Shown: positions 1 through 64,000 of the stretch, one piece after another
Layout of the letters: each line of letters begins with the position of its first letter
Numbering within the stretch: the stretch's first letter is position 1
NCBI GenBank assembly: GCA_040901445.1
Contig: JBBDYQ010000002.1
Coordinates: forward strand, 310,001-374,000
DNA: 64,000 nt
Source: Thermoleophilaceae bacterium
Lineage (GTDB): Bacteria; Actinomycetota; Thermoleophilia; Solirubrobacterales; Thermoleophilaceae
Direction: 5' to 3'
Notes under the pieces: model-generated
The model's input: the letters and a program-made list of their open reading frames with translations, nothing else
Databases searched by the model: none
What the model was told of the DNA's origin: nothing
Made by a program: the position numbers and the translations under genes

Positions 1-1
1 A

Positions 2-511
2 CGCGCGGGCAAGCTGGGCCTGCCGCTGACGATCGCGATCATCGGCGGGCAGCCCGAGCGGTTCGTGTCGCTGGTCGAGCGCTACCGCGAGGCCGCGGCG
101 CGCGCCGGCCACGATCCGGCGGCGCTGCCGGTGGGCATCAACACACACGGCTTCGTGGCCGCCGACCCGGCCCAGGCCAGCGCGGCGTTCGCCTCCTCAT
201 ACACGGCGATGATGGGGCGCATCGGCCGCGAGCGCGGCTGGCCGCCGATGACCCGCGACCAGTACGAGGGGCTGCGCTCGCCCCGCGGCGCGCTGGCGGT
301 GGGCAGCCCGCACGAGGTGGCCGAGAAGATCCTCTTCCAACACGAGCTCTTCGGCCATCGGCGCTATCTGGCGCAGATGAGCGTGGGCGCCGTGGCGCAC
401 CGCGACGTGCTGCGCTCGATCGAGCTCTTCGGCACCGAGGTGGCTCCGCTCGTGCGCGCGGAGATCGCGCGGCGCGAGCCCGACCCCAGCCCGGCCGCAA
501 CGGCCTCTTAG
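2..511 (+). CDS. LLM-class flavin-dependent oxidoreductase, C-terminal part (5' end outside window)
   Basis: The frame is open from base 2 and ends at a TAG at 509-511, so only the last 169 residues are present. The fragment begins with a strand containing IIGGQPERF, followed by helices and a segment with [12 protein letters not shown]. These are typical of the C-terminal end of bacterial luciferase-like monooxygenases, which use reduced flavin to oxidise small organic substrates. The flavin-binding N-terminus is missing, so the substrate cannot be inferred. It ends 19 bp before the convergent sigma-factor gene. Confidence 0.8.
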
Positions 512-530
512 CGGACCACGTCCACCGGCC

Positions 531-1793
531 TCAGCGCGCGCAGTCCGCGGCGCGCTCGAGCAGCAGCTCGCGCTCACGGGTGTTCCGCGTGAGCGACGCC
601 GCGCGCTCGAACTCCGCGCGGGCCTCGTCGTGACGGCCGAGCTTCACGAGAAGCTGGCCGCGCACGCTGGGCAGGAGGTGGTAGCCGTGCAGCGACGGAT
701 CGGAGGTCAGCTCATCGACGAGCTCGAGGCCCGCCTCCGGGCCGAACGCCATCCCGACCGCCACGGCGCGATTGAGCTCCACGACGGGCGACTGCATGAG
801 TTGGGCGAGCGCATCGTAGAGGGCCACGATCCGCTTCCAGTTCGTCTCCTCCGGCGTCCGCGCCCGGGCGTGACAGGCGGCGATCTCGGCCTGGAGCGTG
901 TACGTGCCGAGCCCGCCGCCGAGCTCCTCGGCGCGCTCGAGCGCCGCGAGCCCGCGGCGGATGAGGAGATGATCCCAGCGCCCACGATCCTGGTCGAGCA
1001 GCAGCACGGGCTCTCCCGACGGGCCCACCCGCGCACGCAGCCGCGACGCCTGGATCTCCATAAGCGCGACGAGGCCTTGCACCTCCGGCTCCTTGGGCAC
1101 GAGCCCGGCCAGGATCCGGCCGAGGCGGAGCGCGTCCTCGCACAGCGCGGGCCGGATCCAGTCGTCGCCGGCGGTGGCCGAGTAGCCCTCGTTGAACACG
1201 AGATAGACGACCTCGAGCACCGACGACAGGCGATCGCCCCACTCGCCCTTGCCGGGGACCTCGAAGGGAACGCGCGCCTCGGCGAGCGTGCGCTTGGCCC
1301 GGACGATCCGCTGGGCGACAGTTGCCTCGGGCACCAGGAACGCGCGCGCGACCTCCCTGGTGGTCAGCCCTCCGAGCAGGCGAAGGGTGAGCGCCACGCG
1401 CGCGTCGGTGGAGAGGACCGGGTGGCAGCAGATGAACACGAGGCCGAGGAGGTCGTCGCCGATGTCGTCGTCGATCGCGGCGTCGAGATCCGCCACGGCT
1501 CCGTTCTGCCGGATCAGCAGCCCGTGCCCGAGCTCCTCCTGCTTGCGCCCGAGCCGCTCCCTGCGACGCAGCAGGTCGATCGCGCGGTGCTTCGCGGTGG
1601 CCATGAGCCAGGCGCCCGGGTTTTCCGGGACGCCCGACTCTGGCCACTGCTCGAGCGCGGCGACGAGGGCATCGTGCGCCAGCTCCTCCGCGACCCCGAC
1701 GTCGCGCACGATCCGCGCGATGCCGGCGATGAGCCTGGCCGACTCGATCCTCCAGACCGCGTCGATCGCACGATGGGTGGTGGAAGCCGTCAC
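531..1793 (-). CDS. ECF42-type RNA polymerase sigma factor with TPR-like C-terminal extension
   Basis: This 420-residue protein is about twice the length of a normal ECF sigma factor. Residues about 1-80 form the sigma-2 region (WLMATAKHRAIDLLRRRERL). A sigma-4 region follows at about 110-170 (LTLRLLGGLTTREVARAFLV, then AQRIVRAKRTL). The rest (about 180-420) is the helical, TPR-like extension known from the ECF42 group, ending in ARAEFERAASL-type repeats. ECF42 factors are named for linkage to DGPF (YciI-like) proteins, and such a gene lies 12 bp upstream on the same strand. ECF42 members usually lack an anti-sigma factor, and none is seen here. The start is GTG. Target promoters are unknown. 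Confidence 0.9.
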   Translation of the reverse strand: MTASTTHRAIDAVWRIESARLIAGIARIVRDVGVAEELAHDALVAALEQWPESGVPENPGAWLMATAKHRAIDLLRRRERLGRKQEELGHGLLIRQNGAVADLDAAIDDDIGDDLLGLVFICCHPVLSTDARVALTLRLLGGLTTREVARAFLVPEATVAQRIVRAKRTLAEARVPFEVPGKGEWGDRLSSVLEVVYLVFNEGYSATAGDDWIRPALCEDALRLGRILAGLVPKEPEVQGLVALMEIQASRLRARVGPSGEPVLLLDQDRGRWDHLLIRRGLAALERAEELGGGLGTYTLQAEIAACHARARTPEETNWKRIVALYDALAQLMQSPVVELNRAVAVGMAFGPEAGLELVDELTSDPSLHGYHLLPSVRGQLLVKLGRHDEARAEFERAASLTRNTRERELLLERAADCAR

Positions 1794-1805
1794 CGCGAGG
1801 GGCTG

Positions 1806-2234
1806 CTACTGCTGGTTGGCGGCCGCCTGCGCCCGAATCCGCTCCTCCTGCTCCCTGAGCTCGGGCGTGAACTCGTCGCCGAAGTCCTCCGCCTCGAACA
1901 CCTGGCGGATCTCGATCTCGGCCTCCTCGTCGAGCGGGTTGGGGCAGCGCTTGACCCACTCGATCGCCTCGTCGAGCGACTTCGTCTGGATCAGCCAGTA
2001 ACCGGCGATCAGCTCCTTGGCCTCCGTGAAGGGCCCGTCGATCACGCTGCGCTCCTTGCCGGAGAACTTCACGCGCGCGCCCTTCGAGCTCGGCTGAAGC
2101 CCCTCGCCGTCGAGCATCACGCCGGCCTTCACCATCTCCTCGTTGTACTTGCCCATGTCGGCCAGGAGCTCCTCGCTCGGCATCACGCCGGCCTCGGTGT
2201 CCTCGTTGGCCTTGATCAGGACCATGAATCGCAT
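1806..2234 (-). CDS. YciI/DGPF-domain protein, partner of the ECF42 sigma factor
   Basis: This 142-residue protein begins MRFMVLIKANEDTEAG and contains the family motif in VIDGPFTEAKELIAGYW at about residues 64-80. It has a YCII-related ferredoxin-like fold and is probably a small dimeric cytoplasmic protein. It lies 12 bp upstream of the ECF42 gene, so the two are very likely co-transcribed. DGPF proteins recur beside ECF42 factors and are thought to be functional partners or targets, but no reaction is established. An Asn/Gln/Ala-rich tail is the only unusual part. Confidence 0.9.
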   Translation of the reverse strand: MRFMVLIKANEDTEAGVMPSEELLADMGKYNEEMVKAGVMLDGEGLQPSSKGARVKFSGKERSVIDGPFTEAKELIAGYWLIQTKSLDEAIEWVKRCPNPLDEEAEIEIRQVFEAEDFGDEFTPELREQEERIRAQAAANQQ

Positions 2235-2414
2235 TGTGGCGTCTCCTTCTGTGGTCGGGTTTCCATGCCTCTACCTACCCGTCGAACGAGCCGCGGCGAT
2301 ATCGACACCTCGCGACGCCGGCTTCCCGGATCGTGACTCCCTGTCGGCGGGCGGCACGGTAGAGGCTCGACGGCCGCCCAGGACGCCTCGATCGAGCTCA
2401 GCGACGCTTCCTGC

Positions 2415-2840
2415 TCACCCCTTCGCCTGGTCGAGAGCGGCAGCGAGGCCCTTGACATCCGCCCCCAGCCCGGTCTCGAGCTTGAACGAGTGGCCGCGCA
2501 CGGACATGTTGAGCACGCGGCCGATGAGCAGCCGCTTGACCTCGATCCGGTCGACGTCCTCGATCGCCACGCCGCTGAGCAGCTCCTTCACGGACCCACC
2601 AAGCCCGAGGCCCCAGGGCATGCCGATCCGGAACGTGAGCAGCCGCCGGTTCGTGATCGCGAGCCCCATCGGGCTCGCGACCGTCAGGCCGGCCTGCGCG
2701 GCGGCGTCAGCCGCGGTCCCCTGCTGGGTTGCGCCGAGGTTCGTGCTGCCGGCGATGGCTTGCGTGCGGCCGCGCGCCTGGGCGACGATCGCGCACAGCA
2801 TCCGCTCTCCCTCCTCCATGAAGGGAGCGGCCTGAACCAT
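2415..2840 (-). CDS. Hypothetical protein, PH-like fold suspected
   Basis: A 141-residue protein of unknown function. The ATG at 2840 follows a good Shine-Dalgarno stretch (GGGGAAG); an in-frame GTG 27 bp upstream is possible but less likely. The middle has GLAITNRRLLTFRIG followed by LLSGVAIEDVDRIEVKR. That pattern (a reporter-like strand, then an I-x-D-I-x-x-I-E strand) is seen in bacterial PH-like domain proteins, so a PH-type fold is my inference. There are no membrane segments and no signal peptide. It stands alone and is divergent from the Phd-type antitoxin gene. Confidence 0.65.
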   Translation of the reverse strand: MVQAAPFMEEGERMLCAIVAQARGRTQAIAGSTNLGATQQGTAADAAAQAGLTVASPMGLAITNRRLLTFRIGMPWGLGLGGSVKELLSGVAIEDVDRIEVKRLLIGRVLNMSVRGHSFKLETGLGADVKGLAAALDQAKG

Positions 2841-2910
2841 GATCTTCTTCCCCTGCGAGAGGACCACGCGTGCAGAATGACATCAGCGCGCAGGTGCTAC
2901 GCTGTCGCAC

Positions 2911-3153
2911 ATGGAGATCGGAGTTCGCGATCTGCGAAACCGCACCGGCCAGGTCATCGACGCCGTTCGCGCCGGCGAGCGAGTCACCCTGACTGTGCAC
3001 GGCGAGCCGCTCGCCGACATCGTCCCCCACGGTCGCCGCACCCGCTTGCTGTCCGGCCCCCACTTGCGTGAGCAGCTGGTTGACCGCGCCGCAGATGCCG
3101 AACTGCAGCGGGAGCTCGACGCACTCACCGGTCAGACGCTCGACGAGCTGTGA
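2911..3153 (+). CDS. Phd/YefM-type antitoxin
   Basis: This 80-residue protein starts MEIGVRDLRNRTGQVIDAV and continues with a strand matching the Phd/YefM DNA-binding N-terminus (GERVTLTVHGEPLADIVP). The acidic, helical C-terminus (ELQRELDALTGQTLDEL) is the likely toxin-binding part. Its TGA overlaps the GTG start of the PIN toxin by 4 bp, the standard arrangement of a type II module. Antitoxins of this family usually repress their own operon. A TACGCT hexamer about 10 bp before the ATG could be a -10 element. Confidence 0.9.
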   Translation: MEIGVRDLRNRTGQVIDAVRAGERVTLTVHGEPLADIVPHGRRTRLLSGPHLREQLVDRAADAELQRELDALTGQTLDEL

Positions 3154-3557
3154 GTGCTGCGAGCGTCGGGTTGCTGGACACCTCGGTGTTCATCGCCCGC
3201 GAAGCGCAGCGGTCGCTCGGGCAGCTGCCCGAGCATGTCGCGGTCTCGGTGATCACGATCGGCGAGCTGCAGGTTGGAGTTCTGAGCGCCCGTGACGACG
3301 ATATCCGCGCCCGCCGAGCGGACACCCTCGCCCTCGCGCGCATGGCCGACCCGATCCCGATCAGCGAAGCGGTCATGGTCGCCTGGGCACGACTGGTAAC
3401 CGACTGCGGAGCCGCCGGAGTGCAACGCACGGTCAAGCTCACGGACGCGCTGATCGCCGCCACCGCCGTCGAACACGGCCTCCCTGTCGTCACGCAGGAC
3501 GCCGACTATGACCAGATTGCACGGGCACATCCAGAGCTCCGCGTCGTAAAGGTTTGA
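3150..3557 (+). CDS. vapC: PIN-domain ribonuclease toxin, VapC-like
   Basis: This 135-residue PIN-domain protein has the usual acidic metal-site residues: Asp in GLLDTSVFI (about residue 10), Glu in TIGELQVGVL (about 40), Asp in KLTDALIAATAVEHG (about 99) and Asp in VTQDADYDQI (about 117). PIN toxins cut RNA, often tRNA or rRNA, using Mg2+. The GTG start at 3150 overlaps the antitoxin stop codon and indicates translational coupling. All four acidic positions are intact, so the toxin looks functional. It is part of an islet of mobile-element debris. Confidence 0.92.
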   Translation: MSAASVGLLDTSVFIAREAQRSLGQLPEHVAVSVITIGELQVGVLSARDDDIRARRADTLALARMADPIPISEAVMVAWARLVTDCGAAGVQRTVKLTDALIAATAVEHGLPVVTQDADYDQIARAHPELRVVKV

Positions 3558-3681
3558 ACGGCGACGTGCCGGGCTCAACGGCCTGACGTTCTCGCGCAGG
3601 TGGTCGGGCGCGCCGGTGCCGGGATCGGCAGCACGACCGGCGACGCTGAAGCGATCGATCGGCTGGTCGTGACGTTCGGGC

Positions 3682-3990
3682 TCAGCAGCCGACCGCGTCG
3701 CGAAGCGTGCGACACGCCTGATGCATGCGCGGGGAGGAAAGCGCCGTGATGCGACGCCGGAAGGCCGAGCGGGGAAGCGTGTGGACATTGTCGAAGTTGA
3801 CAACGCACTCGGTCGGGACACCGTCGTCTGCGGGAGTGAGCAGGAGTTCGGCGACGAGCTCACGCCGTGTTCGCGTCAGCGCAGCGACGACAACCGATGC
3901 GATGCGGTCAGCGACCGGGTCGCGCGTGAGCACCAGTACCGGCCGGTCGCCGCCGGGCGTGGCCGCGAACCAGATCTCACCTCGCTGCAT
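3682..3990 (-). CDS. mazF: MazF/PemK-family endoribonuclease toxin
   Basis: A 102-residue protein starting MQRGEIWFAATPGGDRPVLVL, the classic MazF N-terminus (RGEIW, then G-x-RPVLVL). It continues with VVVAALTRT and VPTECVVNFDNVHTLPRS, matching the fold of this mRNA-cleaving toxin. The ATG at 3990 is chosen because upstream sequence in the same frame lies inside the antitoxin gene and is low quality. It overlaps the end of the antitoxin gene by 14 bp, so the pair is one operon. The length is normal for the family. Confidence 0.88.
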   Translation of the reverse strand: MQRGEIWFAATPGGDRPVLVLTRDPVADRIASVVVAALTRTRRELVAELLLTPADDGVPTECVVNFDNVHTLPRSAFRRRITALSSPRMHQACRTLRDAVGC

Positions 3991-4237
3991 CGTTCCAATC
4001 GGCCCAGTCCTCGGCCGGGCCCCAGTCGGCGACCTCAGCGAGCGATCGCTCCGCCTTGGTCGTCGGCGAGCGTTCCCACTTCTCTGCGTCGTTCCCGCCT
4101 CGCAGCTCGGCGAGATGATGGTGTACGGCATCCCGGAGGAGCTCGGAGCGGTCGATGCCGAGGGCCTGCGCCCAACGCGCGACCTCGGTGGCCTCAGCAT
4201 CTGGAATACGGAAGCTGAGCATTGTCATACGGGCCAT
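3977..4237 (-). CDS. Ribbon-helix-helix antitoxin partner of MazF
   Basis: This 86-residue protein starts MARMTMLSFRIPDAEATEVARWAQALGIDRSELLRDAVHHHL when read in pieces: a beta-strand followed by two helices, the ribbon-helix-helix DNA-binding fold. The C-terminus is acidic and Trp-rich (DWGPAEDWADWND) and would wrap the toxin. Three ATGs (codons 1, 4 and 6) are possible starts; the first is used. An 8-bp inverted repeat at 4224-4252 spans the start, consistent with autorepression. The gene faces the tRNA remnant. Confidence 0.8.
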   Translation of the reverse strand: MARMTMLSFRIPDAEATEVARWAQALGIDRSELLRDAVHHHLAELRGGNDAEKWERSPTTKAERSLAEVADWGPAEDWADWNDAAR

Positions 4238-4252
4238 GCTAACACGTATGAC
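4224..4252. promoter_or_regulatory. Inverted-repeat operator over the RHH antitoxin start
   Basis: GTCATACG (4224-4231) and CGTATGAC (4245-4252) are perfect 8-bp inverted repeats separated by 13 bp. One arm covers codons 3-5 of the antitoxin; the other lies just upstream of its ATG at 4237. RHH antitoxins normally bind such repeats at their own promoter. The operator role is inferred. Confidence 0.6.
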
Positions 4253-4381
4253 GTGCCCTGGGATCCTGCTGAAGCGGGCTGGGCGGGACGACGTGCGAAC
4301 TCCTGGCTTGCCTCGCCGCCCTGATTGGGGCGCTCCTGGAGCCCGGCGGTCGTGCAGCGCGCTCGCGGGCCGTCCGGTCCC

Positions 4382-4439
4382 TGCGAGGAGCACACGACTG
4401 AACATCGTGGTGTCGCCGCTTCGATTCCGGCCCTCGCCA
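4382..4439 (+). other. tRNA-Phe-like remnant lacking the D-arm
   Basis: Read 5' to 3', 4382-4388 pairs with 4432-4438 at six of seven positions as an acceptor stem. Stem 4393-4397/4405-4409 pairs perfectly around a 7-nt loop CTGAACA, whose middle triplet GAA would read Phe codons. A 5-nt variable loop follows, then a T-arm (4415-4431) with TTCGATT in the loop and 4 of 5 stem pairs. Base 4439 is the discriminator and no CCA is encoded. Only AGCA remains between acceptor and anticodon stems, so the D-arm is missing. The C-C mismatch at the usually invariant 53-61 pair argues for a decayed gene. It sits just upstream of integrase debris, so an attachment-site scar is the likely origin. Confidence 0.6.
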
Positions 4440-4463
4440 TCATGCGGAAGCCCGGAAGCCCGG

Positions 4464-4531
4464 TGTTTGCAGGGCTTTCGCAGGGTTAGACAGGTCCGGC
4501 TTCGGGGTCGCTGCAAACAAGGCTGCAAACA
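4464..4531. repeat. Repeats next to the tRNA remnant, possible integrase arm-type sites
   Basis: GCTGCAAACA occurs at 4510-4519 and again at 4522-4531, a 12-bp period. An inverted copy, TGTTTGCAG, lies at 4464-4472. These short repeats lie between the tRNA-like remnant and the integrase remnant, where arm-type binding sites of tyrosine recombinases are commonly found. The function is inferred from position and spacing. Confidence 0.5.
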
Positions 4532-4566
4532 CGCTGCTTGCAGCCCCGGTCGCCGGGAGTCCACTT

Positions 4567-5107
4567 GTGCCGCGCCCTGCGGGCACAATGGGCATCCGCC
4601 GGGCGTCAATGGAGAGCAGCGGTGCGCTGGACCTTGCCCTGGCTCCGGCGATGGTCGACCTCATCGTCGAGCGGGTGGCAGACCGGGTGTCGCGGATGCC
4701 ACTGGCGGTGGAGCCGTGGGTGGGCGTGTCGGAGGTGGCCGCGCACCTGGGCTGCAGCCGGCAGCGAATCTACGACCTCATCAGCCTCTCCCCCAGGCTC
4801 GCGCGCAAGCTCACCGCGGTCCGGCCGGCAGACAACCGCGGAGAACTCGTCTTTACGAGCCGGGACGGCACGCGCCTCAACCGCCACAACCTCTACCGGG
4901 ACGTGCTCGGACCCTGCGCCCGCCGCGCAGAACTCGAGTGGGTCACCCTGCACACCTTCCGCCACACCTGCGCCTCACTCCTGTTTGCCCCGGTCGCAAA
5001 CGGGGGCGGCGGCAAGAACGTCAAGCAGGTCCAGGAGTGGCTCGGGCACCATTCGCCCGGCCTACACACTCAGGGAGTACGTACTTATCGACTCGCGCCA
5101 CTGTTAG
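4567..5107 (+). pseudogene. Broken HTH-excisionase / tyrosine integrase fusion
   Basis: The first part (to about 4790) reads as an excisionase-like helix-turn-helix, with VGVSEVAAHLGCSRQRIYDL. It then runs directly into the C-terminal catalytic half of a tyrosine recombinase: GELVFTSRDGTRLNRHNL, HTFRHTCASLLF with the catalytic Arg, and VKQVQEWLGHHSP. After about 5060 this frame loses the pattern. A neighbouring frame restores AYTLREYVLIDSRH, which supplies the catalytic Tyr and ends at 5107, so a frameshift separates the Arg/His box from the Tyr. The core-binding domain and the first catalytic Arg are missing. This is best read as two genes of an integrative element fused by deletion and then frameshifted. 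The exact start cannot be fixed (GTG 4567, ATG 4588 or 4609). Confidence 0.75.
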
Positions 5108-5235
5108 AAGAGCGTCTCGGCGATCTCGTGCTCGCGGCACACCTCCCTGACGGACCTGTCGCCGCGCAACCACGCCAGCACGATCTCGGCCTTCTGCTTC
5201 GCCGAGAACTTCCGATACCTGCGCTGCTCTGCCAA
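5104..5235 (-). pseudogene. IS3-type transposase OrfA fragment (N-terminal HTH only)
   Basis: On the minus strand a TTG at 5235 follows AAGGAG with 6-nt spacing and opens a 43-codon frame. It reads LAEQRRYRKFSAKQKAEIV, then LAWLRGDRSVREVCREHEIAETLF, then a stop at 5104. This matches the helix-turn-helix start of IS3-family OrfA-type proteins, which normally run about 90-100 residues. The frame stops where the family usually has Tyr-Tyr-x-Trp, so it is a truncated copy abutting the integrase remnant. No inverted repeats or OrfB were recognised. Confidence 0.7.
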
Positions 5236-5348
5236 CTCGATCTCCTTCGGTCGAGCGGCCGATGCTCGGGCGCCCGCCGGTCGGACTCGTCGCCCCTCCG
5301 GGCTCCTCGTCCGACCGGCAGACCCAAGCCCTCAAAGCTGTCAACGCG

Positions 5349-5438
5349 TCAACGGGGAGCGGGCCACAGGTGGCAGCCGGCGCCGATGCCCGACGGGCCG
5401 GCCCCGACGATGAGGACGTCCACGTGTTCGAGCGACAT
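5349..5438 (-). pseudogene. N-terminal stub of an FAD-dependent (Baeyer-Villiger-like) monooxygenase
   Basis: An ATG at 5438, preceded by AGGAAG, opens a 29-codon frame beginning MSLEHVDVLIVGAGPSGIGA, then GCHLWPAPR and a stop at 5349. The V-D-V-L-I-V-G-A-G-x-S-G-I-G pattern is the FAD-binding Rossmann motif of flavin-containing/Baeyer-Villiger monooxygenases, which are normally about 500 residues. Everything after the glycine loop is lost, apparently because mobile-element debris (the IS fragment at 5104-5235) replaced the rest of the gene. Confidence 0.7.
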
Positions 5439-5474
5439 GCCCCGGCTTCCTATGGGATCGTACCTTCGCCTCGC

Positions 5475-6293
5475 TCAGCGGCGAAGGCGGATGCTGCGGC
5501 TGCGGGTGGCGCGGTTGCCGGCGGCATCCTCAGCCACCACCCTGATGCGAGCCGTGACCGTCCGCCGTCGTGCAAGCGCTCGCCGCACCGATCGCAGTGC
5601 GGTGCGAGGCAGCCTGAGCGTGACCCTCCGCGTGCTTCCAGCCTCGATCGAGCGTGTGACCGGGCCGAACCTGAAGACGCGGGCGGTCGCGGGCACCGAG
5701 ACGGAGCCTCGTGCGGTTGCTTGACACGGCTCCTCCGGGCAGGCCGCGGTCAGCCTGAGAGTGCCGCGCCCCACTCGCTGCGCCCTGGCCCCACCCAACC
5801 GCAGGGCCGGAGGCTCGTCGTCGGCCTGGGGCGGCGGCGGTGGCGGCGGCGGCGGACCGCCCCCCGGGGGCGGTGGTGGCGGCGGCGGCGCGCCGCCCGG
5901 CGGCGGGGCGGCGGTGGTGGCCGACCAGCTCACGTCGTCGCTCGTGCATCCCGGCGCGCCGCCGAGCACCAGCCTGAGCGTGCCCGAAGCCTGCTGGGGC
6001 GCCGTGAACGAGCCGCTGTAGCGAAGCTGGCCGAACGACTTGCTGAACGAGTGACCGGTGATCGGGTCGCTGCCGGTGGCCGTGATGGTGACCGTGCCGC
6101 ATGTCGTGGGCACGTCGGTGGCCGCGAAGCGCGTGACCGCGCTTCCATCCGGGGACACGTCGAAGGAGATCGTTCCGCCGCTTGCGGCGGGCCCGTCGTA
6201 CGTGGCGGGCGCACTGTGGTTCCCAAGCGCGCCGGGTACGGCGGCGAAGAGCACGAACGTCGCGGCTGCGGCCAAACGGCCTGGGACGGGCAA
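5475..6293 (-). CDS. Secreted protein with polyproline linker, function unknown
   Basis: The frame is open further upstream, but the TTG at 6293 is preferred. It follows AGGGG at 8 nt and immediately gives a Sec signal peptide (LAAAATFVLFAAVPGALG), leaving a 272-residue product. The first domain is beta-rich with two Cys (TTCGTVTITA and GAPGCTSDD). A linker of long proline runs broken by Gly follows. The second domain has two more Cys (LTAACPEEPCQA) and ends in a very basic segment (RRALARRRTVTARIRVVAEDAAG, read in parts). It is probably exported and associated with the wall or surface. I do not recognise a family. Confidence 0.6.
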   Translation of the reverse strand: MPVPGRLAAAATFVLFAAVPGALGNHSAPATYDGPAASGGTISFDVSPDGSAVTRFAATDVPTTCGTVTITATGSDPITGHSFSKSFGQLRYSGSFTAPQQASGTLRLVLGGAPGCTSDDVSWSATTAAPPPGGAPPPPPPPPGGGPPPPPPPPPQADDEPPALRLGGARAQRVGRGTLRLTAACPEEPCQATARGSVSVPATARVFRFGPVTRSIEAGSTRRVTLRLPRTALRSVRRALARRRTVTARIRVVAEDAAGNRATRSRSIRLRR

Positions 6294-6524
6294 GACGGAA
6301 ACCCCTGGGTCGTGACATCTTGATCGTACCCCACAATGGGGACGTCTGCCAGCACCGCGAAGCTTCGAGCGGAGAGTAGGAGAAGGTTTCTGAACCCTCA
6401 GGTTCGAGAACGGCTCAGGCGGCTCCATCGCGAGCTGCCCGAGTGAGGACATCGCGAATGAAATCGGCTTTCGACGATCGTGTAGGCATCGCGGTCGGCT
6501 TGAGCCGTGGGGCAAGCCGGCGCT
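6294..6524. other. Intergenic, no gene seen
   Basis: There is no supported reading frame between the methyltransferase stop and the secreted-protein start. CCCCA (6329-6333) and TGGGG (6337-6341) form a short inverted repeat about 35 bp upstream of the TTG at 6293, with a TACGAT hexamer on the minus strand partly overlapping it. This may be the promoter/operator of the secreted protein gene. Confidence 0.35.
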
Positions 6525-7313
6525 TCAGCGCCGCGTGGCGCTCCGCCACCGCTGAGGCGCGTTCGCGACGAACGCCTCTCGCCGGAGGACGTAGAAGACG
6601 TACCCGTAGCTCCCATCCGAGAGCCGGAAGACCTCGATCTCCCTCACGGTGTCGCGCGCGAGCTCGCGAACCGACGGGTCGGAATGATCGAGCAGCGCCT
6701 CGGCCCGCAGCGTGAGGACATCGTAGTAGTCGTCCATCCATGCCTGCGTCGGCAGCGTGTGCGTGGTGAGGATCCGGTATCCCGCCGCCTGCGCGGTGGC
6801 CGCGTTGCGTCGCACGGTCTGCATGTCGGGATAGGCGCTCTTGAAGAACGCTCTGCCAGCGCGGGGCGCGTCTTCCTTCAGCCACGACAGCTCGCTGACG
6901 ACCGCGATGCCGCCCTCGTTCAGGGAGGGGGCCCAGGTCGTCAGCGCATGCGAGAAGCCGATGTTGTAGGCGGCGCCCTCCGACCAGAGCAGATCCACTC
7001 CGTCGAACGCCTGCGGGATGTCCTTCATGTCCATGCGATGCACCCGCACGAGCGGCGCGAGCCGCGCGTCCGCCGCGCGCCGCGCGAGATCGTCGAGAAA
7101 CGGCCCGTGACTGTCGACCGCGTTGACCACGGCGCCGAGCTCCCGCGCTAGGGTGAGCGTCTGACGGCCGGTTCCGCACCCGGCGTCGACGACAACTTCG
7201 AACGTCCGCCGGGGCAGCGAGCCGAGGACGTGCAGCGTGTCGGCCTCACTGCCCGGGCCCAGCTTTCGCATCCCGCCGAAGAGCAGGTCGATCGGATCGC
7301 CGGTGCCCGTCAT
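6525..7313 (-). CDS. Class I SAM-dependent methyltransferase
   Basis: A 262-residue cytoplasmic protein. Motif I is VVVDAGCGTGRQTLTLA at about residues 39-55. It is followed by an acidic residue after the second strand (VNAVDSHGPFLDDL) and later VDLLWSEGAAYNIGF, matching the Rossmann-fold methyltransferases that act on small molecules. DYYDVLTLRAEALLDHSD in the last third is probably the substrate lid. The ATG at 7313 overlaps the rsgA stop as ATGA, so it is translationally coupled to rsgA. The substrate is unknown. Confidence 0.82.
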   Translation of the reverse strand: MTGTGDPIDLLFGGMRKLGPGSEADTLHVLGSLPRRTFEVVVDAGCGTGRQTLTLARELGAVVNAVDSHGPFLDDLARRAADARLAPLVRVHRMDMKDIPQAFDGVDLLWSEGAAYNIGFSHALTTWAPSLNEGGIAVVSELSWLKEDAPRAGRAFFKSAYPDMQTVRRNAATAQAAGYRILTTHTLPTQAWMDDYYDVLTLRAEALLDHSDPSVRELARDTVREIEVFRLSDGSYGYVFYVLRREAFVANAPQRWRSATRR

Positions 7314-8332
7314 GCGCGCCCCTTCCGCCGCGCCGCCGCACGCGCCTGGCGGCTTAGCGCGCGTGCGCTCTCCTTGCGCTCGCGCCCGGCGCGCCTGCTC
7401 ACGTCGAGGCGGGACTGCTCGCGCTCGAGCTTGCGCCACGCCGCGAGCCGCGCGTCGTCGACCGCGCCGCGCACGGCACAGCCAGGCTCACCGGCGTGGC
7501 GGCAGTCAGCGAAGCGGCACCCGCCGGCAAGCCGCGCGATGTCCGCGAACGTCGCGTCGGAACCGTCCCACAGACCTACCTCGCGCAGCCCGGGCGTGTC
7601 GACGATCAGTGCCCCGTCCGGCAGCGCGATCAGCTCCCGGGTGACGGTCGCGTGGCGACCACGGCCGTCGCTCGCCCGGACCGGTTTGGTCACCTGCCGC
7701 CGCTCGCCGAGCAGCGCGTTGACAAGGGTCGACTTGCCCGCCCCGGAGCGACCGAGCAGAACGGCGGTCGCGCCCGGCTCGAGCAGGCCGCGCAGCATCT
7801 GCAGACCGGTCCCGTCGTGCGCGCTGACGGCGATTGCGTCGGCGATCCCGAGCCGCCGCGCAGCGCGCGCGGCCACCGCCTGACCCTCCGGCTCGAGGTC
7901 CGCCTTGGTCAGCACGAGCGCGGCCGCGATGCCGCCACGCGCGAGCGCGAGGAAGCGTTCCGCTCGGCGGTCGTTGGGCTCCGGCAGCGGCTCCACCACC
8001 AGCGCGAGGTCCACGTTCGCCGCCAGTATCTGCTCCGCCGGGGCCTTTCCCGCGGCGCGCCGCGAGAGCACGCCACGCCGCTCGAGGACCGCGCAGATCG
8101 CGCCGCCCGCGTCGATCGCGACCCAGTCGCCCGCGACGGGCGGCCTCACGCGCAGGCGGCCGCGGGCCGCGAACAGCCGCGGGCCCGATCCGCCGGGCGC
8201 CGTGAGCGCCACCAACCAGTGGCCGCGGTGCTGGGCCACGACCCGGCCCGCCGTCAGGCCGGAGACACCGCGCCGGTCAAGCTCGGCGTCTAGGTCCGAG
8301 CGGCGGCCGAGGCCAAACGTGTTCTGTTGCAT
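7310..8332 (-). CDS. rsgA: Ribosome small subunit-dependent GTPase A
   Basis: A 340-residue circularly permuted GTPase that helps the last steps of 30S subunit maturation. The G motifs occur in permuted order: G4 VLTKADLE at about 140, G1 GRSGAGKSTLVNALLG at about 192, and G3 IVDTPGLREVGLW at about 243. An N-terminal OB-like domain precedes them. The C-terminal zinc-binding part shows GCRFADCRHAGEPGC. A GGAGGAG ribosome site lies 7 nt before the ATG. The methyltransferase gene follows with an ATGA overlap. Confidence 0.95.
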   Translation of the reverse strand: MQQNTFGLGRRSDLDAELDRRGVSGLTAGRVVAQHRGHWLVALTAPGGSGPRLFAARGRLRVRPPVAGDWVAIDAGGAICAVLERRGVLSRRAAGKAPAEQILAANVDLALVVEPLPEPNDRRAERFLALARGGIAAALVLTKADLEPEGQAVAARAARRLGIADAIAVSAHDGTGLQMLRGLLEPGATAVLLGRSGAGKSTLVNALLGERRQVTKPVRASDGRGRHATVTRELIALPDGALIVDTPGLREVGLWDGSDATFADIARLAGGCRFADCRHAGEPGCAVRGAVDDARLAAWRKLEREQSRLDVSRRAGRERKESARALSRQARAAARRKGRA

Positions 8333-8652
8333 CGAAGAACTCCTCCACGTCTCGTCGAACTGGCAAGCCTGCGGGGCCGGCGTCCGGGCGGCGGCCCGGC
8401 GCCCGGCTCAGGCGGCCGACGCGTCGACGATGTGCCGGTGGAGGAAGCGCATCCACTCGCAGCTTAGCTACGCGGCTTGCGGGCAGTCTGCAAAGCGCAG
8501 GGCCTCCGGCACCGCCGCCAGGGAATCACGCCGCGGCCAAGGCGGCACGCGACTGCTGCGAACGACACGCGGGCGCCCTCGCGACTGCGGCGCTCAATGC
8601 TCATTTCGCCTGAGAGCGAGCGCGGGGAGTCGCGAATGCTCGCTTGCTTCAG
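8333..8652. other. Intergenic region between rsgA and tRNA-Ser, no supported gene
   Basis: This 320-bp stretch has no frame with convincing coding character. On the minus strand a short piece around 8410-8465 reads CEWMRFLHRHIVDASAA before a stop, with a TAG just upstream. It might be the tail of a lost gene but is too short to assign. The rsgA ribosome site is at its left edge. Confidence 0.4.
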
Positions 8653-8741
8653 CGGAGGGGGAGGGATTCGAACCCTCGAGCGACGGAACCGCCGCTAACG
8701 GTTTTCGAGACCGCCCCGTTTAACCACTCCGGCACCCCTCC
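8653..8741 (-). tRNA. tRNA-Ser (anticodon CGA)
   Basis: The 89-nt minus-strand sequence starts GGAGGGGTGCCGGAGTGG at 8741 and ends with a G discriminator at 8653; CCA is not encoded. The acceptor stem GGAGGGG pairs perfectly with CCCCTCC. The anticodon stem GCGGT/ACCGT encloses the loop CTCGAAA, giving anticodon CGA. A long variable arm, typical of serine tRNAs, lies between the anticodon and T arms, and the T-loop contains TTCGAAT. It would read UCG codons. Confidence 0.95.
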
Positions 8742-8799
8742 GAGATGCGCCCGGCGCGTGGGCCGGGCGGGCGATCCCCAATCTAGCGGGAAAGCGCGC

Positions 8800-8828
8800 G
8801 AGCGCCCGGCCCTCCCGGCCGGGCGCTC
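8800..8828 (-). terminator. Strong hairpin downstream of the 8861-9817 gene
   Basis: GAGCGCCCGGCC (8800-8811) and GGCCGGGCGCTC (8817-8828) form a perfect 12-bp stem with a 5-nt loop, 32 bp beyond the stop codon of the minus-strand gene. Only a weak T run follows on that strand. It is likely the transcription terminator separating this gene from tRNA-Ser. Confidence 0.6.
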
Positions 8829-8860
8829 GGCTTGCGAGCCCTTCCCCTCTTGAAAACCGG

Positions 8861-9817
8861 CTAGCGCTTGACGATGAGGCTCTGGCGGCGGATCGTCGTC
8901 GTGCGGCCACCGGGATCCATCCCGACTGCGGCGACGATGAACTTCACGCGCCCGGTGCGGATCCAGCGGCGCTCGATCTTGCGGTAGCGCAGGTAGCTGC
9001 TGCGGGCCTTGCGGCGCTGCGACCGCGACGCCTTGCGCGAGCGGTACTTGCGAAATGCCCGGACCCGCTTGGACCGAATGCTCTTGCGGGTCCGGGAGGT
9101 GGGGAGCGCGGCCGACAGCGCGCGTCGCGAGCGGGAGCTGATGCGGATCGGCAGGCGGCCCGCGCCGGTGATGGCGGTGCCGATGACCTCGGGCTTCGTG
9201 CCGCGCCCGAGCCCGAGGCGCTTGGCCGTGCGACCGTCCACGGTCACCGCGGCGAGCACGCCGCAGGTGGCGGAGCAGCTCGCGGTGGCGCTGAGCCCGC
9301 GCCGGGCCACGGTGGCCAGGCGCTGGGTGCGGCTGGCCGACAGGGCCAGGCTGAGCGGCGAGTTGCCGAACGGGCCGTTGTTGGCGCCCGGCACGGCCGG
9401 GGTGCCCGGGTTGCCGCCACCGCCGCCCGTGTTGGGGTCGGACGGAGTGGCGGGCAGGACGGCGCCGATGATGTTGCCGAGCGGGTCGAGCAGCAGGCCG
9501 GTCTCGGCATCCACCGTGGCGAGCAGCTGGCCGGTGGTGTCGAAGATCGAGCCCGTGGTGGTGTCCACCGTGCCGATCACCTGGCCGGTGAGGTCGGTGA
9601 GGACGCCCTGCGTGGGGTCGATCTGGGCCACGAGCGTGCCCGTCTGATCGACCACCGCGCCGACCGTGCCGGCGAGCAGGTCGTTGATGTCGGTGAGGAG
9701 CCCGGCGGCCTGGGCCTTTCGCTCGGGAGGCGCCTCCGCGGCCTGCGCCGCAGGGGCGGCAAAGGCGAGCGTTGAGGCGATGGCGGCGGTGGTGAGGACG
9801 AGCTTCCGTGCGGTCAT
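8861..9817 (-). CDS. Secreted protein with short VDxxTG repeats and a basic C-terminus
   Basis: A 318-residue protein with a clear Sec signal (LVLTTAAIASTLAFAAPAAQA). The mature N-terminus carries about five tandem units of some 15-17 residues built on G-x-V-D-x-x-T-G (GAVVDQTGTLVAQID, GTVDTTTGSIFDTTG, ATVDAETGLLLDPLG). These are followed by a Gly/Pro linker, a beta domain with a Cys pair (ASCSATCGVLAAVTVDG) and a strongly basic tail rich in Arg, Lys and Ser. Each unit probably makes a beta turn, giving a fibrous stalk on the cell surface. I do not recognise a named family. Confidence 0.7.
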   Translation of the reverse strand: MTARKLVLTTAAIASTLAFAAPAAQAAEAPPERKAQAAGLLTDINDLLAGTVGAVVDQTGTLVAQIDPTQGVLTDLTGQVIGTVDTTTGSIFDTTGQLLATVDAETGLLLDPLGNIIGAVLPATPSDPNTGGGGGNPGTPAVPGANNGPFGNSPLSLALSASRTQRLATVARRGLSATASCSATCGVLAAVTVDGRTAKRLGLGRGTKPEVIGTAITGAGRLPIRISSRSRRALSAALPTSRTRKSIRSKRVRAFRKYRSRKASRSQRRKARSSYLRYRKIERRWIRTGRVKFIVAAVGMDPGGRTTTIRRQSLIVKR

Positions 9818-9881
9818 GGCGGCAAGGTAGGGCCGAACTTCATCAAACCGCCCAGAACTGGACGGATGGCCGATCAAGACC

Positions 9882-10340
9882 TCAGCGGCGGCGACCGAAG
9901 AAGGCGCGCAGCAGCTCCGCGGACTCCTCGCCCAGCAGGCCGCCGGCCACCTGGGGGCTGTGGTTGAGGCGTGGCTCGGCCAGCACGTCGAGCACGCTGC
10001 CCGCCGCTCCGGCCTTGGGATCGGCGGCGCCGAACACCACCCTGTCCACGCGCGCGAGCACCAGCGCGCCGGCGCACATGGCGCACGGCTCGAGCGTGAT
10101 GTACGCCGCGGCCCCGGCCAGGCGCCATCCGCCCACCGCCTGCGACGCCTGGCGCAACGCGAGGATCTCGCAGTGCGCCGTGGGGTCGCCGCGCAGCTCG
10201 CGCTCGTTGGACGCCGCCCCCACCACCTCGCCATCGTGGGCGATCACGCACCCCACCGGCACGTCGTCATGCTCGACCGCGCGCTCGGCCTCCCTCAGCG
10301 CGAGCCGCATGTAGTACTCGTCGCGCGGGAAGAACCTCAT
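9882..10340 (-). CDS. tadA: tRNA adenosine(34) deaminase
   Basis: A 152-residue member of the cytidine/deoxycytidylate deaminase fold that converts A34 of tRNA-Arg(ACG) to inosine. The zinc and catalytic residues are visible: GDPTAHCEILAL at about residue 55 (His ligand and catalytic Glu; the usual HAE is HCE here) and TLEPCAMCAGAL at about 85-96 with the two Cys ligands. VPVGCVIAHDGEVVGAASNER is the expected N-terminal core. The ATG at 10340 overlaps the stop of the upstream epimerase gene as ATGA. It is an essential gene in most bacteria. Confidence 0.93.
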   Translation of the reverse strand: MRFFPRDEYYMRLALREAERAVEHDDVPVGCVIAHDGEVVGAASNERELRGDPTAHCEILALRQASQAVGGWRLAGAAAYITLEPCAMCAGALVLARVDRVVFGAADPKAGAAGSVLDVLAEPRLNHSPQVAGGLLGEESAELLRAFFGRRR

Positions 10341-11449
10341 CTCGCGCCCGCGACCAGCCGCCTGCCCAGGCGCTCCTCGGCGCCGCGCAGGGCGTCCACG
10401 AGGCGCAGCCGCTCGGCCACGCGCATCCCGGCCGACGCCAGCGACAGCGCCGACGACGAGCTGCCCGCGAACGCGCCACGCTCGATCAGGTCGAGATACC
10501 AGTCGATCGTGGCGCGCAGGGTGCGGTCGAGCGTCCGGGCCCGGAAGCCCAGCTCCCGGCGGGCCTTGCGCGACGAGTAGCGCCAGTTCTGCGCCATCAG
10601 CACGACGCCCTCGGCCGACACGAGCCCCGGCAGCCCGAGGGACTCCGCGGTGCGCGCAGCGGACGCCAGCTCGGGCGGGATCACCAGCAGCGGGTGACTC
10701 ACCCCCGACAGCTCGGCGATGCGGTCGATCACCTCCACCCACGAGCGGTTGTGACCGCCCAGCACGTAGCGCTCGCCCGGCCGCCCCTTCTCCGCGGCCA
10801 GCAGATGCCCCCTGGCCACGTCCTCGACGTCGACGATGTTCGTGAACCCGTCCACGACAGCCGGCAGCCGCCCGCGCAGGTAGTTGCCCACGGTGCGGGT
10901 GGACGTCTCGCCGGGCTGCGTGCGGTCCACGGGCACGCCGAGCACATACGACGGATTGACGATCACCACGTCCACGCCGAGCCGGGCGCCCGCCGCCAGC
11001 GCGCCGGTCTCGCCCTCGTGCTTGGCGTCCACGTAGGTCAGCCCGAGGTGGCCGCGCGTGTAGACGTCGCGCTCGTCGCCCACCTCGCCGGGGGCCGCCG
11101 GGCCGATGCCCGCCACGCTGGAGGTCACGACCACCCGCGGCACGCCGGCGGCGGCCGCGGCCTCGACGGCCACCCGCGGCGCCACCGCGTTCACCTCCCA
11201 GACCCTTGCCACGGGCCGGGCGCCCACCACGCCGGCGCAGTGGAACAGCACATCCGCGCCCCGCGCCGCCCGCCGCATGGCGGCGCCGTCGAGCACGTCG
11301 GCCTTGACGGCCTCCAGCTCCAGATCCCCCAGGCGAGCCAGCCGGCGGCCGTCGCGGTAGGTCACGCGCACGTCGTGCCCGGCCTCGGCGAGAACGCGCG
11401 CCACGTGTCCGCCCACGAAGCCGGTGGAGCCGGTGAGGCAGGCCTTCAT
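10337..11449 (-). CDS. NAD-dependent epimerase/dehydratase (extended SDR, dihydroflavonol reductase-like)
   Basis: A 370-residue protein with the N-terminal NAD(P) site CLTGSTGFVGGHVARVL, a VVTSSVAGIG strand carrying the catalytic Ser/Thr, and the YVDAK active site (YxxxK) near residue 140. The middle and C-terminal parts resemble dihydroflavonol-4-reductase-like and hopanoid-linked HpnA-type SDRs (LVIPPELASAART). It is about 40 residues longer than many relatives. It is co-transcribed with tadA through a 4-bp overlap. The substrate is not predictable from this sequence. Confidence 0.85.
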   Translation of the reverse strand: MKACLTGSTGFVGGHVARVLAEAGHDVRVTYRDGRRLARLGDLELEAVKADVLDGAAMRRAARGADVLFHCAGVVGARPVARVWEVNAVAPRVAVEAAAAAGVPRVVVTSSVAGIGPAAPGEVGDERDVYTRGHLGLTYVDAKHEGETGALAAGARLGVDVVIVNPSYVLGVPVDRTQPGETSTRTVGNYLRGRLPAVVDGFTNIVDVEDVARGHLLAAEKGRPGERYVLGGHNRSWVEVIDRIAELSGVSHPLLVIPPELASAARTAESLGLPGLVSAEGVVLMAQNWRYSSRKARRELGFRARTLDRTLRATIDWYLDLIERGAFAGSSSSALSLASAGMRVAERLRLVDALRGAEERLGRRLVAGAR

Positions 11450-11519
11450 TCCGCAGCGTCCGTAAGCAACTTGTCGGTGGGCGCGCTGTTCATACGGTCA
11501 TACACTGGATTGGACCGTA

Positions 11520-12896
11520 ATGCCGATGCGCCTCCTCCGCCTACTCCCCCTGGCGCTCGCGGCGATGCTCGCCGTGGCGCCCCATTCGCTCGCCGCCGAC
11601 TACGCGCCGGGCGAGGTGCTCGTGAACTACGAGCCCGGGGCGCAGCGTGCCGCGATCCAGCGCGAGCTGGGCCTGCGGGGCATCGAGACGCTGCCCGGCG
11701 GAACCCGCCGCCTCCAGGCCGACGGTGCCCTGCCGCTCGCCGACGTGATCGCGCGCCTGCGTGAGACGCCCCACGTGGAGTACGCGGTGCCCAACCACCG
11801 CGCGCGCGTCACCGACTTCATGCCCAACGACCCGGGCACGGACGGCAACGGCCTCGGCCGCTGGCACGAGCTGCAGTGGAACTTCGCGGGCGAGTTCGGG
11901 ATCAACGCCCCGAGCGCCTGGGAGCTGGCGCGCGCCGCGGACGCCGACGGTGGCCACGGCGTGGTCGTGGCCGTGCTCGACACCGGGGTGGCCTACAGCG
12001 ACCGCGGCCGCTTCGTGCGCGCGCCCGACCTCTACTCGCGCCGCTTCGTGCGCGGCTACGACTTCGTGGACGAGGACCGCTATCCCAACGACGAGAACGG
12101 GCACGGCACGCACGTCACCGGCACGATCGCCCAGCGCACCAACAACGGCATCGGCGTCACCGGCCTCGCCTACGGCGTGAAGATCATGCCGCTGCGGGTG
12201 CTCGACTTCCAGGGGGCGGGCGACGCCAGCGCGATCAGCCGGGCCATCCGCTTCGCCGCGCGCCGCGGGGCCGACGTCATCAACATGAGCCTCGAGTTCG
12301 ACGCAGGCGTGCGCGCCTCCCAGATCCCGGACATCGTGCGCGCCGTCCGCTACGCGCACAGCAAGGGATCCGTGATCGTCGCCGCCTCCGGCAATGCGGG
12401 CGACCGCGCGGTGGCCTACCCGGCCCGCGCGTCGCACGTCATCTCGGTGGGCGCCGTCACCATCCACGGCTGCCAGGCGGAGTACTCCAACAGCGGCCGC
12501 GGCCTCGACGTCGTGGCCCCGGGGGGCGGCGCCGACGCCCCGAACAAGGACAACCCCTGGGACACGGCCCACTGCGACCCCAGCCGCGTGGGCCCCGACA
12601 TCTACCAGCAGACCTTCACGGGCAGCAGCGTGCGCAGCTTCGGGCTGCCCGAGGGCTACCAGGGCACCTCGATGGCCGCGCCGCACGTGTCCGCGACCGC
12701 CGCCCTGATCATCGCCACGCGGCGGTTGCGCCGCAGCGACCCTTCACCGAGCGCGATCGAGAGCCGGCTCGAGTCCACGGCCCGCGACCTCGGGCCCGCG
12801 GGCCCCGACCGCCGCTACGGGCACGGCCTGATCGACTCGGCCGCGGCCATCGATCCGGAGATCGCCCTGACCAGCCGGACCCGCCGCTTGCGCTAA
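11520..12896 (+). CDS. Secreted subtilisin-like serine protease (S8 family)
   Basis: A 458-residue protein: a Sec signal (LLRLLPLALAAMLAVAPHSLA), an N-terminal inhibitor-like prodomain (YAPGEVLVNYEPGAQRAA to HVEYAVPNH), then the catalytic domain. The triad is complete: Asp in VVAVLDTGVAYS (about residue 154), His in NGHGTHVTGTIA (about 199) and Ser in GTSMAAPHVSAT (about 384). A short basic tail ends the protein, with no wall anchor seen. It is preceded by a 70-bp gap and is divergent from the SDR-tadA operon. Confidence 0.93.
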   Translation: MPMRLLRLLPLALAAMLAVAPHSLAADYAPGEVLVNYEPGAQRAAIQRELGLRGIETLPGGTRRLQADGALPLADVIARLRETPHVEYAVPNHRARVTDFMPNDPGTDGNGLGRWHELQWNFAGEFGINAPSAWELARAADADGGHGVVVAVLDTGVAYSDRGRFVRAPDLYSRRFVRGYDFVDEDRYPNDENGHGTHVTGTIAQRTNNGIGVTGLAYGVKIMPLRVLDFQGAGDASAISRAIRFAARRGADVINMSLEFDAGVRASQIPDIVRAVRYAHSKGSVIVAASGNAGDRAVAYPARASHVISVGAVTIHGCQAEYSNSGRGLDVVAPGGGADAPNKDNPWDTAHCDPSRVGPDIYQQTFTGSSVRSFGLPEGYQGTSMAAPHVSATAALIIATRRLRRSDPSPSAIESRLESTARDLGPAGPDRRYGHGLIDSAAAIDPEIALTSRTRRLR

Positions 12897-12901
12897 CCGG
12901 C

Positions 12902-13345
12902 CTACGTCGTGCGGATGATCAGCACGCTGCAGGGAGCGTGATGGGAGACCTTGTTCGGCACGCTGCCGAGCAGGAAGCGGCGGGCCCCGGTCATGCCCTT
13001 GTTGCCGACCACCACGAGGTCGGCGCCCTTCTCCTCGGCGACGTCGAGGATCGCGTCGGCCGGGTCGCCCTCGCGCGCGTAGGTGGACACGTCCACGCCC
13101 GCCGACTCGATGCCCTTGGCCGCCTCGCTCAGCGTGGCCTCGACGTCCTCGCGCGGGTTGACCATCCACTGCAGGTCCTCGGGCACCTGCACGCGCTCCT
13201 CGCGCAACCTGGTCTCCGACACCGGCTCGTACGCGCTCACCAGGTGGACGGTGCCCCCGACCGCCTTGGCCAGCTCCGTGGCCTGCCGGACCGCCTCCTT
13301 CGCGGTGTCGGAGCCATCGGTACCTACCACCAGCGAGCTGAACAT
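12902..13345 (-). CDS. Universal stress protein, UspA family
   Basis: A 147-residue protein with the UspA fold: MFSSLVVGTDGSDTAKEAV at the N-terminus, VAEEKGADLVVVGNKGMTG and the ATP-binding signature G-x2-G-x9-G-S in GMTGARRFLLGSVPNKVSHH, then APCSVLIIRTT. It is therefore probably an ATP-binding member. It is a cytoplasmic protein linked to stress or dormancy survival. It is divergent from the NarL-type regulator 84 bp away, which might indicate shared control. Confidence 0.93.
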   Translation of the reverse strand: MFSSLVVGTDGSDTAKEAVRQATELAKAVGGTVHLVSAYEPVSETRLREERVQVPEDLQWMVNPREDVEATLSEAAKGIESAGVDVSTYAREGDPADAILDVAEEKGADLVVVGNKGMTGARRFLLGSVPNKVSHHAPCSVLIIRTT

Positions 13346-13429
13346 CGCACTCCTTCCGAGGAACCTGCCGGGAAACCGCGCGCATCATATCCGTCACCCA
13401 TGTCCCCGTTTCGGGGTTACGATGCAGCC

Positions 13430-14059
13430 ATGCCCGAACGCACTCGCTGTCTCGCAGTAGACGATCACTCGGTTGTCCGCCAGGGCCTCGGCCTGCTCTT
13501 CGAGGGAAATGACGAGGTCGAGCTCGTCGGCGTGGTCGAGAACGGCGAGGAGGCCATCGAGGCAGCCGGCAAGCTGCAGCCCGACATCATCCTGATGGAC
13601 GTGCGCCTGCCGGGGATCGACGGGATCTCCACGGTCAAGCGCATCCACCAGGCGGCGCCCAGCGTGCAGTTCGTCGTCTTCTCCGCCTACGGGGACAAGC
13701 GCCTCCTCACCGACGCCATCGCAGCCGGCGCGCGCGGCTATGTCATGAAGGGCGCGCCGCCCGAGGACCTGCTGCGGGCCATCCGCACCGTGGCCGACGG
13801 CAAGCCCTTCATCGACCCCGCGCTCTCCCCCGCCCTGCTCATGGCCGAGACCAGCGGCGGCTCCACCGCGCTCACCGAGCGCGAGCGAGAGATCGTGCAG
13901 CTGCTGGCCGAGGGCTTCCACACGGAGGTCATCGCCAACCGCATCGGGCTCAGCGTGGAGACCGTGAAGTCGGACACCAAGCGCGTGATCGGCAAGCTTC
14001 AGGCGGACACGCGCACCCACGCCGTGGCCATCGCCCTGCGCCAGAGCCTGATCGACTGA
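13430..14059 (+). CDS. NarL/FixJ-family two-component response regulator
   Basis: A 209-residue regulator. The receiver domain shows CLAVDDHSVVRQGLGLLF with the acidic pair, the phospho-acceptor Asp in DIILMDVRLPGIDG (about residue 57), a switch Ser in VFSAYGD, and Lys in GYVMKGAPPEDL. The C-terminal LuxR-type HTH has LTEREREIVQLLAEGFHTEVI, then SVETVKSDTKRVIGKL. No histidine kinase is adjacent, so it is an orphan here. It is divergent from uspA. Confidence 0.93.
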   Translation: MPERTRCLAVDDHSVVRQGLGLLFEGNDEVELVGVVENGEEAIEAAGKLQPDIILMDVRLPGIDGISTVKRIHQAAPSVQFVVFSAYGDKRLLTDAIAAGARGYVMKGAPPEDLLRAIRTVADGKPFIDPALSPALLMAETSGGSTALTEREREIVQLLAEGFHTEVIANRIGLSVETVKSDTKRVIGKLQADTRTHAVAIALRQSLID

Positions 14060-14066
14060 CGGCTCG

Positions 14067-15806
14067 TCAAGTGCGCTCGTCGCCGCGCGGGTCCAGCGCC
14101 TCGGACTCCTGCGTGTCCTGCGTGTCCTGCGTGTCGCCGCCGTTCTCCTCGTAGCGCGGCGCCCGGCGGCGGCGGGCACTTGACGGGCGCCGGCGGGGGC
14201 CGAGCGCGTCGGGCGTGGCCGGCGGCGCGGGTCGCGCGCCGTAGTACCCGTAGCGCTCGTCGCCACGTTCCGCGTTCGTCACCACCACGCCGACCACGCG
14301 CGAGCGCAGCGTGCCGAGCAGCCTGAGCGCGCGACGCACCTCATCCCGGCGGCTGACGCCGAGCCGCACGACGAGCAGCACCCCGTCCACAGCACTGGCG
14401 AGTGACACGGCATCGCCCACCGGCACGAGCGGGGCGGAGTCGATGAGCACCACGTCAGCGCGCGCCTGCGCCTGGCGCAGCACCCCCGCGAGCGCGTTGG
14501 AGGCGAGCAGCTCGGCCGGGTTCGGCGGAGTGAGCCCCGCCGGCACGACCTCGATGAACGGCGCGGCCGTCCAGGCCTCGTCCCCGTCGTCGCCGACCGG
14601 CGCCGCGAGCGCGTAGCTCGTGTGCACGCGCGTGACGACGTCGTCGAACGGCGTGGCTCCGGCAAGCACGCCCGACAGGCCGTGCGGGAACTGGATCGAG
14701 AAATGGTCGGAGAAGGTGGGCCGGCGCATGTCCGCCTCGATTGCGAGCACGCCCTGCCCGGCGCCCGCCAGCGCGGCGGCCAGCCGCAGCGTCACCGTGG
14801 TCTTGCCCTCGCGCGGGACCGCGCTGGCGACGAGCACGGTGGAGACCGAGCGATCGAAGTTGAAGAAGCGGAGGTTGGTGGCCAGGCGGTTGTATGCCTC
14901 GGCCTCGGCCGGATCGGCCCAGACGCCGTTGCCCTTGCGCCGGGCGGGGGCCACGGGCCGGCGCGGCACGGCCGTGACGACAGGCAGCCCGGTGAGCGCC
15001 TCCACCTGCTCCTCCCGCCGGATGCGCCGGTCGAGCAGCGAGACCAGACCCGCGAGCGCCAGGCCGAGGAGCAGGCCCGCCGGAAGCGCGATCAGCGTGG
15101 CGAACGCCGGACGCGGGGACACCGGATCGCCCGGCAGCGACGCCCGCTCGACCACGTCCACGTTCCCGCCCTGCTGCGCCGCCGAGAGCTCGAGGTCGCG
15201 CAGGCGCCGCTCGATGCCGCGCCGGATGCTGGCCGACCCCCCGGCCTCCTCGAGGTCCTCGAGCTGGCGCTCGGCCCGCTCGATGGCCTCTTCGATGCTC
15301 GAGCGGGCGGTGTCGCGGCGAAAGTCCACGTAGCGGGCGGCGAAGGAGTTGGCGATGTCCGCGGCCACCTGCGCGTCGCGGTCGCGGGCGCGGATCTCGA
15401 TGACGTCGGAGTCGCGGCGGACCTCGGCCTCGACGCGGTCGAGGAGCTCGCCGGTCGTGAGCGTGCGGTCGCGCACGCGCAGCGAGCGCCGCACCCGCTC
15501 CGCCACCGACTCGAGCTCGATCAGCTCCAGGCTGGTGCGCACCAGGCGCTCGGCGTCCACCGGAGCCGCGCCGCCGAGGATGGTCTCAGGCTGGCTCACG
15601 AGCAGTGCGGAGGTGGCCTCGTACTCGTCCTCCTGCGCCAGGCTCACCAGCAGTGTCGCCACGCAGGCCACGACGGCCGTGCCCAGCACCAGCCGGCGGC
15701 GCTCGGAGACCGTGCGCAACGCCAGGCGGACGCGCTCGCGGCGGGAGACGGCCGCGGCCTCGGACGAGGCCGGGGGCAGGAAGCCGGTGTCGCTGGAGCC
15801 AGTCAA
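14067..15806 (-). CDS. Wzz-like polysaccharide co-polymerase fused to a bacterial tyrosine kinase
   Basis: About 579 residues from a TTG at 15806 (no better start is in frame; the start is uncertain). A first membrane helix (LVLGTAVVACVATLLVSLA) and a second (FATLIALPAGLLLGLALAGLVSLL) flank an extracytoplasmic chain-length domain with a coiled-coil stretch (SSIEEAIERAERQLEDLEEA). The cytoplasmic kinase carries Walker A SAVPREGKTTVTL, Walker A' VLAIEADMRRPTF and Walker B ADVVLIDSAPL. Such proteins control export and length of surface polysaccharide by autophosphorylation of a Tyr cluster; RYGYYG is the only cluster seen. The tail contains a DTQ repeat (9 bp x 3 at 14107-14133). Confidence 0.88.
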   Translation of the reverse strand: MTGSSDTGFLPPASSEAAAVSRRERVRLALRTVSERRRLVLGTAVVACVATLLVSLAQEDEYEATSALLVSQPETILGGAAPVDAERLVRTSLELIELESVAERVRRSLRVRDRTLTTGELLDRVEAEVRRDSDVIEIRARDRDAQVAADIANSFAARYVDFRRDTARSSIEEAIERAERQLEDLEEAGGSASIRRGIERRLRDLELSAAQQGGNVDVVERASLPGDPVSPRPAFATLIALPAGLLLGLALAGLVSLLDRRIRREEQVEALTGLPVVTAVPRRPVAPARRKGNGVWADPAEAEAYNRLATNLRFFNFDRSVSTVLVASAVPREGKTTVTLRLAAALAGAGQGVLAIEADMRRPTFSDHFSIQFPHGLSGVLAGATPFDDVVTRVHTSYALAAPVGDDGDEAWTAAPFIEVVPAGLTPPNPAELLASNALAGVLRQAQARADVVLIDSAPLVPVGDAVSLASAVDGVLLVVRLGVSRRDEVRRALRLLGTLRSRVVGVVVTNAERGDERYGYYGARPAPPATPDALGPRRRPSSARRRRAPRYEENGGDTQDTQDTQESEALDPRGDERT

Positions 15807-15906
15807 GGCGGGTCGAGCGTCTATTCGCCGTCCGCTGCCGGAGTCCCTCCGTCCCCCGATGGGGCGAGGCCCGTCGAAGACGGCCTGCGGAAGTACCCTG
15901 CCAGGA

Positions 15907-15990
15907 ATGCCGCGCTTCTGGATCGCCATGCAGGTCGTGATCGTGGTCTGCGTGATCGCCTCGATGGTCATCGCCGTCACCAAGCTCTGA
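15907..15990 (+). CDS. 27-residue membrane miniprotein
   Basis: An ATG at 15907 preceded by AGGA opens a 27-codon frame that is almost entirely one hydrophobic helix (MPRFWIAMQVVIVVCVIASM, then VIAVTKL). It ends 5 bp before the start of the GlcD-like gene and shares its direction, suggesting co-transcription. TACCCT just upstream could be a -10 element with a very short leader. No function is known; reality rests on the ribosome site, the strong hydrophobic bias and the spacing. Confidence 0.5.
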   Translation: MPRFWIAMQVVIVVCVIASMVIAVTKL

Positions 15991-15995
15991 CGGCC

Positions 15996-17324
15996 ATGCA
16001 CGCCGAGCTCGGGTCGATCGTCGGGCCGGACCACGTGATCGCCGATCCCCCGGCGCGCTACCTCCAGGACGCCACCGTGAGCCGCGGGCTGCGGGGCCGT
16101 GCCGACGCCGTGGTGCTGCCGGGCAGCGCCGAGGAGACGGCCGCCGTGCTGGCCTGGTGCTACGAGCGCGGCGTCCCGGTCACCCCGCGCGGCGGCGGCA
16201 CGGGCTTCGCCGGCGGGGCAGTGCCGGTCGAGGGCGGCGTGCTGCTGTCGCTGGAGCGGCTCGCGCGGGTGCGCTCGCTCGACCCCGGGGTCTGGCGGAT
16301 GGAGGTCGAGGCCGGCGTGACCACGGCACACGTGCGGCGGCTGGCGCGGGAGAACGGGCTGCTCTTCCCTCCCGACCCCGGAGCGGCCGAGGACTCCCAG
16401 ATCGGCGGCAACATCGCCACGAACGCGGGCGGCCCGCACGCGTTCAAGTACGGGGTGACGGGCGCGTGGGTCACCGGGCTCGAGGCCGCCATGGCCCCCG
16501 GCGAGCTGGTGCGCATGGGCGGCCCGGTGCGCAAGGACGTGGCGGGCTACGACCTGCGCGGGCTGCTCGTGGGCTCCGAGGGCACGCTCGGCGTGATCAC
16601 CGCGGCGTGGCTGGCGCTGCTGCCGGCACCCGAGGCGGCATTGCCGCTGATGGGCCTCTATGCCGGCCCGGCGGAGGGCTGCGAGGCGATCGGAAGGGTG
16701 CTGGCCAGCGGATTGGTGCCCGCCGCGCTCGAGTACCTCGACGCGGGCACCCTCCGGGCCGCCGCGGCGGGCTTTCCCGGCGGGCTCGACGCCCGCGCGG
16801 GCTTCATGGTGCTGGCGGAGGCCGACGGCTCGCGCGCGGAGGCCGAGCGCCTGGCGGAAGAGCTGCGCGAGGCGCTCGCCGGCGGCGCCCTCGCCGTGCT
16901 CGCCCCCGACCCCGGCGCGCTCTGGCGCTGGCGCGACGGCGTGTCGATCGCCGTCGGCGCGCTGCGCGGCGGCAAGGTGAGCGAGGACGTGGCCGTACCG
17001 GTGGACCGGCTGCGCGAGGCGATCGAGGGCACGCTCGAGATCGGCCGCCGGCACGGTCTCGAAGCCTGCAGCTGGGGGCACGCGGGCGACGGCAACCTGC
17101 ACTCCACGTTCCTCCTCCCCCGTGAGGAGGCGGCGCGGGCGGAGGCCGCGGCGGCCGAGCTGTTCGAGCTGGCGCTGGCGCTCGGTGGCTCGATCTCGGG
17201 CGAGCACGGCGTGGGGCTGGTGAAGCGCGGGCAGGTGCGCGGGCCGGTGCGGCTGCACGCGGCGGTGAAGGCGGCGCTCGACCCGAAGGGATTGCTCAAC
17301 CCGCAGAAGAAGCTGCCGGGCTGA
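15996..17324 (+). CDS. FAD-linked oxidase, glycolate/D-lactate dehydrogenase GlcD-like
   Basis: A 442-residue protein of the vanillyl-alcohol oxidase flavoprotein family. The FAD-binding part shows VPVTPRGGGTGFAGGAVP at about 64-81 and QIGGNIATNAGGPHAFKYG at about 133-151. The C-terminal domain has SWGHAGDGNLHSTF and ISGEHGVGLVKRGQV, ending in LDPKGLLNPQKKLPG, all hallmarks of the GlcD/Dld group. It oxidises 2-hydroxy acids, passing electrons to a partner or quinone. No GlcE/GlcF genes are adjacent. It follows the 27-residue membrane ORF directly. Confidence 0.9.
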   Translation: MHAELGSIVGPDHVIADPPARYLQDATVSRGLRGRADAVVLPGSAEETAAVLAWCYERGVPVTPRGGGTGFAGGAVPVEGGVLLSLERLARVRSLDPGVWRMEVEAGVTTAHVRRLARENGLLFPPDPGAAEDSQIGGNIATNAGGPHAFKYGVTGAWVTGLEAAMAPGELVRMGGPVRKDVAGYDLRGLLVGSEGTLGVITAAWLALLPAPEAALPLMGLYAGPAEGCEAIGRVLASGLVPAALEYLDAGTLRAAAAGFPGGLDARAGFMVLAEADGSRAEAERLAEELREALAGGALAVLAPDPGALWRWRDGVSIAVGALRGGKVSEDVAVPVDRLREAIEGTLEIGRRHGLEACSWGHAGDGNLHSTFLLPREEAARAEAAAAELFELALALGGSISGEHGVGLVKRGQVRGPVRLHAAVKAALDPKGLLNPQKKLPG

Positions 17325-17328
17325 GCGG

Positions 17329-18945
17329 CTACGCCGCGCGGGGGAGCTCGGACAGCCGCTCGGGGACCTCTCCCAGCGGCAGCTCGAGCGCCTCGTTGGC
17401 CGCCAGCCAGCCCGCCACGATCCTCACCTCGTCGACCTCCTCCTTGGCGAGCAGGGAGGAGCCGGCGCCACGCGCGGCCACCGCCGCGCTGCGCCGCTCC
17501 AGCTCGGCCGCCGGCGGCAGCGGCCCCCACTCGGCCACCCGCCCGGCCACGATCCAGAAGGCGTCGAAGCGCTCCTTGGCCGGGTGGCGGGCGATGACCA
17601 GCCGCGACCCGGCGTGGGTGGCGCGCAGCACTCCCTCGAGACGGCCGAGCGCCCCGGCCAGGCGGTCGCGGCGCCGGCGCAGCGCCTCGGCCGCCTCGTA
17701 GCGGCGCGCGCCCGCGGCCGCGCGCATGCGCTCCTCGATCTCGCCGAGCAGGCGCTCCTCCGCAGCGCCGGATCCGTCGAACAGGCCGAGCGCGGCGTCG
17801 AGCCGCCGGCGGTAGGCGTTTGGGTCGAGATCACCGAGGCAGGGCGAGAGGCAGCGGCCCATCTGCCCGTAGATCGACGGGTGGTCGCGCCGGCGCATGG
17901 AACGGCCGCAGTGGCGCAGCGCGAACAGGCTCGTGAGGTTGTCGGCCAGCTCGACGGCGGCGCGCTTGCCGCGCATGGGCCCGACGTTCACGGCAAGCCC
18001 CGGGGCGGGGGCGGGGGCCACCTCGAGCACGGGGTAGGAGATGTCCAGCCGCGCTCGCAGGTACACCCAGCCGTCGGTGCGCTTGAGCTGCCGGTTGCCC
18101 GGCGGGCGCAGCTCCTTGATCAGCCGGTTCTCCAGCACGAGCGCCCCGAGCTCGGAGTTCGTGGAGCGGTAGTCCACGACCTCGGCCCGCTCGGTCCAGC
18201 CCGCCGGGGCGCAGAAGTGGGAGCGCGCGCGGGTGCGCAGCGACACCGACTTGCCCACGTACAGCGGGCGCCCGCGCTCGTCGCGGAAGACGTACACGCC
18301 GGGGTCCTGGGGCAGCTTGCTGAGGTCCGGGCGCTCGGCGGGCGGGCGCCGGCGCACCGGCTCCTTCGCGGCCTTGCGGCGCCGCGAGCCCAGCAGCGCG
18401 ATGGCCTCGCCGACGCTGGCCGCGTTCGCGCACAGGCGCGGGAACAGGGCGCAGAAGATGCGCGCGCAGGTCTCGGCGTCCACGAGCGCGCGGTGGGTGC
18501 CCTCGACCTCGATGCCGAGGGAGCCGGCCAGCGCGGCGAGCTTGCGCTGGCGGGCCAGCGGGGCGAAGCGGCGCGCCAGCGCCACGGTGCACAGCACCGG
18601 CGGGTCGGGCCAGTCGAGCCCGCAGCGCTCGAAGGCCTGCTGGAGCACGCGCCGGTCGAAGGGGGCGTTGTGGGCCACGAGCACCCGCCCGTCCAGCATG
18701 CCCGCAAGCTCCCCCAGCACGTGCTCGCGAGGCGGCGCCACGTCCACCATCGCCTGCGTGATTCCCGTGAAGCGCTGGATGCCGCGCGACAGCGGCCGCT
18801 CCACCCGCACCAGCGACTCGAAGCGCTCGTGCAGCTCCCCGCCGCCCACCAGCACCGCGCCCACCTCGGTGAGCTCGCAGGCCTCGCCCGCGAGCCCGTT
18901 GGTCTCGCAGTCCACCGCCAGGTATTCCGCGCCCGCCAGCTGCAT
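17329..18945 (-). CDS. DEDDh exonuclease fused to a GIY-YIG (UvrC N-terminal-like/Cho) nuclease
   Basis: A 538-residue two-domain nuclease. Residues about 1-170 are a DnaQ-like 3'-5' exonuclease with VDCETNG (Exo I), VAHNAPFDRRVL (Exo II) and HRALVDAETCARIF (Exo III). Residues about 210-290 are a GIY-YIG domain: DPGVYVFRDERGRPLYVGKS, then LRTRARSHF. The rest resembles the UvrC-like middle region, with CLSPCLGDLDPNAY and a UVR-like helix pair (RRYEAAEALRRRRDRLAGAL). This fusion is common in actinobacteria and is thought to act in DNA repair. The ATG at 18945 is the best start. It is convergent with glcD. Confidence 0.92.
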   Translation of the reverse strand: MQLAGAEYLAVDCETNGLAGEACELTEVGAVLVGGGELHERFESLVRVERPLSRGIQRFTGITQAMVDVAPPREHVLGELAGMLDGRVLVAHNAPFDRRVLQQAFERCGLDWPDPPVLCTVALARRFAPLARQRKLAALAGSLGIEVEGTHRALVDAETCARIFCALFPRLCANAASVGEAIALLGSRRRKAAKEPVRRRPPAERPDLSKLPQDPGVYVFRDERGRPLYVGKSVSLRTRARSHFCAPAGWTERAEVVDYRSTNSELGALVLENRLIKELRPPGNRQLKRTDGWVYLRARLDISYPVLEVAPAPAPGLAVNVGPMRGKRAAVELADNLTSLFALRHCGRSMRRRDHPSIYGQMGRCLSPCLGDLDPNAYRRRLDAALGLFDGSGAAEERLLGEIEERMRAAAGARRYEAAEALRRRRDRLAGALGRLEGVLRATHAGSRLVIARHPAKERFDAFWIVAGRVAEWGPLPPAAELERRSAAVAARGAGSSLLAKEEVDEVRIVAGWLAANEALELPLGEVPERLSELPRAA

Positions 18946-19008
18946 GGGGGAACGTGTGTACGCCCCGCGCCGGACGCCGCGGGCGCCGGCTTGCAAGGAT
19001 GGAGCGCG

Positions 19009-19479
19009 ATGCGTCTGGCGATGTTCCTGCTCGCCGCCGCCGCGCTGGCCCTGCCCGCGTGCGGTGGCGACGACGAGCCCGATCGCGGGGCCACCGGGCC
19101 GGTTTCGCCCACCACCGGCACGGAGACGGCGCCGCCGGCGGCCGACCCCGGGGCCACCGCCGCGATCGCCCCCGCCGACGAGTCGGAGATCCGCGACGTG
19201 GTGGTGGCCGCGGCCACGAACAGGGAGCCGTGCGAGCACCTCACGGAGCGCTACCTGGAGGAGTTCGTGCTCGAAGGGGTCACGAGCGAGGATCCCTCGG
19301 CTGCCTGTCGCGAGGCCGAGCAGGGCCAGCCCGAGCTGCGCGAGTCCGACGTGCGCATCAGCGCCGTCCGCGGCGCGGGCGACGAGGCCGAGGTGCGCTT
19401 CTCGATCGCCGGCATCGAGCAGACCGCGATGATGGTCCGCGGCCGCGACGGCTGGCTGATCGACAAGTTCGACGTGTGA
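19009..19479 (+). CDS. Small lipoprotein with SnoaL/NTF2-like domain
   Basis: A 156-residue protein with a lipoprotein signal and lipobox LPAC at residues 15-18 (LAAAALALPACGG). A Pro/Thr-rich linker follows, then a domain from about residue 60 (ESEIRDVVVAAATNREPCEHL to VRGRDGWLIDKFDV). The pattern of helix, Cys-containing loop and final beta-strands resembles NTF2-like lipoproteins of actinobacteria. It is anchored to the outer face of the membrane. The role is unknown. It is divergent from the exonuclease gene. Confidence 0.72.
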   Translation: MRLAMFLLAAAALALPACGGDDEPDRGATGPVSPTTGTETAPPAADPGATAAIAPADESEIRDVVVAAATNREPCEHLTERYLEEFVLEGVTSEDPSAACREAEQGQPELRESDVRISAVRGAGDEAEVRFSIAGIEQTAMMVRGRDGWLIDKFDV

Positions 19480-19503
19480 CGTCCGTCACTCACCCTTGAC
19501 CCA

Positions 19504-19518
19504 CATACCGCCGGTATG
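19504..19518. promoter_or_regulatory. Perfect 15-bp palindrome upstream of the alpha/beta hydrolase
   Basis: CATACCGCCGGTATG is a 7-1-7 perfect palindrome located 14 bp before the ATG at 19532, directly after TTGACC (19496-19501), which could be a -35 element. Its position and symmetry fit a TetR-family operator. It resembles the palindrome at 36532-36545. Confidence 0.55.
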
Positions 19519-19531
19519 GAACCGTCGCGTC

Positions 19532-20383
19532 ATGAGCTCCGTCACGCTTCCCCAAGGCACCGTCCACTACGCGGAGTCCGGCTCCGGCCGGCCGCTGGTC
19601 TTCGTCCACGGCCTGCTGGTGAACGGCTCGCTGTGGCGCAAGGTCGTGCCGCTGCTCGAGGGCGACTTCCGCTGCATCGTTCCCGAGCTGCCGCTCGGGT
19701 CGCACCGGAGCGCGCTGACCGACCCGGATGCCGCGTCGCCCCCGGGCGTGGCCAAGCTGGTGGCCGACTTCATCGCGGCCCTGGAGCTCGAGGACGTCGT
19801 GCTCGTGGGCAACGACACCGGCGGGGCCATCTCCCAGATCGTGGCGGCCGACCACCCCGAGCGGCTCGGCGCGCTCGTGCTCACCCCCTGCGACGCGTAC
19901 GAGAACTTCCTGCCGCCCGCCTTCCGGCCGCTGCAGTGGCTCGCGCATGTGCCCGGCGCGCTCACGGGAATCCTCCAGGGCATGCGGATCGGGGCCATCC
20001 GCCGCTCGCCGCTGGGCTACGGGATGCTGCTCAAGCGGCCCGACCCGCAGGTGCTCGAGGGCTGGGCGCGCCCGTCGCTCGAGGACCCCGCCGTGCGTCG
20101 CGACGCCGTCAGCTTCCTCAAGCGCATCGACAAGCGCTACACGCTGGAGGCGGCGGAGAAGCTCAAGTCGTTCCCCCACCCCGTGCTGCTTGCGTGGGCG
20201 CCCGAGGACCGCTTCTTCAAGCTGAAGTTCGCCGAGCGGTTGGCCGCGGACATCCCGGACGCGCGCCTCGAGCGGGTCGAGGACTCGCGGACGTTCATGT
20301 CCGAGGACCAGCCGGAGCGCCTGGCCGAGCTAATCGCGGCCTTCGCGCGCGCTCCGCAGGGTCAGCCGGCCAGCTCGGGCTGA
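19532..20383 (+). CDS. Alpha/beta-fold hydrolase, haloalkane-dehalogenase-like, without a visible catalytic His
   Basis: A 283-residue cytoplasmic protein. The oxyanion region PLVFVHGLLVNGSLW and the nucleophile elbow VLVGNDTGGAISQIV (Asp nucleophile, as in haloalkane dehalogenases) are clear. The acid would be in LLAWAPEDRFFK. Where relatives have Gly-His near the C-terminus, this protein reads EDSRTFMSEDQPERL, so the expected His is absent. The ATG at 19532 is preferred over an in-frame start at 19496 because the palindrome and -35-like box lie between them. The last 22 bp overlap the convergent gene. Catalysis is uncertain. Confidence 0.82.
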   Translation: MSSVTLPQGTVHYAESGSGRPLVFVHGLLVNGSLWRKVVPLLEGDFRCIVPELPLGSHRSALTDPDAASPPGVAKLVADFIAALELEDVVLVGNDTGGAISQIVAADHPERLGALVLTPCDAYENFLPPAFRPLQWLAHVPGALTGILQGMRIGAIRRSPLGYGMLLKRPDPQVLEGWARPSLEDPAVRRDAVSFLKRIDKRYTLEAAEKLKSFPHPVLLAWAPEDRFFKLKFAERLAADIPDARLERVEDSRTFMSEDQPERLAELIAAFARAPQGQPASSG

Positions 20384-20727
20384 TGCTCGCGCAGGTGGCG
20401 CTCGATCGTCTCCCGCACCCAGCGGCGGTTGTCGGTGTCCGCCATCCGGTAACGGCCCAGCAGCTCCTTCTGGCCCTCGAGCGGTAGGCCCGCGATCTCC
20501 CAGCGCACCGTGAGGCGCTCGAAGAGGAGCTCCTCGCGGCGCGCCCAGCGATCCTCGGCGCTGGCGGCAGGCGTGGCGTCGAGACTCTGCAGCTTGCCGG
20601 CGGTGCCGGCCGAGAGGGCGTTGCGCAGCGTGAGCACGTTGCCCTCCTCGTCGCGATAGTCGCTGGTGGGCACCGGGGCGCTTCCCGCGCGGTCCGCCTT
20701 CTGCCGCTTGCGCTGCCGTCGTCCCAT
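20362..20727 (-). CDS. Conserved-looking hypothetical protein
   Basis: A 121-residue soluble protein, basic at the start (MGRRQRKRQKADRAG) and helical later (AEDRWARREELLFERLTVRW, then RMADTDNRRWVRETIERHLREH). I do not recognise a family, and there are no membrane segments. The middle reads DEEGNVLTLRNALSAGTAGKL, giving it plausible codon use throughout. Its 3' end overlaps the convergent alpha/beta hydrolase gene by 22 bp, and it is divergent from the acyltransferase gene 38 bp away. Confidence 0.6.
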   Translation of the reverse strand: MGRRQRKRQKADRAGSAPVPTSDYRDEEGNVLTLRNALSAGTAGKLQSLDATPAASAEDRWARREELLFERLTVRWEIAGLPLEGQKELLGRYRMADTDNRRWVRETIERHLREHQPELAG

Positions 20728-20765
20728 GTCGACCCAACCGTAGCGGCGGCTACGCTCGGCTCGCC

Positions 20766-21500
20766 GTGACCAACGAGGAGGCCCACCGCCTCGCCCGCGA
20801 GAAGGGCGTGTCGCGACCGCTCTACTTCGTCGTGCGGATGCTCATCACGCCGTTCCTACGGCTGTGGTTCCGCATGCACATCGGTGGCGCCGAGCACGTG
20901 CCGGCCGGTGGCGCGGCCATCGTCGCGCCCAACCACAAGAGCTTCTTCGACTCGTTCTTCATAGCGCTCGCCACCAAGCGGCACCTGCGCTTCATGGGCA
21001 AGACCGAGCTGTTCGAGGGCGGCAAGGGCCGCCTTCTCGTGCGGCTGGGCGCATTCCCGGTGCGCCGCGGCGAATCCGACGCCGACGCACTCGAGACTGC
21101 CCGGGAGATCCTGCGCCAGGGCGGACTGCTCGCGCTCTTCCCCGAGGGCACGCGCGTGCGCGACCCGGCCACGCTCGGCTCGCCGCGGCGCGGCGCGGGA
21201 CGGCTGGCCATCGAGGCGGGCGCCCCGCTCATCCCGGCGGCGATCACCGGCACCGAACGGCTCTTCTGGCACGGGATCCCCAAGCCCCGGCGCGTGCAGG
21301 TGTCATTCGGCGAGCCCATCGACGTGCGGCAGCTCGAGTCCACGCCCGAGGCTGCGACCGAGGTGGTGGAGGGCACGCTGTGGCCGGAGGTCGAGAGCCA
21401 GTATGGGCGGCTGCTGGCGCGACCGACGCTGATCGCCGCGGCGCTGGCGGCGCTCGGCGTCGGGGGCGGGCTGGCGGTCAGGCGGCGCCGGCGCCGCTAG
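20766..21500 (+). CDS. 1-acyl-sn-glycerol-3-phosphate acyltransferase (PlsC family)
   Basis: A 244-residue acyltransferase. It has the HX4D motif in VAPNHKSFFDSFF (about residue 57), the acyl-acceptor motif LALFPEGTRVRDPATLG (about 123) and VPVRRGESD-like positions (FPVRRGESDADAL). A hydrophobic stretch near the N-terminus (LYFVVRMLITPFLRLWF) and another at the C-terminus (LIAAALAALGVGGGLAV) suggest membrane association. It acylates lysophosphatidate to phosphatidate or a related acceptor. The start is GTG. The stop overlaps the convergent mscL gene by 23 bp. Confidence 0.9.
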   Translation: MTNEEAHRLAREKGVSRPLYFVVRMLITPFLRLWFRMHIGGAEHVPAGGAAIVAPNHKSFFDSFFIALATKRHLRFMGKTELFEGGKGRLLVRLGAFPVRRGESDADALETAREILRQGGLLALFPEGTRVRDPATLGSPRRGAGRLAIEAGAPLIPAAITGTERLFWHGIPKPRRVQVSFGEPIDVRQLESTPEAATEVVEGTLWPEVESQYGRLLARPTLIAAALAALGVGGGLAVRRRRRR

Positions 21501-21906
21501 GCGCGGGGCCCACCTGCGCGGTGCAGAACGCGCAGCGGTTGGCCCGCACCGGAATCTCGCTCAGGCATTCCGGGCAGTTCCTCGTCGGCTCGTCCACAGG
21601 TGGCTCGCTCTTCATCCTCGAGAGCAGGGCGTTCACCGGCTTGATGACGAAGAAGAACACCACGGCGGCGATGATCAGGAAGGCGATCAGCGCATTGATG
21701 AAGTGCCCGTAGCGGAACACCGAGTCGTTGATCGTGAAGGTCAGCCCGGAGAAGTCGGGCTGTCCTCCTAGCGCCGCGATGAGCGGCGTGATGAAATCGG
21801 CCACCAGCGCCGTGACCAGGGCGCCGAACGCAGTGCCGATCACGACAGCCACCGCCAGATCGACGAGGTTGCCGCGGATGATGAAGTCACGAAACTCCTT
21901 GAACAT
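21478..21906 (-). CDS. mscL: Large-conductance mechanosensitive channel with C-terminal zinc ribbon
   Basis: A 142-residue protein starting MFKEFRDFIIRGNLVDLAVA, the canonical MscL N-terminal and first transmembrane helix. The second helix is FINALIAFLIIAAVVFFFVI at about 75-94. It forms the homopentameric emergency release valve of the inner membrane. The tail adds CPECLSEIPVRANRCAFC, two CxxC pairs that would make a small zinc ribbon; this addition is not part of the core channel. Its ATG at 21906-21904 overlaps the ATG of the divergent DUF5995 gene. Confidence 0.95.
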   Translation of the reverse strand: MFKEFRDFIIRGNLVDLAVAVVIGTAFGALVTALVADFITPLIAALGGQPDFSGLTFTINDSVFRYGHFINALIAFLIIAAVVFFFVIKPVNALLSRMKSEPPVDEPTRNCPECLSEIPVRANRCAFCTAQVGPAPSGAGAA

Positions 21907-22813
21907 GCAGCGCATATACCCACTCGTGGCGCTAATCGCACTCGGCGCCGCGCTCGCCCCGGTGGCGCACGCGGACCACTCCGACGCCAACCCGCCCTGG
22001 CCGTCGCTGCTCCCCACCCTGCCCGTGACAACCGCCGTCCAGCCCCACGCCGTGCCGGGCTGCCCGGAGCCCACGATCGCCTGCGTGGACGACCTGCTCG
22101 TCCGGCTCGACGCGCAGTGGCGCGAGCTCGACGCCGCATGCGACCACCGGGTGCTGTTCTCGCGCAGCTACTTCCGGATCACCGAGGAGCTGCGGCGCGA
22201 TCTCGCCCGTGAGCGGCCCGAGCTGTTCCGCTATCCCGAGTGGATGATCCCGCTGATCGCCGAGTTCTCGAACAGCTACTTCGCCGCGTACGAGGGCTGG
22301 GAGGCGGGCCGGCCGATCCCCGGCGCGTGGCAGGTGGCCTTCGACGCCGCGGCGCACGATGACGTGAGCGCCGGCCAGGACGTGCTGCTCGGCAGCAATG
22401 CGCATGTGCAGCACGACCTCCCCCTGGCCTTGGCCGAGATGGGCCTGCGCACGCCCTCGGGTGACTCGCGCAAGCCCGACCACGACGCGATCAACACCGT
22501 CAACACCCGCCTGTTCGACGAGCTCGAGGACGAGTACGCGGAGCGCTACGACCCGAGCTTCACGCTCATCGACATGAAGCCCCTGCCGCTCGACGAGCTG
22601 GGGTCGATGGAGCTCGTGAAGGTGTGGCGTGAGGGCGCGTGGCGCAGCGCCGAGCGCCTGCTGCTGGCGCGAACGCCCGCCGAGCGGCGGGGTGTGGAGG
22701 AGCAGATCGAGCTGACCTCGCGGATCTGGGCGGAGGTCATCCGGGCGGGAGAGCTGCCGGGCTACCGCGGCGTGCGCGACGCTCACTGCCGCGCGGCGCA
22801 GGCGGGCCTTTAG
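21905..22813 (+). CDS. Secreted DUF5995-family protein
   Basis: A 302-residue protein with a Sec signal (YPLVALIALGAALAPVAHA) and a helical body typical of DUF5995: DDLLVRLDAQWRELDAACDHR, then FSNSYFAAYEGW, VLLGSNAHVQHDLPLALAEM and DHDAINTV. The His/Asp/Asn-rich helices suggest a metal-bound or hydrolase-like helical fold, but no activity is known for the family. The chosen ATG overlaps the mscL start on the other strand; an alternative GTG at 21926 gives a shorter signal. It is followed 13 bp later by the enoyl-CoA hydratase gene. Confidence 0.8.
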   Translation: MQRIYPLVALIALGAALAPVAHADHSDANPPWPSLLPTLPVTTAVQPHAVPGCPEPTIACVDDLLVRLDAQWRELDAACDHRVLFSRSYFRITEELRRDLARERPELFRYPEWMIPLIAEFSNSYFAAYEGWEAGRPIPGAWQVAFDAAAHDDVSAGQDVLLGSNAHVQHDLPLALAEMGLRTPSGDSRKPDHDAINTVNTRLFDELEDEYAERYDPSFTLIDMKPLPLDELGSMELVKVWREGAWRSAERLLLARTPAERRGVEEQIELTSRIWAEVIRAGELPGYRGVRDAHCRAAQAGL

Positions 22814-22826
22814 ACTCGCGCCCACC

Positions 22827-23594
22827 TTGGCCGAGGAAGCCGTCCTCACCCAGCGCCGCGGGCGCGTCCTGCTCATCACGCTCAACCGCCCCGACGCCCG
22901 CAATGCCGTCAACGGCGCGCTGGCCGAGGGCGTGGCGTCCGCGCTCGGCGAGCTCGACACCGAAGACGAGCTGCAGGCGGGCGTGCTCACCGGCGCGGGC
23001 AAGGGCTTCAGCGCCGGCATGGACCTCAAGGCCTTCGTGCGCGGGGAGAGCCCCTTCGTGGAGGGCCGCGGCTTCGCCGGGATCGTGCAGGGCCCGCCGC
23101 GCAAGCCGCTGATCGCCGCGATCGAGGGCTTCGCCGTGGCCGGCGGCCTCGAGATCGCGCTGGCCTGCGACCTGATCGTGGCGGCGCGCGGCGCCAAGCT
23201 GGGCATCCCCGAGGTCAAGCGCAGCCTGGTGGCGGCCGGCGGCGCGCTCATCCACCTGCCGCGGCGGATCCCCTACCACGTGGCGATGGAGCTGGCTTTG
23301 ACCGGCGACCCGATCGACGCCGAGCGCGGCGCGCAGCTCGGGCTGGTGAACCGCCTGGCCGAGCCGGGCGGGGCCGTGGACGCCGCGCTCGAGCTGGCCG
23401 AGGCGGTGGCCCGCAACGGCCCGCTCGCCCTCGACGCCTCCAAGCGGCTGCTGCGCGAGTCGCTGGATTGGAGCGAGGAGGAGGCGTGGCGGCGCCAGGG
23501 CGAGATCGCCGGGCCCGTGCTCGTCTCCGAGGACGCCCGCGAGGGCGCCACCGCGTTCGCCGAGAAGCGCGACCCGGTCTGGCGCGGTCGCTAG
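22827..23594 (+). CDS. Enoyl-CoA hydratase/isomerase (crotonase) family
   Basis: A 255-residue crotonase-fold enzyme from a TTG start. It has LLITLNRPDARNAVN at the N-terminus, the oxyanion-hole loop GFSAGMDLKAF (about 63-73) and the second loop IEGFAVAGGLEIALACDLIVA (about 98-118). The position of the first catalytic Glu in EVKRSLVAAGGALIHLPRR carries Ala-Gly rather than a clear Glu, while a Glu is present at PEVKRS. Members hydrate or isomerise acyl-CoA thioesters in fatty acid degradation. It probably shares a transcript with the DUF5995 gene. Confidence 0.88.
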   Translation: MAEEAVLTQRRGRVLLITLNRPDARNAVNGALAEGVASALGELDTEDELQAGVLTGAGKGFSAGMDLKAFVRGESPFVEGRGFAGIVQGPPRKPLIAAIEGFAVAGGLEIALACDLIVAARGAKLGIPEVKRSLVAAGGALIHLPRRIPYHVAMELALTGDPIDAERGAQLGLVNRLAEPGGAVDAALELAEAVARNGPLALDASKRLLRESLDWSEEEAWRRQGEIAGPVLVSEDAREGATAFAEKRDPVWRGR

Positions 23595-23645
23595 CCGGTT
23601 CCACCCGCTCTCAAGCCGGGCGACGGCGAGAAGGCGCCGGCCGCT

Positions 23646-23760
23646 GGTGATGCCCATCACCGCGTGCGACACGGAACGTGACCGCCGCGACCGTGCGGAG
23701 TTGACCACCGTATGGGTCGCAAAGTCCGCACGGCTCGGCCCGAACGCCGGAGGGCCCGGT
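23646..23760. other. Highly structured intergenic element between convergent genes
   Basis: The 272-bp gap 23595-23866 has no gene but strong symmetry. GGTGAT/ATCACC forms a 6-bp hairpin (23646-23661). CCGTGCGGA (23691-23699) pairs perfectly with TCCGCACGG (23725-23733), enclosing an inner GACC/GGTC stem and an asymmetric bulge GCAAAG. GGCCC and GGGCC pair further on, around 23737-23757. It could be a small RNA or a bidirectional terminator region. It matches no riboswitch convincingly. Confidence 0.45.
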
Positions 23761-23866
23761 CACCCGCCCTTGAGACGAGTCACCCCGCGTCGGGTTAGCC
23801 GGCGAGTGTGGCGAGGGCGCCGCTGAGCGACCCCCCATGGGGCGCACTTCGGGACGTTCCCGTCGT

Positions 23867-24517
23867 TCAGGCGCCGAGGTCGCGGCGCAGCGCGTCGAGC
23901 GCCGCGCGCAGCTCGGCCACCTCGGCCTCCACGCGCGCCACGCGCTCGTCCAGCCCCGGGCCGGCCGGCGGCGGCGGGGCCGCGGGCTCGGCCTGCGGAG
24001 CGGGGACCGGAACCTCGGCGGCGACGGCGTCGGCATCCGCCCCCAGCAGATGCGCGTAGCGCTGCTCCTTCTGCCCCGGCCGGCGCTCCAGCCGGGCGGC
24101 GTGGCCGCGGCCGATCAGCCCGTCGAGGGCCTCCTCCACACCGGCGAGGTCCGCGAACGCGTGCAGGCGATCGGCGCGCCCCTTCAGCTCCCCCGGCGTC
24201 TGCGCGCCGCGGAGCATGAGCAGGCCGAGCACGGCGAGCTCGCCGGGCGGCAGGCCCAGCGCCTCGTCGAGCAGGTGGCGGTACTTCGTGGTGCGGGTGG
24301 TGTGGCCGCTGGCCAGACGGGCCAGGCGCCGCCGGCCCAGGCTCTGGGCGGCGTCGCGGATCGCGCCCTCCTCGTAGTCCACCACCGGGTCGCGGTTGGT
24401 GGACTGGTTGCAGGCCAGTCGCAGCGCGTTGAGCGTGAGCGGGTACGCATCCGGGGTCGTGCGCTGCTTCTCGACGAGGCAGCCGAGCACGCGGATCTCG
24501 ACCGGGCCGAGGTCCAC
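23867..24517 (-). CDS. YceH-family (DUF480/UPF0502) protein
   Basis: A 216-residue protein starting MDLGPVEIRVLGCLVEKQRT, the characteristic DUF480 start, with two winged-helix repeats: NALRLACNQSTNRDPVVDY and LLMLRGAQTPGELKGRADRL. After about residue 165 an Ala/Pro linker leads to a C-terminal coiled coil (DERVARVEAEVAELRAALDA). The family has paired winged helices but no defined role. It lies 2 bp downstream of the SRPBCC gene on the same strand, so the two form an operon. Confidence 0.92.
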   Translation of the reverse strand: MDLGPVEIRVLGCLVEKQRTTPDAYPLTLNALRLACNQSTNRDPVVDYEEGAIRDAAQSLGRRRLARLASGHTTRTTKYRHLLDEALGLPPGELAVLGLLMLRGAQTPGELKGRADRLHAFADLAGVEEALDGLIGRGHAARLERRPGQKEQRYAHLLGADADAVAAEVPVPAPQAEPAAPPPPAGPGLDERVARVEAEVAELRAALDALRRDLGA

Positions 24518-24519
24518 GG

Positions 24520-24963
24520 TCAGCGGGCGGCGGCCGCCCTGCGTTCGGACTCCCGCACGACGCCGCTCACCAGGCGCCCGACCGCGAGCCTGAAGACCCC
24601 CACGACGGCGGCGCCGGCGAGCGGCAGCGTGGGCGTGGTGTCGACCCGGTAGCTCATACGCGTTCCCTGCGGGACGGGCTCGAGTGTCACGGCGCCCACG
24701 TGGTCGCGCACCGGCGCGCCCGAGAGCAGGCGATACGAGAAGCGCCTGGGAGCGTCGAACTCGATGACCTCCTCGCGTATCGGCGGCCCCGCCAGGCGAA
24801 GCACCCGGACCGCGCCCACGCCGTTCGGCGCGGGCTGGCCCTCACGCTCGAGGTCCACGCGGCGGACCGGTGTGATGTCCGCGTAGCCGCGATGGTCCGT
24901 GAGCACCTCCCACACCGTCTCGGGCGGGGCGGCGATGAGCGATTCCCATGCGAGCGTGGCCAT
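24520..24963 (-). CDS. SRPBCC-fold (START-like) protein
   Basis: A 147-residue soluble protein of the polyketide cyclase/SRPBCC type: ESLIAAPPETVWEVLTDHRGY at the start, then VRVLRLAGPPIREEVIEF and FSYRLLSG, then GTRMSYRVDTTP, ending in a long C-terminal helix (GVFRLAVGRLVSGVVRESE). The fold holds a hydrophobic ligand in a deep cavity, and the ligand is unknown. ATG 24963 is chosen; an ATG at 24990 would add nine residues. It is upstream of and close to the yceH-like gene. Confidence 0.85.
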   Translation of the reverse strand: MATLAWESLIAAPPETVWEVLTDHRGYADITPVRRVDLEREGQPAPNGVGAVRVLRLAGPPIREEVIEFDAPRRFSYRLLSGAPVRDHVGAVTLEPVPQGTRMSYRVDTTPTLPLAGAAVVGVFRLAVGRLVSGVVRESERRAAAAR

Positions 24964-25050
24964 GGCGGCGGATCCTATGTCAGGCGGCATGGACGGTGGC
25001 GCCGAGCAGCACCGCCACGCGGGGGGTGCGGAAGATCGCGGCGCAGGCCT

Positions 25051-25707
25051 TCACGCCGCGACGAGCAGGGAGCCCATCAGCCGCAGGCGGGCGTCGGCCT
25101 CATCGGGCCAGCGGTCGATCTCCGGCGGCCACCAGGCGAACTCGTCGTGCTCGGCGTCGGGCACCGGCTGGCCGCCGTCGGCCACGGTGGCCATGCCCAC
25201 GACCATGGTGAGCCCGGTCGGCAGCGCCACCAGTGCCTCGACGCTGAGGTCGACCGGGGTGAGCTGCCACTCCTCCTCCAGCTCACGGGAGAGAGTGAGC
25301 GCCGGGCTCTCGCCCACCTCCACCGCACCGCCCGCTCCGAGCGCCCAGCGGTTGGCCCACGACGAGAGCCACGCGGCCCGGCGGCCCGCCAGCCAGCGGC
25401 CGTCCTCCGAGCGCACGACGCAGAGCGCGGTGAGGCTGCCGGCGGCTCCTTCTCCTTCCACGAGCCGCAGCGCCCAGCGCGACGGCTGGAGCTCGAGCGC
25501 CAGCCGGCCGTCGGCCGCTTCGAAGCCGGCGAGCCGAGCCGCCAGGCCGTCGTGGCAGGGCGAGCCGCGGTCGCGCAGCGCGGCGATGGCGGCGTCGGCC
25601 TCGCGCTCGACGTCGGCGGGCGGCTCGTAGCGGTCGTCGCGCCAGGCGACCTCCACACGCTCCGGCGTCCAGGGCCCGCGCGCGAGGATGCCGGTCGAGG
25701 GTGTCAC
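25051..25707 (-). CDS. Nudix-like hydrolase domain protein
   Basis: A 218-residue protein. The central part from about residue 95 (TALCVVRSEDGRWLAGRRA) leads into a Nudix box-like stretch GGAVEVGESPALTLSRELEEEW at about 128-149, which fits GX5EX7REUXEE but has Trp-Gln where the final Gly is usual. The first 90 residues form a separate N-terminal segment (PADVEREADAAIAALRDRG). It may hydrolyse a nucleoside diphosphate derivative; the imperfect box leaves activity uncertain. It is divergent from the copper protein gene. Confidence 0.75.
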   Translation of the reverse strand: MTPSTGILARGPWTPERVEVAWRDDRYEPPADVEREADAAIAALRDRGSPCHDGLAARLAGFEAADGRLALELQPSRWALRLVEGEGAAGSLTALCVVRSEDGRWLAGRRAAWLSSWANRWALGAGGAVEVGESPALTLSRELEEEWQLTPVDLSVEALVALPTGLTMVVGMATVADGGQPVPDAEHDEFAWWPPEIDRWPDEADARLRLMGSLLVAA

Positions 25708-25820
25708 CCGAACGAGGGTAACGGCGCGTGACCGGCGCCTCGCACGCCGCCTTCCCGCGCGCTAGCATCCGCGTCCGTTGACCCGTGTTCAGCGGGTCTC
25801 GGGAGGGAGAGGCGCCGGAA

Positions 25821-28526
25821 GTGCTCTGGAACCGATTGGGTACTCCGCACGGGCCGGATCTGCGCGACGGCTCGCGGATCGTCGCGCACGCCGCGGCGAT
25901 GCTCTTCATCGGCGCCGGCGTCCTTCACGTGTCGGCCGCGGCCGACCACGACAACCTGCCGGTGATGATGGCCGGCTTCATCGTGGTCGCCTGCCTCCAG
26001 GTGGGCTACGGGGCGCTCCTGCTGTGGCGCCGCCCCACCGTCACGCTGCTGCTCGGCGGCGTGACGCTGATGGCCACCACCGTGCTCATCTGGCTCGTGT
26101 CGCGCACCGCCGGGCTCCCGCTCCTCCCGGGCGGGCACATGGAGCCGATCGGATTCAAGGACGGCGTCACGGTCCTGTTCGAGCTCGGGAGCATCCCGGC
26201 GCTGCTGGCGCTCTGCAGCCACGACCTGCGCGCGGTCTCGCTGCCCAGCCCCCGGCTGGGGCAGCAGGCGATGGCCGTGCTCGGCGCCGGCATGTTCGCC
26301 CTGTTCACGCCGGCGCTCGTGCTGGGCGGCGGCGAGCACCACTCGGCGGACCAGCACGCGGCGATGGGCGGTCACGCGCACGGCGGAGAGGAGGTGGCCT
26401 CCGCGGACAGCGCACACGGCGAGGAGGGCCACGGGCATCCCGGCGACGACGGCGCCGTGGCCGGCGAGACCGAGGACGGGCACGGGCACGGCGAGGAGAA
26501 GGCGAGCGTGAGCGTGTCGCAGGAGGACGAAGAGGGGCACGACGACGGCGAGGACCACGCGGCGGACGACCACGGCGCGCCGGCGGAGGACGCGCCCGCG
26601 GACGGCGGTGACGACCATGCCGGGGGCGGCCACACCGACGGCGACGAGCGCCGCGCGTCCGAGCCCGGCGCCCCCCACGACCACGGCGGCGGCGAAGCCG
26701 ACCCTCCGCAGGCCGATGCTCCAGAGTCCGGCGCGCCCCACGACCACGGGGGCGAGCAGCCCGCGGGCGGCGAGCCCGGCGCCGCGCCGGAGGCGCCGCA
26801 CGACCACGACGGCGATGAGCCGGGCGCCGGCCACGGCGGAGGCGGGGGCCACTCGACCGGGCCCACCGACCCGCCGATCCCGGCCATGATCACCCAGCGC
26901 GCAGAGGCGCTGGCCCCGAAGCCGGCCGGCACCCGCCAGACCATCAAGCTGCAGTACGGCCCCTTCGTCCTCCCGCCCGGCACCGACGCGAGCCAGTTCG
27001 GCGTAGACCTCACGGCGGTCGAGGGCCTCATCGTGGGCGCCGAACCCAGCCTGCGCTACGCCGATGGCACGGCGATCGCCCACGGCGACGGCGTGCACCT
27101 CCACCACGCGCACCTCTTCCGGCTGGACACCGGCCCCGACGACTCCTCGGACGGCTACAGCGGGCTCGAGTGGATCTTCGGCACCGGCGACGAGCAGACG
27201 GCCGGGAGCTTCGACGCCATCGCCGACGCCGGCGCCGGCGGCGACCGCCTCGGCGTGGCGCTGCACCGCGGCGACCCCATGGCGATGGTCTGGATGCCGA
27301 TGAACATGACCCGCCAGCTCAAGGTTGTGTTCCTCGAGTTCAAGTTCGAGTTCGTGCACGGCACCGCCGAGGAGATCCTCGCCGCCACCGGAGACCGCTA
27401 TCGCGAGCTCACGCCGGTCCTGATCGGCGAGACCTTCAACGTGCCGAAGACGGGCGGCTTCTACGCGTGGCCCCGCGACGCCACCCGGGTGGTGACCGAC
27501 ACCCTCGGCGACAGCGAACTCGACCACGAGACCTTCATGACCCCCGAGCCCACCCAGGGCGGGCGGATCGAGCCCGGGGTCGGGCAGATCTGGACGGCGC
27601 CGACCGACGGCGTGATCGTCGGCGCGGCCGGCCACATGCACGAGGGCGGCTCCGGCATCGTCTTCTCCAACCTGGGCAGCGAGGAGAGCCCCTGCGCCGA
27701 CGACGGCGACGGCTTCGCCGGCACGCGCATCTTCGACAGCCGGGCTTACTACCCGCCGGGCGTCTTCCCCACCCACCTGAAGATGGGCACGACGCAGCCG
27801 GGCTGGCGCGCGCACGTGCGCAAGGGCGACCGCATCGCCACCAACGGCGTGTACGACACGCGCACCTACGCGTGGCCCGACCAGATGAGCGTCGTGGGCT
27901 TCTACGTCGACCAGGGCGAGCCGGTCTCCGACGAGCAGCGCTGCCGCCCCGAGCTGGTGGACGAGCCGGGCGCGGCGCCCGAGGACGTGAGCGCATCGGT
28001 GCCCCACCAGGCGGCCGAGCGCGGCGACGACGGCTCCTCGCTCTTCCACATGGAGCGCCAGCACTGCGTGGCGGCCGACTGCGACGACCCCGACGCGCCG
28101 CCGCTGCAGCGCGGGCCGCGCGCGAGCACGATCACGATCCAGGACTTCACCTTCACGCCCGGGGACCTCATGCCAAGCGGGCTCCTCGGCGGGCTCACCG
28201 GCACCACGCTGCGCGGCGCGCCGGTGGTGGCGCGCGGCCAGCCGCTGCGCTTCGTGAACCTCGACTACGGGCTGCTGGGCGGCACCCGCCACGCGGTCAC
28301 CTCGTGCCACGGCGAGTGCAACGGGCCCGACACGATGAGCTACCCCAACAGCGACGGGCTCTTCTACTCGGGGCCGATCGGCTACGTGCCGCTTGCGGAG
28401 ACCGCCTCGGCGGAGAACCAGGCCACACCCACATGGGAGCTCGACACCTCGGCGCTCGAGCCGGGGTACCACACCTACTACTGCTGGTCGCACCGCTGGA
28501 TGCGCGGCGCGTTCTACGTCGAGTAG
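25821..28526 (+). CDS. Membrane-anchored multidomain copper protein: 5 TM, His/Asp-rich linker, PHM-like region, cupredoxin
   Basis: About 901 residues from GTG 25821, chosen because GGAGGGAGAGG ends 8 nt upstream (a GTG at 25785 is also in frame). Residues about 19-165 hold five hydrophobic helices (e.g. AAMLFIGAGVLHVS, VMMAGFIVVACLQVGYGALL, MAVLGAGMFALFTPALVLGG). Residues about 170-347 form a linker packed with His, Asp and Glu (PHDHGG repeated, HGHG), probably metal-binding. Residues about 355-680 resemble peptidylglycine-monooxygenase-type copper domains: VHLHHAHLF with H426, H428, H429 and H431, then GHMHEGG with H605 and H607, and a candidate Met ligand at 655. The C-terminus is a cupredoxin with a full type-1 set: H824, C888, H891 and M894 (TRHAVTSC and CWSHRWM). 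It would face the cell exterior. The reaction is unknown; copper oxidation chemistry or electron transfer is inferred. Nothing else for copper handling is adjacent. Confidence 0.78.
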   Translation: MLWNRLGTPHGPDLRDGSRIVAHAAAMLFIGAGVLHVSAAADHDNLPVMMAGFIVVACLQVGYGALLLWRRPTVTLLLGGVTLMATTVLIWLVSRTAGLPLLPGGHMEPIGFKDGVTVLFELGSIPALLALCSHDLRAVSLPSPRLGQQAMAVLGAGMFALFTPALVLGGGEHHSADQHAAMGGHAHGGEEVASADSAHGEEGHGHPGDDGAVAGETEDGHGHGEEKASVSVSQEDEEGHDDGEDHAADDHGAPAEDAPADGGDDHAGGGHTDGDERRASEPGAPHDHGGGEADPPQADAPESGAPHDHGGEQPAGGEPGAAPEAPHDHDGDEPGAGHGGGGGHSTGPTDPPIPAMITQRAEALAPKPAGTRQTIKLQYGPFVLPPGTDASQFGVDLTAVEGLIVGAEPSLRYADGTAIAHGDGVHLHHAHLFRLDTGPDDSSDGYSGLEWIFGTGDEQTAGSFDAIADAGAGGDRLGVALHRGDPMAMVWMPMNMTRQLKVVFLEFKFEFVHGTAEEILAATGDRYRELTPVLIGETFNVPKTGGFYAWPRDATRVVTDTLGDSELDHETFMTPEPTQGGRIEPGVGQIWTAPTDGVIVGAAGHMHEGGSGIVFSNLGSEESPCADDGDGFAGTRIFDSRAYYPPGVFPTHLKMGTTQPGWRAHVRKGDRIATNGVYDTRTYAWPDQMSVVGFYVDQGEPVSDEQRCRPELVDEPGAAPEDVSASVPHQAAERGDDGSSLFHMERQHCVAADCDDPDAPPLQRGPRASTITIQDFTFTPGDLMPSGLLGGLTGTTLRGAPVVARGQPLRFVNLDYGLLGGTRHAVTSCHGECNGPDTMSYPNSDGLFYSGPIGYVPLAETASAENQATPTWELDTSALEPGYHTYYCWSHRWMRGAFYVE

Positions 28527-28645
28527 CAGGCCGTACCGCTTTCGTACCGTTCCGGGGCGCCCGGAGCCCCTTCCAGGTATACGATCGCGCCTACGGAAGT
28601 TGTCGATGCGCCGGCCTGCCCGCCGGCGCGCAGGGGGTTTTGGAC

Positions 28646-30208
28646 ATGCGCATCCTGGTCGCTCTCGTGGCCGTGCTCGCCGTTCCGGCGACCGCGTCGG
28701 CCGCGACCATCGAAGTGGACGGGTCCACCGGGGCCGACAGTCCCACATGCGGAGCGGCGGGAAGCCCCTGCCAGACGATCGGGCAGGGAGTCGAGAATGC
28801 GGCGGGCGGCGACACCGTTCAGGTGGCGCCCGGCACGTACAACGAGTCCCAGGTCGACATCGACAAGGCGATCAGCGTTGCCGGCGCGGGCGCGGACCAG
28901 ACCACGCTCGACGGCGGCCAGGCGAGCGACTTCACGCGCAACGGCACGCTGCGGCTGTCGGCGCCGACCGGCGACGCGTCTGTGTCCGGGCTCACCGTCA
29001 CCGGCATCGGCTCACCCGCTGTGGGCGGCACCCCCACCGGCATCGTGGTCGAGCCCGACGGCAACACCGGCGGGCCCAGCTACACGATCTCGAACGTGCG
29101 GGTAACGGGCAACGGGGCCGGCGGCAGCGACTACGGCTTCTGGTGCGAGAACAACAACGCCGACGTCGTGATCGAGGGCAGCGAGATCGCGAACAACGAC
29201 TTCAACCCGCTCCTGTGGGAGAACTGCACGGGCTCGCTCGACCTCCGCGACAACACGATCGAGAAGACGGCCGGCACGGCGCCATCGTCGGCGTTCTTCG
29301 CGATGGTCTACCAGGGCCGTGAGGTCACGGCTCCGCAGCGGATCCGCGACAACGACATCACCGGCTCGGGCGTCTCGTTCAACGGGGCGTTCATCGGCCC
29401 CGACGTCGACAACCCGGACGGCGAGGGCACCTACAGTGACGTGGCGATCACGGGCAACACGATCTCCAGCGGCGGCACGGCCGTCTCCCTGAACAACCTC
29501 GCGGGCACCGGGTCCGACGGCACGATCTCCGACGCCGTCATCACTCACAACACGCTCACGGGCGCCGGGGGCGGCGACGGCATCCGCCTGCACGGCGCGG
29601 TGCCGGGCACGACCATCGACAGCAACACCGTGCTCGGCTTCGGAAACGGGCTGCACGTGCGCGGCGCCGGATCCGGCGAGCCCAGCGGCACCACGGCACT
29701 CGCCAACCGGATCGCCGGCAACGGCACGGGCGCGCGCAACACGGCGGGCGCGGGCGTGAGCGCCGAGAACAACTGGTGGGGCTGCAACGCCGGGCCCGGC
29801 GGGGCCGGCTGCGCCCCGAACGTCGGCTCCGTGGACGCGGACCCGTGGCTCGTGATGAGCATCGCGGCCTCCAAGTCCGAGGTGGCGCTCAACGAGGCCA
29901 GCGAGATCTCGGTGGACCTGCTGCAGAACTCGGCGGGCGAGACCGCCCCGGGGGCGTTCCCCGAGGGCGGCGAGGTCGCGTTCGGCTCGAACATCGGCAC
30001 GGTGAACCCGGCCACCGACGCGCTGGCTGCGCGCCAGGCGGGCACCACGTTCAGCTCGGCGCAGTCGGGCAACGCCAACGTGTCGGCCACCTTCGACGGG
30101 CAGACGGTGAGCGTGCCCATCCGGGTGCTCAGTCCCTGCAAGCTCATCAACCTGAACATCAAGCTGCTCGAGCCGTTCGGGCTGCCGCCCATCAACATCT
30201 GCCTCTGA
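28646..30208 (+). CDS. Secreted right-handed parallel beta-helix protein
   Basis: A 520-residue protein with a Sec signal (ILVALVAVLAVPATASA). The start TIEVDGSTGADSPTCGAAGSPCQTI matches the N-cap region of bacterial DUF1565/pectate-lyase-like beta-helix proteins. Repeated short strands follow (ISNVRVTGNGAGG, VVIEGSEIANND, SDVAITGNTISSGG, DAVITHNTLTGAGGG) and the familiar AENNWWGCNAGPGG motif near 390. A final Ig-like beta domain ends in LSPCKLINLNIKLLEP. It is probably an extracellular carbohydrate-binding or adhesive protein. It follows the copper protein by 119 bp and may be a separate unit. Confidence 0.82.
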   Translation: MRILVALVAVLAVPATASAATIEVDGSTGADSPTCGAAGSPCQTIGQGVENAAGGDTVQVAPGTYNESQVDIDKAISVAGAGADQTTLDGGQASDFTRNGTLRLSAPTGDASVSGLTVTGIGSPAVGGTPTGIVVEPDGNTGGPSYTISNVRVTGNGAGGSDYGFWCENNNADVVIEGSEIANNDFNPLLWENCTGSLDLRDNTIEKTAGTAPSSAFFAMVYQGREVTAPQRIRDNDITGSGVSFNGAFIGPDVDNPDGEGTYSDVAITGNTISSGGTAVSLNNLAGTGSDGTISDAVITHNTLTGAGGGDGIRLHGAVPGTTIDSNTVLGFGNGLHVRGAGSGEPSGTTALANRIAGNGTGARNTAGAGVSAENNWWGCNAGPGGAGCAPNVGSVDADPWLVMSIAASKSEVALNEASEISVDLLQNSAGETAPGAFPEGGEVAFGSNIGTVNPATDALAARQAGTTFSSAQSGNANVSATFDGQTVSVPIRVLSPCKLINLNIKLLEPFGLPPINICL

Positions 30209-30221
30209 CCTGAGGGGCGCA

Positions 30222-30252
30222 CCGCGGCGCGGGCATCCCGCTCGCGCCGCGG
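30222..30252 (+). terminator. GC-rich hairpin after the beta-helix gene
   Basis: CCGCGGCGCG (30222-30231) pairs perfectly with CGCGCCGCGG (30243-30252), with further GGG/CCC pairing inside the loop and partial pairing outside. It begins 13 bp after the stop at 30208 and lies before murB. There is no U-tract, which is common in high-GC genomes. Confidence 0.55.
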
Positions 30253-30283
30253 CGTCCCCCGGTCTGGCAGCATCGGGCGCCGC

Positions 30284-31342
30284 ATGACGGCCGGCGCCCC
30301 TCTCGCCCCCCTCACCACGCTGCGCCTGGGCGGCGCGGCGGAACGGTTCCTGCGCGCGGCCACCGAGGAGGAGCTGGTGGCCGCGGTGCGCGAGGCCGAC
30401 GCCGCGGGCGAGCCGGTGCTGGTGCTCGCGGGCGGCAGCAACGTCGTGATCGCAGACGCCGGCGTGCCCGGCACCGTGGTGCACGTGGCCACCCGCGGAG
30501 TGGAGCGCGGCGAGCTGCCGGACGGCCGCGCCACGCTCGCGGTGCAGGCGGGCGAGGACTGGGACGGAGTGGTGGCCGCCGCGGTGGCCGACGGGCTGGC
30601 GGGCGTCGAGTGCCTGTCGGGGATCCCCGGATCGGCCGGCGCCACGCCGATCCAGAACGTGGGCGCCTACGGTCAGGAGGTCTCGGCCACGATCGCGTCC
30701 GTGCGGGTGCTCGACCGCCGCGGCGGCGAGGTGGTGGAGCTGGGGCCCCAGGACTGCGGCTTCGCCTACCGCACGAGCGCGTTCAAGGGGCGCGACACCC
30801 ACCTCGTGCTCGCGGCCACCTTCGCGCTCGAGCGCCCGGGGGCGTCCGAGCCCATCCGCTACCCGGAGCTCGCTCGCAGGCTCGGGGTCGAGATCGGGGA
30901 CCGGGCGCCGCTGGCCGATGTCCGCCGGGCGGTGCTCGGCCTGCGCCGCCGCAAGGGCATGGTGATCGACCCCGACGACCCCGACTCGGTGAGCGCCGGG
31001 TCCTTCTTCACCAACCCGATCCTCGACATGGACGCCGCCGGCCGGCTGGAGCGCCGGGTGGCAGAGCGGCTGGGCCCGGACGCGCGCCCGCCCGCGTGGC
31101 CCGAGCCCGACGGCCGCGTGAAGACCTCCGCGGCCTGGCTGATCGAGCGCGCAGGCTTCCAGCGCGGCTACGGCTCCGGGCGCGTGGGCCTCTCGGGGAA
31201 GCACACGCTGGCGCTCGTGAACCGCGGCGGCGCCACCACCGCCGAGCTCGTGGCGCTGGCACGCGAGATCGCGAGCGGGGTGCGAGAGGCATTCGGCGTC
31301 GCGCTCGCGCCCGAGCCGGTGTTCGTGGGCCACGAGTGGTGA
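30284..31342 (+). CDS. murB: UDP-N-acetylenolpyruvoylglucosamine reductase
   Basis: A 352-residue flavoenzyme reducing UDP-GlcNAc-enolpyruvate with NADPH to UDP-MurNAc, the second committed step of peptidoglycan synthesis. Seen are the FAD-binding segment VLAGGSNVVIADAG, GVECLSGIPGSAGATPIQNVG split over residues 108-128, YRTSAFKG with the catalytic Arg, and the catalytic Ser in SAGSFFTNPIL. KTSAAWLIERAGF and the final EPVFVGHEW complete it, as in type I MurB. The xth gene follows 4 bp later, so the two form an operon. Confidence 0.95.
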   Translation: MTAGAPLAPLTTLRLGGAAERFLRAATEEELVAAVREADAAGEPVLVLAGGSNVVIADAGVPGTVVHVATRGVERGELPDGRATLAVQAGEDWDGVVAAAVADGLAGVECLSGIPGSAGATPIQNVGAYGQEVSATIASVRVLDRRGGEVVELGPQDCGFAYRTSAFKGRDTHLVLAATFALERPGASEPIRYPELARRLGVEIGDRAPLADVRRAVLGLRRRKGMVIDPDDPDSVSAGSFFTNPILDMDAAGRLERRVAERLGPDARPPAWPEPDGRVKTSAAWLIERAGFQRGYGSGRVGLSGKHTLALVNRGGATTAELVALAREIASGVREAFGVALAPEPVFVGHEW

Positions 31343-31346
31343 GACC

Positions 31347-32168
31347 GTGCGCGTAGTCAGCTGGAACGTCAACTCGCTGAAGGTGCGGCTCCCGCGGGTG
31401 CTCGAGCTGCTCGAGCAGTACCGGCCGGACGTGCTGCTGATGCAGGAGACGAAGTGCGCGGCGGACGCCTTCCCGCTGCTGGAGCTCGAGGCGGCCGGCT
31501 ACCAGGCGGCGCACCACAGCGCGGGCCGGTGGGCCGGAGTTGCCGTGGCGACGCCGGTGGCCACGCCGATCGAGGACGTGTGCTTCGGGCTGGCCGGCGA
31601 GCCCGCGGTGGACGAGGCGCGCTGGGTGGAGGCGGACGTGGCGGGGGTGCGCGTGGCCAGCGTGTACGTGCCCAACGGGCGCGAGGTGGGCTCGCCGCCG
31701 TTCCTCGACAAGCTGCGCTTTTTCGAGGCGGTCGCCGAGCGGGTGCGCCGGCACGATGGCCCGTTGCTCGTGGCCGGGGACTTCAACGTCTGCCCCGCCG
31801 ACGTCGACGTGTACGAGCCCGCGGCGTTCGCGGGCCAGACGCACGTCACCCCCGAGGAGCGCGAGCGCCACGCCGCCATCCTGGACGCCGGACTGGTGGA
31901 CGCGTTCCGCCACCTCCACCCGGACGAGGTTGCCTACACCTGGTGGGACTACCGCCAGGGCCACTTCCACCGCGGGCTGGGCCTGCGCATCGACGCGATC
32001 CTCGTGACCCCCGGCCTGGCGGACCGGCTGGAGCGCTGCGGCATCGACCGCGCCTACCGCAAGGGCGCCAAGCCCTCCGACCACGCGCCGCTGTTCGCGC
32101 AGCTGAGCGGCGACGGCCCGCTCACGGGCCCGCCCGTGCCGGACGCCGGCGACTCGAAGCAGACCTGA
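31347..32168 (+). CDS. xth: Exodeoxyribonuclease III (AP endonuclease family)
   Basis: A 273-residue protein of the exonuclease-endonuclease-phosphatase superfamily. Motifs: VVSWNVNSLKVRLPRVLE at the start, LMQETKCAADAFP (catalytic Glu) at about 35, VASVYVPNGREVGSPPF, VAGDFNVCPADVDVYEP, the YTWWDYRQGHF loop and AKPSDHAPLFAQL with the catalytic Asp-His. It cleaves DNA at abasic sites and removes 3' blocks in base excision repair. The GTG start lies 4 bp after murB. Confidence 0.93.
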   Translation: MRVVSWNVNSLKVRLPRVLELLEQYRPDVLLMQETKCAADAFPLLELEAAGYQAAHHSAGRWAGVAVATPVATPIEDVCFGLAGEPAVDEARWVEADVAGVRVASVYVPNGREVGSPPFLDKLRFFEAVAERVRRHDGPLLVAGDFNVCPADVDVYEPAAFAGQTHVTPEERERHAAILDAGLVDAFRHLHPDEVAYTWWDYRQGHFHRGLGLRIDAILVTPGLADRLERCGIDRAYRKGAKPSDHAPLFAQLSGDGPLTGPPVPDAGDSKQT

Positions 32169-32180
32169 CGCCGGCCCGGC

Positions 32181-33605
32181 TCAGAGCCCGGCGGGCACGA
32201 CCGCGTTGCAGTTGACGTCGCGCACGTGCCGCTGCGTGCCGAGCGGCAGCGCGGGGTCGAAGCTGGCGTCACCGATCGGCTCCGACAGCGGCCCGCGCTC
32301 GTTGGCCGCCTCGTTGGCGGTGTCGTAGCAGGTGCCCTGGGTCCAGGGAGCGTCGAACGCCTGCGCCTTGGCCACGACGTCGTCGCGGTCGGCCGGCAGC
32401 AGCCAGCCCTGGGCCAGCTCGTGGTCGGCCCACGCGGTGACCTGCGCCACGTACCCGTCGTGTGTCGGGTAGAGCGACCGGATCTTGGCCGAGCTCCAAG
32501 AGCGGTGGGTGCCCCAGAGCGGACAGCCCTCCGCCGAGTTGTAGGCCACGGGCACGTGCACGAACGGATGGCGCAGGCCGCCCCTGGCCAGGCCGTGCTC
32601 GTCGCGCGACACCTCACCGGAAGCGTCGCGCTCGATGCGCGGGGCCGACGGCGGCAGGGTGCCGTCCTCGAGGAAGCGCTGCGTCCAGTGGGCGAGCGCG
32701 CGCGAGCTGTAGTCGACCGAGCCGCGGTTCACCGAGCAGGCCGCCTCCAGGGGATCGGGCACCGGCAGGCCCGCGGCGTGGTCGCGCTGGATCTCCCGCC
32801 AGACGTAGCCCCACCACGGCGTGGGGGCGTGGGCGGTGCCCGCCTCCTCCCACAGCACGTAGCGGTCGTCGTCGGGCGGGTGCTCGGCGAGGCCCTCCTC
32901 GTTGAGGTGGAAGATCGGCGTGGAGAAGTCGTCGAACGGACCGCCGCCCCGGGTGATGGTGAAGACGTCGATTCCCCCGCGGGCATATCCGCCGTTGATG
33001 AACGACGTGAGCCGCGACGCCGACTGCGACGCGCCCGTGGCCACGACGTGCTCGAGCGCCAGGCCATCCATGGGATCGAGGCCGGATGGGTCGCGCAGCG
33101 CCTGGATGGCCTGGCTGAAGATGTCGAACGAGAAGTCGTCGCCCGGGTGCAGCAGCGGCGCGTAGCGCACCGGGTCCCAGAGCTTCAGCGTGGTGGGCAG
33201 GCAGCACACCCCCGCGAGCTGTGCAGACACGCCCACGTACGCCGCGCCCTGCTCCATGAGGTACTCGCCCGCCGGCGGCCATACCGTCTCGAGGTCGTTC
33301 TGGCCCGTGACGTTGAGCCACTCCACGACCACCGTGCCGTTGAAGCGGTCCGGGTCCTCGGGCAGCCGCACGAGCATTCGGCTCCGGTACGGAGCGGTGG
33401 CGCCACGGGCCAGGTTCGTGGCCGTGCCGCCGAAGAAGTACTCCCTCTCCGTGTAGCCGTCGAGCGCGTAGAGGCTGTGGTTCCAGGGGTAGCCGCGCAC
33501 ACCCCCATCCACCGGTCCGTCGACCTCGGGGCTCGCCACCTGCGCCTGCGCGGCGGGGGCGAGCACGGCGGCCAGCGCGGCCGCGACGACGATCATCCGC
33601 CTCAT
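32181..33605 (-). CDS. Secreted alpha/beta hydrolase-domain protein (Abhydrolase_10-like)
   Basis: A 474-residue secreted protein (signal MIVVAAALAAVLAPAAQAQ). It resembles the alpha/beta hydrolase-domain family with RFNGTVVVEWLNVTGQNDLE near the N-terminus and a nucleophile elbow in VVATGASQSASRLTSFING at about residues 200-218 (Gly-x-Ser-x-Ser). GIDVFTITRGGGPFDDFST and the C-terminal HPFVHVPVAYNSAEGCPLWG also fit. Cys in GVCCLPT, CYDTANEA and NCNAV may form disulfides. It is probably an esterase acting outside the cell; the substrate is unknown. The ATG overlaps the upstream DUF6351 gene stop by 4 bp. Confidence 0.78.
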   Translation of the reverse strand: MRRMIVVAAALAAVLAPAAQAQVASPEVDGPVDGGVRGYPWNHSLYALDGYTEREYFFGGTATNLARGATAPYRSRMLVRLPEDPDRFNGTVVVEWLNVTGQNDLETVWPPAGEYLMEQGAAYVGVSAQLAGVCCLPTTLKLWDPVRYAPLLHPGDDFSFDIFSQAIQALRDPSGLDPMDGLALEHVVATGASQSASRLTSFINGGYARGGIDVFTITRGGGPFDDFSTPIFHLNEEGLAEHPPDDDRYVLWEEAGTAHAPTPWWGYVWREIQRDHAAGLPVPDPLEAACSVNRGSVDYSSRALAHWTQRFLEDGTLPPSAPRIERDASGEVSRDEHGLARGGLRHPFVHVPVAYNSAEGCPLWGTHRSWSSAKIRSLYPTHDGYVAQVTAWADHELAQGWLLPADRDDVVAKAQAFDAPWTQGTCYDTANEAANERGPLSEPIGDASFDPALPLGTQRHVRDVNCNAVVPAGL

Positions 33606-35797
33606 GGGATCACCTCCGAGCGCGGCGCCTCGCCCAGCGGGCGCCCGCCGTAGATCACGTCTCCACCCTCGTCCTGGTAGGTCTGCCACGGGATCGTGTC
33701 GACCTGATCGACACCGGGCCGGCTCCAGTCGCACACCCCCGTGGGGAACGCCCGCTGGAGCCGCTCCCACTGCTCGCCGGTGAACTGCACCGGGTAGTGG
33801 TCGGTGCGCGCCAGCGGCTTGAGGGTGCACTTGTTCACGTCCGTCTCCACTCCCTCGCCCGCCACGGTCCGCGGCGTGCCGTAGCGGGACTGGACGTCGC
33901 GCAGCTCGCACACCCGCCCGAGCCCCGGCAGCTCGATGGCCTCCGCCAGAGGCACCTGCGAGCAGCGGTCGCGCAGGTCGGCGGGCCGGTTGTCCACGAT
34001 CTTCTGGGCAAGTGGGGAGTCGCTGACGTCTGCCTCGACCGACGTCAGCCAATGGTCCATCGCCAGCAGGCCGGCGGTCGTGTAGCCCAGGTCGCCGATC
34101 AGCGGCACGTGCCCGAACCAGATCACGTGATTGCGGAAGTGCCCCTGTTCGCGCTCGAGCCGCGCGCGCGTGGCCCAGGTGCGATAGGCGTCGTGGAAGG
34201 CGCCGTGGTCGGGGCCGCGCAGGTCGATGATCGCCACCTGGTCGAGGTTGTTGGCCTTGTTCACTCCGCCGCTGCGGTACGCGTTGACGAGCGCCGGCTG
34301 ATCGGCCTCGAGCCGCTCGGGAGTGGGGTTCACGTCGATGTCGCCGCCGCCGACCTTCTCGTTGAGGTCCACGAACTGCGCCGGGGTGATCGATCCCTCC
34401 TCGAGCGCCTCCAGCCCGTACTGCACGCCCACGTTGTCCAGCGGCAGGCCGGCGAAGCCGCGGCCGATCTCGCGCTCGGGGGCGATCCACCGGTCCTCGG
34501 GTCGCGGACCGAGGACGTTGACCATGTAGTCGGCCAGCGTGCAGCGCACGCCGCCGGGGTTGGTCTCGGCGTCGTAGAGCTGCTCGTCCGTGACGCCCGG
34601 GCAGCCGGAGTCAGGATCCCCCAGCGACGTCCAGTAGAGGCTGTCGAGGACGATCGAGTTGACGTGGTTGGGGTGGTCCTCAACGGCCGCGATGTCCAGC
34701 GGCGTCCACACCACGCCGGGTGCCCACCTGGCCGGGTTCTCGAGGTACAGGCGCAGCAGGTGGTAGTCCACGAGCTGCTGCCCCGTGGACCACGCGTCCG
34801 GGAAGCTGCATTGCGGCAGGATGCCCTGGTAGACGCCGGGGTAGGCGTTGGCCACCTGCTGCTGGGTGAGGGAGCCGCCCGAGCAGCCCGTGCCGATCGT
34901 GAAGCGGATCAGGCCGTACTGCTCCACCAGCCGCTCCTTGGCCATGACGAGCGACTCGGCCTGGGTGGCGATGTTGCAGTTGTGGCCCGCGTTGTTCAGG
35001 GCCGTGGACATGACGGCGAAGCCGCGCGCCAGGGCGGGCTCGTTCATCACGCCGGGGGCCTCGCCCGCCTGGCGCTCGATGCCGCAGCTCGCCCCGTGGG
35101 TGATGAGCAGCTTGCGGTTCCAGCCCGGCTGCGGCGCCCAGGGCTCCCACTCCTCCGCGGGGTCGTAGAGCACGGCGATCCGGTACTGGTCGCGGTTCTG
35201 GTAGCCGGTCTCCACGCGGACCACGTAGGGCATCTCGACACCCTGGTCGGTGCGCGTGGTGCCCAGATCGGGGGGCGGGCTCTCCGGGTCGTAGGGGTTG
35301 AACTGCCCGGTGACGGAGGACTTGTAGAAGAGCTCGTACTCCACCGGCTGGTTGCACTGCTCGTCCACAGCGGTGTCCTGGCACGTCCACGGCTGCACCT
35401 GCGGGCCGGAGAAGACGGGGCCGCCGTTGGGATGGTTGAAGATCTCGATGCGGGCGCCGCCCGGCCCCGCGGGCAGATGCGCCTCCAGCACGTTGACGCC
35501 GTCGTCGAGGCCGGTGACGAGTCCCTCGAGCTCTCCATTCGCGCGCACGGCGAACGCGCCGGTGACGTCGCGGCCGTCGTCGGTCACGCGCACACCGGTG
35601 GGGTCGGCTCCCTCCGGCAGGTTCACGCGCACGAGCGCGTCGCCGGCGGAGATCAGGTCCGCGCGGTTGGACAGCACGTCGATGGACGGCGCAGTCTGCG
35701 CGGCGGCGCCCGGCGCCGGCAGCGCAGCCGCCGCGACCGCCGCCGCGAGCACTCGGCGCGCGACACGGCCTCGCCTACGAGACAGCTCCCCTGTCAA
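33602..35797 (-). CDS. Secreted DUF6351-family protein, alpha/beta hydrolase-like
   Basis: A 731-residue secreted protein from a TTG start with GGGGAG 5 nt upstream. A twin-Arg-like or Sec signal (RRVLAAAVAAAALPAPGAAAQ) precedes a beta-sandwich N-terminal domain (PSIDVLSNRADLISAGDALV). The main domain carries LLITHGASCGIERQAG and the elbow IGTGCSGGSLTQQQVAN (Gly-Cys-Ser-Gly-Gly), pointing to a serine hydrolase fold. DUF6351 has no assigned activity. Translationally coupled to the Abhydrolase_10-like gene, it may act with it on the same extracellular ester or polymer. Confidence 0.8.
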   Translation of the reverse strand: MTGELSRRRGRVARRVLAAAVAAAALPAPGAAAQTAPSIDVLSNRADLISAGDALVRVNLPEGADPTGVRVTDDGRDVTGAFAVRANGELEGLVTGLDDGVNVLEAHLPAGPGGARIEIFNHPNGGPVFSGPQVQPWTCQDTAVDEQCNQPVEYELFYKSSVTGQFNPYDPESPPPDLGTTRTDQGVEMPYVVRVETGYQNRDQYRIAVLYDPAEEWEPWAPQPGWNRKLLITHGASCGIERQAGEAPGVMNEPALARGFAVMSTALNNAGHNCNIATQAESLVMAKERLVEQYGLIRFTIGTGCSGGSLTQQQVANAYPGVYQGILPQCSFPDAWSTGQQLVDYHLLRLYLENPARWAPGVVWTPLDIAAVEDHPNHVNSIVLDSLYWTSLGDPDSGCPGVTDEQLYDAETNPGGVRCTLADYMVNVLGPRPEDRWIAPEREIGRGFAGLPLDNVGVQYGLEALEEGSITPAQFVDLNEKVGGGDIDVNPTPERLEADQPALVNAYRSGGVNKANNLDQVAIIDLRGPDHGAFHDAYRTWATRARLEREQGHFRNHVIWFGHVPLIGDLGYTTAGLLAMDHWLTSVEADVSDSPLAQKIVDNRPADLRDRCSQVPLAEAIELPGLGRVCELRDVQSRYGTPRTVAGEGVETDVNKCTLKPLARTDHYPVQFTGEQWERLQRAFPTGVCDWSRPGVDQVDTIPWQTYQDEGGDVIYGGRPLGEAPRSEVIP

Positions 35798-35852
35798 GTG
35801 ATCTCCCCGTTCGGCGGCGCGCTCTCCCGGGCGCGCCGGTGCGGGGATGAAA

Positions 35853-36521
35853 TCACATCTGCGTGCCCGGACCGCCCGGTGCCACGCCGGCGAGCAGGTC
35901 CGCGCTGAAGCGCGCGATTCGCTCCGGCGGATAGCGGCGTGGCTGCGTGAGCGTGAGCCGCGCGGCGTTCTCGACGAGCGCGAGGATGGCCTCCGCGGCC
36001 AGCTCGTGGTCGAGGTGGCCGAGGCCGAGGCGCGGCGCGCCCCACTGCACCATGGGCTCGAGCTGCCGCAGGATGCGAGCGCGGTGGCGATTCACCTCGG
36101 CCCGCACTCCCTGCGGTGTCCCGTCCGCCGGCAGGAGGATGAGCCGCCACGTGTCCGGGTTCGCGCGCACAGCCTCGAGCACCCCGCTGAAGCCGGCGGT
36201 GAGGAGCTCGCCCGGGTCACCGGAGAGCGGGGGCGTGGGCATGGCCTCCGCGATGGCCGAGAGCACGCGGTCCTGCTCGCGCTCGAGCAGCGCCTTGAGC
36301 AGCCCGTGCCGGTTGCCGAAGGCGTCGTAGACGACGGTCTTGGCGATGTCGGCCTCGCGGGCGACGGCCTCCATCGAGGCGCCCCCGTAGCCGTGGGCGG
36401 TGATGAGCGCCAGCGCGGCGTCCAGGAGCTGCTCCCGGCGCTGCTCTCGCGGCAGCCGGGGCGAGTACTTGCGGCGAGGGGAGACGGCCATCTCGCCGGA
36501 GAGCTTGACAAGCCGGGCCAT
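35853..36521 (-). CDS. TetR-family transcriptional regulator
   Basis: A 222-residue regulator. The TetR helix-turn-helix is visible: REQLLDAALALITAHGYGGAS, then MEAVAREADIAKTVVYDAFG and NRHGLLKALLERE. The C-terminal ligand-binding domain is helical (LAAEAILALVENAARLTL). The ATG at 36521 is 22 bp from the divergent ATG at 36544, and a palindrome fills the gap. An internal ATG at 36491 is a possible alternative. TATATT at 36529-36534 (minus strand) places the transcript start near the ATG, suggesting a leaderless mRNA. Confidence 0.9.
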   Translation of the reverse strand: MARLVKLSGEMAVSPRRKYSPRLPREQRREQLLDAALALITAHGYGGASMEAVAREADIAKTVVYDAFGNRHGLLKALLEREQDRVLSAIAEAMPTPPLSGDPGELLTAGFSGVLEAVRANPDTWRLILLPADGTPQGVRAEVNRHRARILRQLEPMVQWGAPRLGLGHLDHELAAEAILALVENAARLTLTQPRRYPPERIARFSADLLAGVAPGGPGTQM

Positions 36522-36545
36522 GGCTCTCAATATACGCCACCGTAT
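36505..36545. promoter_or_regulatory. Shared promoter region with palindromic operator for tetR and the membrane protein
   Basis: ATACG (36532-36536) and CGTAT (36541-36545) form a 14-bp palindrome with CCAC between. For the plus strand, TTGACA (36505-36510) sits 17 bp before CAATAT (36528-36533), giving a start near the ATG at 36544. For the minus strand, TATATT (36534-36529) lies 7 bp before the tetR ATG. Binding of TetR here would block both. Confidence 0.6.
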
Positions 36546-36942
36546 GTACGAGGCCGTATCAAAGGGTCGCGCGCTGGTCAGGACCGGCCTCAGCGGACTG
36601 ATGATCCTCACCATCATGGTCGTGGGAAGCCTGGTGCTGTGGGTGGGCGTGCCCGTCGGCTGGCTGTGGGTGGGGTCGCAGATCCAGGGCTCCACCGGCA
36701 ACATCGGCACGGCGCTCGCGGTGATGATGGGCGGAGTGGTGGCATCGGTGGTGCCGCTCGCCGCGATGCTCGCGTGGCTGGGGCGCAGGCAGGAGGCCCT
36801 GCGCGAGGCGCGCGGGCTGCCGCGGCCGGAGCACTCGGTGCTCGAGCGCGTGCTCGTGGTGACCGCCGCCCTGGCCGTCGTGACGTTCACCATCTGGTTC
36901 CTCGGCTTCGCCGGGCCCGGCCCGTCCCTGGCGCCGCAGTGA
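36544..36942 (+). CDS. Small membrane protein divergent from tetR
   Basis: A 132-residue protein with three predicted membrane helices: LMILTIMVVGSLVLWVGVPV (about 20-40), TALAVMMGGVVASVVPLAAM (about 57-80) and VLVVTAALAVVTFTIWFLGF (about 104-124). A basic helix (RRQEALREARGLPRPEHS) sits between the second and third. No family is recognised. The ATG at 36544 has no ribosome site and lies inside the operator, so it is likely translated from a leaderless transcript repressed by the adjacent TetR. Confidence 0.75.
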   Translation: MYEAVSKGRALVRTGLSGLMILTIMVVGSLVLWVGVPVGWLWVGSQIQGSTGNIGTALAVMMGGVVASVVPLAAMLAWLGRRQEALREARGLPRPEHSVLERVLVVTAALAVVTFTIWFLGFAGPGPSLAPQ

Positions 36943-37001
36943 GCGAGGGGCGGTGGCGGCCTCGGCCGCCAGGCTGGGAGATCGAGGACGGCTTCTCGCC
37001 C

Positions 37002-38528
37002 TCAGCGGTCCCGGAAGCGCACCACCCCACCGAACGTGCCCGCGTACGCGGCCCCGTCCGGGCCCAGGACCACGGCCCCGCCCTCGCTGTTGTGGCCCAG
37101 GCCCTCGCCGGCGAGCGCCTGGAAGCGGAGGTCGCCGGTGCGCCAGTCAAGCGCCGCGAGGTTCCAGGCGTCGGGAAAGCCGGCCGGCTTGACGAGCGTG
37201 TAGAGCAGTCCGGTCTCGCGCGAGACGACCGGCTGGGCCGACGGGGAGATCGCAGCGCTCGTCCAGGCCACCCGGCAGCCACGCCGGCCCACCACGACGC
37301 GCGCGATTCCGCCGCTGGTGGTGCGGCCGCCCTCGGTGGTGAGCAGGTTCTCGTAGCCGTAGGCGTTCATGGCCACCACCGAGCGCCCGGCCGCCACGAG
37401 GTGGGCCTCCACGCTGCCCTGCCCGGGCCGGAAGACCGGCACGGCGCAGGCCAGACGGCGGGCGCTGCGCCCGCGGATCCTCACGACGGTCACGCGCGGC
37501 GGGTTGAGCCCGTCGGCCACGGCCACGAAGCGGCCGGCCACGACGACGGGCGGCGTTCCCGATCCGAGGTGGAGGCGCCCGGCACGAGGGTCGGCCACGC
37601 CCTGGGGCAGCGGTTGGCGCCACACGACCCGCGGCGTGCCGTCCTCGCCGGCGCGCAGGCGGTACAGGGCGTAGCGCGTCACCACATACGTGCCCGTCGG
37701 GTCGGTGGCCAGGTCCTCCGCGATCGGCTCGTTCAGCCGGAGCGCCCGCGGCGGGCCGGCCTCGCGGGGCAGGGTCACGATCGTGCCCTGGTTGCCGGCC
37801 ACCCAGTCGCGCCCGTCGAAGCCCGCGCCCACCGCGAACGGGCGCTCGCCCGATCGCAGCACGTGCGAGAGGCCGATCGTGCCGGTCTGGCGCAGCGCGG
37901 CCCGGTCCACCGCCACCGTGATCAGCGTCCCGGCGTTGGTGGGCACCAGCAGCGAGCCGTCGGCGCGGACGACGAAGTGCGTGCCGCCCGCGAGGTCGGT
38001 GCGGTCGCCGCTCGTGCGCAGCGGCAGGGTGAGCGTGGCGATGGTGGCCAGCGTGTCCGGGTGGATCAGCCGCAGCGCCGGACCCAGGATGCCGTTACAG
38101 ACCGCCAGCAGCCTGGCGGTGGCGTCGAAGGCCAGCGACGCGCAGGTGCCGAACTGCAGCGCGCCGGCGCGCGCGGTGCCGCGACCGAGCGGCCCCGGGT
38201 TGGGCGATGCCGCCCCGTTGCCGGACGCCAGGCCGCTGCCGCTGGCCCCGTCGGGTGCCAGCGCGGGATTGGCGGGCGGGAACGGGCCGCTCAGCGGCCG
38301 CGGCTCGGCGGGCGCGCCCTGGAAGGGCGGCAGTGGGCCGTCGAGCGGGCCCGGGATCGGGATCGCGGGCAGCTGCGCGTGCGCGGGTCCCGGCGCGGCG
38401 GCTGCCAGGCCGGCGGCAAGCGCGACGACGACCGCGCAGGCGACGCCCCGCACCAACGAACGTCCCGCCTCACCCCGTATAGCGGGGTACTCCGGGACGT
38501 TCATCGAGCGCCGGCGGCCGGGGCGCAT
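37002..38528 (-). CDS. Secreted beta-propeller-like protein, last gene of the sulfatase operon
   Basis: About 508 residues if ATG 38528 is used, 500 from ATG 38504; neither has a strong ribosome site. A Sec signal (VACAVVVALAAGLAAAAPGPAHA) is followed by a Pro/Gly-rich linker. A body of strand pairs such as LLAVCNGILGPALRLIHPDT, RADGSLLVPTNAGTLITVAV, TDPTGTYVVTRYALYRL and VVVAGRFVAVADGL looks like propeller blades. Four or more Cys may pair. The start overlaps the stop of the 62-residue gene, so it belongs to the same transcript as the sulfatases. It may bind the sulfatase substrate, but this is inference only. Confidence 0.7.
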   Translation of the reverse strand: MRPGRRRSMNVPEYPAIRGEAGRSLVRGVACAVVVALAAGLAAAAPGPAHAQLPAIPIPGPLDGPLPPFQGAPAEPRPLSGPFPPANPALAPDGASGSGLASGNGAASPNPGPLGRGTARAGALQFGTCASLAFDATARLLAVCNGILGPALRLIHPDTLATIATLTLPLRTSGDRTDLAGGTHFVVRADGSLLVPTNAGTLITVAVDRAALRQTGTIGLSHVLRSGERPFAVGAGFDGRDWVAGNQGTIVTLPREAGPPRALRLNEPIAEDLATDPTGTYVVTRYALYRLRAGEDGTPRVVWRQPLPQGVADPRAGRLHLGSGTPPVVVAGRFVAVADGLNPPRVTVVRIRGRSARRLACAVPVFRPGQGSVEAHLVAAGRSVVAMNAYGYENLLTTEGGRTTSGGIARVVVGRRGCRVAWTSAAISPSAQPVVSRETGLLYTLVKPAGFPDAWNLAALDWRTGDLRFQALAGEGLGHNSEGGAVVLGPDGAAYAGTFGGVVRFRDR

Positions 38529-38689
38529 GCCTGTGATGCCACCGCCGTCATCGCCGGCCAGACGAGCAGGCCGTACCAGCGGTAGCGCTCGAAGCGGGCG
38601 GTGGTGATCAGGTTGATCACGTCCAGCGGCCCGCCGAGGTCGCGGCGGATGAGTGCGGCAAGCGGCCGCGGGCGGATTCGGGTGAGCAT
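38501..38689 (-). CDS. 62-residue protein between sulfatase and propeller genes
   Basis: The ATG at 38689 follows GAGAGGA by 8 nt, a good ribosome site. The product begins MLTRIRPRPLAALIRRDLGG and ends with RWYGLLVWPAMTAVASQACA, one hydrophobic stretch that could be a membrane anchor. It lies 22 bp after the sulfatase stop and overlaps the start of the next gene. Ribosome site, spacing and sense of transcription support it as real. I do not recognise a family. Confidence 0.55.
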   Translation of the reverse strand: MLTRIRPRPLAALIRRDLGGPLDVINLITTARFERYRWYGLLVWPAMTAVASQACAPAAGAR

Positions 38690-38711
38690 CTGGTCGTCCT
38701 CTCTCGCTCGG

Positions 38712-40514
38712 TCAGGCCCCGGGTGTGAGCTCGCAGAACCAGCGCGCCAGGTCCGCGGCGCGCTGGGCGTTCGACGGGCCCCCGAGCACCTGCGGGGACC
38801 CGCCCTCGTAGAGGAAGCGCGCCGGGTTGGGCTGCTCCATCGGCACCACGAGGTAGCTGCCCGGACGCGCGCCCACCCACGGGTTGGGAAGGCCCCTGTC
38901 CGACAGCTCCAGGCTCGGCGGCTCGGGCAGGCGGGTGATGGGCGCGCGCGGGCCATAGGCCGGCACGTCCACCGGTGAGAACTTCTCCTCCTCGCGCTCG
39001 TAGAGCCAGGCCAGCATGTCCTCGGCCAGCGCCTGGTAGCCGGGGTCGTTGGCGAGATTCCGGATCTCGAACGGGTCGTTCCAGGTGTCGTAGAGCTCGT
39101 ACTCCTGGCCGTCGCGCAGCTCCTCCCCCGCGAAGTGCTGGTCGGCCACCGCCACGTAGCGGGCGAACTTGTGCCGGCCATCGAAGATCGCGCGGATGTG
39201 GGTGTTGGTGGGCACCGCCGTGCCGGCGTTGGTGGTCGGGTACTCGTCGATGCGGTACAGGATCGAGTCGCGCGGGCCGGGGTCGTCCGGATCCTCGAGC
39301 GAGGAGACGAGGCTCACGCCGCGCAGCCACGGCCAGCGGCGCACGGGATCCGGCTCCCCCGCGATCTCGAGCAGCGTGGGCACGAGGTCCACCGCCTCGC
39401 CAAGCGCCTGCGAGCGCCGCCCGCGCGGGAAGCGCTTGGGGTAGACGACGGTGAACGGCACGCGGTTCTGCTCGTCGTACATCGTCGTGCCCTTGTTCTG
39501 CAGGCGGTGGGCGGAGGCGAGCTCGCCGTGGTCGGCCGTGCGCACGATCACGGTGTCGTCGAGCACACCCTGGTCCACGACTTCTCTCACGGCGGCCCCG
39601 AGCATGTCCTCTGTCCCCACGATCAGGTCGTGGTAGGTGTTGATGTGGCCGCGCCAGTACTCGGGGTTGTCGAACTCCGCGGCCGGCGTTCCGGCCACGA
39701 TCGCCGCCACGTTGCGGAAGCGAGCATGGGCGGTGGGCTTGTCGCTCGTGGTCGGCTCCGCGTGGAAGGACGGCTCGAGCTCCGGGCGGTGGTCGGGGCG
39801 CTGGAAGTCCACGCGAAACCCGCGCGGGTAGAACTGGATGTCGTGCGGGTTGAGCAGGCTCAGCACGCACAGCCAGGGCTTGGCGTCGCGGGCGTGGCCG
39901 CGCAGGAAGTCGACGGCCTGGGCGGTCCAGAGCGGGTCGTTGGTGTAGCCGTCGTTGTAGGCGCCGACGTCGGCGGGAGGCGAGATGGCCGAGTGGTCGA
40001 AGCCGTAGCCGCGCAGCGGGTTGCCCTGGGCGGTGTCGAGCAGGGCCTCCGCGTTGGTGGGCGGGTCGCCCGGGAACGACAGGTGCCACTTCCCGAAGAA
40101 GGCCGTCTGGTAGCCCAGCTCCTTGAACAGGTCGCCGATCGTGGGGATCGACGGGTCCATCGTGAACTGGAGGCCGAGCACGAAGGTGCCGTACACGCCC
40201 TGCTGGGGCGCGTACATCCCGGTCCAGTGACACGCGCGCGAGGGGGAGCACGCCATCGCCGAGGCGTGGAAGCGGTCGATGCGCGTGCCGTTGGCGTCCA
40301 GCCAGCAGCGCACCGGGGTGGGCAGGTCCTCGGGCAGCCGGTCCTGATGGCGCTCCTGGTCGGTCATCAGGATCAGCACGTTGGGGCGTCTCCCCGCCGC
40401 GGCCGAGCGGTCGGCAAGCGCCGCGCCGCCCAGGCCGACGACGCCGGCGGCCGCTGCCATCCGCCCCGCCTTCGCCAGCAGCTCGCGGCGGTCGCTGGTC
40501 TCGCCCGCGCTCAC
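38712..40514 (-). CDS. Tat-exported sulfatase with canonical CSPSR active site
   Basis: A 600-residue arylsulfatase-type enzyme. The N-terminus has a twin-Arg signal (SDRRELLAKAGRMAAAAGVV, then GLGGAAL). The metal site is NVLILMTDQERHQD. The formylglycine motif is in MACSPSRACHWTGMY (Cys at about residue 92, CxPxR). FGKWHLSF, LLNPHDIQFY and TADHGELASAH complete the active site. The C-terminal region (DGQEYELYDTWNDPFEIRNL) is typical of the family. It hydrolyses sulfate esters after Cys is converted to formylglycine by an FGE not seen in this window. The GTG start overlaps the upstream propeller gene stop. Confidence 0.92.
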   Translation of the reverse strand: MSAGETSDRRELLAKAGRMAAAAGVVGLGGAALADRSAAAGRRPNVLILMTDQERHQDRLPEDLPTPVRCWLDANGTRIDRFHASAMACSPSRACHWTGMYAPQQGVYGTFVLGLQFTMDPSIPTIGDLFKELGYQTAFFGKWHLSFPGDPPTNAEALLDTAQGNPLRGYGFDHSAISPPADVGAYNDGYTNDPLWTAQAVDFLRGHARDAKPWLCVLSLLNPHDIQFYPRGFRVDFQRPDHRPELEPSFHAEPTTSDKPTAHARFRNVAAIVAGTPAAEFDNPEYWRGHINTYHDLIVGTEDMLGAAVREVVDQGVLDDTVIVRTADHGELASAHRLQNKGTTMYDEQNRVPFTVVYPKRFPRGRRSQALGEAVDLVPTLLEIAGEPDPVRRWPWLRGVSLVSSLEDPDDPGPRDSILYRIDEYPTTNAGTAVPTNTHIRAIFDGRHKFARYVAVADQHFAGEELRDGQEYELYDTWNDPFEIRNLANDPGYQALAEDMLAWLYEREEEKFSPVDVPAYGPRAPITRLPEPPSLELSDRGLPNPWVGARPGSYLVVPMEQPNPARFLYEGGSPQVLGGPSNAQRAADLARWFCELTPGA

Positions 40515-41476
40515 GTGCGCACCGCGCCGATCGCTCCCGTGAGGGCGTCCACGGTCCACGCCCGAGGGCCGGCCACCGCGAGGCCGCGCGGCGCGCCGCC
40601 GACCGCGTGGCTGGTGGTCGCGCCACCGCGCTCGAACGCCACGATCTCCCCGGCGCCGCCGAGCGCCACCAGCCGGACTCCCCCGGGCGTCCAGGCCACG
40701 GCGCTCGGCAGGCGGCCGGCGCGGCGGCGGGTCACGTGCCCCGAGGCCACGTCGATCTCGCTCACGTTCTCGGCATCGAGGCCGGCATGCGAGACGAGCA
40801 TCCGGCGGCCGTCGGGAGACAGGGCCAGGTGCTCGGGCAGCGGAGGCGTGCGCAGGCTCCGCTGCACCCGTCCGCTGTCGATGTCCACGCGCACCGCCCG
40901 GTCGAGGCCACAGAGGGCCACCCAGGCCGCCTCGCCTTCCGGGTCCGCCGCCACGCCGCGCGGGACCGTCCCGATCGGGGCGTGGGCGAGGACGCCGAGG
41001 CCGTCGGCGTCCAGCACGTGGACCTCGCCCTCCTGCTCGCCGCCGCTCACCACCAGCCGGTCGCCTGCGGCGAATGCCACGGCGCAGGGGGCGGGCCCCA
41101 CCGCGACGCGCCCGAGGAGCGTCGCGGCGTCGAGATCGATCAGCGCCAGGCCGGGCTGGTCCCACGCCGCCGTGGTCACGGCGGCCAGGCGCCCGTCGGG
41201 CGACACCGCGGCTGCGAGCGGCTGCCCACCGACGTCGACGAGGCGCGACCCGGCGCGTCCCGGCACGGAGATCGCGATCGTGCGCCGCTGGTCGTGAGCC
41301 ACGACGAGGCGGCGCCCGTCCGGCGCGGCTGCGATCGCCCGGCCGCGCCGCACGATCTCCTGCTCGGCCTGGAGCGGGCCGGCGGGCGCGGGCCCGGCCG
41401 CCTGCGCCACCGATGACGGGATGACCCCGCCCGCGAGCGCCCCGGCCAGGAAGCCGCGGCGCGTCGTGGGGCTCAT
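40511..41476 (-). CDS. Tat-exported YncE-like beta-propeller protein
   Basis: A 321-residue protein with a twin-Arg signal (MSPTTRRGFLAGALAGGVIP) and seven-bladed propeller-type repeats: AIAAAPDGRRLVVAHDQRRT, PLAAAVSPDGRLAAVTTAA, PRGVAADPEGEAAWVALC, EHLALSPDGRRMLVSHAG and PSAVAWTPGGVRLVALGG. Such SPDGxxLxV repeats mark the YncE/YVTN group, secreted proteins of mostly unknown binding role. It is sandwiched between two sulfatases with 4-bp overlaps on both sides, so it is made in step with them and may bind the same polymer. Confidence 0.87.
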   Translation of the reverse strand: MSPTTRRGFLAGALAGGVIPSSVAQAAGPAPAGPLQAEQEIVRRGRAIAAAPDGRRLVVAHDQRRTIAISVPGRAGSRLVDVGGQPLAAAVSPDGRLAAVTTAAWDQPGLALIDLDAATLLGRVAVGPAPCAVAFAAGDRLVVSGGEQEGEVHVLDADGLGVLAHAPIGTVPRGVAADPEGEAAWVALCGLDRAVRVDIDSGRVQRSLRTPPLPEHLALSPDGRRMLVSHAGLDAENVSEIDVASGHVTRRRAGRLPSAVAWTPGGVRLVALGGAGEIVAFERGGATTSHAVGGAPRGLAVAGPRAWTVDALTGAIGAVRT

Positions 41477-43296
41477 GGGCGCCCCTCCCGAAGGCGTGCA
41501 GGCTCCAGCTCGCACAGCATCGACGCGCGCTGGCGGGCGCGCGCCTCGGCCCTCCCGCGCGAGGCGTCGGCCGTCCGCGGGCGGCGCTCGCGCCCCGCGT
41601 CGTCGTAGATCAGGCGCTCGAGGTGGGGGTCCTCGATCGGCAGCTGGACATAGGCGCCCGGGATGCCCGCGACCGGCGAGGGTCCGCTCTCCCCCTCGGC
41701 CAGCGGCGTCTCGGGCCGCCCGATCGGGTCGGGGCGCAGCGGCTCCACCAGCGACGGGGCGCCGTAGGCGGGCACCTCCACAGGCGACAGCCGCTCGTCC
41801 TCGAGCTCGCGCAGGCGGGCCAGCAGCTCGTCGAGCAACGGACGGTAGGCGGGGTCGCGGGCGAGGTTGCGCAGCTCCAGCGGGTCCTCGGCGAGGTCGT
41901 AGAGCTCGTACTCCTGGCCGTCGGTGAGCTCGCGCCGCGGCTTGCCGCTCATCGCCACGTAGCGCGCCACCTTGTAGCGCTCCGAGAGCGCCGCGCGCAC
42001 GTGGCGCCGCCACGGCTTGCCGATGCCCGCGAAGTCCTGCACGGTCCAGTTCTCGTCGCACGTGGTCACGGTGAAGTCCCTGCCCTGCGCGGTTGCCGGC
42101 TGCTCCAGCGCGGGCACGAGCGACCTGCCGCGCAGCCACGGGTAGCGCACGCCGGGGCGCTCGACCCCGGCCAGCTCGAGGCACGTGGGGACGAGGTCCA
42201 CCGCCTCCGCGAGCGCCGGCGTTCGCGAGCCCTGGTTGGCGAAGCCGGTGGGCCAGGAGATCGACAGCGGCATCCGGACCTGCTCCTCGTAGATGGTCGG
42301 GCCCTTGCCCAGCGCGCGGTGCGAGGCACCCAGCTCACCGTGGTCGGAGGTGCGGATGATCACGGTGTCGTCCATCCCTCCGGAGTCGTGGAGGGCCTTG
42401 ACGATCGCGGCCAGGTTGTGATCGGTGTTCACGATCAGGTCGCAGTAGGTGTTGAGCAGGCGCCGCCACGTGGCCGTGTCGTCCGGCGCGATGTTGCCGC
42501 GGATCAGCGCCGCGCCCTCGTGGTATTGCCCGTGCACCTCCGGCTTCGTGGCCCCGTCGTCCTCGAAGTTCGGCGGCAGCTCCACCTGCCAGTCGGGGCG
42601 CCGCACGTCCACGCTGAACCCGCGCGGGAAGTACGCGATGTCGTGGGGATTGAGGAGCGAGACCACGAGCACCCACGGCCGCTCCTGCCCACCGTGCTCG
42701 CGCAGCCAGTCGATCCCCTGCTTGGTCCAGAGCGGGTCGTTGTAGACGCCGTCGTTGTAGCCCACGGGCTCGAGCGACGGCGACTGCTCGGAGTAGTCGA
42801 AGCCGTAGGGGCCGAGGTAGTTGCCACCCACGTTCTCCGCCGGGCCCTCGGGCAGCGACGTGCCGGCCATGCTCAGGTGCCACTTGCCGTAGTACGCCGT
42901 CGTGTAGCCCTGCTCGCGCATGAGGTCGCCGAGCGTGGGGATCCGCGGGTCGAGCGAGAGCTGCCAGCTCTGGAGGAAGTTGCCGAAGAGGCCGTTCTGG
43001 GGCACGTACATCCCGGTCCAGAAGCAGGCCCGGCTCGACGAGCACTGGACCGCCGTGTGGTGGAAGCGATCGAAGCTCACGCCGCGCGCGTCGATCCAGT
43101 CGCGCGCCGGCAGCGGCAGATCCGGCGTCCACTGCGGCGAGCGCTCCTGGTCGCACATCAGGATGAGGATGTTCGGCTTGCGCGCCGGGGCCTCGCCGGC
43201 CTGGGCGAGGGTGCGGCCGAGCAGCCCAGGCCCGAGCGCGGCGGCGGCGCCCACGGCGGCGGCGCTGCCGAGGAAGCTGCGGCGGGTTGTCGTCAT
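41473..43296 (-). CDS. Tat-exported sulfatase-like hydrolase with unusual CSSSR motif
   Basis: A 607-residue homologue of the sulfatase two genes downstream. It has a twin-Arg signal (MTTTRRSFLGSAAAVGAAAA), metal site NILILMCDQERSPQ, then TAVQCSSSRACFWTGMY at the active site (Cys at about residue 84). The usual Pro/Ala at +2 is Ser here (CxSxR). YGKWHLSM, LLNPHDIAYF and TSDHGELGASH are intact, so metal ligands and fold are kept. Whether the Cys is still matured is uncertain. ATG 43296 is preferred over TTG 43305. It is first in the operon, and operator-like repeats begin one base upstream. Confidence 0.9.
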   Translation of the reverse strand: MTTTRRSFLGSAAAVGAAAALGPGLLGRTLAQAGEAPARKPNILILMCDQERSPQWTPDLPLPARDWIDARGVSFDRFHHTAVQCSSSRACFWTGMYVPQNGLFGNFLQSWQLSLDPRIPTLGDLMREQGYTTAYYGKWHLSMAGTSLPEGPAENVGGNYLGPYGFDYSEQSPSLEPVGYNDGVYNDPLWTKQGIDWLREHGGQERPWVLVVSLLNPHDIAYFPRGFSVDVRRPDWQVELPPNFEDDGATKPEVHGQYHEGAALIRGNIAPDDTATWRRLLNTYCDLIVNTDHNLAAIVKALHDSGGMDDTVIIRTSDHGELGASHRALGKGPTIYEEQVRMPLSISWPTGFANQGSRTPALAEAVDLVPTCLELAGVERPGVRYPWLRGRSLVPALEQPATAQGRDFTVTTCDENWTVQDFAGIGKPWRRHVRAALSERYKVARYVAMSGKPRRELTDGQEYELYDLAEDPLELRNLARDPAYRPLLDELLARLRELEDERLSPVEVPAYGAPSLVEPLRPDPIGRPETPLAEGESGPSPVAGIPGAYVQLPIEDPHLERLIYDDAGRERRPRTADASRGRAEARARQRASMLCELEPARLREGRP

Positions 43297-43357
43297 TGAT
43301 GACAACGTGTCAGCAACCTACCCGAGCTGATGACGTCGTGTCAACACACTGTCATCA
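43297..43357. promoter_or_regulatory. Cluster of repeated operator-like sequences between sulfatase operon and tetR
   Basis: TGATGACAACGTGTCA (43297-43312) and TGATGACGTCGTGTCA (43328-43343) match at 14 of 16 positions and are 31 bp apart. The first contains the perfect palindrome TGACA-ACG-TGTCA. An inverted third copy starts TGTCAACAC and ends TGTCATCA at 43357; TGATGAC (43328-43334) and GTCATCA (43351-43357) are perfect inverted arms. The cluster fills the gap upstream of both genes and is a likely multi-site TetR operator. Confidence 0.65.
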
Positions 43358-43387
43358 AGCCGCGGGATCGGCTACCCTCGGAGCGCG

Positions 43388-43999
43388 ATGAGCGTGGCCG
43401 TCCAACGCACCAGGCGCCGTCAGCAGCGCGAGGAGACGCGCCGCCAGATCCTCGACGCGGCCCAGGCATTCCTGCGCGAGCGCTCGTTCCGCGAGCTGAG
43501 CGTCGACACGCTGATGTCACGCACCGGACACACGCGGACGGTCTTCTACCGCCACTTCGAGGACATCCCCTCGCTCGTGCTGGCGCTCATGGAGGACGTC
43601 GGCTCGGAGCTCGTCGAGGTCGCCCAGGGTTGGGCCCTGTCCGACCGGGTGGGCCCCGACGTGGCGCGCGAGCGGCTCGGAGCCTTCGTGGACTTCCACG
43701 TGCGCCACGGCCGGCTCGTGCGGGCGGTCGCGGAGGCGGCCCATCACGACGACGCCGTCGAGCGGGCCTACAGCGGGATGGTCGAGAGCTTCATCGCGCT
43801 CACGGCGGGCGCCATCCAGCAGCGCGTCGACAGCGGCGAGCTCGCGCGGCTGGACGCCCCCGAGGTTGCGCGGGCGCTGGTGCGGATGCTCAACGGCTAC
43901 CTCGGCGACGCGCTCGGCGGGGAGGAGACCACCGACCCCGAGCGCGCGCTCGAGACCGTGTGGACGATCTGGACCCGCACGCTCTTCCCGGCGGGCTGA
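43388..43999 (+). CDS. TetR-family regulator of the sulfatase locus
   Basis: A 203-residue regulator with the TetR DNA-binding domain: RRQILDAAQAFLRERSFREL, then SVDTLMSRTGHTRTVFYRHF. The C-terminal helices (LGAFVDFHVRHGRLVRAVAE, then AVERAYSGMVESFIALTAGA) form the ligand domain. It is divergent from the sulfatase operon across a 91-bp gap holding three operator-like repeats, so it probably represses both the operon and itself until a ligand binds. The next gene starts within about 65 bp on the same strand. Confidence 0.92.
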   Translation: MSVAVQRTRRRQQREETRRQILDAAQAFLRERSFRELSVDTLMSRTGHTRTVFYRHFEDIPSLVLALMEDVGSELVEVAQGWALSDRVGPDVARERLGAFVDFHVRHGRLVRAVAEAAHHDDAVERAYSGMVESFIALTAGAIQQRVDSGELARLDAPEVARALVRMLNGYLGDALGGEETTDPERALETVWTIWTRTLFPAG

Positions 44000-44064
44000 C
44001 CGTCCCGCACCACCCGCGGCTGTGGCCCGGGCCGTGGCCGGCCGAGGACGGCGGCCCGCGGCGC

Positions 44065-45342
44065 ATGCAGCAGCCCCGCGATCTCCCGGGCCTGGACATC
44101 CGCGACGGCGAACGGCTCGAGACGACCGCCGTGCGCGACGCGCTCGGCACGACGATGGTGATCCTCCGCGAGCCCGGCGAGGTCTTCGTCCTGCGCCACA
44201 GCCTCGGCCGCCGTCCGCTCCGCGATCCGGTCGTGGCCTGGGTGGAGCGCATCGACCCGCTCACGCTGGCACCGCTGCGGCGCTCCCCCGACCTGGCCGC
44301 CGGCCCGTTCTGGCCCGGCGGCATGGCGGCGCACGCCAACGGGTCGCTCCACGTCGTGATGGGCAATCACTGCCACCGGCTCTCGCCGGACCTCGAGCTG
44401 CTCGCCACCCGCCGGCTGCCGGCGCCCCGCCCGTACAACTCCTTCGTCGTCCTGGACGACGGCACGCTCGTCACGAAGGACTTCGACCGCGACCTGCGCG
44501 AGCCCGCGCGGCTCGTGCTGCTCGACCCCGACTCGCTCGCGCCGCGCTGCGAGCCGGTCCCTCTCCCCGAGCCGGCAATCGCCCGGCTGTCCGCCTACGG
44601 AAACGACCTCTACGTGGTCGGCGCGCGCACGGTCGTCCGGATGCGCTGGGACGGGGAGCGCATGGAGCGCGACGCGAGCTGGGGCGCGCCGTACCTGCTC
44701 CCCGGCCAGGGTTACGGCTGGGACCCGGTGGTCGCGGGCGGCCAGCTCTGGTTCCTCGACAACGGCGAGCACGACTTCGTCACCACCATGCGCGGGGCCG
44801 GCGCCGGGCCCGGACCGGTGCACCTGGTCCGGATGTCGCTCTCGGACCGCGACGACCTCGAGCGTGTCGAGGTCTGCGGCAGCGCGCGCGGGGCGGTCAC
44901 CAACCCGCCCCTGTACGACCCGGCGCGGCGCATCGCGGTGGCCTATGACTCCGCCAACGGCGTGGTTCAGGCGTTCCGCTTCGGAGAGCGCCTTACGCCG
45001 CTGTGGCGCCGCGAGCTCTCCCACGCGGCGCACATGGTCCTCCACGCCGCCACCGGCGAGCTCGTGCTCGGCGACTACCACGGGCCCGCGATCGCCCGCA
45101 CCCGCGCCGGGCGCGCCGTGGGGCGCCGCGCCACGGCGGTCGTGCGCCGCCCCGCGTTGCGGCGGCTCGCAACGCTCGGTAGCCGGGAGGACGTGGTGGT
45201 CGTCGACGTCGAGACCGGCGCGGAGCGCGGCCGGGCGGCGGTCCCGAGCCTCATGCAGTCCGTGGTGTTCCCCGCGCCCGGGTTCGGCCGCGACCTCTAC
45301 TGGTGCTCGATGACGACGCTGGCGCGGGTCGCGGTCGCCTGA
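44065..45342 (+). CDS. Propeller-like protein downstream of tetR, function unknown
   Basis: 425 residues from ATG 44065. The open frame continues upstream to the tetR stop and includes a plausible WPGPWPAEDGGPRR segment, so the true start may be further left on a rare codon. Strand-rich repeats suggest a propeller: LETTAVRDALGTTMVILREP, GSLHVVMGNHCHRLSPDLEL, VVLDDGTLVTKDFDRDLREP, GNDLYVVGARTVVRM and GELVLGDYHGPAIARTRAG. There is no signal peptide from the chosen start. It is co-directional with tetR and probably co-transcribed; it could sense or bind the sulfatase substrate inside the cell. No family is recognised. Confidence 0.68.
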   Translation: MQQPRDLPGLDIRDGERLETTAVRDALGTTMVILREPGEVFVLRHSLGRRPLRDPVVAWVERIDPLTLAPLRRSPDLAAGPFWPGGMAAHANGSLHVVMGNHCHRLSPDLELLATRRLPAPRPYNSFVVLDDGTLVTKDFDRDLREPARLVLLDPDSLAPRCEPVPLPEPAIARLSAYGNDLYVVGARTVVRMRWDGERMERDASWGAPYLLPGQGYGWDPVVAGGQLWFLDNGEHDFVTTMRGAGAGPGPVHLVRMSLSDRDDLERVEVCGSARGAVTNPPLYDPARRIAVAYDSANGVVQAFRFGERLTPLWRRELSHAAHMVLHAATGELVLGDYHGPAIARTRAGRAVGRRATAVVRRPALRRLATLGSREDVVVVDVETGAERGRAAVPSLMQSVVFPAPGFGRDLYWCSMTTLARVAVA

Positions 45343-45355
45343 GCAGTCGCCGTGC

Positions 45356-48268
45356 TCAAAGCTGGTCGAGGATCCCGCCCTCGAGCACGTCTCCGTCGCA
45401 GAAGCGCTCGTTGAGCGTCTCGCCGCCCAGCTGCACCTCGGTCCCGGGTGGGCAGTTGAGCGTGCCTATCGTGGCCAGCTGACCCGACACGGCGCCGGTC
45501 TTGTTGAAGGCCCACACCAGCCGGTCGGCCAGGAAGCCCTCGGGGAGCAGGAGCCGGGTGAACGAGCTCTCGCCCTTCTGCTCGAGCCTGCCGGTGATCG
45601 GCTGCCCGCCGGTGTCCATCGCCACATAGCCCTGCTTGCAGTCCTGGGTGAGCGAGCCGAACGAGCACGGGTAGTTCTCGGTGTTGCCCTGGAGCCCGTA
45701 CCTGGTGAGGTTGCGGAACTCGACGATCGTGTAGGGATCGCTCCTGTCGAACCAGTCGCCCGTCCGGTGCACGAGATGCGTGGGCGTGTCCGCCTTGAGC
45801 AGGAACGAACCGCCGCCGGCGTGGTCGACCTCGATCGGGAAGCTCGGGTCGCTCGTGCAGGGCGTGGGCGCGCAGCCACGCGTCCGGTAGGGGCCGTCCC
45901 CATCCCGCAGCCGGGCCAGGTTCTCGTCGAAGTGGCCCTCCGAGCAGGTGTTGAGCCGGGCCACCTGGCAGGCGGAGAACTCGGCGGGCATCGGGTCGAG
46001 CGTGGTCTGCTCGTTGATCGTCACCGGCTCGGTGCCGGTTCGCACCCGCTCGGTGAGTGAGAAGCCGGGGCGCCGCTCGCCGTCGATCTCGCTGGTCAGC
46101 CAGCCGTCCACGGCCCGGCTGGCGCTCCAGTCGGTCTTGCTCTCCCCGAAGGTGCTGTTGCCCGAGGTGTCGAGCTCGATGTGCGCCGGCAGGGAGGCGA
46201 GCACGGCGTCGGTGCTCGCGACGGTGTCCCCGCTGCCCTGCTTGTCGATGTCCAGGGCCAGGGCGTGATCCTCCGCGAGCGTGTCGAGCGACGCATGCAT
46301 CGACCCATGGGACGAGTCGCGCGGGAAGCCCGGTCCGCGGCGCTTGGACGTGACGGTGCTGCCCCGCACCGCCAGCTGATCGAACTCGCTGACGCGGGCG
46401 AACGCGACGAAGCGGTCGCTCAGGTCCTGGAGCATCACGCCGTCCAGCGGCAGGCCGTTCTCGGAGGTCGCCGCGAGGCGGTCGTCGGGGCCGCTCGTGA
46501 GCTGCAGCTCGCCCGACCCGAGCCGGCCGCCCGGGGTCGTGATCGAGAGATCCGACTCCTTCGTGGTCCGCGTGATCGTCTCGGTGGGCGGCTCGTAGTC
46601 CTCGTGGCCGGGGCACTGCGGGTTCTCGTCGGCCTCCTCAGGGGGGATGTGCTGGCAAAGCTCCGGCGGGTCGACCTCGTTCACGTCCACCGTCGTGTCC
46701 TCGGTGTTGACGACGCTGAAGCCCACGCCGGTCGGCACCCTCTCCAGCACCAGGTGGATCTCCTTGGCCCGATCGGGGAGGCCGCGGAAGTTGGTGCCGT
46801 GGATCTCGGCGCGCGGCACCTCGCCGTTGGCGGCGTAGTCGAAGTCGAGCGCGTCCTCGTCCTTCTCATAGGTGACGAGGACGTCGCTCGGGATGTCGTC
46901 CACCCCGATCGTCGTGCGCTGGCCCTCGTCGTCGACCAGCAGGATGTCGGCGCGCCCCGCGAGGTCGTCGGCCACGTAGTGCACCCGCCCGGCGGCATCG
47001 CTCGAGGAGTGGTCCAGGGTGATGTCGGCGGGCACGTCCGTGACGATGGCCTCGGTGTGCTTGCCACCCTCGACCACGTCCACCTCCGCGCGGTCCGCTC
47101 CGCCGTCGGCGTCGAGCACGATCCGGCCGCCGTCGGGCACCGTCGTGGTGGAGAGCTCGTCGATGTTCGCGGGCAGGTTGTCGACGTCCGCGAGCAGCCG
47201 GCGTTCGCCGTCGTCGGTGCGCACCACCGCCTTCTCGGCCCGGCCGTTGGCGTGATAGACGATCTTCGTCTGGTCGGGCGCGCCCAGCGCGACGTCCTCG
47301 TCGCCCGGTGCGCTCACATAGGTCAGGTGCGCCTCGCTGGGCAGGTCCTCGACGGTGACGTCGGTCGTCTGCTCGCTGGTCGTCGTGGCCAGCGAAGCGT
47401 CACCGGTCACCGCCGTCGCGACGTAGTCGATCGTCTTGTCCGCCTCACCGTCGCCGTTCACGTCGACGTCCGCGAGCGTGAGGTCCACGCGCGAGGGCAG
47501 CTCGTCGATGACGCCCGTCGTGCGCGGTCCGTCACCGGGCTCGGCAACCTCGAAGCTGAGCTTGGTGCGAGCGTCGCGCGTCACGACCGCGCGCTGGCGC
47601 GTGGCTGTGGTCGTCAGGTCGAGGCCGAGGTTCGAGGGCACGCGCGTCGTGACGCCGTCGCCCTGGAACTCGAGTCGCCGGATCTGGCGGTCGGTTCGCG
47701 TTCCCGCCGGGTTGCCGCCGAACTCCTCGTTCACCAGCGTGAGCCTGCTCGCCGCGCCCGCGATCGCGAGGCGCAGCAGGACCTGCGAGGTCTCGCCGAT
47801 GCCGTCGCGGTCGGAGCGGTCGATGCGGGCGACGAAGGACTGCGGAGCGCTCGACGTGAGCGTGTCGTAGCCGAGGCTGGTGGACCGCGAGCCGTCGCCC
47901 GTGACCACCTCGATGCGCAGGGGCAGCACCGGCAGCGTGCCCAGGAGCCTCTGGATGGTGATCGTCGGTCGCACCGCGTCGAGCCCCTGGACGTTGACCC
48001 GCATCTCGTAGCCGGGGAGCACAGGCAGCAGGCCGAGCGGGAGCGGTGGCAGGTTGCCGTCGACGTCGAGCGCGTACGGCACGTTCGGGACGATCTCCTC
48101 GTGCATGCGCGTCCTCGCCCCCGCCGGCCCCGCCCCGTCCGGGTCATGGGTCGTCACGAAGCTCGCGCACACTCCGCAGAGATGCGCGTCCGCGGGCGCC
48201 GGAGCGCCGGCCAGCCACCCCACGCCGGCGGCGATCGCGAGCGCGACCGTGATCCCCCTGCCTCGCAT
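45356..48268 (-). CDS. Giant secreted repeat protein (about 970 residues)
   Basis: ATG 48268 begins a Sec signal (GITVALAIAAGVGWLAGAPAPADA). The mature protein is almost all beta-strand, with recurring units of roughly 70 residues marked by DLPS or DIPS followed by alternating strands and a G-R-x-x-Y-x-A turn (DIPSDVLVTYEKDEDALDFDY; DVPADITLDHSSSDAAGRVH). At about 585-630 it has LTSGPDDRL, then DLSDRFVAFARVS, which is clearly shared with the other giant protein at 57763-61413. The last 150 residues carry paired Cys (CAPTPCTSD, NYPCSFGSL) and may be a cap domain. It is probably a surface or extracellular fibre. No family is recognised. Confidence 0.72.
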   Translation of the reverse strand: MRGRGITVALAIAAGVGWLAGAPAPADAHLCGVCASFVTTHDPDGAGPAGARTRMHEEIVPNVPYALDVDGNLPPLPLGLLPVLPGYEMRVNVQGLDAVRPTITIQRLLGTLPVLPLRIEVVTGDGSRSTSLGYDTLTSSAPQSFVARIDRSDRDGIGETSQVLLRLAIAGAASRLTLVNEEFGGNPAGTRTDRQIRRLEFQGDGVTTRVPSNLGLDLTTTATRQRAVVTRDARTKLSFEVAEPGDGPRTTGVIDELPSRVDLTLADVDVNGDGEADKTIDYVATAVTGDASLATTTSEQTTDVTVEDLPSEAHLTYVSAPGDEDVALGAPDQTKIVYHANGRAEKAVVRTDDGERRLLADVDNLPANIDELSTTTVPDGGRIVLDADGGADRAEVDVVEGGKHTEAIVTDVPADITLDHSSSDAAGRVHYVADDLAGRADILLVDDEGQRTTIGVDDIPSDVLVTYEKDEDALDFDYAANGEVPRAEIHGTNFRGLPDRAKEIHLVLERVPTGVGFSVVNTEDTTVDVNEVDPPELCQHIPPEEADENPQCPGHEDYEPPTETITRTTKESDLSITTPGGRLGSGELQLTSGPDDRLAATSENGLPLDGVMLQDLSDRFVAFARVSEFDQLAVRGSTVTSKRRGPGFPRDSSHGSMHASLDTLAEDHALALDIDKQGSGDTVASTDAVLASLPAHIELDTSGNSTFGESKTDWSASRAVDGWLTSEIDGERRPGFSLTERVRTGTEPVTINEQTTLDPMPAEFSACQVARLNTCSEGHFDENLARLRDGDGPYRTRGCAPTPCTSDPSFPIEVDHAGGGSFLLKADTPTHLVHRTGDWFDRSDPYTIVEFRNLTRYGLQGNTENYPCSFGSLTQDCKQGYVAMDTGGQPITGRLEQKGESSFTRLLLPEGFLADRLVWAFNKTGAVSGQLATIGTLNCPPGTEVQLGGETLNERFCDGDVLEGGILDQL

Positions 48269-48371
48269 GCGGCCCACACTAGGCGCGGCCCTCCCGGCCG
48301 GACAACGGGGACCCTCCCCAATCTTTTCTTCGCAGCCGGCCCCGATTCGTGAGACGCTCGGCTCGACGGGC

Positions 48372-51224
48372 ATGCGCAGCACCGCCAACTTGCTGCTGGA
48401 ACGAGAGCCGGAGCTCGCGAGGCTCGACGCCGCGCGGGCGGCGGCTCGGGCGGGCTCAGGCGGCGTGGTGCTCGTGCAGGGCCCGGCGGGGATCGGAAAG
48501 AGCCGCCTGCTAGCGGAGGCTGCACAGCGCGCCGGCCGTGAGCCCACGCTCCTGCTCACCGCCCGGGGCGGAGAGCTGGAGCGGGACTTCGCCTTCGGGG
48601 TCGCGCGCCAGCTCTTCGAACCGGTGCTGCTCGCGCTCGGCGCGGCCGAGCGCGCCGAGATGCTGCAAGGGGCCGCCGCGCTGGCCGCGCCTGTCGTCGG
48701 CTTCGGCGACGACCGTGCCCGCTCCCCCGGTGGTGACCGGCTCTTCGCCGTGATGCACGGTCTCTACTGGCTCTGCGTGAACCTGGGCGCGACACGCCCG
48801 CTCCAGATATGCGTCGACGACGTCCACTGGGCCGACGACCAGTCGGTGCAATGGCTCGCGTACCTGGCCCGGCGGCTCGCCGGCGTGCCCGCGATCGTCC
48901 TGCTGGCCGCGCGCGTGGACGAGAGCACGCCGGCGTCGGCTGCGCTCACCGCGATCGCCGCCGAGCCGGTGGCCCATGTCATGGAGCCGCGGCCGCTCAG
49001 CGCGGACGCCACCGCGAGGCTCGTCGCGGAGGTGACCGGCGTGGCGCCCGTCGCCGAGGTCGCCGCCGCGATTCACGAGCGCAGTGCCGGCAACCCCTTC
49101 GTCCTCCGCGAGCTCGCCGCCTCGCTCGCGCAGTCGGGTGTCGAAGTCGACCGGCCCGAGGACGCCGAACGAGTGGCCGGCCTCCTCCCGGGAACGGTTG
49201 CGCGCAACGTGCTGGCGCGGGTGGCGCGCCTGCCCGAGCCGGCCGTGGCGCTCGTCCAGGCCGTGGCGGTGCTCGGCAACGACGTGCAGCTCGTCGATGC
49301 CGCCCGGCTCGCTGAGCTTCCCGACAGGGTGGCGGCCGACGCCATGGACGATCTCGTGGCCACGGGCATCCTCGTCGGCGGCACGCCGCTGCGCTTCGCG
49401 CACCCGCTCATGCGCGAGGCGATCTACCAGGACCTGCCGACCGGCAGGCGCCTGTATGAACACCGCCGCGCCGCCGAGATCCTCCAGGCGCGCATCGCGC
49501 CCGAGCGAATCGCAGCGCATCTCCTCCAGTGCGAGCCCACCGGCGACCCGGCGAGCCTGGCCGTCCTGCGGCGGTGCGGCGCCCGCGCGATCGAGCGCGG
49601 CGCTCCCGCGACGGCGGTCCGCTACCTGCTGCGAGCGCTCGACGAGCAGCCGGGCCACGACGTGCGCGGTCAGGTGCTGCGTGAGCTGGGGGTGGCGGAG
49701 GCACGTGTGGGCCGGGCCGAGGCGGTGGGACATCTCGAGGAGGCGCTCGACCTGGCCACCACCCCCGGCGAGGTCGGCGCGACGACCAGCGAGCTGGCGC
49801 TCGCGTTCGGGGCGCTGGGCAGGCTGCCGGACGCGGTCGACGCACTCGAGCGGGGCGTCGACGCCCTGGCCGGGCGTGACCGCGAGCTCGAGCTGCGGCT
49901 CGAGGGCGAGCTCGGCGCGATCGGCCAGCTCACCGTTGCCGCGACACCGCGTGTGAGCGAACGGCTCCACCGCGTGGCGCCGGCCCTGACCGGGGAGACG
50001 GCCGGGGAGCGCCTCGTGCTCGGCAGCTACGCCTACCTGCGATCCATGGAGCTCGCGCCCGCCGACGAGCTGTCCGAGCTGGCCGAGCGCGCCCTGTCGG
50101 ATGGACTGCTGCTGCATGACCAGACCGCGGACTCAGCCGTCTTCTACATGCTGATGTACGTCTTCTTCCGCGCAGAGCGCCACGAGCTCACCGACCGCTG
50201 GCTGGCCGCGGCCCTCGAGGAGTCGCGAAGCCGCGGCTCGCTGCTCGGCACGAGCGTCGCGCTTGCCGTACGCGGCCATCTGCGCTTCCTGCGCGGACAG
50301 CTGGCGGATGCCGAGGCCGACGCCCAAACGTCGATGGACGGCCAGGTCGAGGCCGGCTGGGCCTCGGTGCTGCCGCTTTCGGTGGCTGTGGTCGCGGATT
50401 GCCTGCTCGAGCGCGGCGAGGCTGCGGCCGCAATCCGGCTCTTCGATGAGACGGGCCTCGGCGGCGCGCTGCCCGAGCTTCAGATGTTCCGCTGGGCGCA
50501 GGCCGCGCGCGGCCGGGCGCGGGTCGCCGGCGGGATGGCCGAGGACGGCATCGGCGACCTCCTCGGGTGCCAGCTCGAGCAGATGGGCGCGCGCTCCTCG
50601 ATCGCGCTGCTGTGGCGCACCGATGCGGCCCTTGCGCTGACGGCTCAAGGCGATGCCGCGGAAGGCCTGCGCCTCGCGCGGGAACAGCTCGAGCTTGCGA
50701 GGGCTGCGGGCGCCCGGACGCTCGGGGTGGCCCTGCGCACCCTCGGCCTGCTGTCCGAGGCCGACGAGGCGCGGAGACTGCTGGTCGAGGCGGTGGAGGT
50801 TCTCGACGGCTCGTCGGCGCGTCTCGAGCATGCCCGGGCGCTCGTCGAGCTCGGCTCGCACGTCCGCCGGGCCGGTCAGCGCGGCGACGCTCGCGACTAC
50901 CTCGACGCCGGATACGAGCTGGCCCGCCGCTGCGGAAGCAGGATCCTCGTGGGCCGGGCCGCCGACGAGCTCGCAGCCTCCGGCGCGCGGATGCGACGCG
51001 CCGCGCTCACGGGTCGCGACTCGCTCACTCCGAGCGAGCGCCGCGTGGCGGAGATGGCGGCCGGCGGGATGAGCAACCCTGAGATCGCCCAAGCCCTCTT
51101 CGTGACGCGCAAGACGATCGAGATGCACCTCGGCCGCGCCTACCGCAAGCTCGAGGTGAGTGGGCGAGAGCACCTCCACGATGCACTCTCGGTTCAGGAG
51201 AGGGAGCCGGCCGAGACCAGATAG
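48372..51224 (+). CDS. LuxR-family regulator with AAA-type ATPase domain (LAL type)
   Basis: A 950-residue cytoplasmic regulator. The N-terminal ATPase has Walker A VLVQGPAGIGKSRLLAEAAQ (about 33-52) and Walker B PLQICVDDVHWADDQSVQW (about 140-158). A long helical, TPR-like middle follows. The C-terminal LuxR HTH reads LTPSERRVAEMAAGGMSNPE, then TRKTIEMHLGRAYRKL. The family couples ATP and ligand state to transcription, often of sugar-use or secondary-metabolite genes (MalT-like). It ends 26 bp before the GH92 gene on the same strand, so it may control that gene. Confidence 0.93.
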   Translation: MRSTANLLLEREPELARLDAARAAARAGSGGVVLVQGPAGIGKSRLLAEAAQRAGREPTLLLTARGGELERDFAFGVARQLFEPVLLALGAAERAEMLQGAAALAAPVVGFGDDRARSPGGDRLFAVMHGLYWLCVNLGATRPLQICVDDVHWADDQSVQWLAYLARRLAGVPAIVLLAARVDESTPASAALTAIAAEPVAHVMEPRPLSADATARLVAEVTGVAPVAEVAAAIHERSAGNPFVLRELAASLAQSGVEVDRPEDAERVAGLLPGTVARNVLARVARLPEPAVALVQAVAVLGNDVQLVDAARLAELPDRVAADAMDDLVATGILVGGTPLRFAHPLMREAIYQDLPTGRRLYEHRRAAEILQARIAPERIAAHLLQCEPTGDPASLAVLRRCGARAIERGAPATAVRYLLRALDEQPGHDVRGQVLRELGVAEARVGRAEAVGHLEEALDLATTPGEVGATTSELALAFGALGRLPDAVDALERGVDALAGRDRELELRLEGELGAIGQLTVAATPRVSERLHRVAPALTGETAGERLVLGSYAYLRSMELAPADELSELAERALSDGLLLHDQTADSAVFYMLMYVFFRAERHELTDRWLAAALEESRSRGSLLGTSVALAVRGHLRFLRGQLADAEADAQTSMDGQVEAGWASVLPLSVAVVADCLLERGEAAAAIRLFDETGLGGALPELQMFRWAQAARGRARVAGGMAEDGIGDLLGCQLEQMGARSSIALLWRTDAALALTAQGDAAEGLRLAREQLELARAAGARTLGVALRTLGLLSEADEARRLLVEAVEVLDGSSARLEHARALVELGSHVRRAGQRGDARDYLDAGYELARRCGSRILVGRAADELAASGARMRRAALTGRDSLTPSERRVAEMAAGGMSNPEIAQALFVTRKTIEMHLGRAYRKLEVSGREHLHDALSVQEREPAETR

Positions 51225-51250
51225 AGGCGGAAGGTGGTTGAGTACGAGTA

Positions 51251-53788
51251 ATGCGGTGGAGGGGTTGGATGGTTGCGCTCGTGCTCGTGATCGCGGCGGG
51301 GGGCGCGGCCCGCGAGGCAAGCGCGTCCGAGGATCTGACGGCCTACGTGAATCCCTTCAGCGGCACTGCGGCGGGCGCGCCGGACTTCGGCACCGGCGGG
51401 GGAGCGGGGAACACGTTTCCGGGGCCGGTGCTTCCGTTCGGGATGATCCAGTGGGGCCCGGACACGAGCCCGTCGTCGGCCAACGTCGGGGGCGGCTACG
51501 CGTACGGCGACTCGAAGATCCGCGGCTTCAGCGTCCGGCGGCTGAGCGGCGCCGGCTGCGCGAACGGCGGCGACTTCCCGTTCCTGCCGACGACCGCCCC
51601 GGTCGAGGGCTCGCCGGTGAAGCCGCTCTCGACGGAGTTCGCCGACGCGTTGCTGCCGTCGTTCTCGCACGACGACGAGGCCGCCGCGCCCGGTTACTAC
51701 CGGGTGGGGCTGGACCCGGGCACGCCCAGGCGGATCGACACCCGCTTGACGGCCACGCGGCGCGGCGGGATGGCTCGCTTCGAGTTCCCGGCCACTCGGA
51801 CCGCGAGCGTTCTGATCAACGCGACCGGCAGTCGCAACGGAGCATCTGCGGGGTCGATCCATGTCGATCCCGCCCGGCGCGAGATCACCGGCTCGGCGTC
51901 GACCGGCGGCTTCTGCCTCGAGCCCAACCGCCACAGGATCTACTTCGTGGCGCGTTTCAGCCGGCCGTTCGCGGCCCATGGCACCTGGACGCGGCAGGCG
52001 CTCGCTCCGGGCTCGACGTCCGCCCGGGACTCCTCGCTGCTCGACCCCCTGGCTCAGGGCGAGGACGGTCCGACCGGCTTCACCGGCTACGGCCCGGCCG
52101 CGCTCTCGACCTTCGGGCCGTTCGCGTTCGGCGGTTACGGCCCGACCGCGCAGACCGGCGCCTACGCCACCTTCGACACGACCACCCGGCGGGAGCTCGA
52201 GGTGCGGGTGGGGATCTCCTTCGTGAGCGTCGAGGGCGCGCGGCGGAACCTCGACGCCGAGCTCGGCGACGGCGACTTCCGCTCGGTCAGAGCGGCTGCC
52301 CGCCGGAGCTGGAACCGCATGCTCGCCAAGATCGAGGTCGAGGGAGGGGTCGCCGCGGACCGGCGCACCTTCTACTCGATGCTCTACCACGCGCTCATCG
52401 CGCCGACCACGTTCAGCGACGTCGACGGCCGCTACGCGGGCATGGACGGCCGGGTGCACACGGCCGAGGGCTACACGCAGTACGCGGACTTCTCCGGCTG
52501 GGACGTCTACCGGAGCCAGATGCCGCTGCTGGCTTTGATCGCGCCGCGGCAGGCGTCCGACTTCGTGACCTCGCTGCTGGCGAACCAGCGCGAGAGCGGC
52601 TGGCTGCCGAAATGGTCGGTTGCGAACAGCCAGACGGAGGTCATGACCGGAGACCCAGCGGCCCCCACCATCGCGAGCATCTGGGCGCTCGGCGCGCGTG
52701 ACTTCGACGAGCACGCCGCCCTGGCGGCGATGGTCAAGGGCGCGACGCAGGCGGGCACGAGCGCGAACGCCGGATATGTGGAGCGCCAGGCGGTCGACGA
52801 CTACCAGCGGCTCGGGTACGTGCCTCACGAGAAGAACGCGAGCCTCCTGACGGTGGGCGTGGACGCGTGGCGTCGCGTGCTTCCTGCACCCCAGCCCAAC
52901 AGCCTCGACCTGGCGTGGGGATCGGCGGGGACGACGCTGGAGTACGCGACCGACGACTTCGCGGTGGCGCGAATGGCCGCCGCCGTGGGCGAACGCGCAA
53001 CCTGCCGGACGTTCCTGCGGCGCTCGGCCAACTGGCGCAACGTCTTCGACACCTCGATCGGCTACGTGCGCCCGCGCTACTCGAACGGCCTGTTCCGGAC
53101 TCCGTACGACCCGAACTCCAACGATCCCCTGAGCAGCCAGGGCTTCGCCGAGGGCAACGGGGCCCAGTACACCTGGATGGTGCCGCACGACCCTGCCGGG
53201 CTCTTCCGCGCGCTCGGGGGCAACGAGGCTGCCGCCGCGCGCCTGGACCACTTCTTCGAGGAGCTCAACGCCGGCTACAACTCGCCGCATGCCTTCCTCG
53301 GAAATGAGCCCAACTCGAACGCGCCGTGGCTCTACGACTGGCTCGGGCAGCCCTACAAGACCCAGGACGTGATGCGCCGCGCGATCCTCTCGATGTTCGA
53401 CGCCACGCCGGGCGGCTACCCGGGCAACGACGACCTCGGCCAGATGTCGGCCTGGTACGTCTTCGGGGCGCTCGGCTTCTACCCCGAGATCCCCGGGACC
53501 GACGTGCTGGCCCTGGGCAGCCCTCTGTTCCCGAGGGCGACCGTGCATCTGCCCGGGGGCGACCTGACGATCACGGCCCCCGCGGCTGCGCGCGACGCTC
53601 CGTTCGTCCAGCGGCTCGAGCTCAACGGAAGCCGCTGGAGCAAGCCCTGGCTGCGACTGCGCCAGGTGGCCCGGGGTGGAGAGCTCGCGTTCGATCTGGG
53701 TGGCGAGCCCAGCCCGCGCTGGGGGAGCGCGCCCTCCGATGCACCCCCTTCCTTCGGCCCGGACGCGGCCGGCGGCTGCGGGGGATAG
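51251..53788 (+). CDS. Secreted GH92 alpha-mannosidase
   Basis: 845 residues with a Sec signal (MVALVLVIAAGGAAREASA). It starts with the N-terminal domain YVNPFSGTAAGAPDFGTGGG, then GNTFPGPVLPFGMIQWGPDT. The catalytic domain holds QGFAEGNGAQYTWMVPHD (about 630-647) and GNDDLGQMSAWYVFGALGFY (about 724-743), the hallmark Glu/Asp motifs of Ca2+-dependent GH92 exo-alpha-mannosidases. It trims mannose from glycans or mannoproteins outside the cell. It directly follows the LAL regulator. With the sulfatases nearby, a glycan-degrading role is plausible. Confidence 0.93.
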   Translation: MRWRGWMVALVLVIAAGGAAREASASEDLTAYVNPFSGTAAGAPDFGTGGGAGNTFPGPVLPFGMIQWGPDTSPSSANVGGGYAYGDSKIRGFSVRRLSGAGCANGGDFPFLPTTAPVEGSPVKPLSTEFADALLPSFSHDDEAAAPGYYRVGLDPGTPRRIDTRLTATRRGGMARFEFPATRTASVLINATGSRNGASAGSIHVDPARREITGSASTGGFCLEPNRHRIYFVARFSRPFAAHGTWTRQALAPGSTSARDSSLLDPLAQGEDGPTGFTGYGPAALSTFGPFAFGGYGPTAQTGAYATFDTTTRRELEVRVGISFVSVEGARRNLDAELGDGDFRSVRAAARRSWNRMLAKIEVEGGVAADRRTFYSMLYHALIAPTTFSDVDGRYAGMDGRVHTAEGYTQYADFSGWDVYRSQMPLLALIAPRQASDFVTSLLANQRESGWLPKWSVANSQTEVMTGDPAAPTIASIWALGARDFDEHAALAAMVKGATQAGTSANAGYVERQAVDDYQRLGYVPHEKNASLLTVGVDAWRRVLPAPQPNSLDLAWGSAGTTLEYATDDFAVARMAAAVGERATCRTFLRRSANWRNVFDTSIGYVRPRYSNGLFRTPYDPNSNDPLSSQGFAEGNGAQYTWMVPHDPAGLFRALGGNEAAAARLDHFFEELNAGYNSPHAFLGNEPNSNAPWLYDWLGQPYKTQDVMRRAILSMFDATPGGYPGNDDLGQMSAWYVFGALGFYPEIPGTDVLALGSPLFPRATVHLPGGDLTITAPAAARDAPFVQRLELNGSRWSKPWLRLRQVARGGELAFDLGGEPSPRWGSAPSDAPPSFGPDAAGGCGG

Positions 53789-53915
53789 CCCACCGGACGC
53801 CGCGGGTGCGATCGGCGCGTCGTGAACGGCGGCGTCGTAGCGGTCGTAGAGGCGGCGCCTCCATGGATAACGTGCGGAAGTGACCCATGTTCACTTCTTC
53901 GAGCGGAGGCATCGA
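53789..53915. promoter_or_regulatory. Promoter gap of the enoyl-CoA hydratase with inverted repeat
   Basis: This 127-bp gap holds GAAGTGA (53877-53883) and TCACTTC (53891-53897), a perfect 7-bp inverted repeat with a 7-bp spacer, just before the ribosome site GGAGG (53904-53908). This looks like a repressor operator (TetR- or FadR-type) for the downstream fatty-acid-related gene. The rest of the gap shows nothing else. Confidence 0.5.
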
Positions 53916-54812
53916 GTGACCTACGAGACGCTGCTCTACGACGCCGAGGGCGCGATCGCCACGATCACGCTCAATCGCCCCGACGAGCTCAACACGATCG
54001 TCCCGCCGATGCCGGACGAGCTGGAGGCCGCTGTCCACCGAGCTGTGCGTGATCCCGACGTCAAGGTCATCGTGTTGCGGGGCGCCGGCCGCGCCTTCTG
54101 CGCGGGCTATGACTTCCGCGGAGGCTTCCACCACTGGGACGAGCTGCTCACGACCGACGGACGCTGGGACCCGGGCAAGGACTTCGTCGGCACCACCTCG
54201 CACGCGCTTGCTCCGACCCAGAAGTTCATGAGCATCTGGCGGTCACCCAAGCCGGTCATCGCCCAGGTGCACGGCTGGTGCGTGGGCGGGGGCAGCGACT
54301 ACGCGCTCTGCGCCGACCTGGTGATCGCCAGCGAGGATGCTCGCATCGGCACCCCCTACTCGCGGGTCTGGGGCGCCTACCTGTCGGGGATGTGGATCTA
54401 CCGGCTCGGCCTGGCCAAGGCCAAGGAGCACGCCCTGACCGGCCGGCCGCTGTCGGGCAGGCAGGCAGCGGACATCGCGTTGATCAACGAGGCGGTCCCG
54501 TTCGCGGACCTCGAGGCCACCGTCCGCCGGCGCGCCGACGAGCTGGCCTCCCTGCCACTCGCGCAGCTCGCGGCGATGAAGCTGATGGTCAACCAGGCGT
54601 ACGAGAACATGGGCCTCGCCTCCACCCAGACACTCGGCTCGATCCTCGACGGCATCATGCGCAACATCCCCGAGGCCCATCAGTTCATCGAGCGCGCCGA
54701 GCGCGAAGGAGTGCCCGCGGCGGTCGCAGGGAGAGACGAGCTGTTCGCCGACTACAGCGCCGCACCCGAGAGCGAGAAGCCCGACCCTCGCAACGTCATC
54801 GATCCGCGTTGA
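53916..54812 (+). CDS. Enoyl-CoA hydratase/isomerase family protein
   Basis: 298 residues from GTG 53916, chosen for GGAGG 8 nt upstream; an upstream in-frame ATG at 53886 would place its start inside the inverted repeat. Crotonase motifs: IATITLNRPDELNTI, the oxyanion loop AFCAGYDFRGGFHHW (about 57-71), and QVHGWCVGGGSDYALCADLV (about 118-137). The inserted loop HHWDELLTTDGRWDPGKDF and the long C-terminus resemble a distinct crotonase subgroup rather than the classic FadB type. It acts on an acyl-CoA, and the substrate is not predictable. Confidence 0.88.
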   Translation: MTYETLLYDAEGAIATITLNRPDELNTIVPPMPDELEAAVHRAVRDPDVKVIVLRGAGRAFCAGYDFRGGFHHWDELLTTDGRWDPGKDFVGTTSHALAPTQKFMSIWRSPKPVIAQVHGWCVGGGSDYALCADLVIASEDARIGTPYSRVWGAYLSGMWIYRLGLAKAKEHALTGRPLSGRQAADIALINEAVPFADLEATVRRRADELASLPLAQLAAMKLMVNQAYENMGLASTQTLGSILDGIMRNIPEAHQFIERAEREGVPAAVAGRDELFADYSAAPESEKPDPRNVIDPR

Positions 54813-54855
54813 GGGGCGGGCCGCACGGCGTGGCGCAGCGCCATAAGGTCAAGTC

Positions 54856-55263
54856 GTGCACCCGTTCCGCGCCGCCGTCGAAGCACAGGACATGGACGCA
54901 GCCGTGGCGCTGCTCTCCGAGGACGTCGTGTTCCGCAGCCCCGTCGTATTCAGGCCCTACCACGGCCGCGACACCGTCGCAGCGATCCTGCACGCCGTCT
55001 CACGAGTCTTCGAGGACTTCCGCTACGTGCGCGAGATCGGCGCCCCGGACGCCCGCGACCATGCGCTGGTCTTCCACGCTCGCGTCGGCGAGCGCGAGAT
55101 CGAGGGAAGCGACTTCCTCCACCTCGACGAGGACGGCTCGATCGACGAGCTCACGGTCATGGTCCGCCCGCTCACCGCGGCGCACGCCCTGGCCGACGCA
55201 ATGAAGGCCCAGCTCGCCGCCGCACAGGGCAGCGCGGGTGTCGTGACGACGCCCTCGCCATAG
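54856..55263 (+). CDS. SnoaL/NTF2-like protein
   Basis: 135 residues from GTG 54856. The NTF2-like cone is indicated by FRAAVEAQDMDAAVALLSED, VVFRSPVVFRPYHGRDTVAA, HALVFHARVGEREIEGSDFL and HLDEDGSIDELTVMVRP. Such proteins are small dimeric isomerase- or hydrolase-like binders. It follows the enoyl-CoA hydratase by 43 bp on the same strand and may be co-transcribed. No substrate is apparent. Confidence 0.85.
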   Translation: MHPFRAAVEAQDMDAAVALLSEDVVFRSPVVFRPYHGRDTVAAILHAVSRVFEDFRYVREIGAPDARDHALVFHARVGEREIEGSDFLHLDEDGSIDELTVMVRPLTAAHALADAMKAQLAAAQGSAGVVTTPSP

Positions 55264-55322
55264 GCTGCTCAGCGCCGGCGGCCGAGATGCCGGCTGCGTA
55301 GGAGGCGACGGAGAGGGGTTCG

Positions 55323-55790
55323 ATGGCGGAGGGAGCCGTACCCGTAAGGGGTCTATTCGAGACGCATCTGACCGTCAGCGATCTGAGCCGGTCGCTTGCG
55401 TTCTACCGGGATGTTGTGGGCTTGCCGCTCGCGCTGGAGGTTCCCGAGCGCGGGGCCGCCTTCCTCTGGTGCGGCGCCCCCGGCAAGACGATGTTGGGTC
55501 TGTGGGCGCTTGGCTCGATGCCGATGGGACTCAGCCTGCACATTGCGTTCGACGTCGAGCTGGAAGCGGTCCTCGACTCGCCTCGCCGGCTCAGGGCGCT
55601 GGACGTCACGCCGCTCTCGTTCTCCGGCCACGAGACAGACGAGCCGACGGTCATCGGCTGGATGCCGGCCGCGACGGTGTTCTTCCGCGATCCCGACGGT
55701 CATCTGCTCGAGTACCTCGCGATGCTCGATGAGCCGCCGCGAGCGGATCTGGGGATCATCCCCTGGTCCGAGTGGAGCGCGAAGCGGTAG
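55323..55790 (+). CDS. VOC-family (glyoxalase/bleomycin-resistance-like) protein
   Basis: A 155-residue protein with paired beta-alpha-beta-beta-beta units. The first is FETHLTVSDLSRSLAFYRDV, then GLPLALEVPERGAAFLW. The second is SLHIAFDVELEAVLDSPRRL, ending in FFRDPDGHLLEYLAML, where the Glu is the typical metal ligand; His in FETHLTV is another. It probably binds a divalent metal and acts as a lyase, dioxygenase or resistance binder. It ends 10 bp before the left tRNA-Arg fragment. Confidence 0.9.
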   Translation: MAEGAVPVRGLFETHLTVSDLSRSLAFYRDVVGLPLALEVPERGAAFLWCGAPGKTMLGLWALGSMPMGLSLHIAFDVELEAVLDSPRRLRALDVTPLSFSGHETDEPTVIGWMPAATVFFRDPDGHLLEYLAMLDEPPRADLGIIPWSEWSAKR

Positions 55791-55800
55791 GGCGCTCACT

Positions 55801-55833
<33 letters not shown>

Positions 55834-55844
55834 GACGCGCGCGG

Positions 55845-57170
55845 TCAGCTCGTGCTCGCGACGATCGCCTCGCCGCCGCGGCTGGGGAGGAGCGTGACGC
55901 CCCGGAAACGCGCCTTCTCGCTCCTGACTCGCGGCGCGCGCAGCCGCGCCCGCGCGAGGATCGTCGCGATCACGATCCTCATCTCGAGCTGGGCGAAGGC
56001 GGCGCCGAGGCAGCGGCGCACGCCCCCGCCGAACGGGATCCATGTGTAGGGCTCGGGCGCGCCCTCGAGGAAGCGCTCGGGACGGAAGGAGTGCGGGTCG
56101 GGCGGGTACAGCTCCGGGTCGTACTGGACGAGCAGGATCGAGGCCGCCATCTGCGTGCCGGGCTCGAACAGGTATCCGCCCAGCTCGGTCGGCTCCGTGG
56201 GCGCGCGAAAGACCTCGGTCACGACGGGCCGGACGCGCAGCGTCTCCTTGATCACCGCCTCGAGGTACTCGCCGCCGTCCCCCGCCCTCACCTCGGCGGT
56301 CAGCCGCTCGAGCGCCGGCGGCGTGCGCAGCAGGCGCTCGAACGCCCATCCGATCGACGTAGCGGTGGTCTCGTGTCCCGCGAGCAGGATCGTGATCAGC
56401 TCGTCGCGCAGCTCTCGGTCCGTCAGCGGCTTGCCGTCCTCGTCGCGGGACGACAGCAGCAGGGTGAGGATGTCGCCGGGCGGGCCGTCCCCGGACTCGT
56501 GGCGACGGCGCGAAATTTCGGCGTACAGCATCTGGTCGACACGCTCGCGAAGGCGCAGGAACCGGCCCCATGGGCTGTAGCGGCCCAGGTCCTTGCGCAT
56601 CAGCAGCAGCAGCGGGTTGACGGACGACAGCCGCGGCAGGACGCGCCTGAGCTCCGCGATCCGCCCGGGATCCGTGATGCCGAAGACCGTCCGGATGATC
56701 ACCTCCATGGTGATCGTCTGGGCCACCGTGCGCGTGCGGATCCTGTCGCCCTCGCGCCAGCCGTCGATCTCCCGGCTGGTGATCTGCTCGATCAGCTCCG
56801 CGTAGTGCCCGATCGCCTCACCGTGGAACGGCGGCAGCATCAGCTTGCGCATGCGCAGGTGACGGCCCGCGTCGAGCAGCAGGATCGACGACGACCCGAC
56901 GACCGGCTCCATCAGCTGCCGCGGCTCGGCGACGTTGTACTCGGCCGGCTTCCACTTGAACATCTGCTCGATCAGCTCGCGATCGGCGACGTGGAAGAGC
57001 TCTCCGGCGAGAGCGTCGTTGGAGCGGAAGACGGCCCCGTAGCGTTTGTGCAGCGCCAGCCTCGCCTCCACGGGCCGCATGACACCCAGCCAGGACTGCA
57101 GCGGGCGTGGAAGGCGCGGGCCGGGCACCTCCGCGGCCAACCTCGGCGAGGGCGGCGAGACGACAGCCAT
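55845..57170 (-). CDS. Cytochrome P450
   Basis: A 441-residue soluble P450. Visible are the I-helix LLAGHETTATSIGWAFERL (about 262-280), ExxR in VIKETLRVRPVV (about 307), the PERF-type meander FRPERFLEGAPEPYTWIPFG (read to its end) and the heme loop FGGGVRRCLGAAFAQLEM with Cys near 386. It resembles CYP110/CYP51-like bacterial groups that oxidise fatty acids, terpenes or other lipophiles. No ferredoxin or reductase is adjacent. It is the leftmost gene of the segment bounded by tRNA-Arg fragments, 12 bp from the left one. Confidence 0.95.
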   Translation of the reverse strand: MAVVSPPSPRLAAEVPGPRLPRPLQSWLGVMRPVEARLALHKRYGAVFRSNDALAGELFHVADRELIEQMFKWKPAEYNVAEPRQLMEPVVGSSSILLLDAGRHLRMRKLMLPPFHGEAIGHYAELIEQITSREIDGWREGDRIRTRTVAQTITMEVIIRTVFGITDPGRIAELRRVLPRLSSVNPLLLLMRKDLGRYSPWGRFLRLRERVDQMLYAEISRRRHESGDGPPGDILTLLLSSRDEDGKPLTDRELRDELITILLAGHETTATSIGWAFERLLRTPPALERLTAEVRAGDGGEYLEAVIKETLRVRPVVTEVFRAPTEPTELGGYLFEPGTQMAASILLVQYDPELYPPDPHSFRPERFLEGAPEPYTWIPFGGGVRRCLGAAFAQLEMRIVIATILARARLRAPRVRSEKARFRGVTLLPSRGGEAIVASTS

Positions 57171-57174
57171 CGCG

Positions 57175-57312
57175 TCAGCCTACGCTCTGTGCAGTCATCG
57201 ACTGATGCGACGCCTTCTGCGCGTGGAAGTCGAGCACGGCATCGGCAGTGCCCGCATCGCCGGCCAGAGCCACGAGGACGTGCTGGTCCTCGCGGGCCTT
57301 CTGCAGCAGCAC
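57175..57312 (-). pseudogene. Truncated HEPN-domain gene (toxin remnant)
   Basis: GTG 57312, with GAGGAG 5 nt upstream, opens a 45-residue frame: MLLQKAREDQHVLVALAGDA, then GTADAVLDFHAQKASHQSMT and AQSVG. LLQKARED and the FHAQKA helix match the N-terminal half of HEPN proteins, normally about 125-140 residues. It then diverges and stops 5 bp before the P450 start. It lies right after the nucleotidyltransferase gene, the classic HEPN/MNT toxin-antitoxin order, so it is a decayed toxin partner. Confidence 0.65.
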
Positions 57313-57324
57313 GTCTGCTCCTCG

Positions 57325-57642
57325 TCAGGGCTCAACCAGCACCCGGCCTTCTGCCAATGCCCGCCGCACCAGCGAACCGGGACGCAGCCGATTGCGTTCA
57401 GCCTCCTCCCGCGACACCACCACGACGTCCACCGGGACGTCGAGCTCCGCCAGGACGTCTCGCAGTCGGACCATCTCGTCCAGCTTGCTCTCGACCCGTT
57501 CCTCGATGACCAGGAAGTCGAGGTCGCTGTCTGGACGACCCTCCTTCCGGGCACGCGACCCGAACAGCACCACCCGTGCCGGCGAAGCGGCGTGCCGCGC
57601 CAGGAGGCGACCGGCTTCCGCGATCGCGGCGTCATCGATCAC
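57325..57642 (-). CDS. Minimal nucleotidyltransferase (MNT), antitoxin-type
   Basis: 105 residues from GTG 57642; an ATG at 57747 is in frame but would add a poor-quality N-terminus. The nucleotidyltransferase motif is VVLFGSRARKEGRPDSDLDF (Gly-Ser then Asp-x-Asp), with a third acidic strand VPVDVVVVSREE. MNT proteins partner with HEPN toxins, often modifying them by adding AMP. The HEPN gene next door is truncated, so the module is orphaned. It lies inside the tRNA-Arg-bounded segment and is divergent from the giant protein gene. Confidence 0.82.
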   Translation of the reverse strand: MIDDAAIAEAGRLLARHAASPARVVLFGSRARKEGRPDSDLDFLVIEERVESKLDEMVRLRDVLAELDVPVDVVVVSREEAERNRLRPGSLVRRALAEGRVLVEP

Positions 57643-57762
57643 AACGCCACCGCAGCGGGCGATCCGGATTGGCCGCGAGGGCTGGTTTTCTGCCCCCTCA
57701 CGGGTTACGGTCAGCACATGGCACTCCGGGGGTGAGTGCCGCGACAAGGGGAAAGCGGCAGC

Positions 57763-60700
57763 ATGCTGTCTGGGCGGGGCAGGGTCGTGGTTATGGTCAT
57801 CACCGTCACCGGCGCGGTCACATCACTGGTACCCGCAAGCGCCGGAGCGGAGCCCGTAGCGGTGACCGTGACCGTGCCTCCCGACGGCCCCACCATCGCG
57901 GTCACGCTCAGATCGCCGCTCGTCGAGTCACTCGTCGGCGGCGACGATCAGGTGCTCGATGCCGCCGAGGACGTGATCTGCGGTCCGTTCACCGAGATCG
58001 CCGCGGCCGTTCCTCCCGCCGGGATCCTCGGCACCGCCGGCTGCGCGATTGGCGCACTGGACTACCAGTACGTCACGCGGCTCAAGACCGGCGGCGGCGA
58101 GATCGTTCGCAAGCACGTGGCGGTGGTGAACGTCCCGACGCTGCTCAACGTCGACGACGATCCGCTTCCCGACGTGATCGGCACCCTGTTCGTCACGAGC
58201 CTGGACCGCTTCGAGCTGCGCATCGACCGCGTCCTCACCGAAGTCGCCCCGCTGCCGCTGCGCGTCGAGGCCATCGTCGACGACCCAACCAACGGCGCGC
58301 TGCCTCGCGAGCGCATCAACGTCGGCTACGACACCCGCGAGAGCATGGCCCCCGTGCTCTGGCGCGCGGTGGCCACCTTGCCCGACGACGGCAGCGCCGG
58401 CCTCACCACGCTCGAGGTCGACCAGGAGGTCGTGGGAGCAGGGGCCACCCTGACCACGCTCGGAGGCCTCTTCAACGGCGACGCCCTGGATCGCCAGGAT
58501 CCGATCGGCGGGCGCCTGCGCTACACGCCGGTGCCGCCCACGTCCGATATCGGCCTGACGCTCGGCGACCACCTCGAGGTGCGTGCGGGCTCGTCGATCC
58601 CGACGCTGGTGAACGCCGTGGCGGAGATCGTCGAGGGTCCCCGCGAGCAGGAGATCAAGGCGGACATCACCGGCCTTCCCCAGAGCCTGCGCGTGCGCTA
58701 CGAGGAGCCGGGCGCCGATCAGCGCACCGTCACCTACGAGGCGGCGACGGGCGTGCCTGCGCTCGACGCCTCCTACACCGACCGCACCGGCGGGACGCTC
58801 ACATCCAAGGCCGTCGCGCACGCCACCGGCTTGCCGACCGGCATGGTCGTGCGCCAGACCGGCGCGAAGTCCGGCGACTTCGTGGCCACCGGCGGCACCC
58901 TGGGCAGCGTCGAGGTCGGCTACGCCAACGGCGAGCCGGTCCTCATGAACGTCGACCATCCCTACGCGCGGGTCGTGCAGGACGGCGTGTTGAGCTCATA
59001 CGCCGGGCGCATCGACGCGCTGCAGAGCGCGTCCGTCGACGCCACCGACGACATCACGGCGGAGTTGCAACTGGGGCTGGATGGCCGCAAGCCGTTCCGC
59101 GCCCTGGTCGAGCAGGCCACCGGCGGCCGCACGATCGACGGGCGGGTGTCCGACCTGCCGCGCCACCTCACCGTGCAGTACGACCCCGACAACGGCCGGG
59201 TGGACTACGACGGCTTCGGCGAGACGATCCAGCAGATCGACGTGACGGCCGAGCAAACGGCCCCGTTCTTCGGGCGGGTGACGAAGATCGACGGGACGAT
59301 CAAGACCCTCCCGCCGCAGGCCACCGTGAACTTCAAGCCCGACGGTGCGGGCATGAAGCTGGAGACCAACCAGCCGATCGGCGAGGCTGAGGTGCTCCTC
59401 ACCAGCGGACCGGACTCGAGCCTCCCGGCCGGGACCTTCGGCGCCAAGGTGGAGGATCTCCCCGACCGCTTCACCGCATTCGGGCGCGTGTCCGGCCTGC
59501 GGCTCGTGGACGTCACGACCACCGCCGCCGGCGCGGTCACGGGGCACGTCAAGCTGGCATCGACGCCGCTGAAGCTCATCTACGAGAAGCCTGGGTCGAG
59601 AGTCGATGCGAGCCTGTCGGCCATCCCCAGCGACGTGACGGTCGCGTTCGATCCCGCGGCGGGCAGGGTGGACTACGACGCCAACGCCGGCATCGACCGC
59701 GTCGACGCCGTGGTTACCTCCGACGCCCCCCTCTTCGGAGACGTCAAGCGGATCCAGGCCCGGATCGACGGCCTCCCGAGCAACGTGAGCGTCGGGTTCA
59801 AGCCCGCGAGCGGCTCGGGCATCGAGGTCGCGGCGACACCGGGCGTGGACATGATCGAGGCGGCGCTCACCGACGGGCGCGATGTGTTCCCGGTGCTCGC
59901 GGAGGGCAAGTCGGGCGCGATCCTGCGCGACGTCCCCGACGAGTTCTCCGCCTTCGTGCGCCTGTTCAACGTGCAGGCGGTCAAGTTCGTCAGCGCGGGC
60001 AACACGCTGACGGCCAACCTCAAGGCCGGACCCGTGGACGGGAACCTCCAAGACATCGACCTGGACGCGACGATCGACGTGCCCGGCGACGCCGTGACCG
60101 GCCCGATGCACATCGCCGGGTTCGTCCAGGACCTGCCGAGCGACCTGACCATCGAGCAGAACGGGTCGGAGATCACCTACGCCGCCAACAGCGTCGTGCC
60201 CAAGGTCACGCTCGACGCCACGGGCCTGCCCGGCGGCACCTCGGGCGGCTCACTGGACGGGGACCTCCACAACGTCAAGGGCACGCTGATCGACGTCCCC
60301 ACCGGGTTCACGATCGTCAACAACTCGCTCAACACGGGCGTGACCGCGAACGGGCCCTTCACGCAGGTCGATGTCGAGGCTTGGGACCACGGGCCGGAGC
60401 TCGGCGCGTTCCCCGACGACGGGCGCAACAAGGTGACGCTCCAGACCCGCGACGGGCGCCTGCACGTCAAGGCGCGCGCGTTCGGGCTGAAGAAGGTGCT
60501 CCTCGGCATGCTCACCTCGACGAAGGTCGAGACGGAGTTCGGCAGCGCGCCCGCGCCGCTCGACGTGGCCGTCGACGGAGGCACCGCGGGCGAGCCGCTG
60601 GACCTCGACGTCGACGTAGAGGAGCTCCCGATCAGCTCGACGTTCGAGTTGGACACGCTGCTGGGGACCCAGATCAAGTGGAACGCGCCCACCGCGGGCA

Positions 60701-61413
60701 CCGACGTCGGGCTGACCCTGTCCGCCAAGGACGTCGGCGCGGTGCTCGACCTGCCCAACCTGCCCCAGACGGTCGACGTCTGCGTTGGCGGCGGGCTGAT
60801 CGGCTGCAACCCGGCGGCGCCGTCGCAATTCGTGTCCGGCGGTGACCAGTGGCTGTTCCCCAACGCCTTCACCGCGGTGACCTCGGCCAGCGACACGATC
60901 ACGATGAACGGCAAGGTCTGCCTGCCGCCGACCGACGACGACGGCGAGGCGCTCGACCCGCCAGGCACCGTCTACGGGACCTGTATCGACGGCACCTCGC
61001 CCAACCGCATCGAGATCACCAACCTGCGCCTGAAGAACCAGCGCCTGGAGTTCGCCTCGGGCGACACCACCAACGAGGACGAGGACGGCGACCCGATCGA
61101 GGACGACCTCCTCAAGCTCTACCTCCAGGGCGACAACGGGGGCATCAAGGTCGACAACCTGTTCGTGCGCAACGACACCTCCGACTCCACCACGATCGTC
61201 AAGGCAGGCCACACGGGAGGGCCGCCGCTGCGCAACAGCGGCGACCACTTCTTCCTGCTGGCCGACATGTCCGGGATCCCGAACACCGAGATCCGCGAGA
61301 ACCAGATCGAATGCGACGACCTCGAGGTCAAGGTCGACCTGCCCGCCCTCGGCCTCACGGACGTGCTGCCGTCCCCGGGCGAGCTCGTGCTCGGGGACGT
61401 CTGCATCGACTGA
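57763..61413 (+). CDS. Giant secreted repeat protein (about 1216 residues), related to the 45-48 kb protein
   Basis: ATG 57763 is chosen (GTG 57736 is also possible). A Sec signal (VVVMVITVTGAVTSLVPASA) is followed by a beta-rich body. Two long tandem repeats of about 155 residues lie at roughly 460-615 and 620-765; each begins with an LPxxxTV strand and a DPxxGRVDYD turn, then P-x-F-G-x-V and a FKPxxGxG turn. The motif LTSGPDSSL, then DLPDRFTAFGRVS (about 541-585) is shared with the protein at 45356-48268. The C-terminal part carries Cys pairs (VDVCVGGGLIGCNP, CLPPTDDD, GTCIDG). No family is known to me; a surface fibre or adhesin is plausible. Confidence 0.72.
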   Translation: MLSGRGRVVVMVITVTGAVTSLVPASAGAEPVAVTVTVPPDGPTIAVTLRSPLVESLVGGDDQVLDAAEDVICGPFTEIAAAVPPAGILGTAGCAIGALDYQYVTRLKTGGGEIVRKHVAVVNVPTLLNVDDDPLPDVIGTLFVTSLDRFELRIDRVLTEVAPLPLRVEAIVDDPTNGALPRERINVGYDTRESMAPVLWRAVATLPDDGSAGLTTLEVDQEVVGAGATLTTLGGLFNGDALDRQDPIGGRLRYTPVPPTSDIGLTLGDHLEVRAGSSIPTLVNAVAEIVEGPREQEIKADITGLPQSLRVRYEEPGADQRTVTYEAATGVPALDASYTDRTGGTLTSKAVAHATGLPTGMVVRQTGAKSGDFVATGGTLGSVEVGYANGEPVLMNVDHPYARVVQDGVLSSYAGRIDALQSASVDATDDITAELQLGLDGRKPFRALVEQATGGRTIDGRVSDLPRHLTVQYDPDNGRVDYDGFGETIQQIDVTAEQTAPFFGRVTKIDGTIKTLPPQATVNFKPDGAGMKLETNQPIGEAEVLLTSGPDSSLPAGTFGAKVEDLPDRFTAFGRVSGLRLVDVTTTAAGAVTGHVKLASTPLKLIYEKPGSRVDASLSAIPSDVTVAFDPAAGRVDYDANAGIDRVDAVVTSDAPLFGDVKRIQARIDGLPSNVSVGFKPASGSGIEVAATPGVDMIEAALTDGRDVFPVLAEGKSGAILRDVPDEFSAFVRLFNVQAVKFVSAGNTLTANLKAGPVDGNLQDIDLDATIDVPGDAVTGPMHIAGFVQDLPSDLTIEQNGSEITYAANSVVPKVTLDATGLPGGTSGGSLDGDLHNVKGTLIDVPTGFTIVNNSLNTGVTANGPFTQVDVEAWDHGPELGAFPDDGRNKVTLQTRDGRLHVKARAFGLKKVLLGMLTSTKVETEFGSAPAPLDVAVDGGTAGEPLDLDVDVEELPISSTFELDTLLGTQIKWNAPTAGTDVGLTLSAKDVGAVLDLPNLPQTVDVCVGGGLIGCNPAAPSQFVSGGDQWLFPNAFTAVTSASDTITMNGKVCLPPTDDDGEALDPPGTVYGTCIDGTSPNRIEITNLRLKNQRLEFASGDTTNEDEDGDPIEDDLLKLYLQGDNGGIKVDNLFVRNDTSDSTTIVKAGHTGGPPLRNSGDHFFLLADMSGIPNTEIRENQIECDDLEVKVDLPALGLTDVLPSPGELVLGDVCID

Positions 61414-61503
61414 GTGACCCCGCGCCCCGCCTGCGCCCCCGGTGTCTCGCCGCCCGCGTCCCGCCGGACGACGCAACGAATCGAGGCTGTAGCGCGAGCT
61501 GCT

Positions 61504-61884
61504 CTACGCGAGGGGGTCGAGCACCGCGACGTCGTACGCGTGGATCCGCGTGTCAGCGGTCACGAGCGTGAACCCGCTTTGCCGTGCCTGGGCCACGAGC
61601 AGACGGTCGAAGGGATCGCGGTGATGCAACGGAAGGGTCGCGACGGCGAGCCCGTGGTCGGGGGACAGCCCAACCACGCGGACACCGGTGTCGAGGATGT
61701 GCGCGTGCAGGTCATCCGGTACCGCAAGCTTTCCGATTGCCGCCTTCACGCCGATCTCCGCGAACGAGACGACACTGAACGCGAGCTCGGTGGCCGCAGC
61801 GATCGCCTCCCCGGCCCGTACTCCGAGCGAGCGCGCGCCCGAGAGCTGCCAGAGCAGGACGTGCGTGTCGAGCAGGAGCCTCAC
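61504..61884 (-). CDS. vapC: PIN-domain toxin, VapC-like
   Basis: A 126-residue PIN-domain RNase: MRLLLDTHVLLWQLSGARSL with the first Asp, Glu in FSVVSFAEIGVKAAIGKL, Asp in HHRDPFDRLLVAQARQSG and the final Asp in LVTADTRIHAYD. All metal-site acids are present. It is closer to the ribonuclease VapC group of the DUF4411/Sll0205 type (LLDTHVLLW) than to the one at 3150-3557. The ATG overlaps the antitoxin stop as ATGA. It lies next to the right tRNA-Arg fragment, as the first PIN module lies beside the tRNA-Phe-like scar. Confidence 0.92.
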   Translation of the reverse strand: MRLLLDTHVLLWQLSGARSLGVRAGEAIAAATELAFSVVSFAEIGVKAAIGKLAVPDDLHAHILDTGVRVVGLSPDHGLAVATLPLHHRDPFDRLLVAQARQSGFTLVTADTRIHAYDVAVLDPLA

Positions 61885-62120
61885 TCGTCGAGCATGGCGT
61901 CGATCTCAGCATCGGAGAACTCGAAGTCCCTTCCGATCGTGATCGAGCCCGCCAGATTCCCGTGTGCCGCGACGAAGCGGGACCCCGGCGTCGAGGGCTC
62001 GACACGGACCAGGCGGGCGACCGCGACGCCGTCGCGCGCGATCTCAACATCCTCCCCGGCTTCCACGCGCGCAAGCAGCTTCGAGAGATCGGTCTTTGCT
62101 TGGCCGACGTTGACTCGCAT
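61881..62120 (-). CDS. Phd/YefM-type antitoxin
   Basis: 79 residues from ATG 62120 (MRVNVGQAKTDLSKLLARVE): a Phd-type N-terminal DNA-binding fold followed by GEDVEIARDGVAVARLVRVE and an acidic tail (FEFSDAEIDAMLDE). The stop overlaps the PIN toxin start. An alternative start at 62156 would include an upstream palindrome and is less likely. Autoregulation through the palindrome at 62140-62155 is inferred. Confidence 0.88.
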   Translation of the reverse strand: MRVNVGQAKTDLSKLLARVEAGEDVEIARDGVAVARLVRVEPSTPGSRFVAAHGNLAGSITIGRDFEFSDAEIDAMLDE

Positions 62121-62139
62121 GACGCGAGCGTAGCAAGGC

Positions 62140-62155
62140 TGGCCAAGGTTGGCCA
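62140..62155. promoter_or_regulatory. Palindrome upstream of the Phd-type antitoxin
   Basis: TGGCCAA (62140-62146) and TTGGCCA (62149-62155) are perfect inverted arms separated by GG, 19 bp before the antitoxin ATG. Their place and symmetry fit the operator of a self-repressing type II antitoxin. Confidence 0.55.
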
Positions 62156-62211
62156 AGCACTCTCAGCCGAGTGGCGATTCGCGTTCCCAGGTCCACAGCT
62201 GAAGCGAAGAA

Positions 62212-62253
<42 letters not shown>

Positions 62254-62257
62254 CTCC

Positions 62258-62854
62258 TCAAAGGGTCTGATCGAGGCGGATTGGTTTACCCGCGTGTGGG
62301 ACGAAAGTCGGGACGAAGTCACAACCCGGAATCGGCATCCAACGGGAGACGGATGCGCGACGGCGAGTACGGCTGGCTGTTGCGGGTCCCGGCGCGCGAC
62401 GACGGCCCGTCATCGACGGTGCGTGGGGCCGTGTGTGGACCGACGTCTCACCGCGCCCCGCGCACTGAGACGACGCGTTCTGTGGCGCGCCGCTCACGTC
62501 CGATTTGAGGGGTCCGCTGGCTTTCCAGCGGCTCGGAGCGGGACGGTTGGGCCGTCGCGGGTGCGACGGGCGGCGGGGGATCGCACGCGAGGGGGTCGCG
62601 GCCGGCCTGATCACCGGAATCCGCGCTGGCCAGGGCGCGACCCGATCGAGTGGCAGCCCGCCTCCCCACGGCCCCCGCGGGCCGCGTTGCTTCTGTCCGC
62701 CTCCTCCGCCGCCGTCCTCCCCCTCGTCCTCGCCTCGCTCGTCCGGCGGCGGCTCCGACAGCAGGCGTAGGAGCTTGGCGAATCCGATTGCCGCGCCCAC
62801 GGATACCGCGAGGTGCAGGCCGACCAGACCCCAGATGCCCACGTCCTCAGGCAC
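62258..62854 (-). CDS. Small membrane protein downstream of ctaD, tail running into element sequence
   Basis: The GTG at 62854 overlaps the ctaD stop by 8 bp. The product is 198 residues: one N-terminal membrane helix (VGIWGLVGLHLAVSVGAAIG), an acidic stretch (PPDERGEDEGEDGG), polyglycine, then a Pro/Arg-rich tail. A short protein after ctaD with this layout is plausible in actinobacterial oxidase operons. The last part (FVPTFVPHAGKPIRLDQTL) is read from the GGGACGAA repeats and lies beside the tRNA-Arg scar. The original C-terminus was therefore probably replaced when an element inserted. There is no sign of catalytic residues. Confidence 0.5.
   Translation of the reverse strand: MPEDVGIWGLVGLHLAVSVGAAIGFAKLLRLLSEPPPDERGEDEGEDGGGGGGQKQRGPRGPWGGGLPLDRVAPWPARIPVIRPAATPSRAIPRRPSHPRRPNRPAPSRWKASGPLKSDVSGAPQNASSQCAGRGETSVHTRPHAPSMTGRRRAPGPATASRTRRRASVSRWMPIPGCDFVPTFVPHAGKPIRLDQTL
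62298..62317. repeat. GGGACGAA direct repeat, 12-bp period, beside the tRNA-Arg fragment
   Basis: GGGACGAA occurs at 62298-62305 and again at 62310-62317. The 12-bp spacing equals that of the repeats next to the tRNA-Phe-like scar at 4510-4531. It is probably a pair of integrase arm sites left from an excised or deleted element. Confidence 0.45.
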
Positions 62855-64000
62855 GGTTGCCGGCCTGAGCGGCGACGGAGCGGCGGATGTCCTTGAGCGG
62901 CTCGACCGAGCGCACGGGCGGGATGACATCGAAGTTGTGGGGCGGGGGCGGCGAGGGGGTGAACCACTCGAGGGTGTTCGCTTTCCATGGGTCGTTGCCG
63001 GCCCTCGTACCGCGCCTGAGGCTGCGGAGGACGTTACAGACCGTGACGAGGACTCCGACGGCGAGGACGAACGCACCGACGGTCGAGATGAGGTTCATGA
63101 GGCCCCAGCCCGAGCTCACCGGATAGTGGTAGATGCGCCGCGGCATGCCGGACAGGCCGAGGCTGTGCTGGATAAGGAAGGTCAGGTTGAAGCCCGCGAA
63201 TGTGAGCCAGAACGAGAGCTTCCCGAGACGCTCGGAGAGCATCCGCCCGGTGATCTTCGGGAACCAGTAGTAGACAGCCGCGAAGATCGCATTCACCGAG
63301 CCCGCCACGAGGACGTAGTGGAAGTGGGCGACGACGAAGTAGGTGTCGTGCACCTGGAAGTCGATCGGGTACACGGCCAGCATGACCCCGGTGATTCCGC
63401 CCATGGTGAACAGGGCAAGGAAGCCGGCGGCGAAGTAGAGCGGCGTCTTGAACACGATCGAGCCGCGCCACAGGGTGGCGATCCAATTCAGGACCTTGAT
63501 CCCGGTGGGTATGGCCACCGCCATCGAGGTGATCATGAATGTGATCAGGACCGCGTTGCCCACCGGCACGGTGAACATGTGGTGCACCCACACCAGCATC
63601 GAGATGAAGGCGATGCCGAAGGTGGAGGCGGCGATGGCCTTGTAGCCGAAGATCGGCTTGCGCGCGAAGACCGGCAGCACCTCCGAGATCACGCCGAAGC
63701 CGGGCAGGATCATGATGTAGACCTCGGGGTGTCCGAAGAACCAGAAGAGGTGCTGGTAGAGGATCGGGTCGCCGCCGCAGGCCGTGTCGAAGAAGCAGGT
63801 GCCGTAGTGGCGATCGGTCAGCTGCATAGTGGCCGCGGCCGCGATCGTGGGCAGGGCGACGATCAGCATCAGCGACTGTGCCAGCACCGACCAGCAGAAC
63901 AGCGGCAGCCGCCCCCAGCCCATCCCCGGCGCGCGCATGTTGACGATCGTGGCCACCAGGTTGATGGCCCCCAGCAGAGAGGACAGGCCGGTCAGGTGAA
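62847..64000 (-). CDS. ctaD: Cytochrome c oxidase subunit I, C-terminal part (5' end outside window)
   Basis: The frame is open to the window edge, where it reads HLTGLSSLLGAINLVATIVN, so the start lies beyond 64000. It holds the heme-copper centre: HPEVYIMILPGFG (Cu_B His and the linked Tyr), VWVHHMFTVPVGNA (two Cu_B His) and VHDTYFVVAHFHYVLVAG (heme a3 and heme a His), plus the later membrane helices. It is the proton-pumping core of the aa3-type oxidase in the inner membrane. The C-terminus is Pro-rich (EWFTPSPPPPHNFDVIPPV), as in actinobacterial CtaD. The stop overlaps the next small gene. Confidence 0.96.
   Translation of the reverse strand, partial: HLTGLSSLLGAINLVATIVNMRAPGMGWGRLPLFCWSVLAQSLMLIVALPTIAAAATMQLTDRHYGTCFFDTACGGDPILYQHLFWFFGHPEVYIMILPGFGVISEVLPVFARKPIFGYKAIAASTFGIAFISMLVWVHHMFTVPVGNAVLITFMITSMAVAIPTGIKVLNWIATLWRGSIVFKTPLYFAAGFLALFTMGGITGVMLAVYPIDFQVHDTYFVVAHFHYVLVAGSVNAIFAAVYYWFPKITGRMLSERLGKLSFWLTFAGFNLTFLIQHSLGLSGMPRRIYHYPVSSGWGLMNLISTVGAFVLAVGVLVTVCNVLRSLRRGTRAGNDPWKANTLEWFTPSPPPPHNFDVIPPVRSVEPLKDIRRSVAAQAGNRA

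What the first reader, a model, noticed from the sequence alone, without database searches (positions are those of the whole stretch)
25821..28526. Membrane protein combining a His/Asp-rich linker, PHM-like copper region and a type-1 cupredoxin
One 901-residue chain seems to hold three possible copper sites: a roughly 175-residue His/Asp/Glu-rich linker, a central region with HLHH plus HMH and a later Met like peptidylglycine monooxygenase, and a cupredoxin with complete ligands H824, C888, H891 and M894. Five membrane helices precede them. I know of no named family with this order. It could be an extracytoplasmic copper oxidase with its own electron-transfer domain.
Basis: partly seen in the sequence, partly recalled or inferred. 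Interest (0 to 1): 0.62.

Follow-up and report, generated by a model that had tools for sequence, protein, structure and literature searches.

The report
Membrane-tethered copper monooxygenase-like protein with cupredoxin
This bacterial gene encodes a membrane-anchored protein that joins a copper-enzyme fold known mainly from animal peptide- and dopamine-hydroxylating enzymes to its own blue-copper electron carrier; it is the odd member of a widespread, unnamed family, and in this copy one of the usual copper-binding histidines is a methionine.

Summary
The 901-residue ORF (25821-28526 +) has five membrane helices, a His/Asp/Glu-rich linker, and a core of a PHM/DBM-type double-jelly-roll region plus a type-1 cupredoxin. 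It matches no Pfam or NCBIfam model. The core nevertheless belongs to a real, uncatalogued family: 71 of 399 genomes of its class have relatives, and named relatives are mainly Solirubrobacterales and Acidimicrobiia. AlphaFold models, for the window core and for a typical member (pLDDT 92.6), give PHM or human dopamine beta-hydroxylase as their top PDB hits (E about 1e-8). In a 68-sequence alignment H428, H429, M492, H605, H607, M689 and the cupredoxin ligands H824, C888, H891, M894 are invariant. The equivalent His-to-Ala change in rat PHM abolishes activity. Typical members are secreted without the membrane part or linker; close relatives carry a cupredoxin plus PQQ propeller instead. The five-helix domain also exists as a stand-alone gene. 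Most likely it is an extracytoplasmic copper redox enzyme fed electrons by its tethered cupredoxin. Substrate is unknown, and catalysis by this copy is uncertain. New variant of a known kind.

The parts
25821..28526 (+). Whole gene, 901 aa, GTG start
   Evidence: SD-like GGGAGGGAGAGG 8 nt upstream
25801..25812 (+). Probable ribosome-binding site
   Evidence: Sequence
25869..26330 (+). Five-helix membrane domain (res 17-170); stand-alone homologues exist
   Evidence: Hydropathy; homologues in 14/232 genomes of the order, most about 160-190 aa and several ending in a short His tail right after TM5
26337..26864 (+). His/Asp/Glu-rich linker (res 173-348), possible metal-loading or buffering tether
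   Evidence: Composition; not seen in other members of the family in a screen for helices and upstream His
26934..27470 (+). PHM-like N-subdomain (res 372-550), CuH-type site
   Evidence: AF2 model; Foldseek PHM/DBH
27096..27107 (+). H426-L-H428-H429 motif (H428/H429 = PHM H107/H108)
   Evidence: H428/H429 68/68; aligned to the HH of bacterial PHM-like proteins
27294..27302 (+). M492-P-M494: M492 invariant; M494 stands where 67/68 sequences have the third CuH His (PHM H172 equivalent, register +/-1)
27588..27911 (+). PHM-like C-subdomain (res 590-697), CuM-type site
   Evidence: AF2 model; profile comparison
27633..27641 (+). H605-M-H607 (PHM H242/H244 equivalents)
   Evidence: 68/68; aligned with HMH of bacterial PHM-like proteins
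27885..27887 (+). M689 (PHM M314 equivalent)
   Evidence: 68/68; sequence context PDQMS vs DEMC
28110..28523 (+). Type-1 cupredoxin domain (res 764-901), amicyanin-like
28290..28292 (+). H824, first type-1 Cu ligand
   Evidence: 68/68
28305..28319 (+). C829/C833, conserved Cys pair next to H824 (possible disulphide)
   Evidence: 67/68 and 68/68
28482..28502 (+). C888-x2-H891-x2-M894, remaining type-1 Cu ligands
   Evidence: 68/68

Best explanation
The gene encodes an extracytoplasmic copper redox enzyme of the PHM/DBM fold, held on the membrane by a five-helix domain. A double-jelly-roll module carries two mononuclear copper sites (CuH-type: H428, H429 and a third ligand, here Met494; CuM-type: H605, H607, M689). 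It uses O2 at CuM to oxidise or hydroxylate an unknown substrate. The C-terminal blue-copper domain (H824, C888, H891, M894) supplies electrons one at a time, in place of the soluble ascorbate used by animal PHM and DBM. The His/acid-rich linker probably binds and buffers Cu near the sites. Shown by tools: domain order, fold, invariant ligands, the Met494 departure, the family and its distribution. Inferred: copper occupancy, electron flow, O2 chemistry, linker role. Unknown: substrate, and whether the Met494 variant still works as a CuH site.
For: Fold: top PDB hits of the window-core model are 26 PHM entries (E 9e-9 to 5e-7, probability 1.0); those of a typical member (pLDDT 92.6, pTM 0.89) are human DBH and then PHM, with amicyanins and cupredoxin-fused copper oxidases lower. 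Profile-profile comparison with Cu2_monoox_C-containing actinobacterial proteins gives E 2.2e-5 to 1.3e-4 with HH on HH and HMH on HMH. PF03712 (0.2) and SURNod19 (1.2e-4) touch the CuM subdomain of L009, both below cut-off. Ligands: 68/68 invariant. Tethered electron-transfer domains recur: window-clade relatives L127/L128 are cupredoxin + PQQ propeller + this core, with CopD and CopC genes after L127; three actinobacterial PHM-like proteins carry a CxxCH (cytochrome c-like) stretch before the PHM-like part (L140-L142); copper nitrite reductases with a tethered cupredoxin or cytochrome c domain are characterised (PMC6400189, PMC13324648). Five-helix homologues sit directly beside COX1/COX2-type genes in L132. 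An odd number of helices with RR/R-rich loops 2 and 4 predicts the core outside (sequence).
Against: CuH third His is Met in this copy; H172A in rat PHM leaves the CuH site empty and the enzyme inactive (PMC6123673). No conserved gene neighbourhood points to a substrate. TM-scores to PHM are modest (0.4-0.6 over the target) and identity is about 10%, so chemistry is not implied by fold alone: PNGase F and viral capsids share the double jelly roll. No coordinates were available to check that the ligands converge.
Confidence: 0.6

Rival explanations
1. A copper-binding, storage or delivery protein without O2 chemistry: the linker, a Met/His-rich former CuH site (M492, M494, M496, H426, H428, H429, H431) and the cupredoxin capture Cu and hand it to membrane enzymes such as haem-copper oxidases.
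For: Third CuH His replaced by Met; strongly His/Asp/Glu-rich linker; five-helix homologues beside COX1/COX2-type genes; the close relative L127 is followed by CopD and CopC.
Against: The CuM set H605/H607/M689 and a complete type-1 site are kept, as in relatives with all PHM ligands. A blue-copper site suits electron transfer better than storage. The window does not show a recognisable Cu operon around this gene.
Confidence: 0.22
2. A degenerate former monooxygenase: membrane fusion and loss of the third CuH His mark a protein whose enzymatic role is lost, the working enzyme being the paralogue elsewhere in the genome (G000:C17, L166).
For: Own genome holds a second member with the motifs HLHH, MVH, GHLH and ENM intact; the window protein has a long branch (1.01) in the tree.
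Against: No frame damage in 901 codons; all the other listed ligands, including the cupredoxin set, are unchanged, which decay would not preserve.
Confidence: 0.13
3. A copper reductase or oxidase acting on a small inorganic or quinone substrate, using the core only as a redox relay to or from the respiratory membrane.
For: Relatives with a PQQ-type propeller and a second cupredoxin in one chain suggest multi-step electron transfer.
Against: No haem or quinone-binding motif was identified in the window protein, and no conserved respiratory neighbour for the core.
Confidence: 0.05

Closest known systems
Peptidylglycine alpha-hydroxylating monooxygenase (PHM) / dopamine beta-monooxygenase (DBM, DBH); Pfam PF01082 + PF03712
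   Same: Double jelly-roll fold; HH dyad, H-x-H and Met of the two copper sites
   Different: About 10% identity; no Pfam match above cut-off; fused cupredoxin; no Arg two residues before the H-x-H pair (Ala603; PHM has Arg240 there, from memory); third CuH His is Met in the window copy
Amicyanin/plastocyanin-type cupredoxins (PF13473, PF00127, TIGR02657)
   Same: Type-1 Cu ligands His, Cys, His, Met with the CxxHxxM loop; profile hit to amicyanin E 6e-4
   Different: Fused to a PHM-like module; extra conserved CxxxC after the first His; below Pfam gathering cut-offs
Redox-partner-fused copper nitrite reductases (e.g. TsNirK, three-domain, PMC6400189; RpNiR with a cytochrome c, PMC13324648)
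   Same: Catalytic copper module with a tethered electron-transfer domain
   Different: Catalytic fold there is two cupredoxin domains, here a PHM-like double jelly roll
SURNod19 (PF07712, plant stress-upregulated nodulin 19)
   Same: Its C-terminal part (profile 277-376) matches the CuM subdomain of a family member at E 1.2e-4
   Different: Below the curated cut-off; match covers only the CuM part; function unknown

Membership tests
Copper type II ascorbate-dependent monooxygenases (PHM/DBM) | PHM-type double jelly-roll fold | tested here: met
   Foldseek of two AF2 models, top hits PHM and human DBH
Copper type II ascorbate-dependent monooxygenases (PHM/DBM) | Score above the Pfam PF01082/PF03712 cut-off | tested here: not met
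   No hit for the window protein; best member 11.6 bits vs 23
Copper type II ascorbate-dependent monooxygenases (PHM/DBM) | CuM site His, His, Met | tested here: met
   H605, H607, M689, 68/68
Copper type II ascorbate-dependent monooxygenases (PHM/DBM) | CuH site of three His (H107, H108, H172 in PHM) | tested here: not met
   H428, H429 present; third is His in 67/68 sequences but Met494 in the window protein
Copper type II ascorbate-dependent monooxygenases (PHM/DBM) | Two sites facing one cleft about 11 A apart | not testable with these tools
Copper type II ascorbate-dependent monooxygenases (PHM/DBM) | Ascorbate- and O2-dependent hydroxylation | not testable with these tools
   Needs protein
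Type-1 cupredoxin | Ligands His, Cys, His, Met | tested here: met
   H824, C888, H891, M894, 68/68
Type-1 cupredoxin | Similarity to known cupredoxins | tested here: met
   Profile vs PDB amicyanin E 6e-4; Cupredoxin_1 in 20/26 and amicyanin model in 24/26 members at E below 1; Foldseek amicyanin probability 1.0; all below Pfam gathering scores
SURNod19 | Score above the Pfam cut-off over the full profile | tested here: not met
   Best 21.4 vs 25 bits, profile 277-376 only

The most novel reading that the evidence does not exclude
A large, undescribed actinobacterial family of uncoupled two-copper monooxygenases in which a covalently attached blue-copper domain replaces ascorbate as the one-electron donor. 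The window member would be a membrane-tethered form with its own copper-loading linker and a natural 2His+Met CuH site.
Probability: 0.35. Interest if true: 0.75.

Novelty: new variant of a known kind. Interest (0 to 1): 0.6.

Why it matters
How electrons reach the two distant coppers in PHM/DBM has been debated for decades. A bacterial family with the donor built into the same chain, and natural variants at the CuH site, would make that directly testable with self-contained proteins. It also points to an unannotated group of copper proteins, often in several copies, in soil and freshwater actinobacteria. It further hints that the plant SURNod19 proteins, whose common-bean transcript is cleaved by the copper-responsive miR398 (PMC3882225), share the PHM fold.

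Tried and rejected
Pfam and NCBIfam scans of the whole protein and its pieces: no useful hit. phmmer of the single sequence against the PDB: nothing significant. Single-sequence scan of genome contigs: nothing; the alignment query then found 79 loci. Conserved neighbourhood of the core gene: none of note among 79 loci plus others; only a few genes recur close by, in at most eight loci. SURNod19 search of the own genome: no match and no control rang, so uninformative. hhalign of the N-subdomain alone: not significant, so the CuH side rests on the full-length alignment, the fold and conservation. Literature searches for PHM-cupredoxin fusions or PHM-like proteins in bacteria found no report. Considered and rejected: chance composition (ligands invariant in 68 sequences) and frame artefact (one open frame, homologous over the core). 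The gene caller's later ATG (25899) was rejected as it would cut the first helix; the GTG at 25821 has a good ribosome-binding site.

Full report
OBSERVATION. The ORF at 25821-28526 (+) is open for 901 codons, with a ribosome-binding-site-like GGGAGGGAGAGG 8 nt upstream of its GTG. Hydropathy gives five helices between residues 20 and 168. Residues 176-350 are 38% His+Asp+Glu.

A REAL BUT UNNAMED FAMILY. Neither the whole protein nor its pieces match Pfam or NCBIfam in any useful way, and single-sequence PDB search finds nothing significant. Six-frame searches find relatives of residues 352-901 in 71 of 399 genomes of the class. An alignment query finds 79 loci in named genomes, mainly Solirubrobacterales and Acidimicrobiia, including Svornostia abyssi, Paraconexibacter antarcticus and Candidatus Solirubrobacter pratensis. 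Several genomes carry more than one copy. Nearly all are about 500-600 aa with a single N-terminal helix, as for secreted proteins.

FOLD. The window core modelled with 68 sequences (pLDDT 72.9, pTM 0.75) has PHM as its first 26 PDB hits (E 9e-9 to 5e-7). A typical member (pLDDT 92.6, pTM 0.89) hits human DBH first, then PHM, then cupredoxin-fused copper oxidases and amicyanin. As an independent sequence test, profile-profile comparison with actinobacterial proteins that match PF03712 (aligned) gives E 2.2e-5 to 1.3e-4, with HH on HH and HMH on HMH. The cupredoxin is found by a profile search of the PDB (amicyanin, E 6e-4), by Cupredoxin_1 in 20/26 members and by the amicyanin model in 24/26.

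LIGANDS. In 68 sequences H428, H429, M492, H605, H607, M689, H824, C833, C888, H891 and M894 are invariant; C829 is 67/68, H426 63/68. Position 494 is His in 67/68 and Met only in the window protein. Its nearest relatives (L151, L152, L003, L004, L005, L153) and the own-genome paralogue (L166) all have His. This His is the only other nearly invariant one in the first jelly roll, so by elimination it is the PHM H172 equivalent; the profile alignment places it within one residue of that His. In rat PHM any CuH His to Ala change inactivates the enzyme, and H172A lacks CuH copper (PMC6123673). Whether Met works is open. Ala603 stands two residues before the H-x-H pair, where PHM has Arg240 (substrate carboxylate, from memory), so peptidylglycine is an unlikely substrate.

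DOMAIN SHUFFLING. A tree puts the window protein in a seven-member clade (support 100/100) with L151/L152 as sisters (100/99; 42-44% identity). L151/L152 are about 600-aa secreted-type proteins. L003/L004 belong to chains of 1132-1183 aa: cupredoxin, PQQ-type propeller, PHM-like, cupredoxin; L127, which holds L003, is followed by CopD and CopC genes. No other carrier of the five-helix domain plus the core was found. The five-helix domain has stand-alone homologues in 14/232 genomes of the order. Several end in GHGH, GGHEH, GVHAH or GDHTHP right after helix 5, which is where the window protein's linker starts. One homologue (L121) also continues into a His-rich stretch and another domain. They occur beside COX1/COX2-type genes (L132) and, in L126, on the same contig about 1.6 kb from a core gene. 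So the window protein looks like a fusion of a five-helix, His-tailed membrane protein to a PHM-cupredoxin core.

MECHANISM. Most likely the core sits outside the membrane (odd helix number; RR and R-rich loops 2 and 4 inside). Cu(I) at CuM binds O2, CuH passes the second electron, and the cupredoxin recharges both. Tethered donors recur: the second cupredoxin and PQQ propeller above, a CxxCH stretch before the PHM-like part in L140-L142, and redox-partner-linked copper nitrite reductases (PMC6400189, PMC13324648). Fold, ligands and domain order are shown; copper content, electron flow and O2 chemistry are inferred; the substrate is unknown and neighbours do not help. The Met494 change keeps a non-catalytic copper-handling role alive as the main rival.

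VERDICT. Observation confirmed, interpretation partly supported: a new variant of a known kind.

Noticed in passing
L166 (G000:C17:97616-99178): Second family member in the window's own genome, with the motifs HLHH, MVH, GHLH, ENM and a complete cupredoxin.
   Followed up: partly
L127:6156-9554 (+) and L128:4847-8398 (-): Chains of 1132-1183 aa joining cupredoxin, PQQ-type propeller, PHM-like core and a second cupredoxin; L127 is followed by CopD and CopC genes.
   Followed up: partly
L009:1498-2877 (-): Family members weakly match plant SURNod19 (PF07712) in the CuM subdomain. Common-bean Nod19 is a miR398 target that follows copper status (PMC3882225), so plant SURNod19 may be a PHM-fold copper protein.
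   Followed up: partly
L140, L141, L142: Actinobacterial PHM-like proteins with a CASCH haem-type motif ahead of the copper module: another case of a possibly fused electron carrier.
   Followed up: no
L132:7538-10497 (-), also L114 and L116: Five-helix stand-alone gene directly next to haem-copper oxidase subunit I and II type genes.
   Followed up: partly
L121:730-1899 (-): Five-helix domain continuing into a His-rich stretch and then an unrelated, unnamed domain.
   Followed up: no
L078:10437-11141 (+) and four other loci: A small secreted-looking gene (YceI-like by eye, not tested) lies within about 40 nt of a core gene in five loci.
   Followed up: no
window 45356-48268 (-) and 57862-61413 (+): Two large proteins (970 and 1183 aa), the first with a signal-peptide-like start, and no Pfam match at E 0.01.
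   Followed up: no
L051, L060, L087, L104 and others: Several genome contigs records titled Bifidobacterium breve are MAG contigs whose family members group with Solirubrobacterales or Acidimicrobiia in the tree, so the titles look wrong.
   Followed up: no

What the first reader, a model, noticed from the sequence alone, without database searches (positions are those of the whole stretch)
37002..43296. Coupled operon: Tat sulfatase, Tat propeller, Tat sulfatase, miniprotein, secreted propeller
Start/stop overlaps or very small gaps join all five genes, and four of the products have export signals. A propeller between two sulfatases suggests a folded, exported complex acting on a sulfated substrate. 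I know of no described system with this order.
Basis: partly seen in the sequence, partly recalled or inferred. Interest (0 to 1): 0.55.

Follow-up and report, generated by a model that had tools for sequence, protein, structure and literature searches.

The report
Exported sulfatase–propeller operon, repressor controlled
An actinobacterium carries a rare set of linked genes for two exported sulfatase-type enzymes and two propeller proteins next to a switch gene; the set is real and shared with a distant relative, its 'miniprotein' looks like the stump of a larger gene, and no known enzyme for activating such sulfatases was found in the genome.

Summary
Five minus-strand genes (43296 to 37002) are joined by three 4-base overlaps and one 22-base gap: two sulfatase-family enzymes, two propellers and a 62-aa product; four have export-type leaders. 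The same order recurs in a genome of another family of the order (G102:C1, 57-77% identity). G140, of G102's genus, keeps propeller–sulfatase–propeller, and a second G102 locus has propeller–sulfatase. Full-length sulfatase relatives were found in 3 of 232 genomes of the order.

Three things change the reading. (1) The 'miniprotein' matches the first ~50 residues of a 256-residue DUF1330-type protein that is whole in G102: probably a deletion remnant. (2) A divergent TetR gene belongs to the system: two operator-like sites, 31 bases apart, recur in both species. (3) The host's only FGE-domain protein is EgtB; neither FGE nor anSME was found in the three operon genomes, and sulfatase 1 has C-S-S-S/A-R, outside (C/S)-X-(P/A)-X-R.

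Best reading: a TetR-regulated, exported ester-sulfatase module grown from a propeller–sulfatase pair. A complex and a polysaccharide substrate are not shown. Some other genomes with sulfatases also lack FGE, so the maturation gap is a lead, not a proof.

The parts
41473..43296 (-). Sulfatase 1 (607 aa, Tat-type leader), active-site motif C-S-S-S-R
   Evidence: PF00884 E 6e-41; Tat model over NCBIfam cut-off; motif; 74% to G102
40511..41476 (-). Propeller 1 (321 aa, twin-arginine leader by eye)
   Evidence: Model pLDDT 85.5; YVTN/YncE-like propeller matches; 57% to G102
38712..40514 (-). Sulfatase 2 (600 aa, GTG start, twin-arginine leader by eye), active-site motif C-S-P-S-R
   Evidence: PF00884 E 3.5e-39; motif; 77% to G102 and to G140
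38501..38689 (-). 62-aa product, probable remnant of a 256-aa DUF1330-type gene
   Evidence: 70% identity over 50 residues to residues 1-50 of the G102 protein; DUF1330 in that protein
37002..38504 (-). Propeller 2 (500 aa, Sec-like leader; start 38504 ATG or 38453 GTG)
   Evidence: Model pLDDT 82.1, Z 35.6 to YxaL; 72% to G102, 75% to G140
43388..43999 (+). Divergent TetR-family regulator with EthR_C domain
   Evidence: TetR_N and EthR_C over cut-off; 67% to the TetR gene at the same place in G102
43297..43311 (+). Operator-like site 1, adjoining the sulfatase 1 start codon
   Evidence: TGATGACRNSNTGTC, recurs in L042 at 13279-13293
43328..43342 (+). Operator-like site 2, 31 bases on
   Evidence: same pattern, recurs in L042 at 13310-13324

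Best explanation
This is a TetR-regulated operon for an exported ester-sulfatase module. SHOWN by sequence: two sulfatase-family enzymes that keep the residues expected of the active site, a propeller translated just before sulfatase 2, a second secreted-type propeller, and a divergent TetR gene with two operator-like sites that recur in another family. SHOWN by comparison: the order is kept in G102; the recurring unit is a propeller followed by a sulfatase; the miniprotein corresponds to the start of a DUF1330 protein that is whole in G102. INFERRED: the pair was duplicated (G102 has propeller–sulfatase 1–propeller–sulfatase 2; the window lacks the first propeller). INFERRED: a small ligand lifts the repressor; the sulfatases and propeller 1 fold in the cytoplasm, leave by Tat, and cleave a sulfate (or possibly phosphate or phosphonate) ester outside the membrane, with the propeller as partner or docking surface. 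I think a small or lipid-like ester somewhat likelier than a polysaccharide. How the active-site cysteine works without a visible FGE or anSME is open: an unknown maturase, or catalysis by the unmodified cysteine.
For: Gene order and junctions in window and G102; partial units in G140 and G102:C5. Nine positions that I take, from recall of sulfatase structures, to be metal and catalytic residues are invariant in 6 of 6 sequences: D52, C89, R93, K142, H144, H224, D328, H329, K341 of sulfatase 2. Operator-like sites. Crude NG86 dN/dS ratios of 0.28 to 0.61 in 8 comparisons. DUF1330 in the G102 protein and the match of the stump to its start. No FGE or anSME found. TatC in the host.
Against: No activity, expression or interaction data. 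Only two complete operons are known, and G102 and G140 are of one genus, so there are two independent lineages. The duplication reading rests on one extra propeller in one genome (40% identity to propeller 1). The family of propeller 2 is otherwise found without a common neighbour, so its link to sulfatase action may be loose. The substrate is a guess: a sugar sulfatase is the closest solved structure by profile and a GH92 gene lies nearby. At G102:C5 the operator pattern is not found exactly; a 2-mismatch site lies at 7277-7291, but matches with up to 3 mismatches are no more than chance there.
Confidence: 0.6

Rival explanations
1. One reading: a folded, exported sulfatase–propeller complex that strips sulfate from a sulfated polysaccharide.
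For: Kept adjacency and common export-type leaders; SGSH_C domain; exo-L-galactose-6-sulfatase 7lha is the best solved match by profile; GH92 at 51269-53788.
Against: No glycosidase or lyase in the operon or among the flanking proteins scanned (6 of 10 in G102, 7 of 10 in G140), where acyl-CoA-type genes recur; no interaction data.
Confidence: 0.2
2. The enzymes are alkaline-phosphatase-superfamily hydrolases that act mainly on phosphodiesters or phosphonates, using a cysteine that is not turned into formylglycine.
For: No FGE or anSME found in the three operon genomes; sulfatase 1 lacks Pro/Ala in the motif in 2 of 2 sequences; phosphonate monoester hydrolases are among the profile matches; unmodified choline sulfatase turns over, though slowly (PMC6189696, passages).
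Against: Sulfatase 2 keeps the standard motif; sulfatases outrank phosphonate hydrolases in the matches; genomes with ordinary sulfatases also lack FGE at times.
Confidence: 0.12
3. An ordinary operon of loosely related secreted proteins that travel together, with no joint function of propellers and sulfatases.
For: Propeller 2 belongs to a family that is common in the order (60 of 201 genomes) without a shared neighbour; the DUF1330 gene is whole in G102, a stump here and absent in G140.
Against: Propeller 1 type stands directly before the type-2 sulfatase in 4 of 4 loci, one of them a separate locus.
Confidence: 0.2

Closest known systems
Type I (formylglycine) sulfatases, Pfam PF00884 with SGSH_C PF16347; best NCBIfam match choline-sulfatase TIGR03417
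   Same: Domain, residues at the expected metal and active-site positions, cysteine at the nucleophile position
   Different: Far below the choline-sulfatase cut-off (112 and 98 vs 433 bits); a C-terminal stretch of ~80-90 residues ending in CEL, absent from the six more distant sulfatases aligned and beyond the matched part in the 60 of 75 solved matches shown; sulfatase 1 motif without Pro/Ala; no FGE found
YVTN/YncE-like and hydrazine-synthase-beta-like propellers (propeller 1)
   Same: Fold and profile similarity
   Different: Below every NCBIfam cut-off; here a twin-arginine protein coupled to a sulfatase
YxaL, Rv3035, BamB-type propellers (propeller 2)
   Same: Fold: Z 35.6, 348 residues, 2.5 A to YxaL; Z 33.4 to Rv3035
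   Different: 16% identity; no Pfam or NCBIfam family at E 0.01
Iota-carrageenan sulfatase CgsA (PMC4144425, abstract and passages)
   Same: Propeller modules joined with a sulfatase activity outside the formylglycine family
   Different: There two propellers are fused to an amidohydrolase-type domain; here separate propellers are coupled to PF00884 enzymes; no sequence link was tested

Membership tests
Type I sulfatase (S1 family) | PF00884 domain over the curated cut-off | tested here: met
   141 and 135 bits vs 25
Type I sulfatase (S1 family) | Metal and catalytic residues (roles recalled) | tested here: met
   nine positions invariant in 6 of 6
Type I sulfatase (S1 family) | (C/S)-X-(P/A)-X-R at the active site (as in PMC6189696), sulfatase 2 | tested here: met
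   CSPSR; 4 of 4 type-2 sequences
Type I sulfatase (S1 family) | (C/S)-X-(P/A)-X-R at the active site, sulfatase 1 | tested here: not met
   CSSSR and CSSAR, 2 of 2 type-1 sequences; the 10 other sequences compared all have Pro
Type I sulfatase (S1 family) | Strict PROSITE PS00523 and PS00149 (patterns as quoted in PMC4144425) | tested here: inconclusive
   No match in either enzyme, but PS00523 missed 12 of 12 and PS00149 10 of 12 of the sequences compared, so the strict patterns do not discriminate here
Type I sulfatase (S1 family) | A formylglycine maturase (FGE or anSME) in the genome | tested here: not met
   Only PF03781 protein is EgtB; no TIGR03942 match. A genomic, not a protein feature; known to be lacking in E. 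coli-type cases (PMC6189696)
Type I sulfatase (S1 family) | Hydrolysis of a sulfate ester | not testable with these tools
   no assay
Choline-sulfatase (TIGR03417) | Equivalog cut-off | tested here: not met
   112.3 and 97.9 vs 433.45 bits
PQQ-dependent catabolism-associated propeller (TIGR03866), propeller 1 | Subfamily cut-off | tested here: not met
   61.1 vs 287.3 bits
DUF1330 (PF07045), miniprotein | Domain over cut-off | tested here: not met
   No Pfam match of the 62-aa product; the 256-aa G102 protein passes, 24.7 vs 23 bits
TetR regulator of this operon | Divergent position with recurring operator-like sites | tested here: met
   binding itself not testable here

The most novel reading that the evidence does not exclude
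The operon is a self-contained, FGE-independent sulfatase system: the Tat-borne propeller translated with the sulfatase (or another operon product) either oxidises the active-site cysteine or supplies what the unmodified cysteine lacks, and so would be a route to the missing third sulfatase maturation system.
Probability: 0.06. Interest if true: 0.8.

Novelty: new variant of a known kind. Interest (0 to 1): 0.4.

Why it matters
The sulfatase fold is well known. The arrangement (a propeller ahead of a sulfatase with kept overlaps, its own TetR and paired operator-like sites) was not met in the paper searches made, and close relatives were found in only 3 of 232 genomes of the order. It sits in genomes where no formylglycine maturase was found, and one of its two enzymes departs from the maturation motif. 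That makes the open question of FGE-free sulfatase activation testable in a compact gene set: purify, read the active-site residue by mass spectrometry, and delete the propeller.

Tried and rejected
Miniprotein as a conserved small protein: rejected. It matches the first ~50 residues of a 256-aa protein in G102. In a class sample of 299 genomes 7 had a match at E 0.01 or better: G000 itself, G102 (1e-16) and five at 0.001-0.009. Its crude dN/dS (0.55) is higher than that of the sulfatases (0.32-0.40), but it is 50 codons, and TetR has 0.61.

Relation between propeller 2 and the window protein at 43996-45342 behind TetR: none found (hhalign probability 0.2%).

Shared neighbours of other copies of propeller 2: in 29 loci, most with only 1.5 kb on each side, no neighbour cluster occurred in more than 3 loci.

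Lack of FGE as unique to this operon: rejected. Of 16 control genomes (hand-picked: 11 with more distant sulfatase relatives, and 5 others), all 16 have a PF03781 match. In 9 of 16 it includes a protein with the C-x-R-[YF]-R motif that I recall for FGE. In 6 (G047, G127, G005, G164, G144, G695) there is one EgtB-type gene only; of four of these scanned, one passed the EgtB cut-off and three had EgtB as best match below it. G029 is unclear: a 191-bit match without the motif. Of the 11 with sulfatase relatives, 7 have FGE, 3 (G047, G127, G695) do not, 1 (G029) is unclear. One search also marks L097 and L114 (G164), but on an open frame of the wrong strand.

Strict PROSITE patterns as a mark of this clade: rejected, since other sulfatases in the set miss them too.

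Plasmid relatives: 3 records at 28.5-29.9% identity, none covering 80%. Genome-contig scan: 6 loci, one close (the G140 contig, 77%) and five at 27-36%. That scan used two short peptide patterns, did not return G102, and may leave out the host, so it is not exhaustive. None of ten loci of more distant sulfatases (L059-L063, L080-L084) has a neighbour matching either propeller.

In one search I aligned G102:C5 in a wrong frame; this was redone. My gene caller missed the C5 sulfatase; it was found.
Full report
WHAT IS THERE. On the minus strand, 43296 to 37002, lie sulfatase 1 (607 aa), propeller 1 (321 aa), sulfatase 2 (600 aa), a 62-aa product and propeller 2 (500 aa). Junctions are a 4-base overlap, a 4-base overlap, a 22-base gap and a 4-base overlap; the start codon of propeller 2 is uncertain (38504 ATG, or 38453 GTG). 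Divergent to them is a TetR gene, 43388-43999, with TetR_N and EthR_C domains over their cut-offs.

THE PROTEINS. Both sulfatases match PF00884 and SGSH_C and are 47% identical to each other. The clade shares a C-terminal stretch of ~80-90 residues ending in CEL, which the six more distant sulfatases aligned lack; in the 60 of 75 solved matches shown, the best stretch ends at or before position 521 of 598. Propeller 1 models well (pLDDT 85.5, its first 40 residues excepted) and resembles the YVTN surface-layer, hydrazine synthase beta and YncE propellers. Propeller 2 models well apart from its first 40 residues or so (pLDDT 82.1), with best Z 35.6 to YxaL (348 residues, 2.5 A) and 33.4 to Rv3035. 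Propeller 2 and the 62-aa product have no Pfam or NCBIfam match at E 0.01.

CONSERVATION. In G102:C1 (another family of the order) the order is TetR | extra propeller – sulfatase 1 – propeller 1 – sulfatase 2 – 256-aa protein – propeller 2, with identities of 74, 57, 77 and 72% for the four shared full-length genes and 67% for TetR. G140 is of the same genus as G102; its contig matches JAOPZJ010000433.1, Solirubrobacterales MAG RYN_252, in length and match place. That contig begins inside the operon and has propeller 1 – sulfatase 2 – propeller 2 with no gene called between the last two. G102:C5 has TetR | propeller – type-2 sulfatase, then a 418-aa protein without a family. So a propeller stands directly before the sulfatase in 4 of 4 type-2 loci and in 1 of 2 type-1 loci. 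Full-length relatives (over 1000 bits) occur in 3 of 232 genomes of the order; the next best scores 247 bits (threshold 1e-70, at most five candidates scored per genome). In a phylum sample of 396 genomes only the host has them, the next best at 258 bits. Propeller 2 has relatives in 60 of 201 genomes of the order, the host included; in 29 such loci no neighbour cluster recurred in more than 3.

THE MINIPROTEIN. Its first 50 residues are 70% identical to residues 1-50 of the 256-aa G102 protein, which has a DUF1330 domain at 34-103, just over the cut-off (24.7 vs 23 bits). Matches to that protein occur in 61 of 232 genomes of the order, mostly to residues 15-105 and mostly weak. The remaining ~200 residues have no match at this place in the window. 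The stump thus ends inside the domain. I read it as a deletion remnant that keeps a ribosome-binding-like GAGAGAGGA before its ATG and still runs into the next gene; it may serve only to pass ribosomes on (inference).

REGULATION. TGATGACRNSNTGTC occurs twice in the window, at 43297 and 43328, and twice in L042, at 13279 and 13310, and nowhere else in either, with 0.00 expected in shuffles. Among all 127 loci held it occurs in 6, all of which are copies of these two places. I derived the pattern from these two regions, so the shuffles show rarity, not independent discovery; what counts is recurrence in another family with the same 31-base spacing. At G102:C5 there is no exact copy; a 2-mismatch site lies at 7277-7291, within a number of loose matches that chance would give. 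Site 1 adjoins the sulfatase 1 start codon.

MATURATION. Type I sulfatases carry formylglycine made by FGE or anSME at (C/S)-X-(P/A)-X-R (PMC6189696, passages). The host (estimated 100% complete) has one PF03781 protein: EgtB, 409.6 bits against a cut-off of 360, beside EgtD. G102 has one, best match EgtB at 311 bits (below the cut-off), also beside EgtD. G140 has none, but is 88% complete. TIGR03942 (anSME) has no match in 3 of 3. FGE is detectable in the order: 9 of 16 hand-picked other genomes show a protein with the recalled FGE motif. But three genomes with more distant sulfatase relatives also show none (G047 and G695 with a Cys-type motif; G127's motif not inspected), so absence is not special to the operon. 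Sulfatase 1 has CSSSR here and CSSAR in G102, while the 10 other sequences compared keep Pro. PMC6189696 also states that E. coli's own maturation machinery is unidentified, and cites a paper on a third maturation system, which I saw only as a citation; it reports slow but multiple turnover by an unmodified choline sulfatase.

SUBSTRATE. Flanking genes scanned include, in G102, a thiolase, a ChsH2-type OB-fold protein, a DsbA-type protein and a DUF1254/DUF1214 protein, and in G140 an alpha/beta hydrolase, FMN reductase, SDR, APH-type kinase, CoA-transferase III, enoyl-CoA hydratase and acyl-CoA dehydrogenase (6 of 10 and 7 of 10 called flanking genes). TetR carries an EthR_C domain. In the window there are DUF6351 and Abhydrolase_10 hydrolases and a GH92 about 8 kb away. 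I lean weakly to a small or lipid-like ester; sugars are not excluded.

VERDICT. I call it a new variant of a known kind; the maturation gap gives it its interest. No paper describing this arrangement appeared in the searches made (listings; passages of three papers read). On checking, I mended identities, a gap length, flank counts and the weight of the PROSITE test; the odds did not change.

Noticed in passing
window 51269-53788: GH92-type glycosidase (both GH92 domains), about 8 kb from the operon.
   Followed up: no
window 32181-35797: Neighbouring DUF6351 tannase-like and Abhydrolase_10 genes, both with export-type leaders by eye.
   Followed up: no
window 43996-45342: Gene directly behind TetR without a Pfam or NCBIfam match; reads like another propeller, but no link to propeller 2 was found, and G102 has other genes there.
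   Followed up: partly
G000:C2:89937-91352 (L045 7926-9377): Second copy of the propeller 2 family in the host (39%), overlapping a pair of mutually related genes (9362-11395 and 11374-13413).
   Followed up: no
L042 13961-15213: Two genes behind the G102 TetR, the second a DsbA-type protein, in place of the window's 43996-45342 gene.
   Followed up: no
G047, G127, G695: Genomes with more distant sulfatase relatives and only EgtB-type PF03781 proteins, that is, also without a visible FGE.
   Followed up: partly
G000:C15:317629-318561, G000:C15:319257-319529, G000:C13:7225-7833: Three further PF00884 matches in the host outside the operon; their active-site motifs were not inspected.
   Followed up: no
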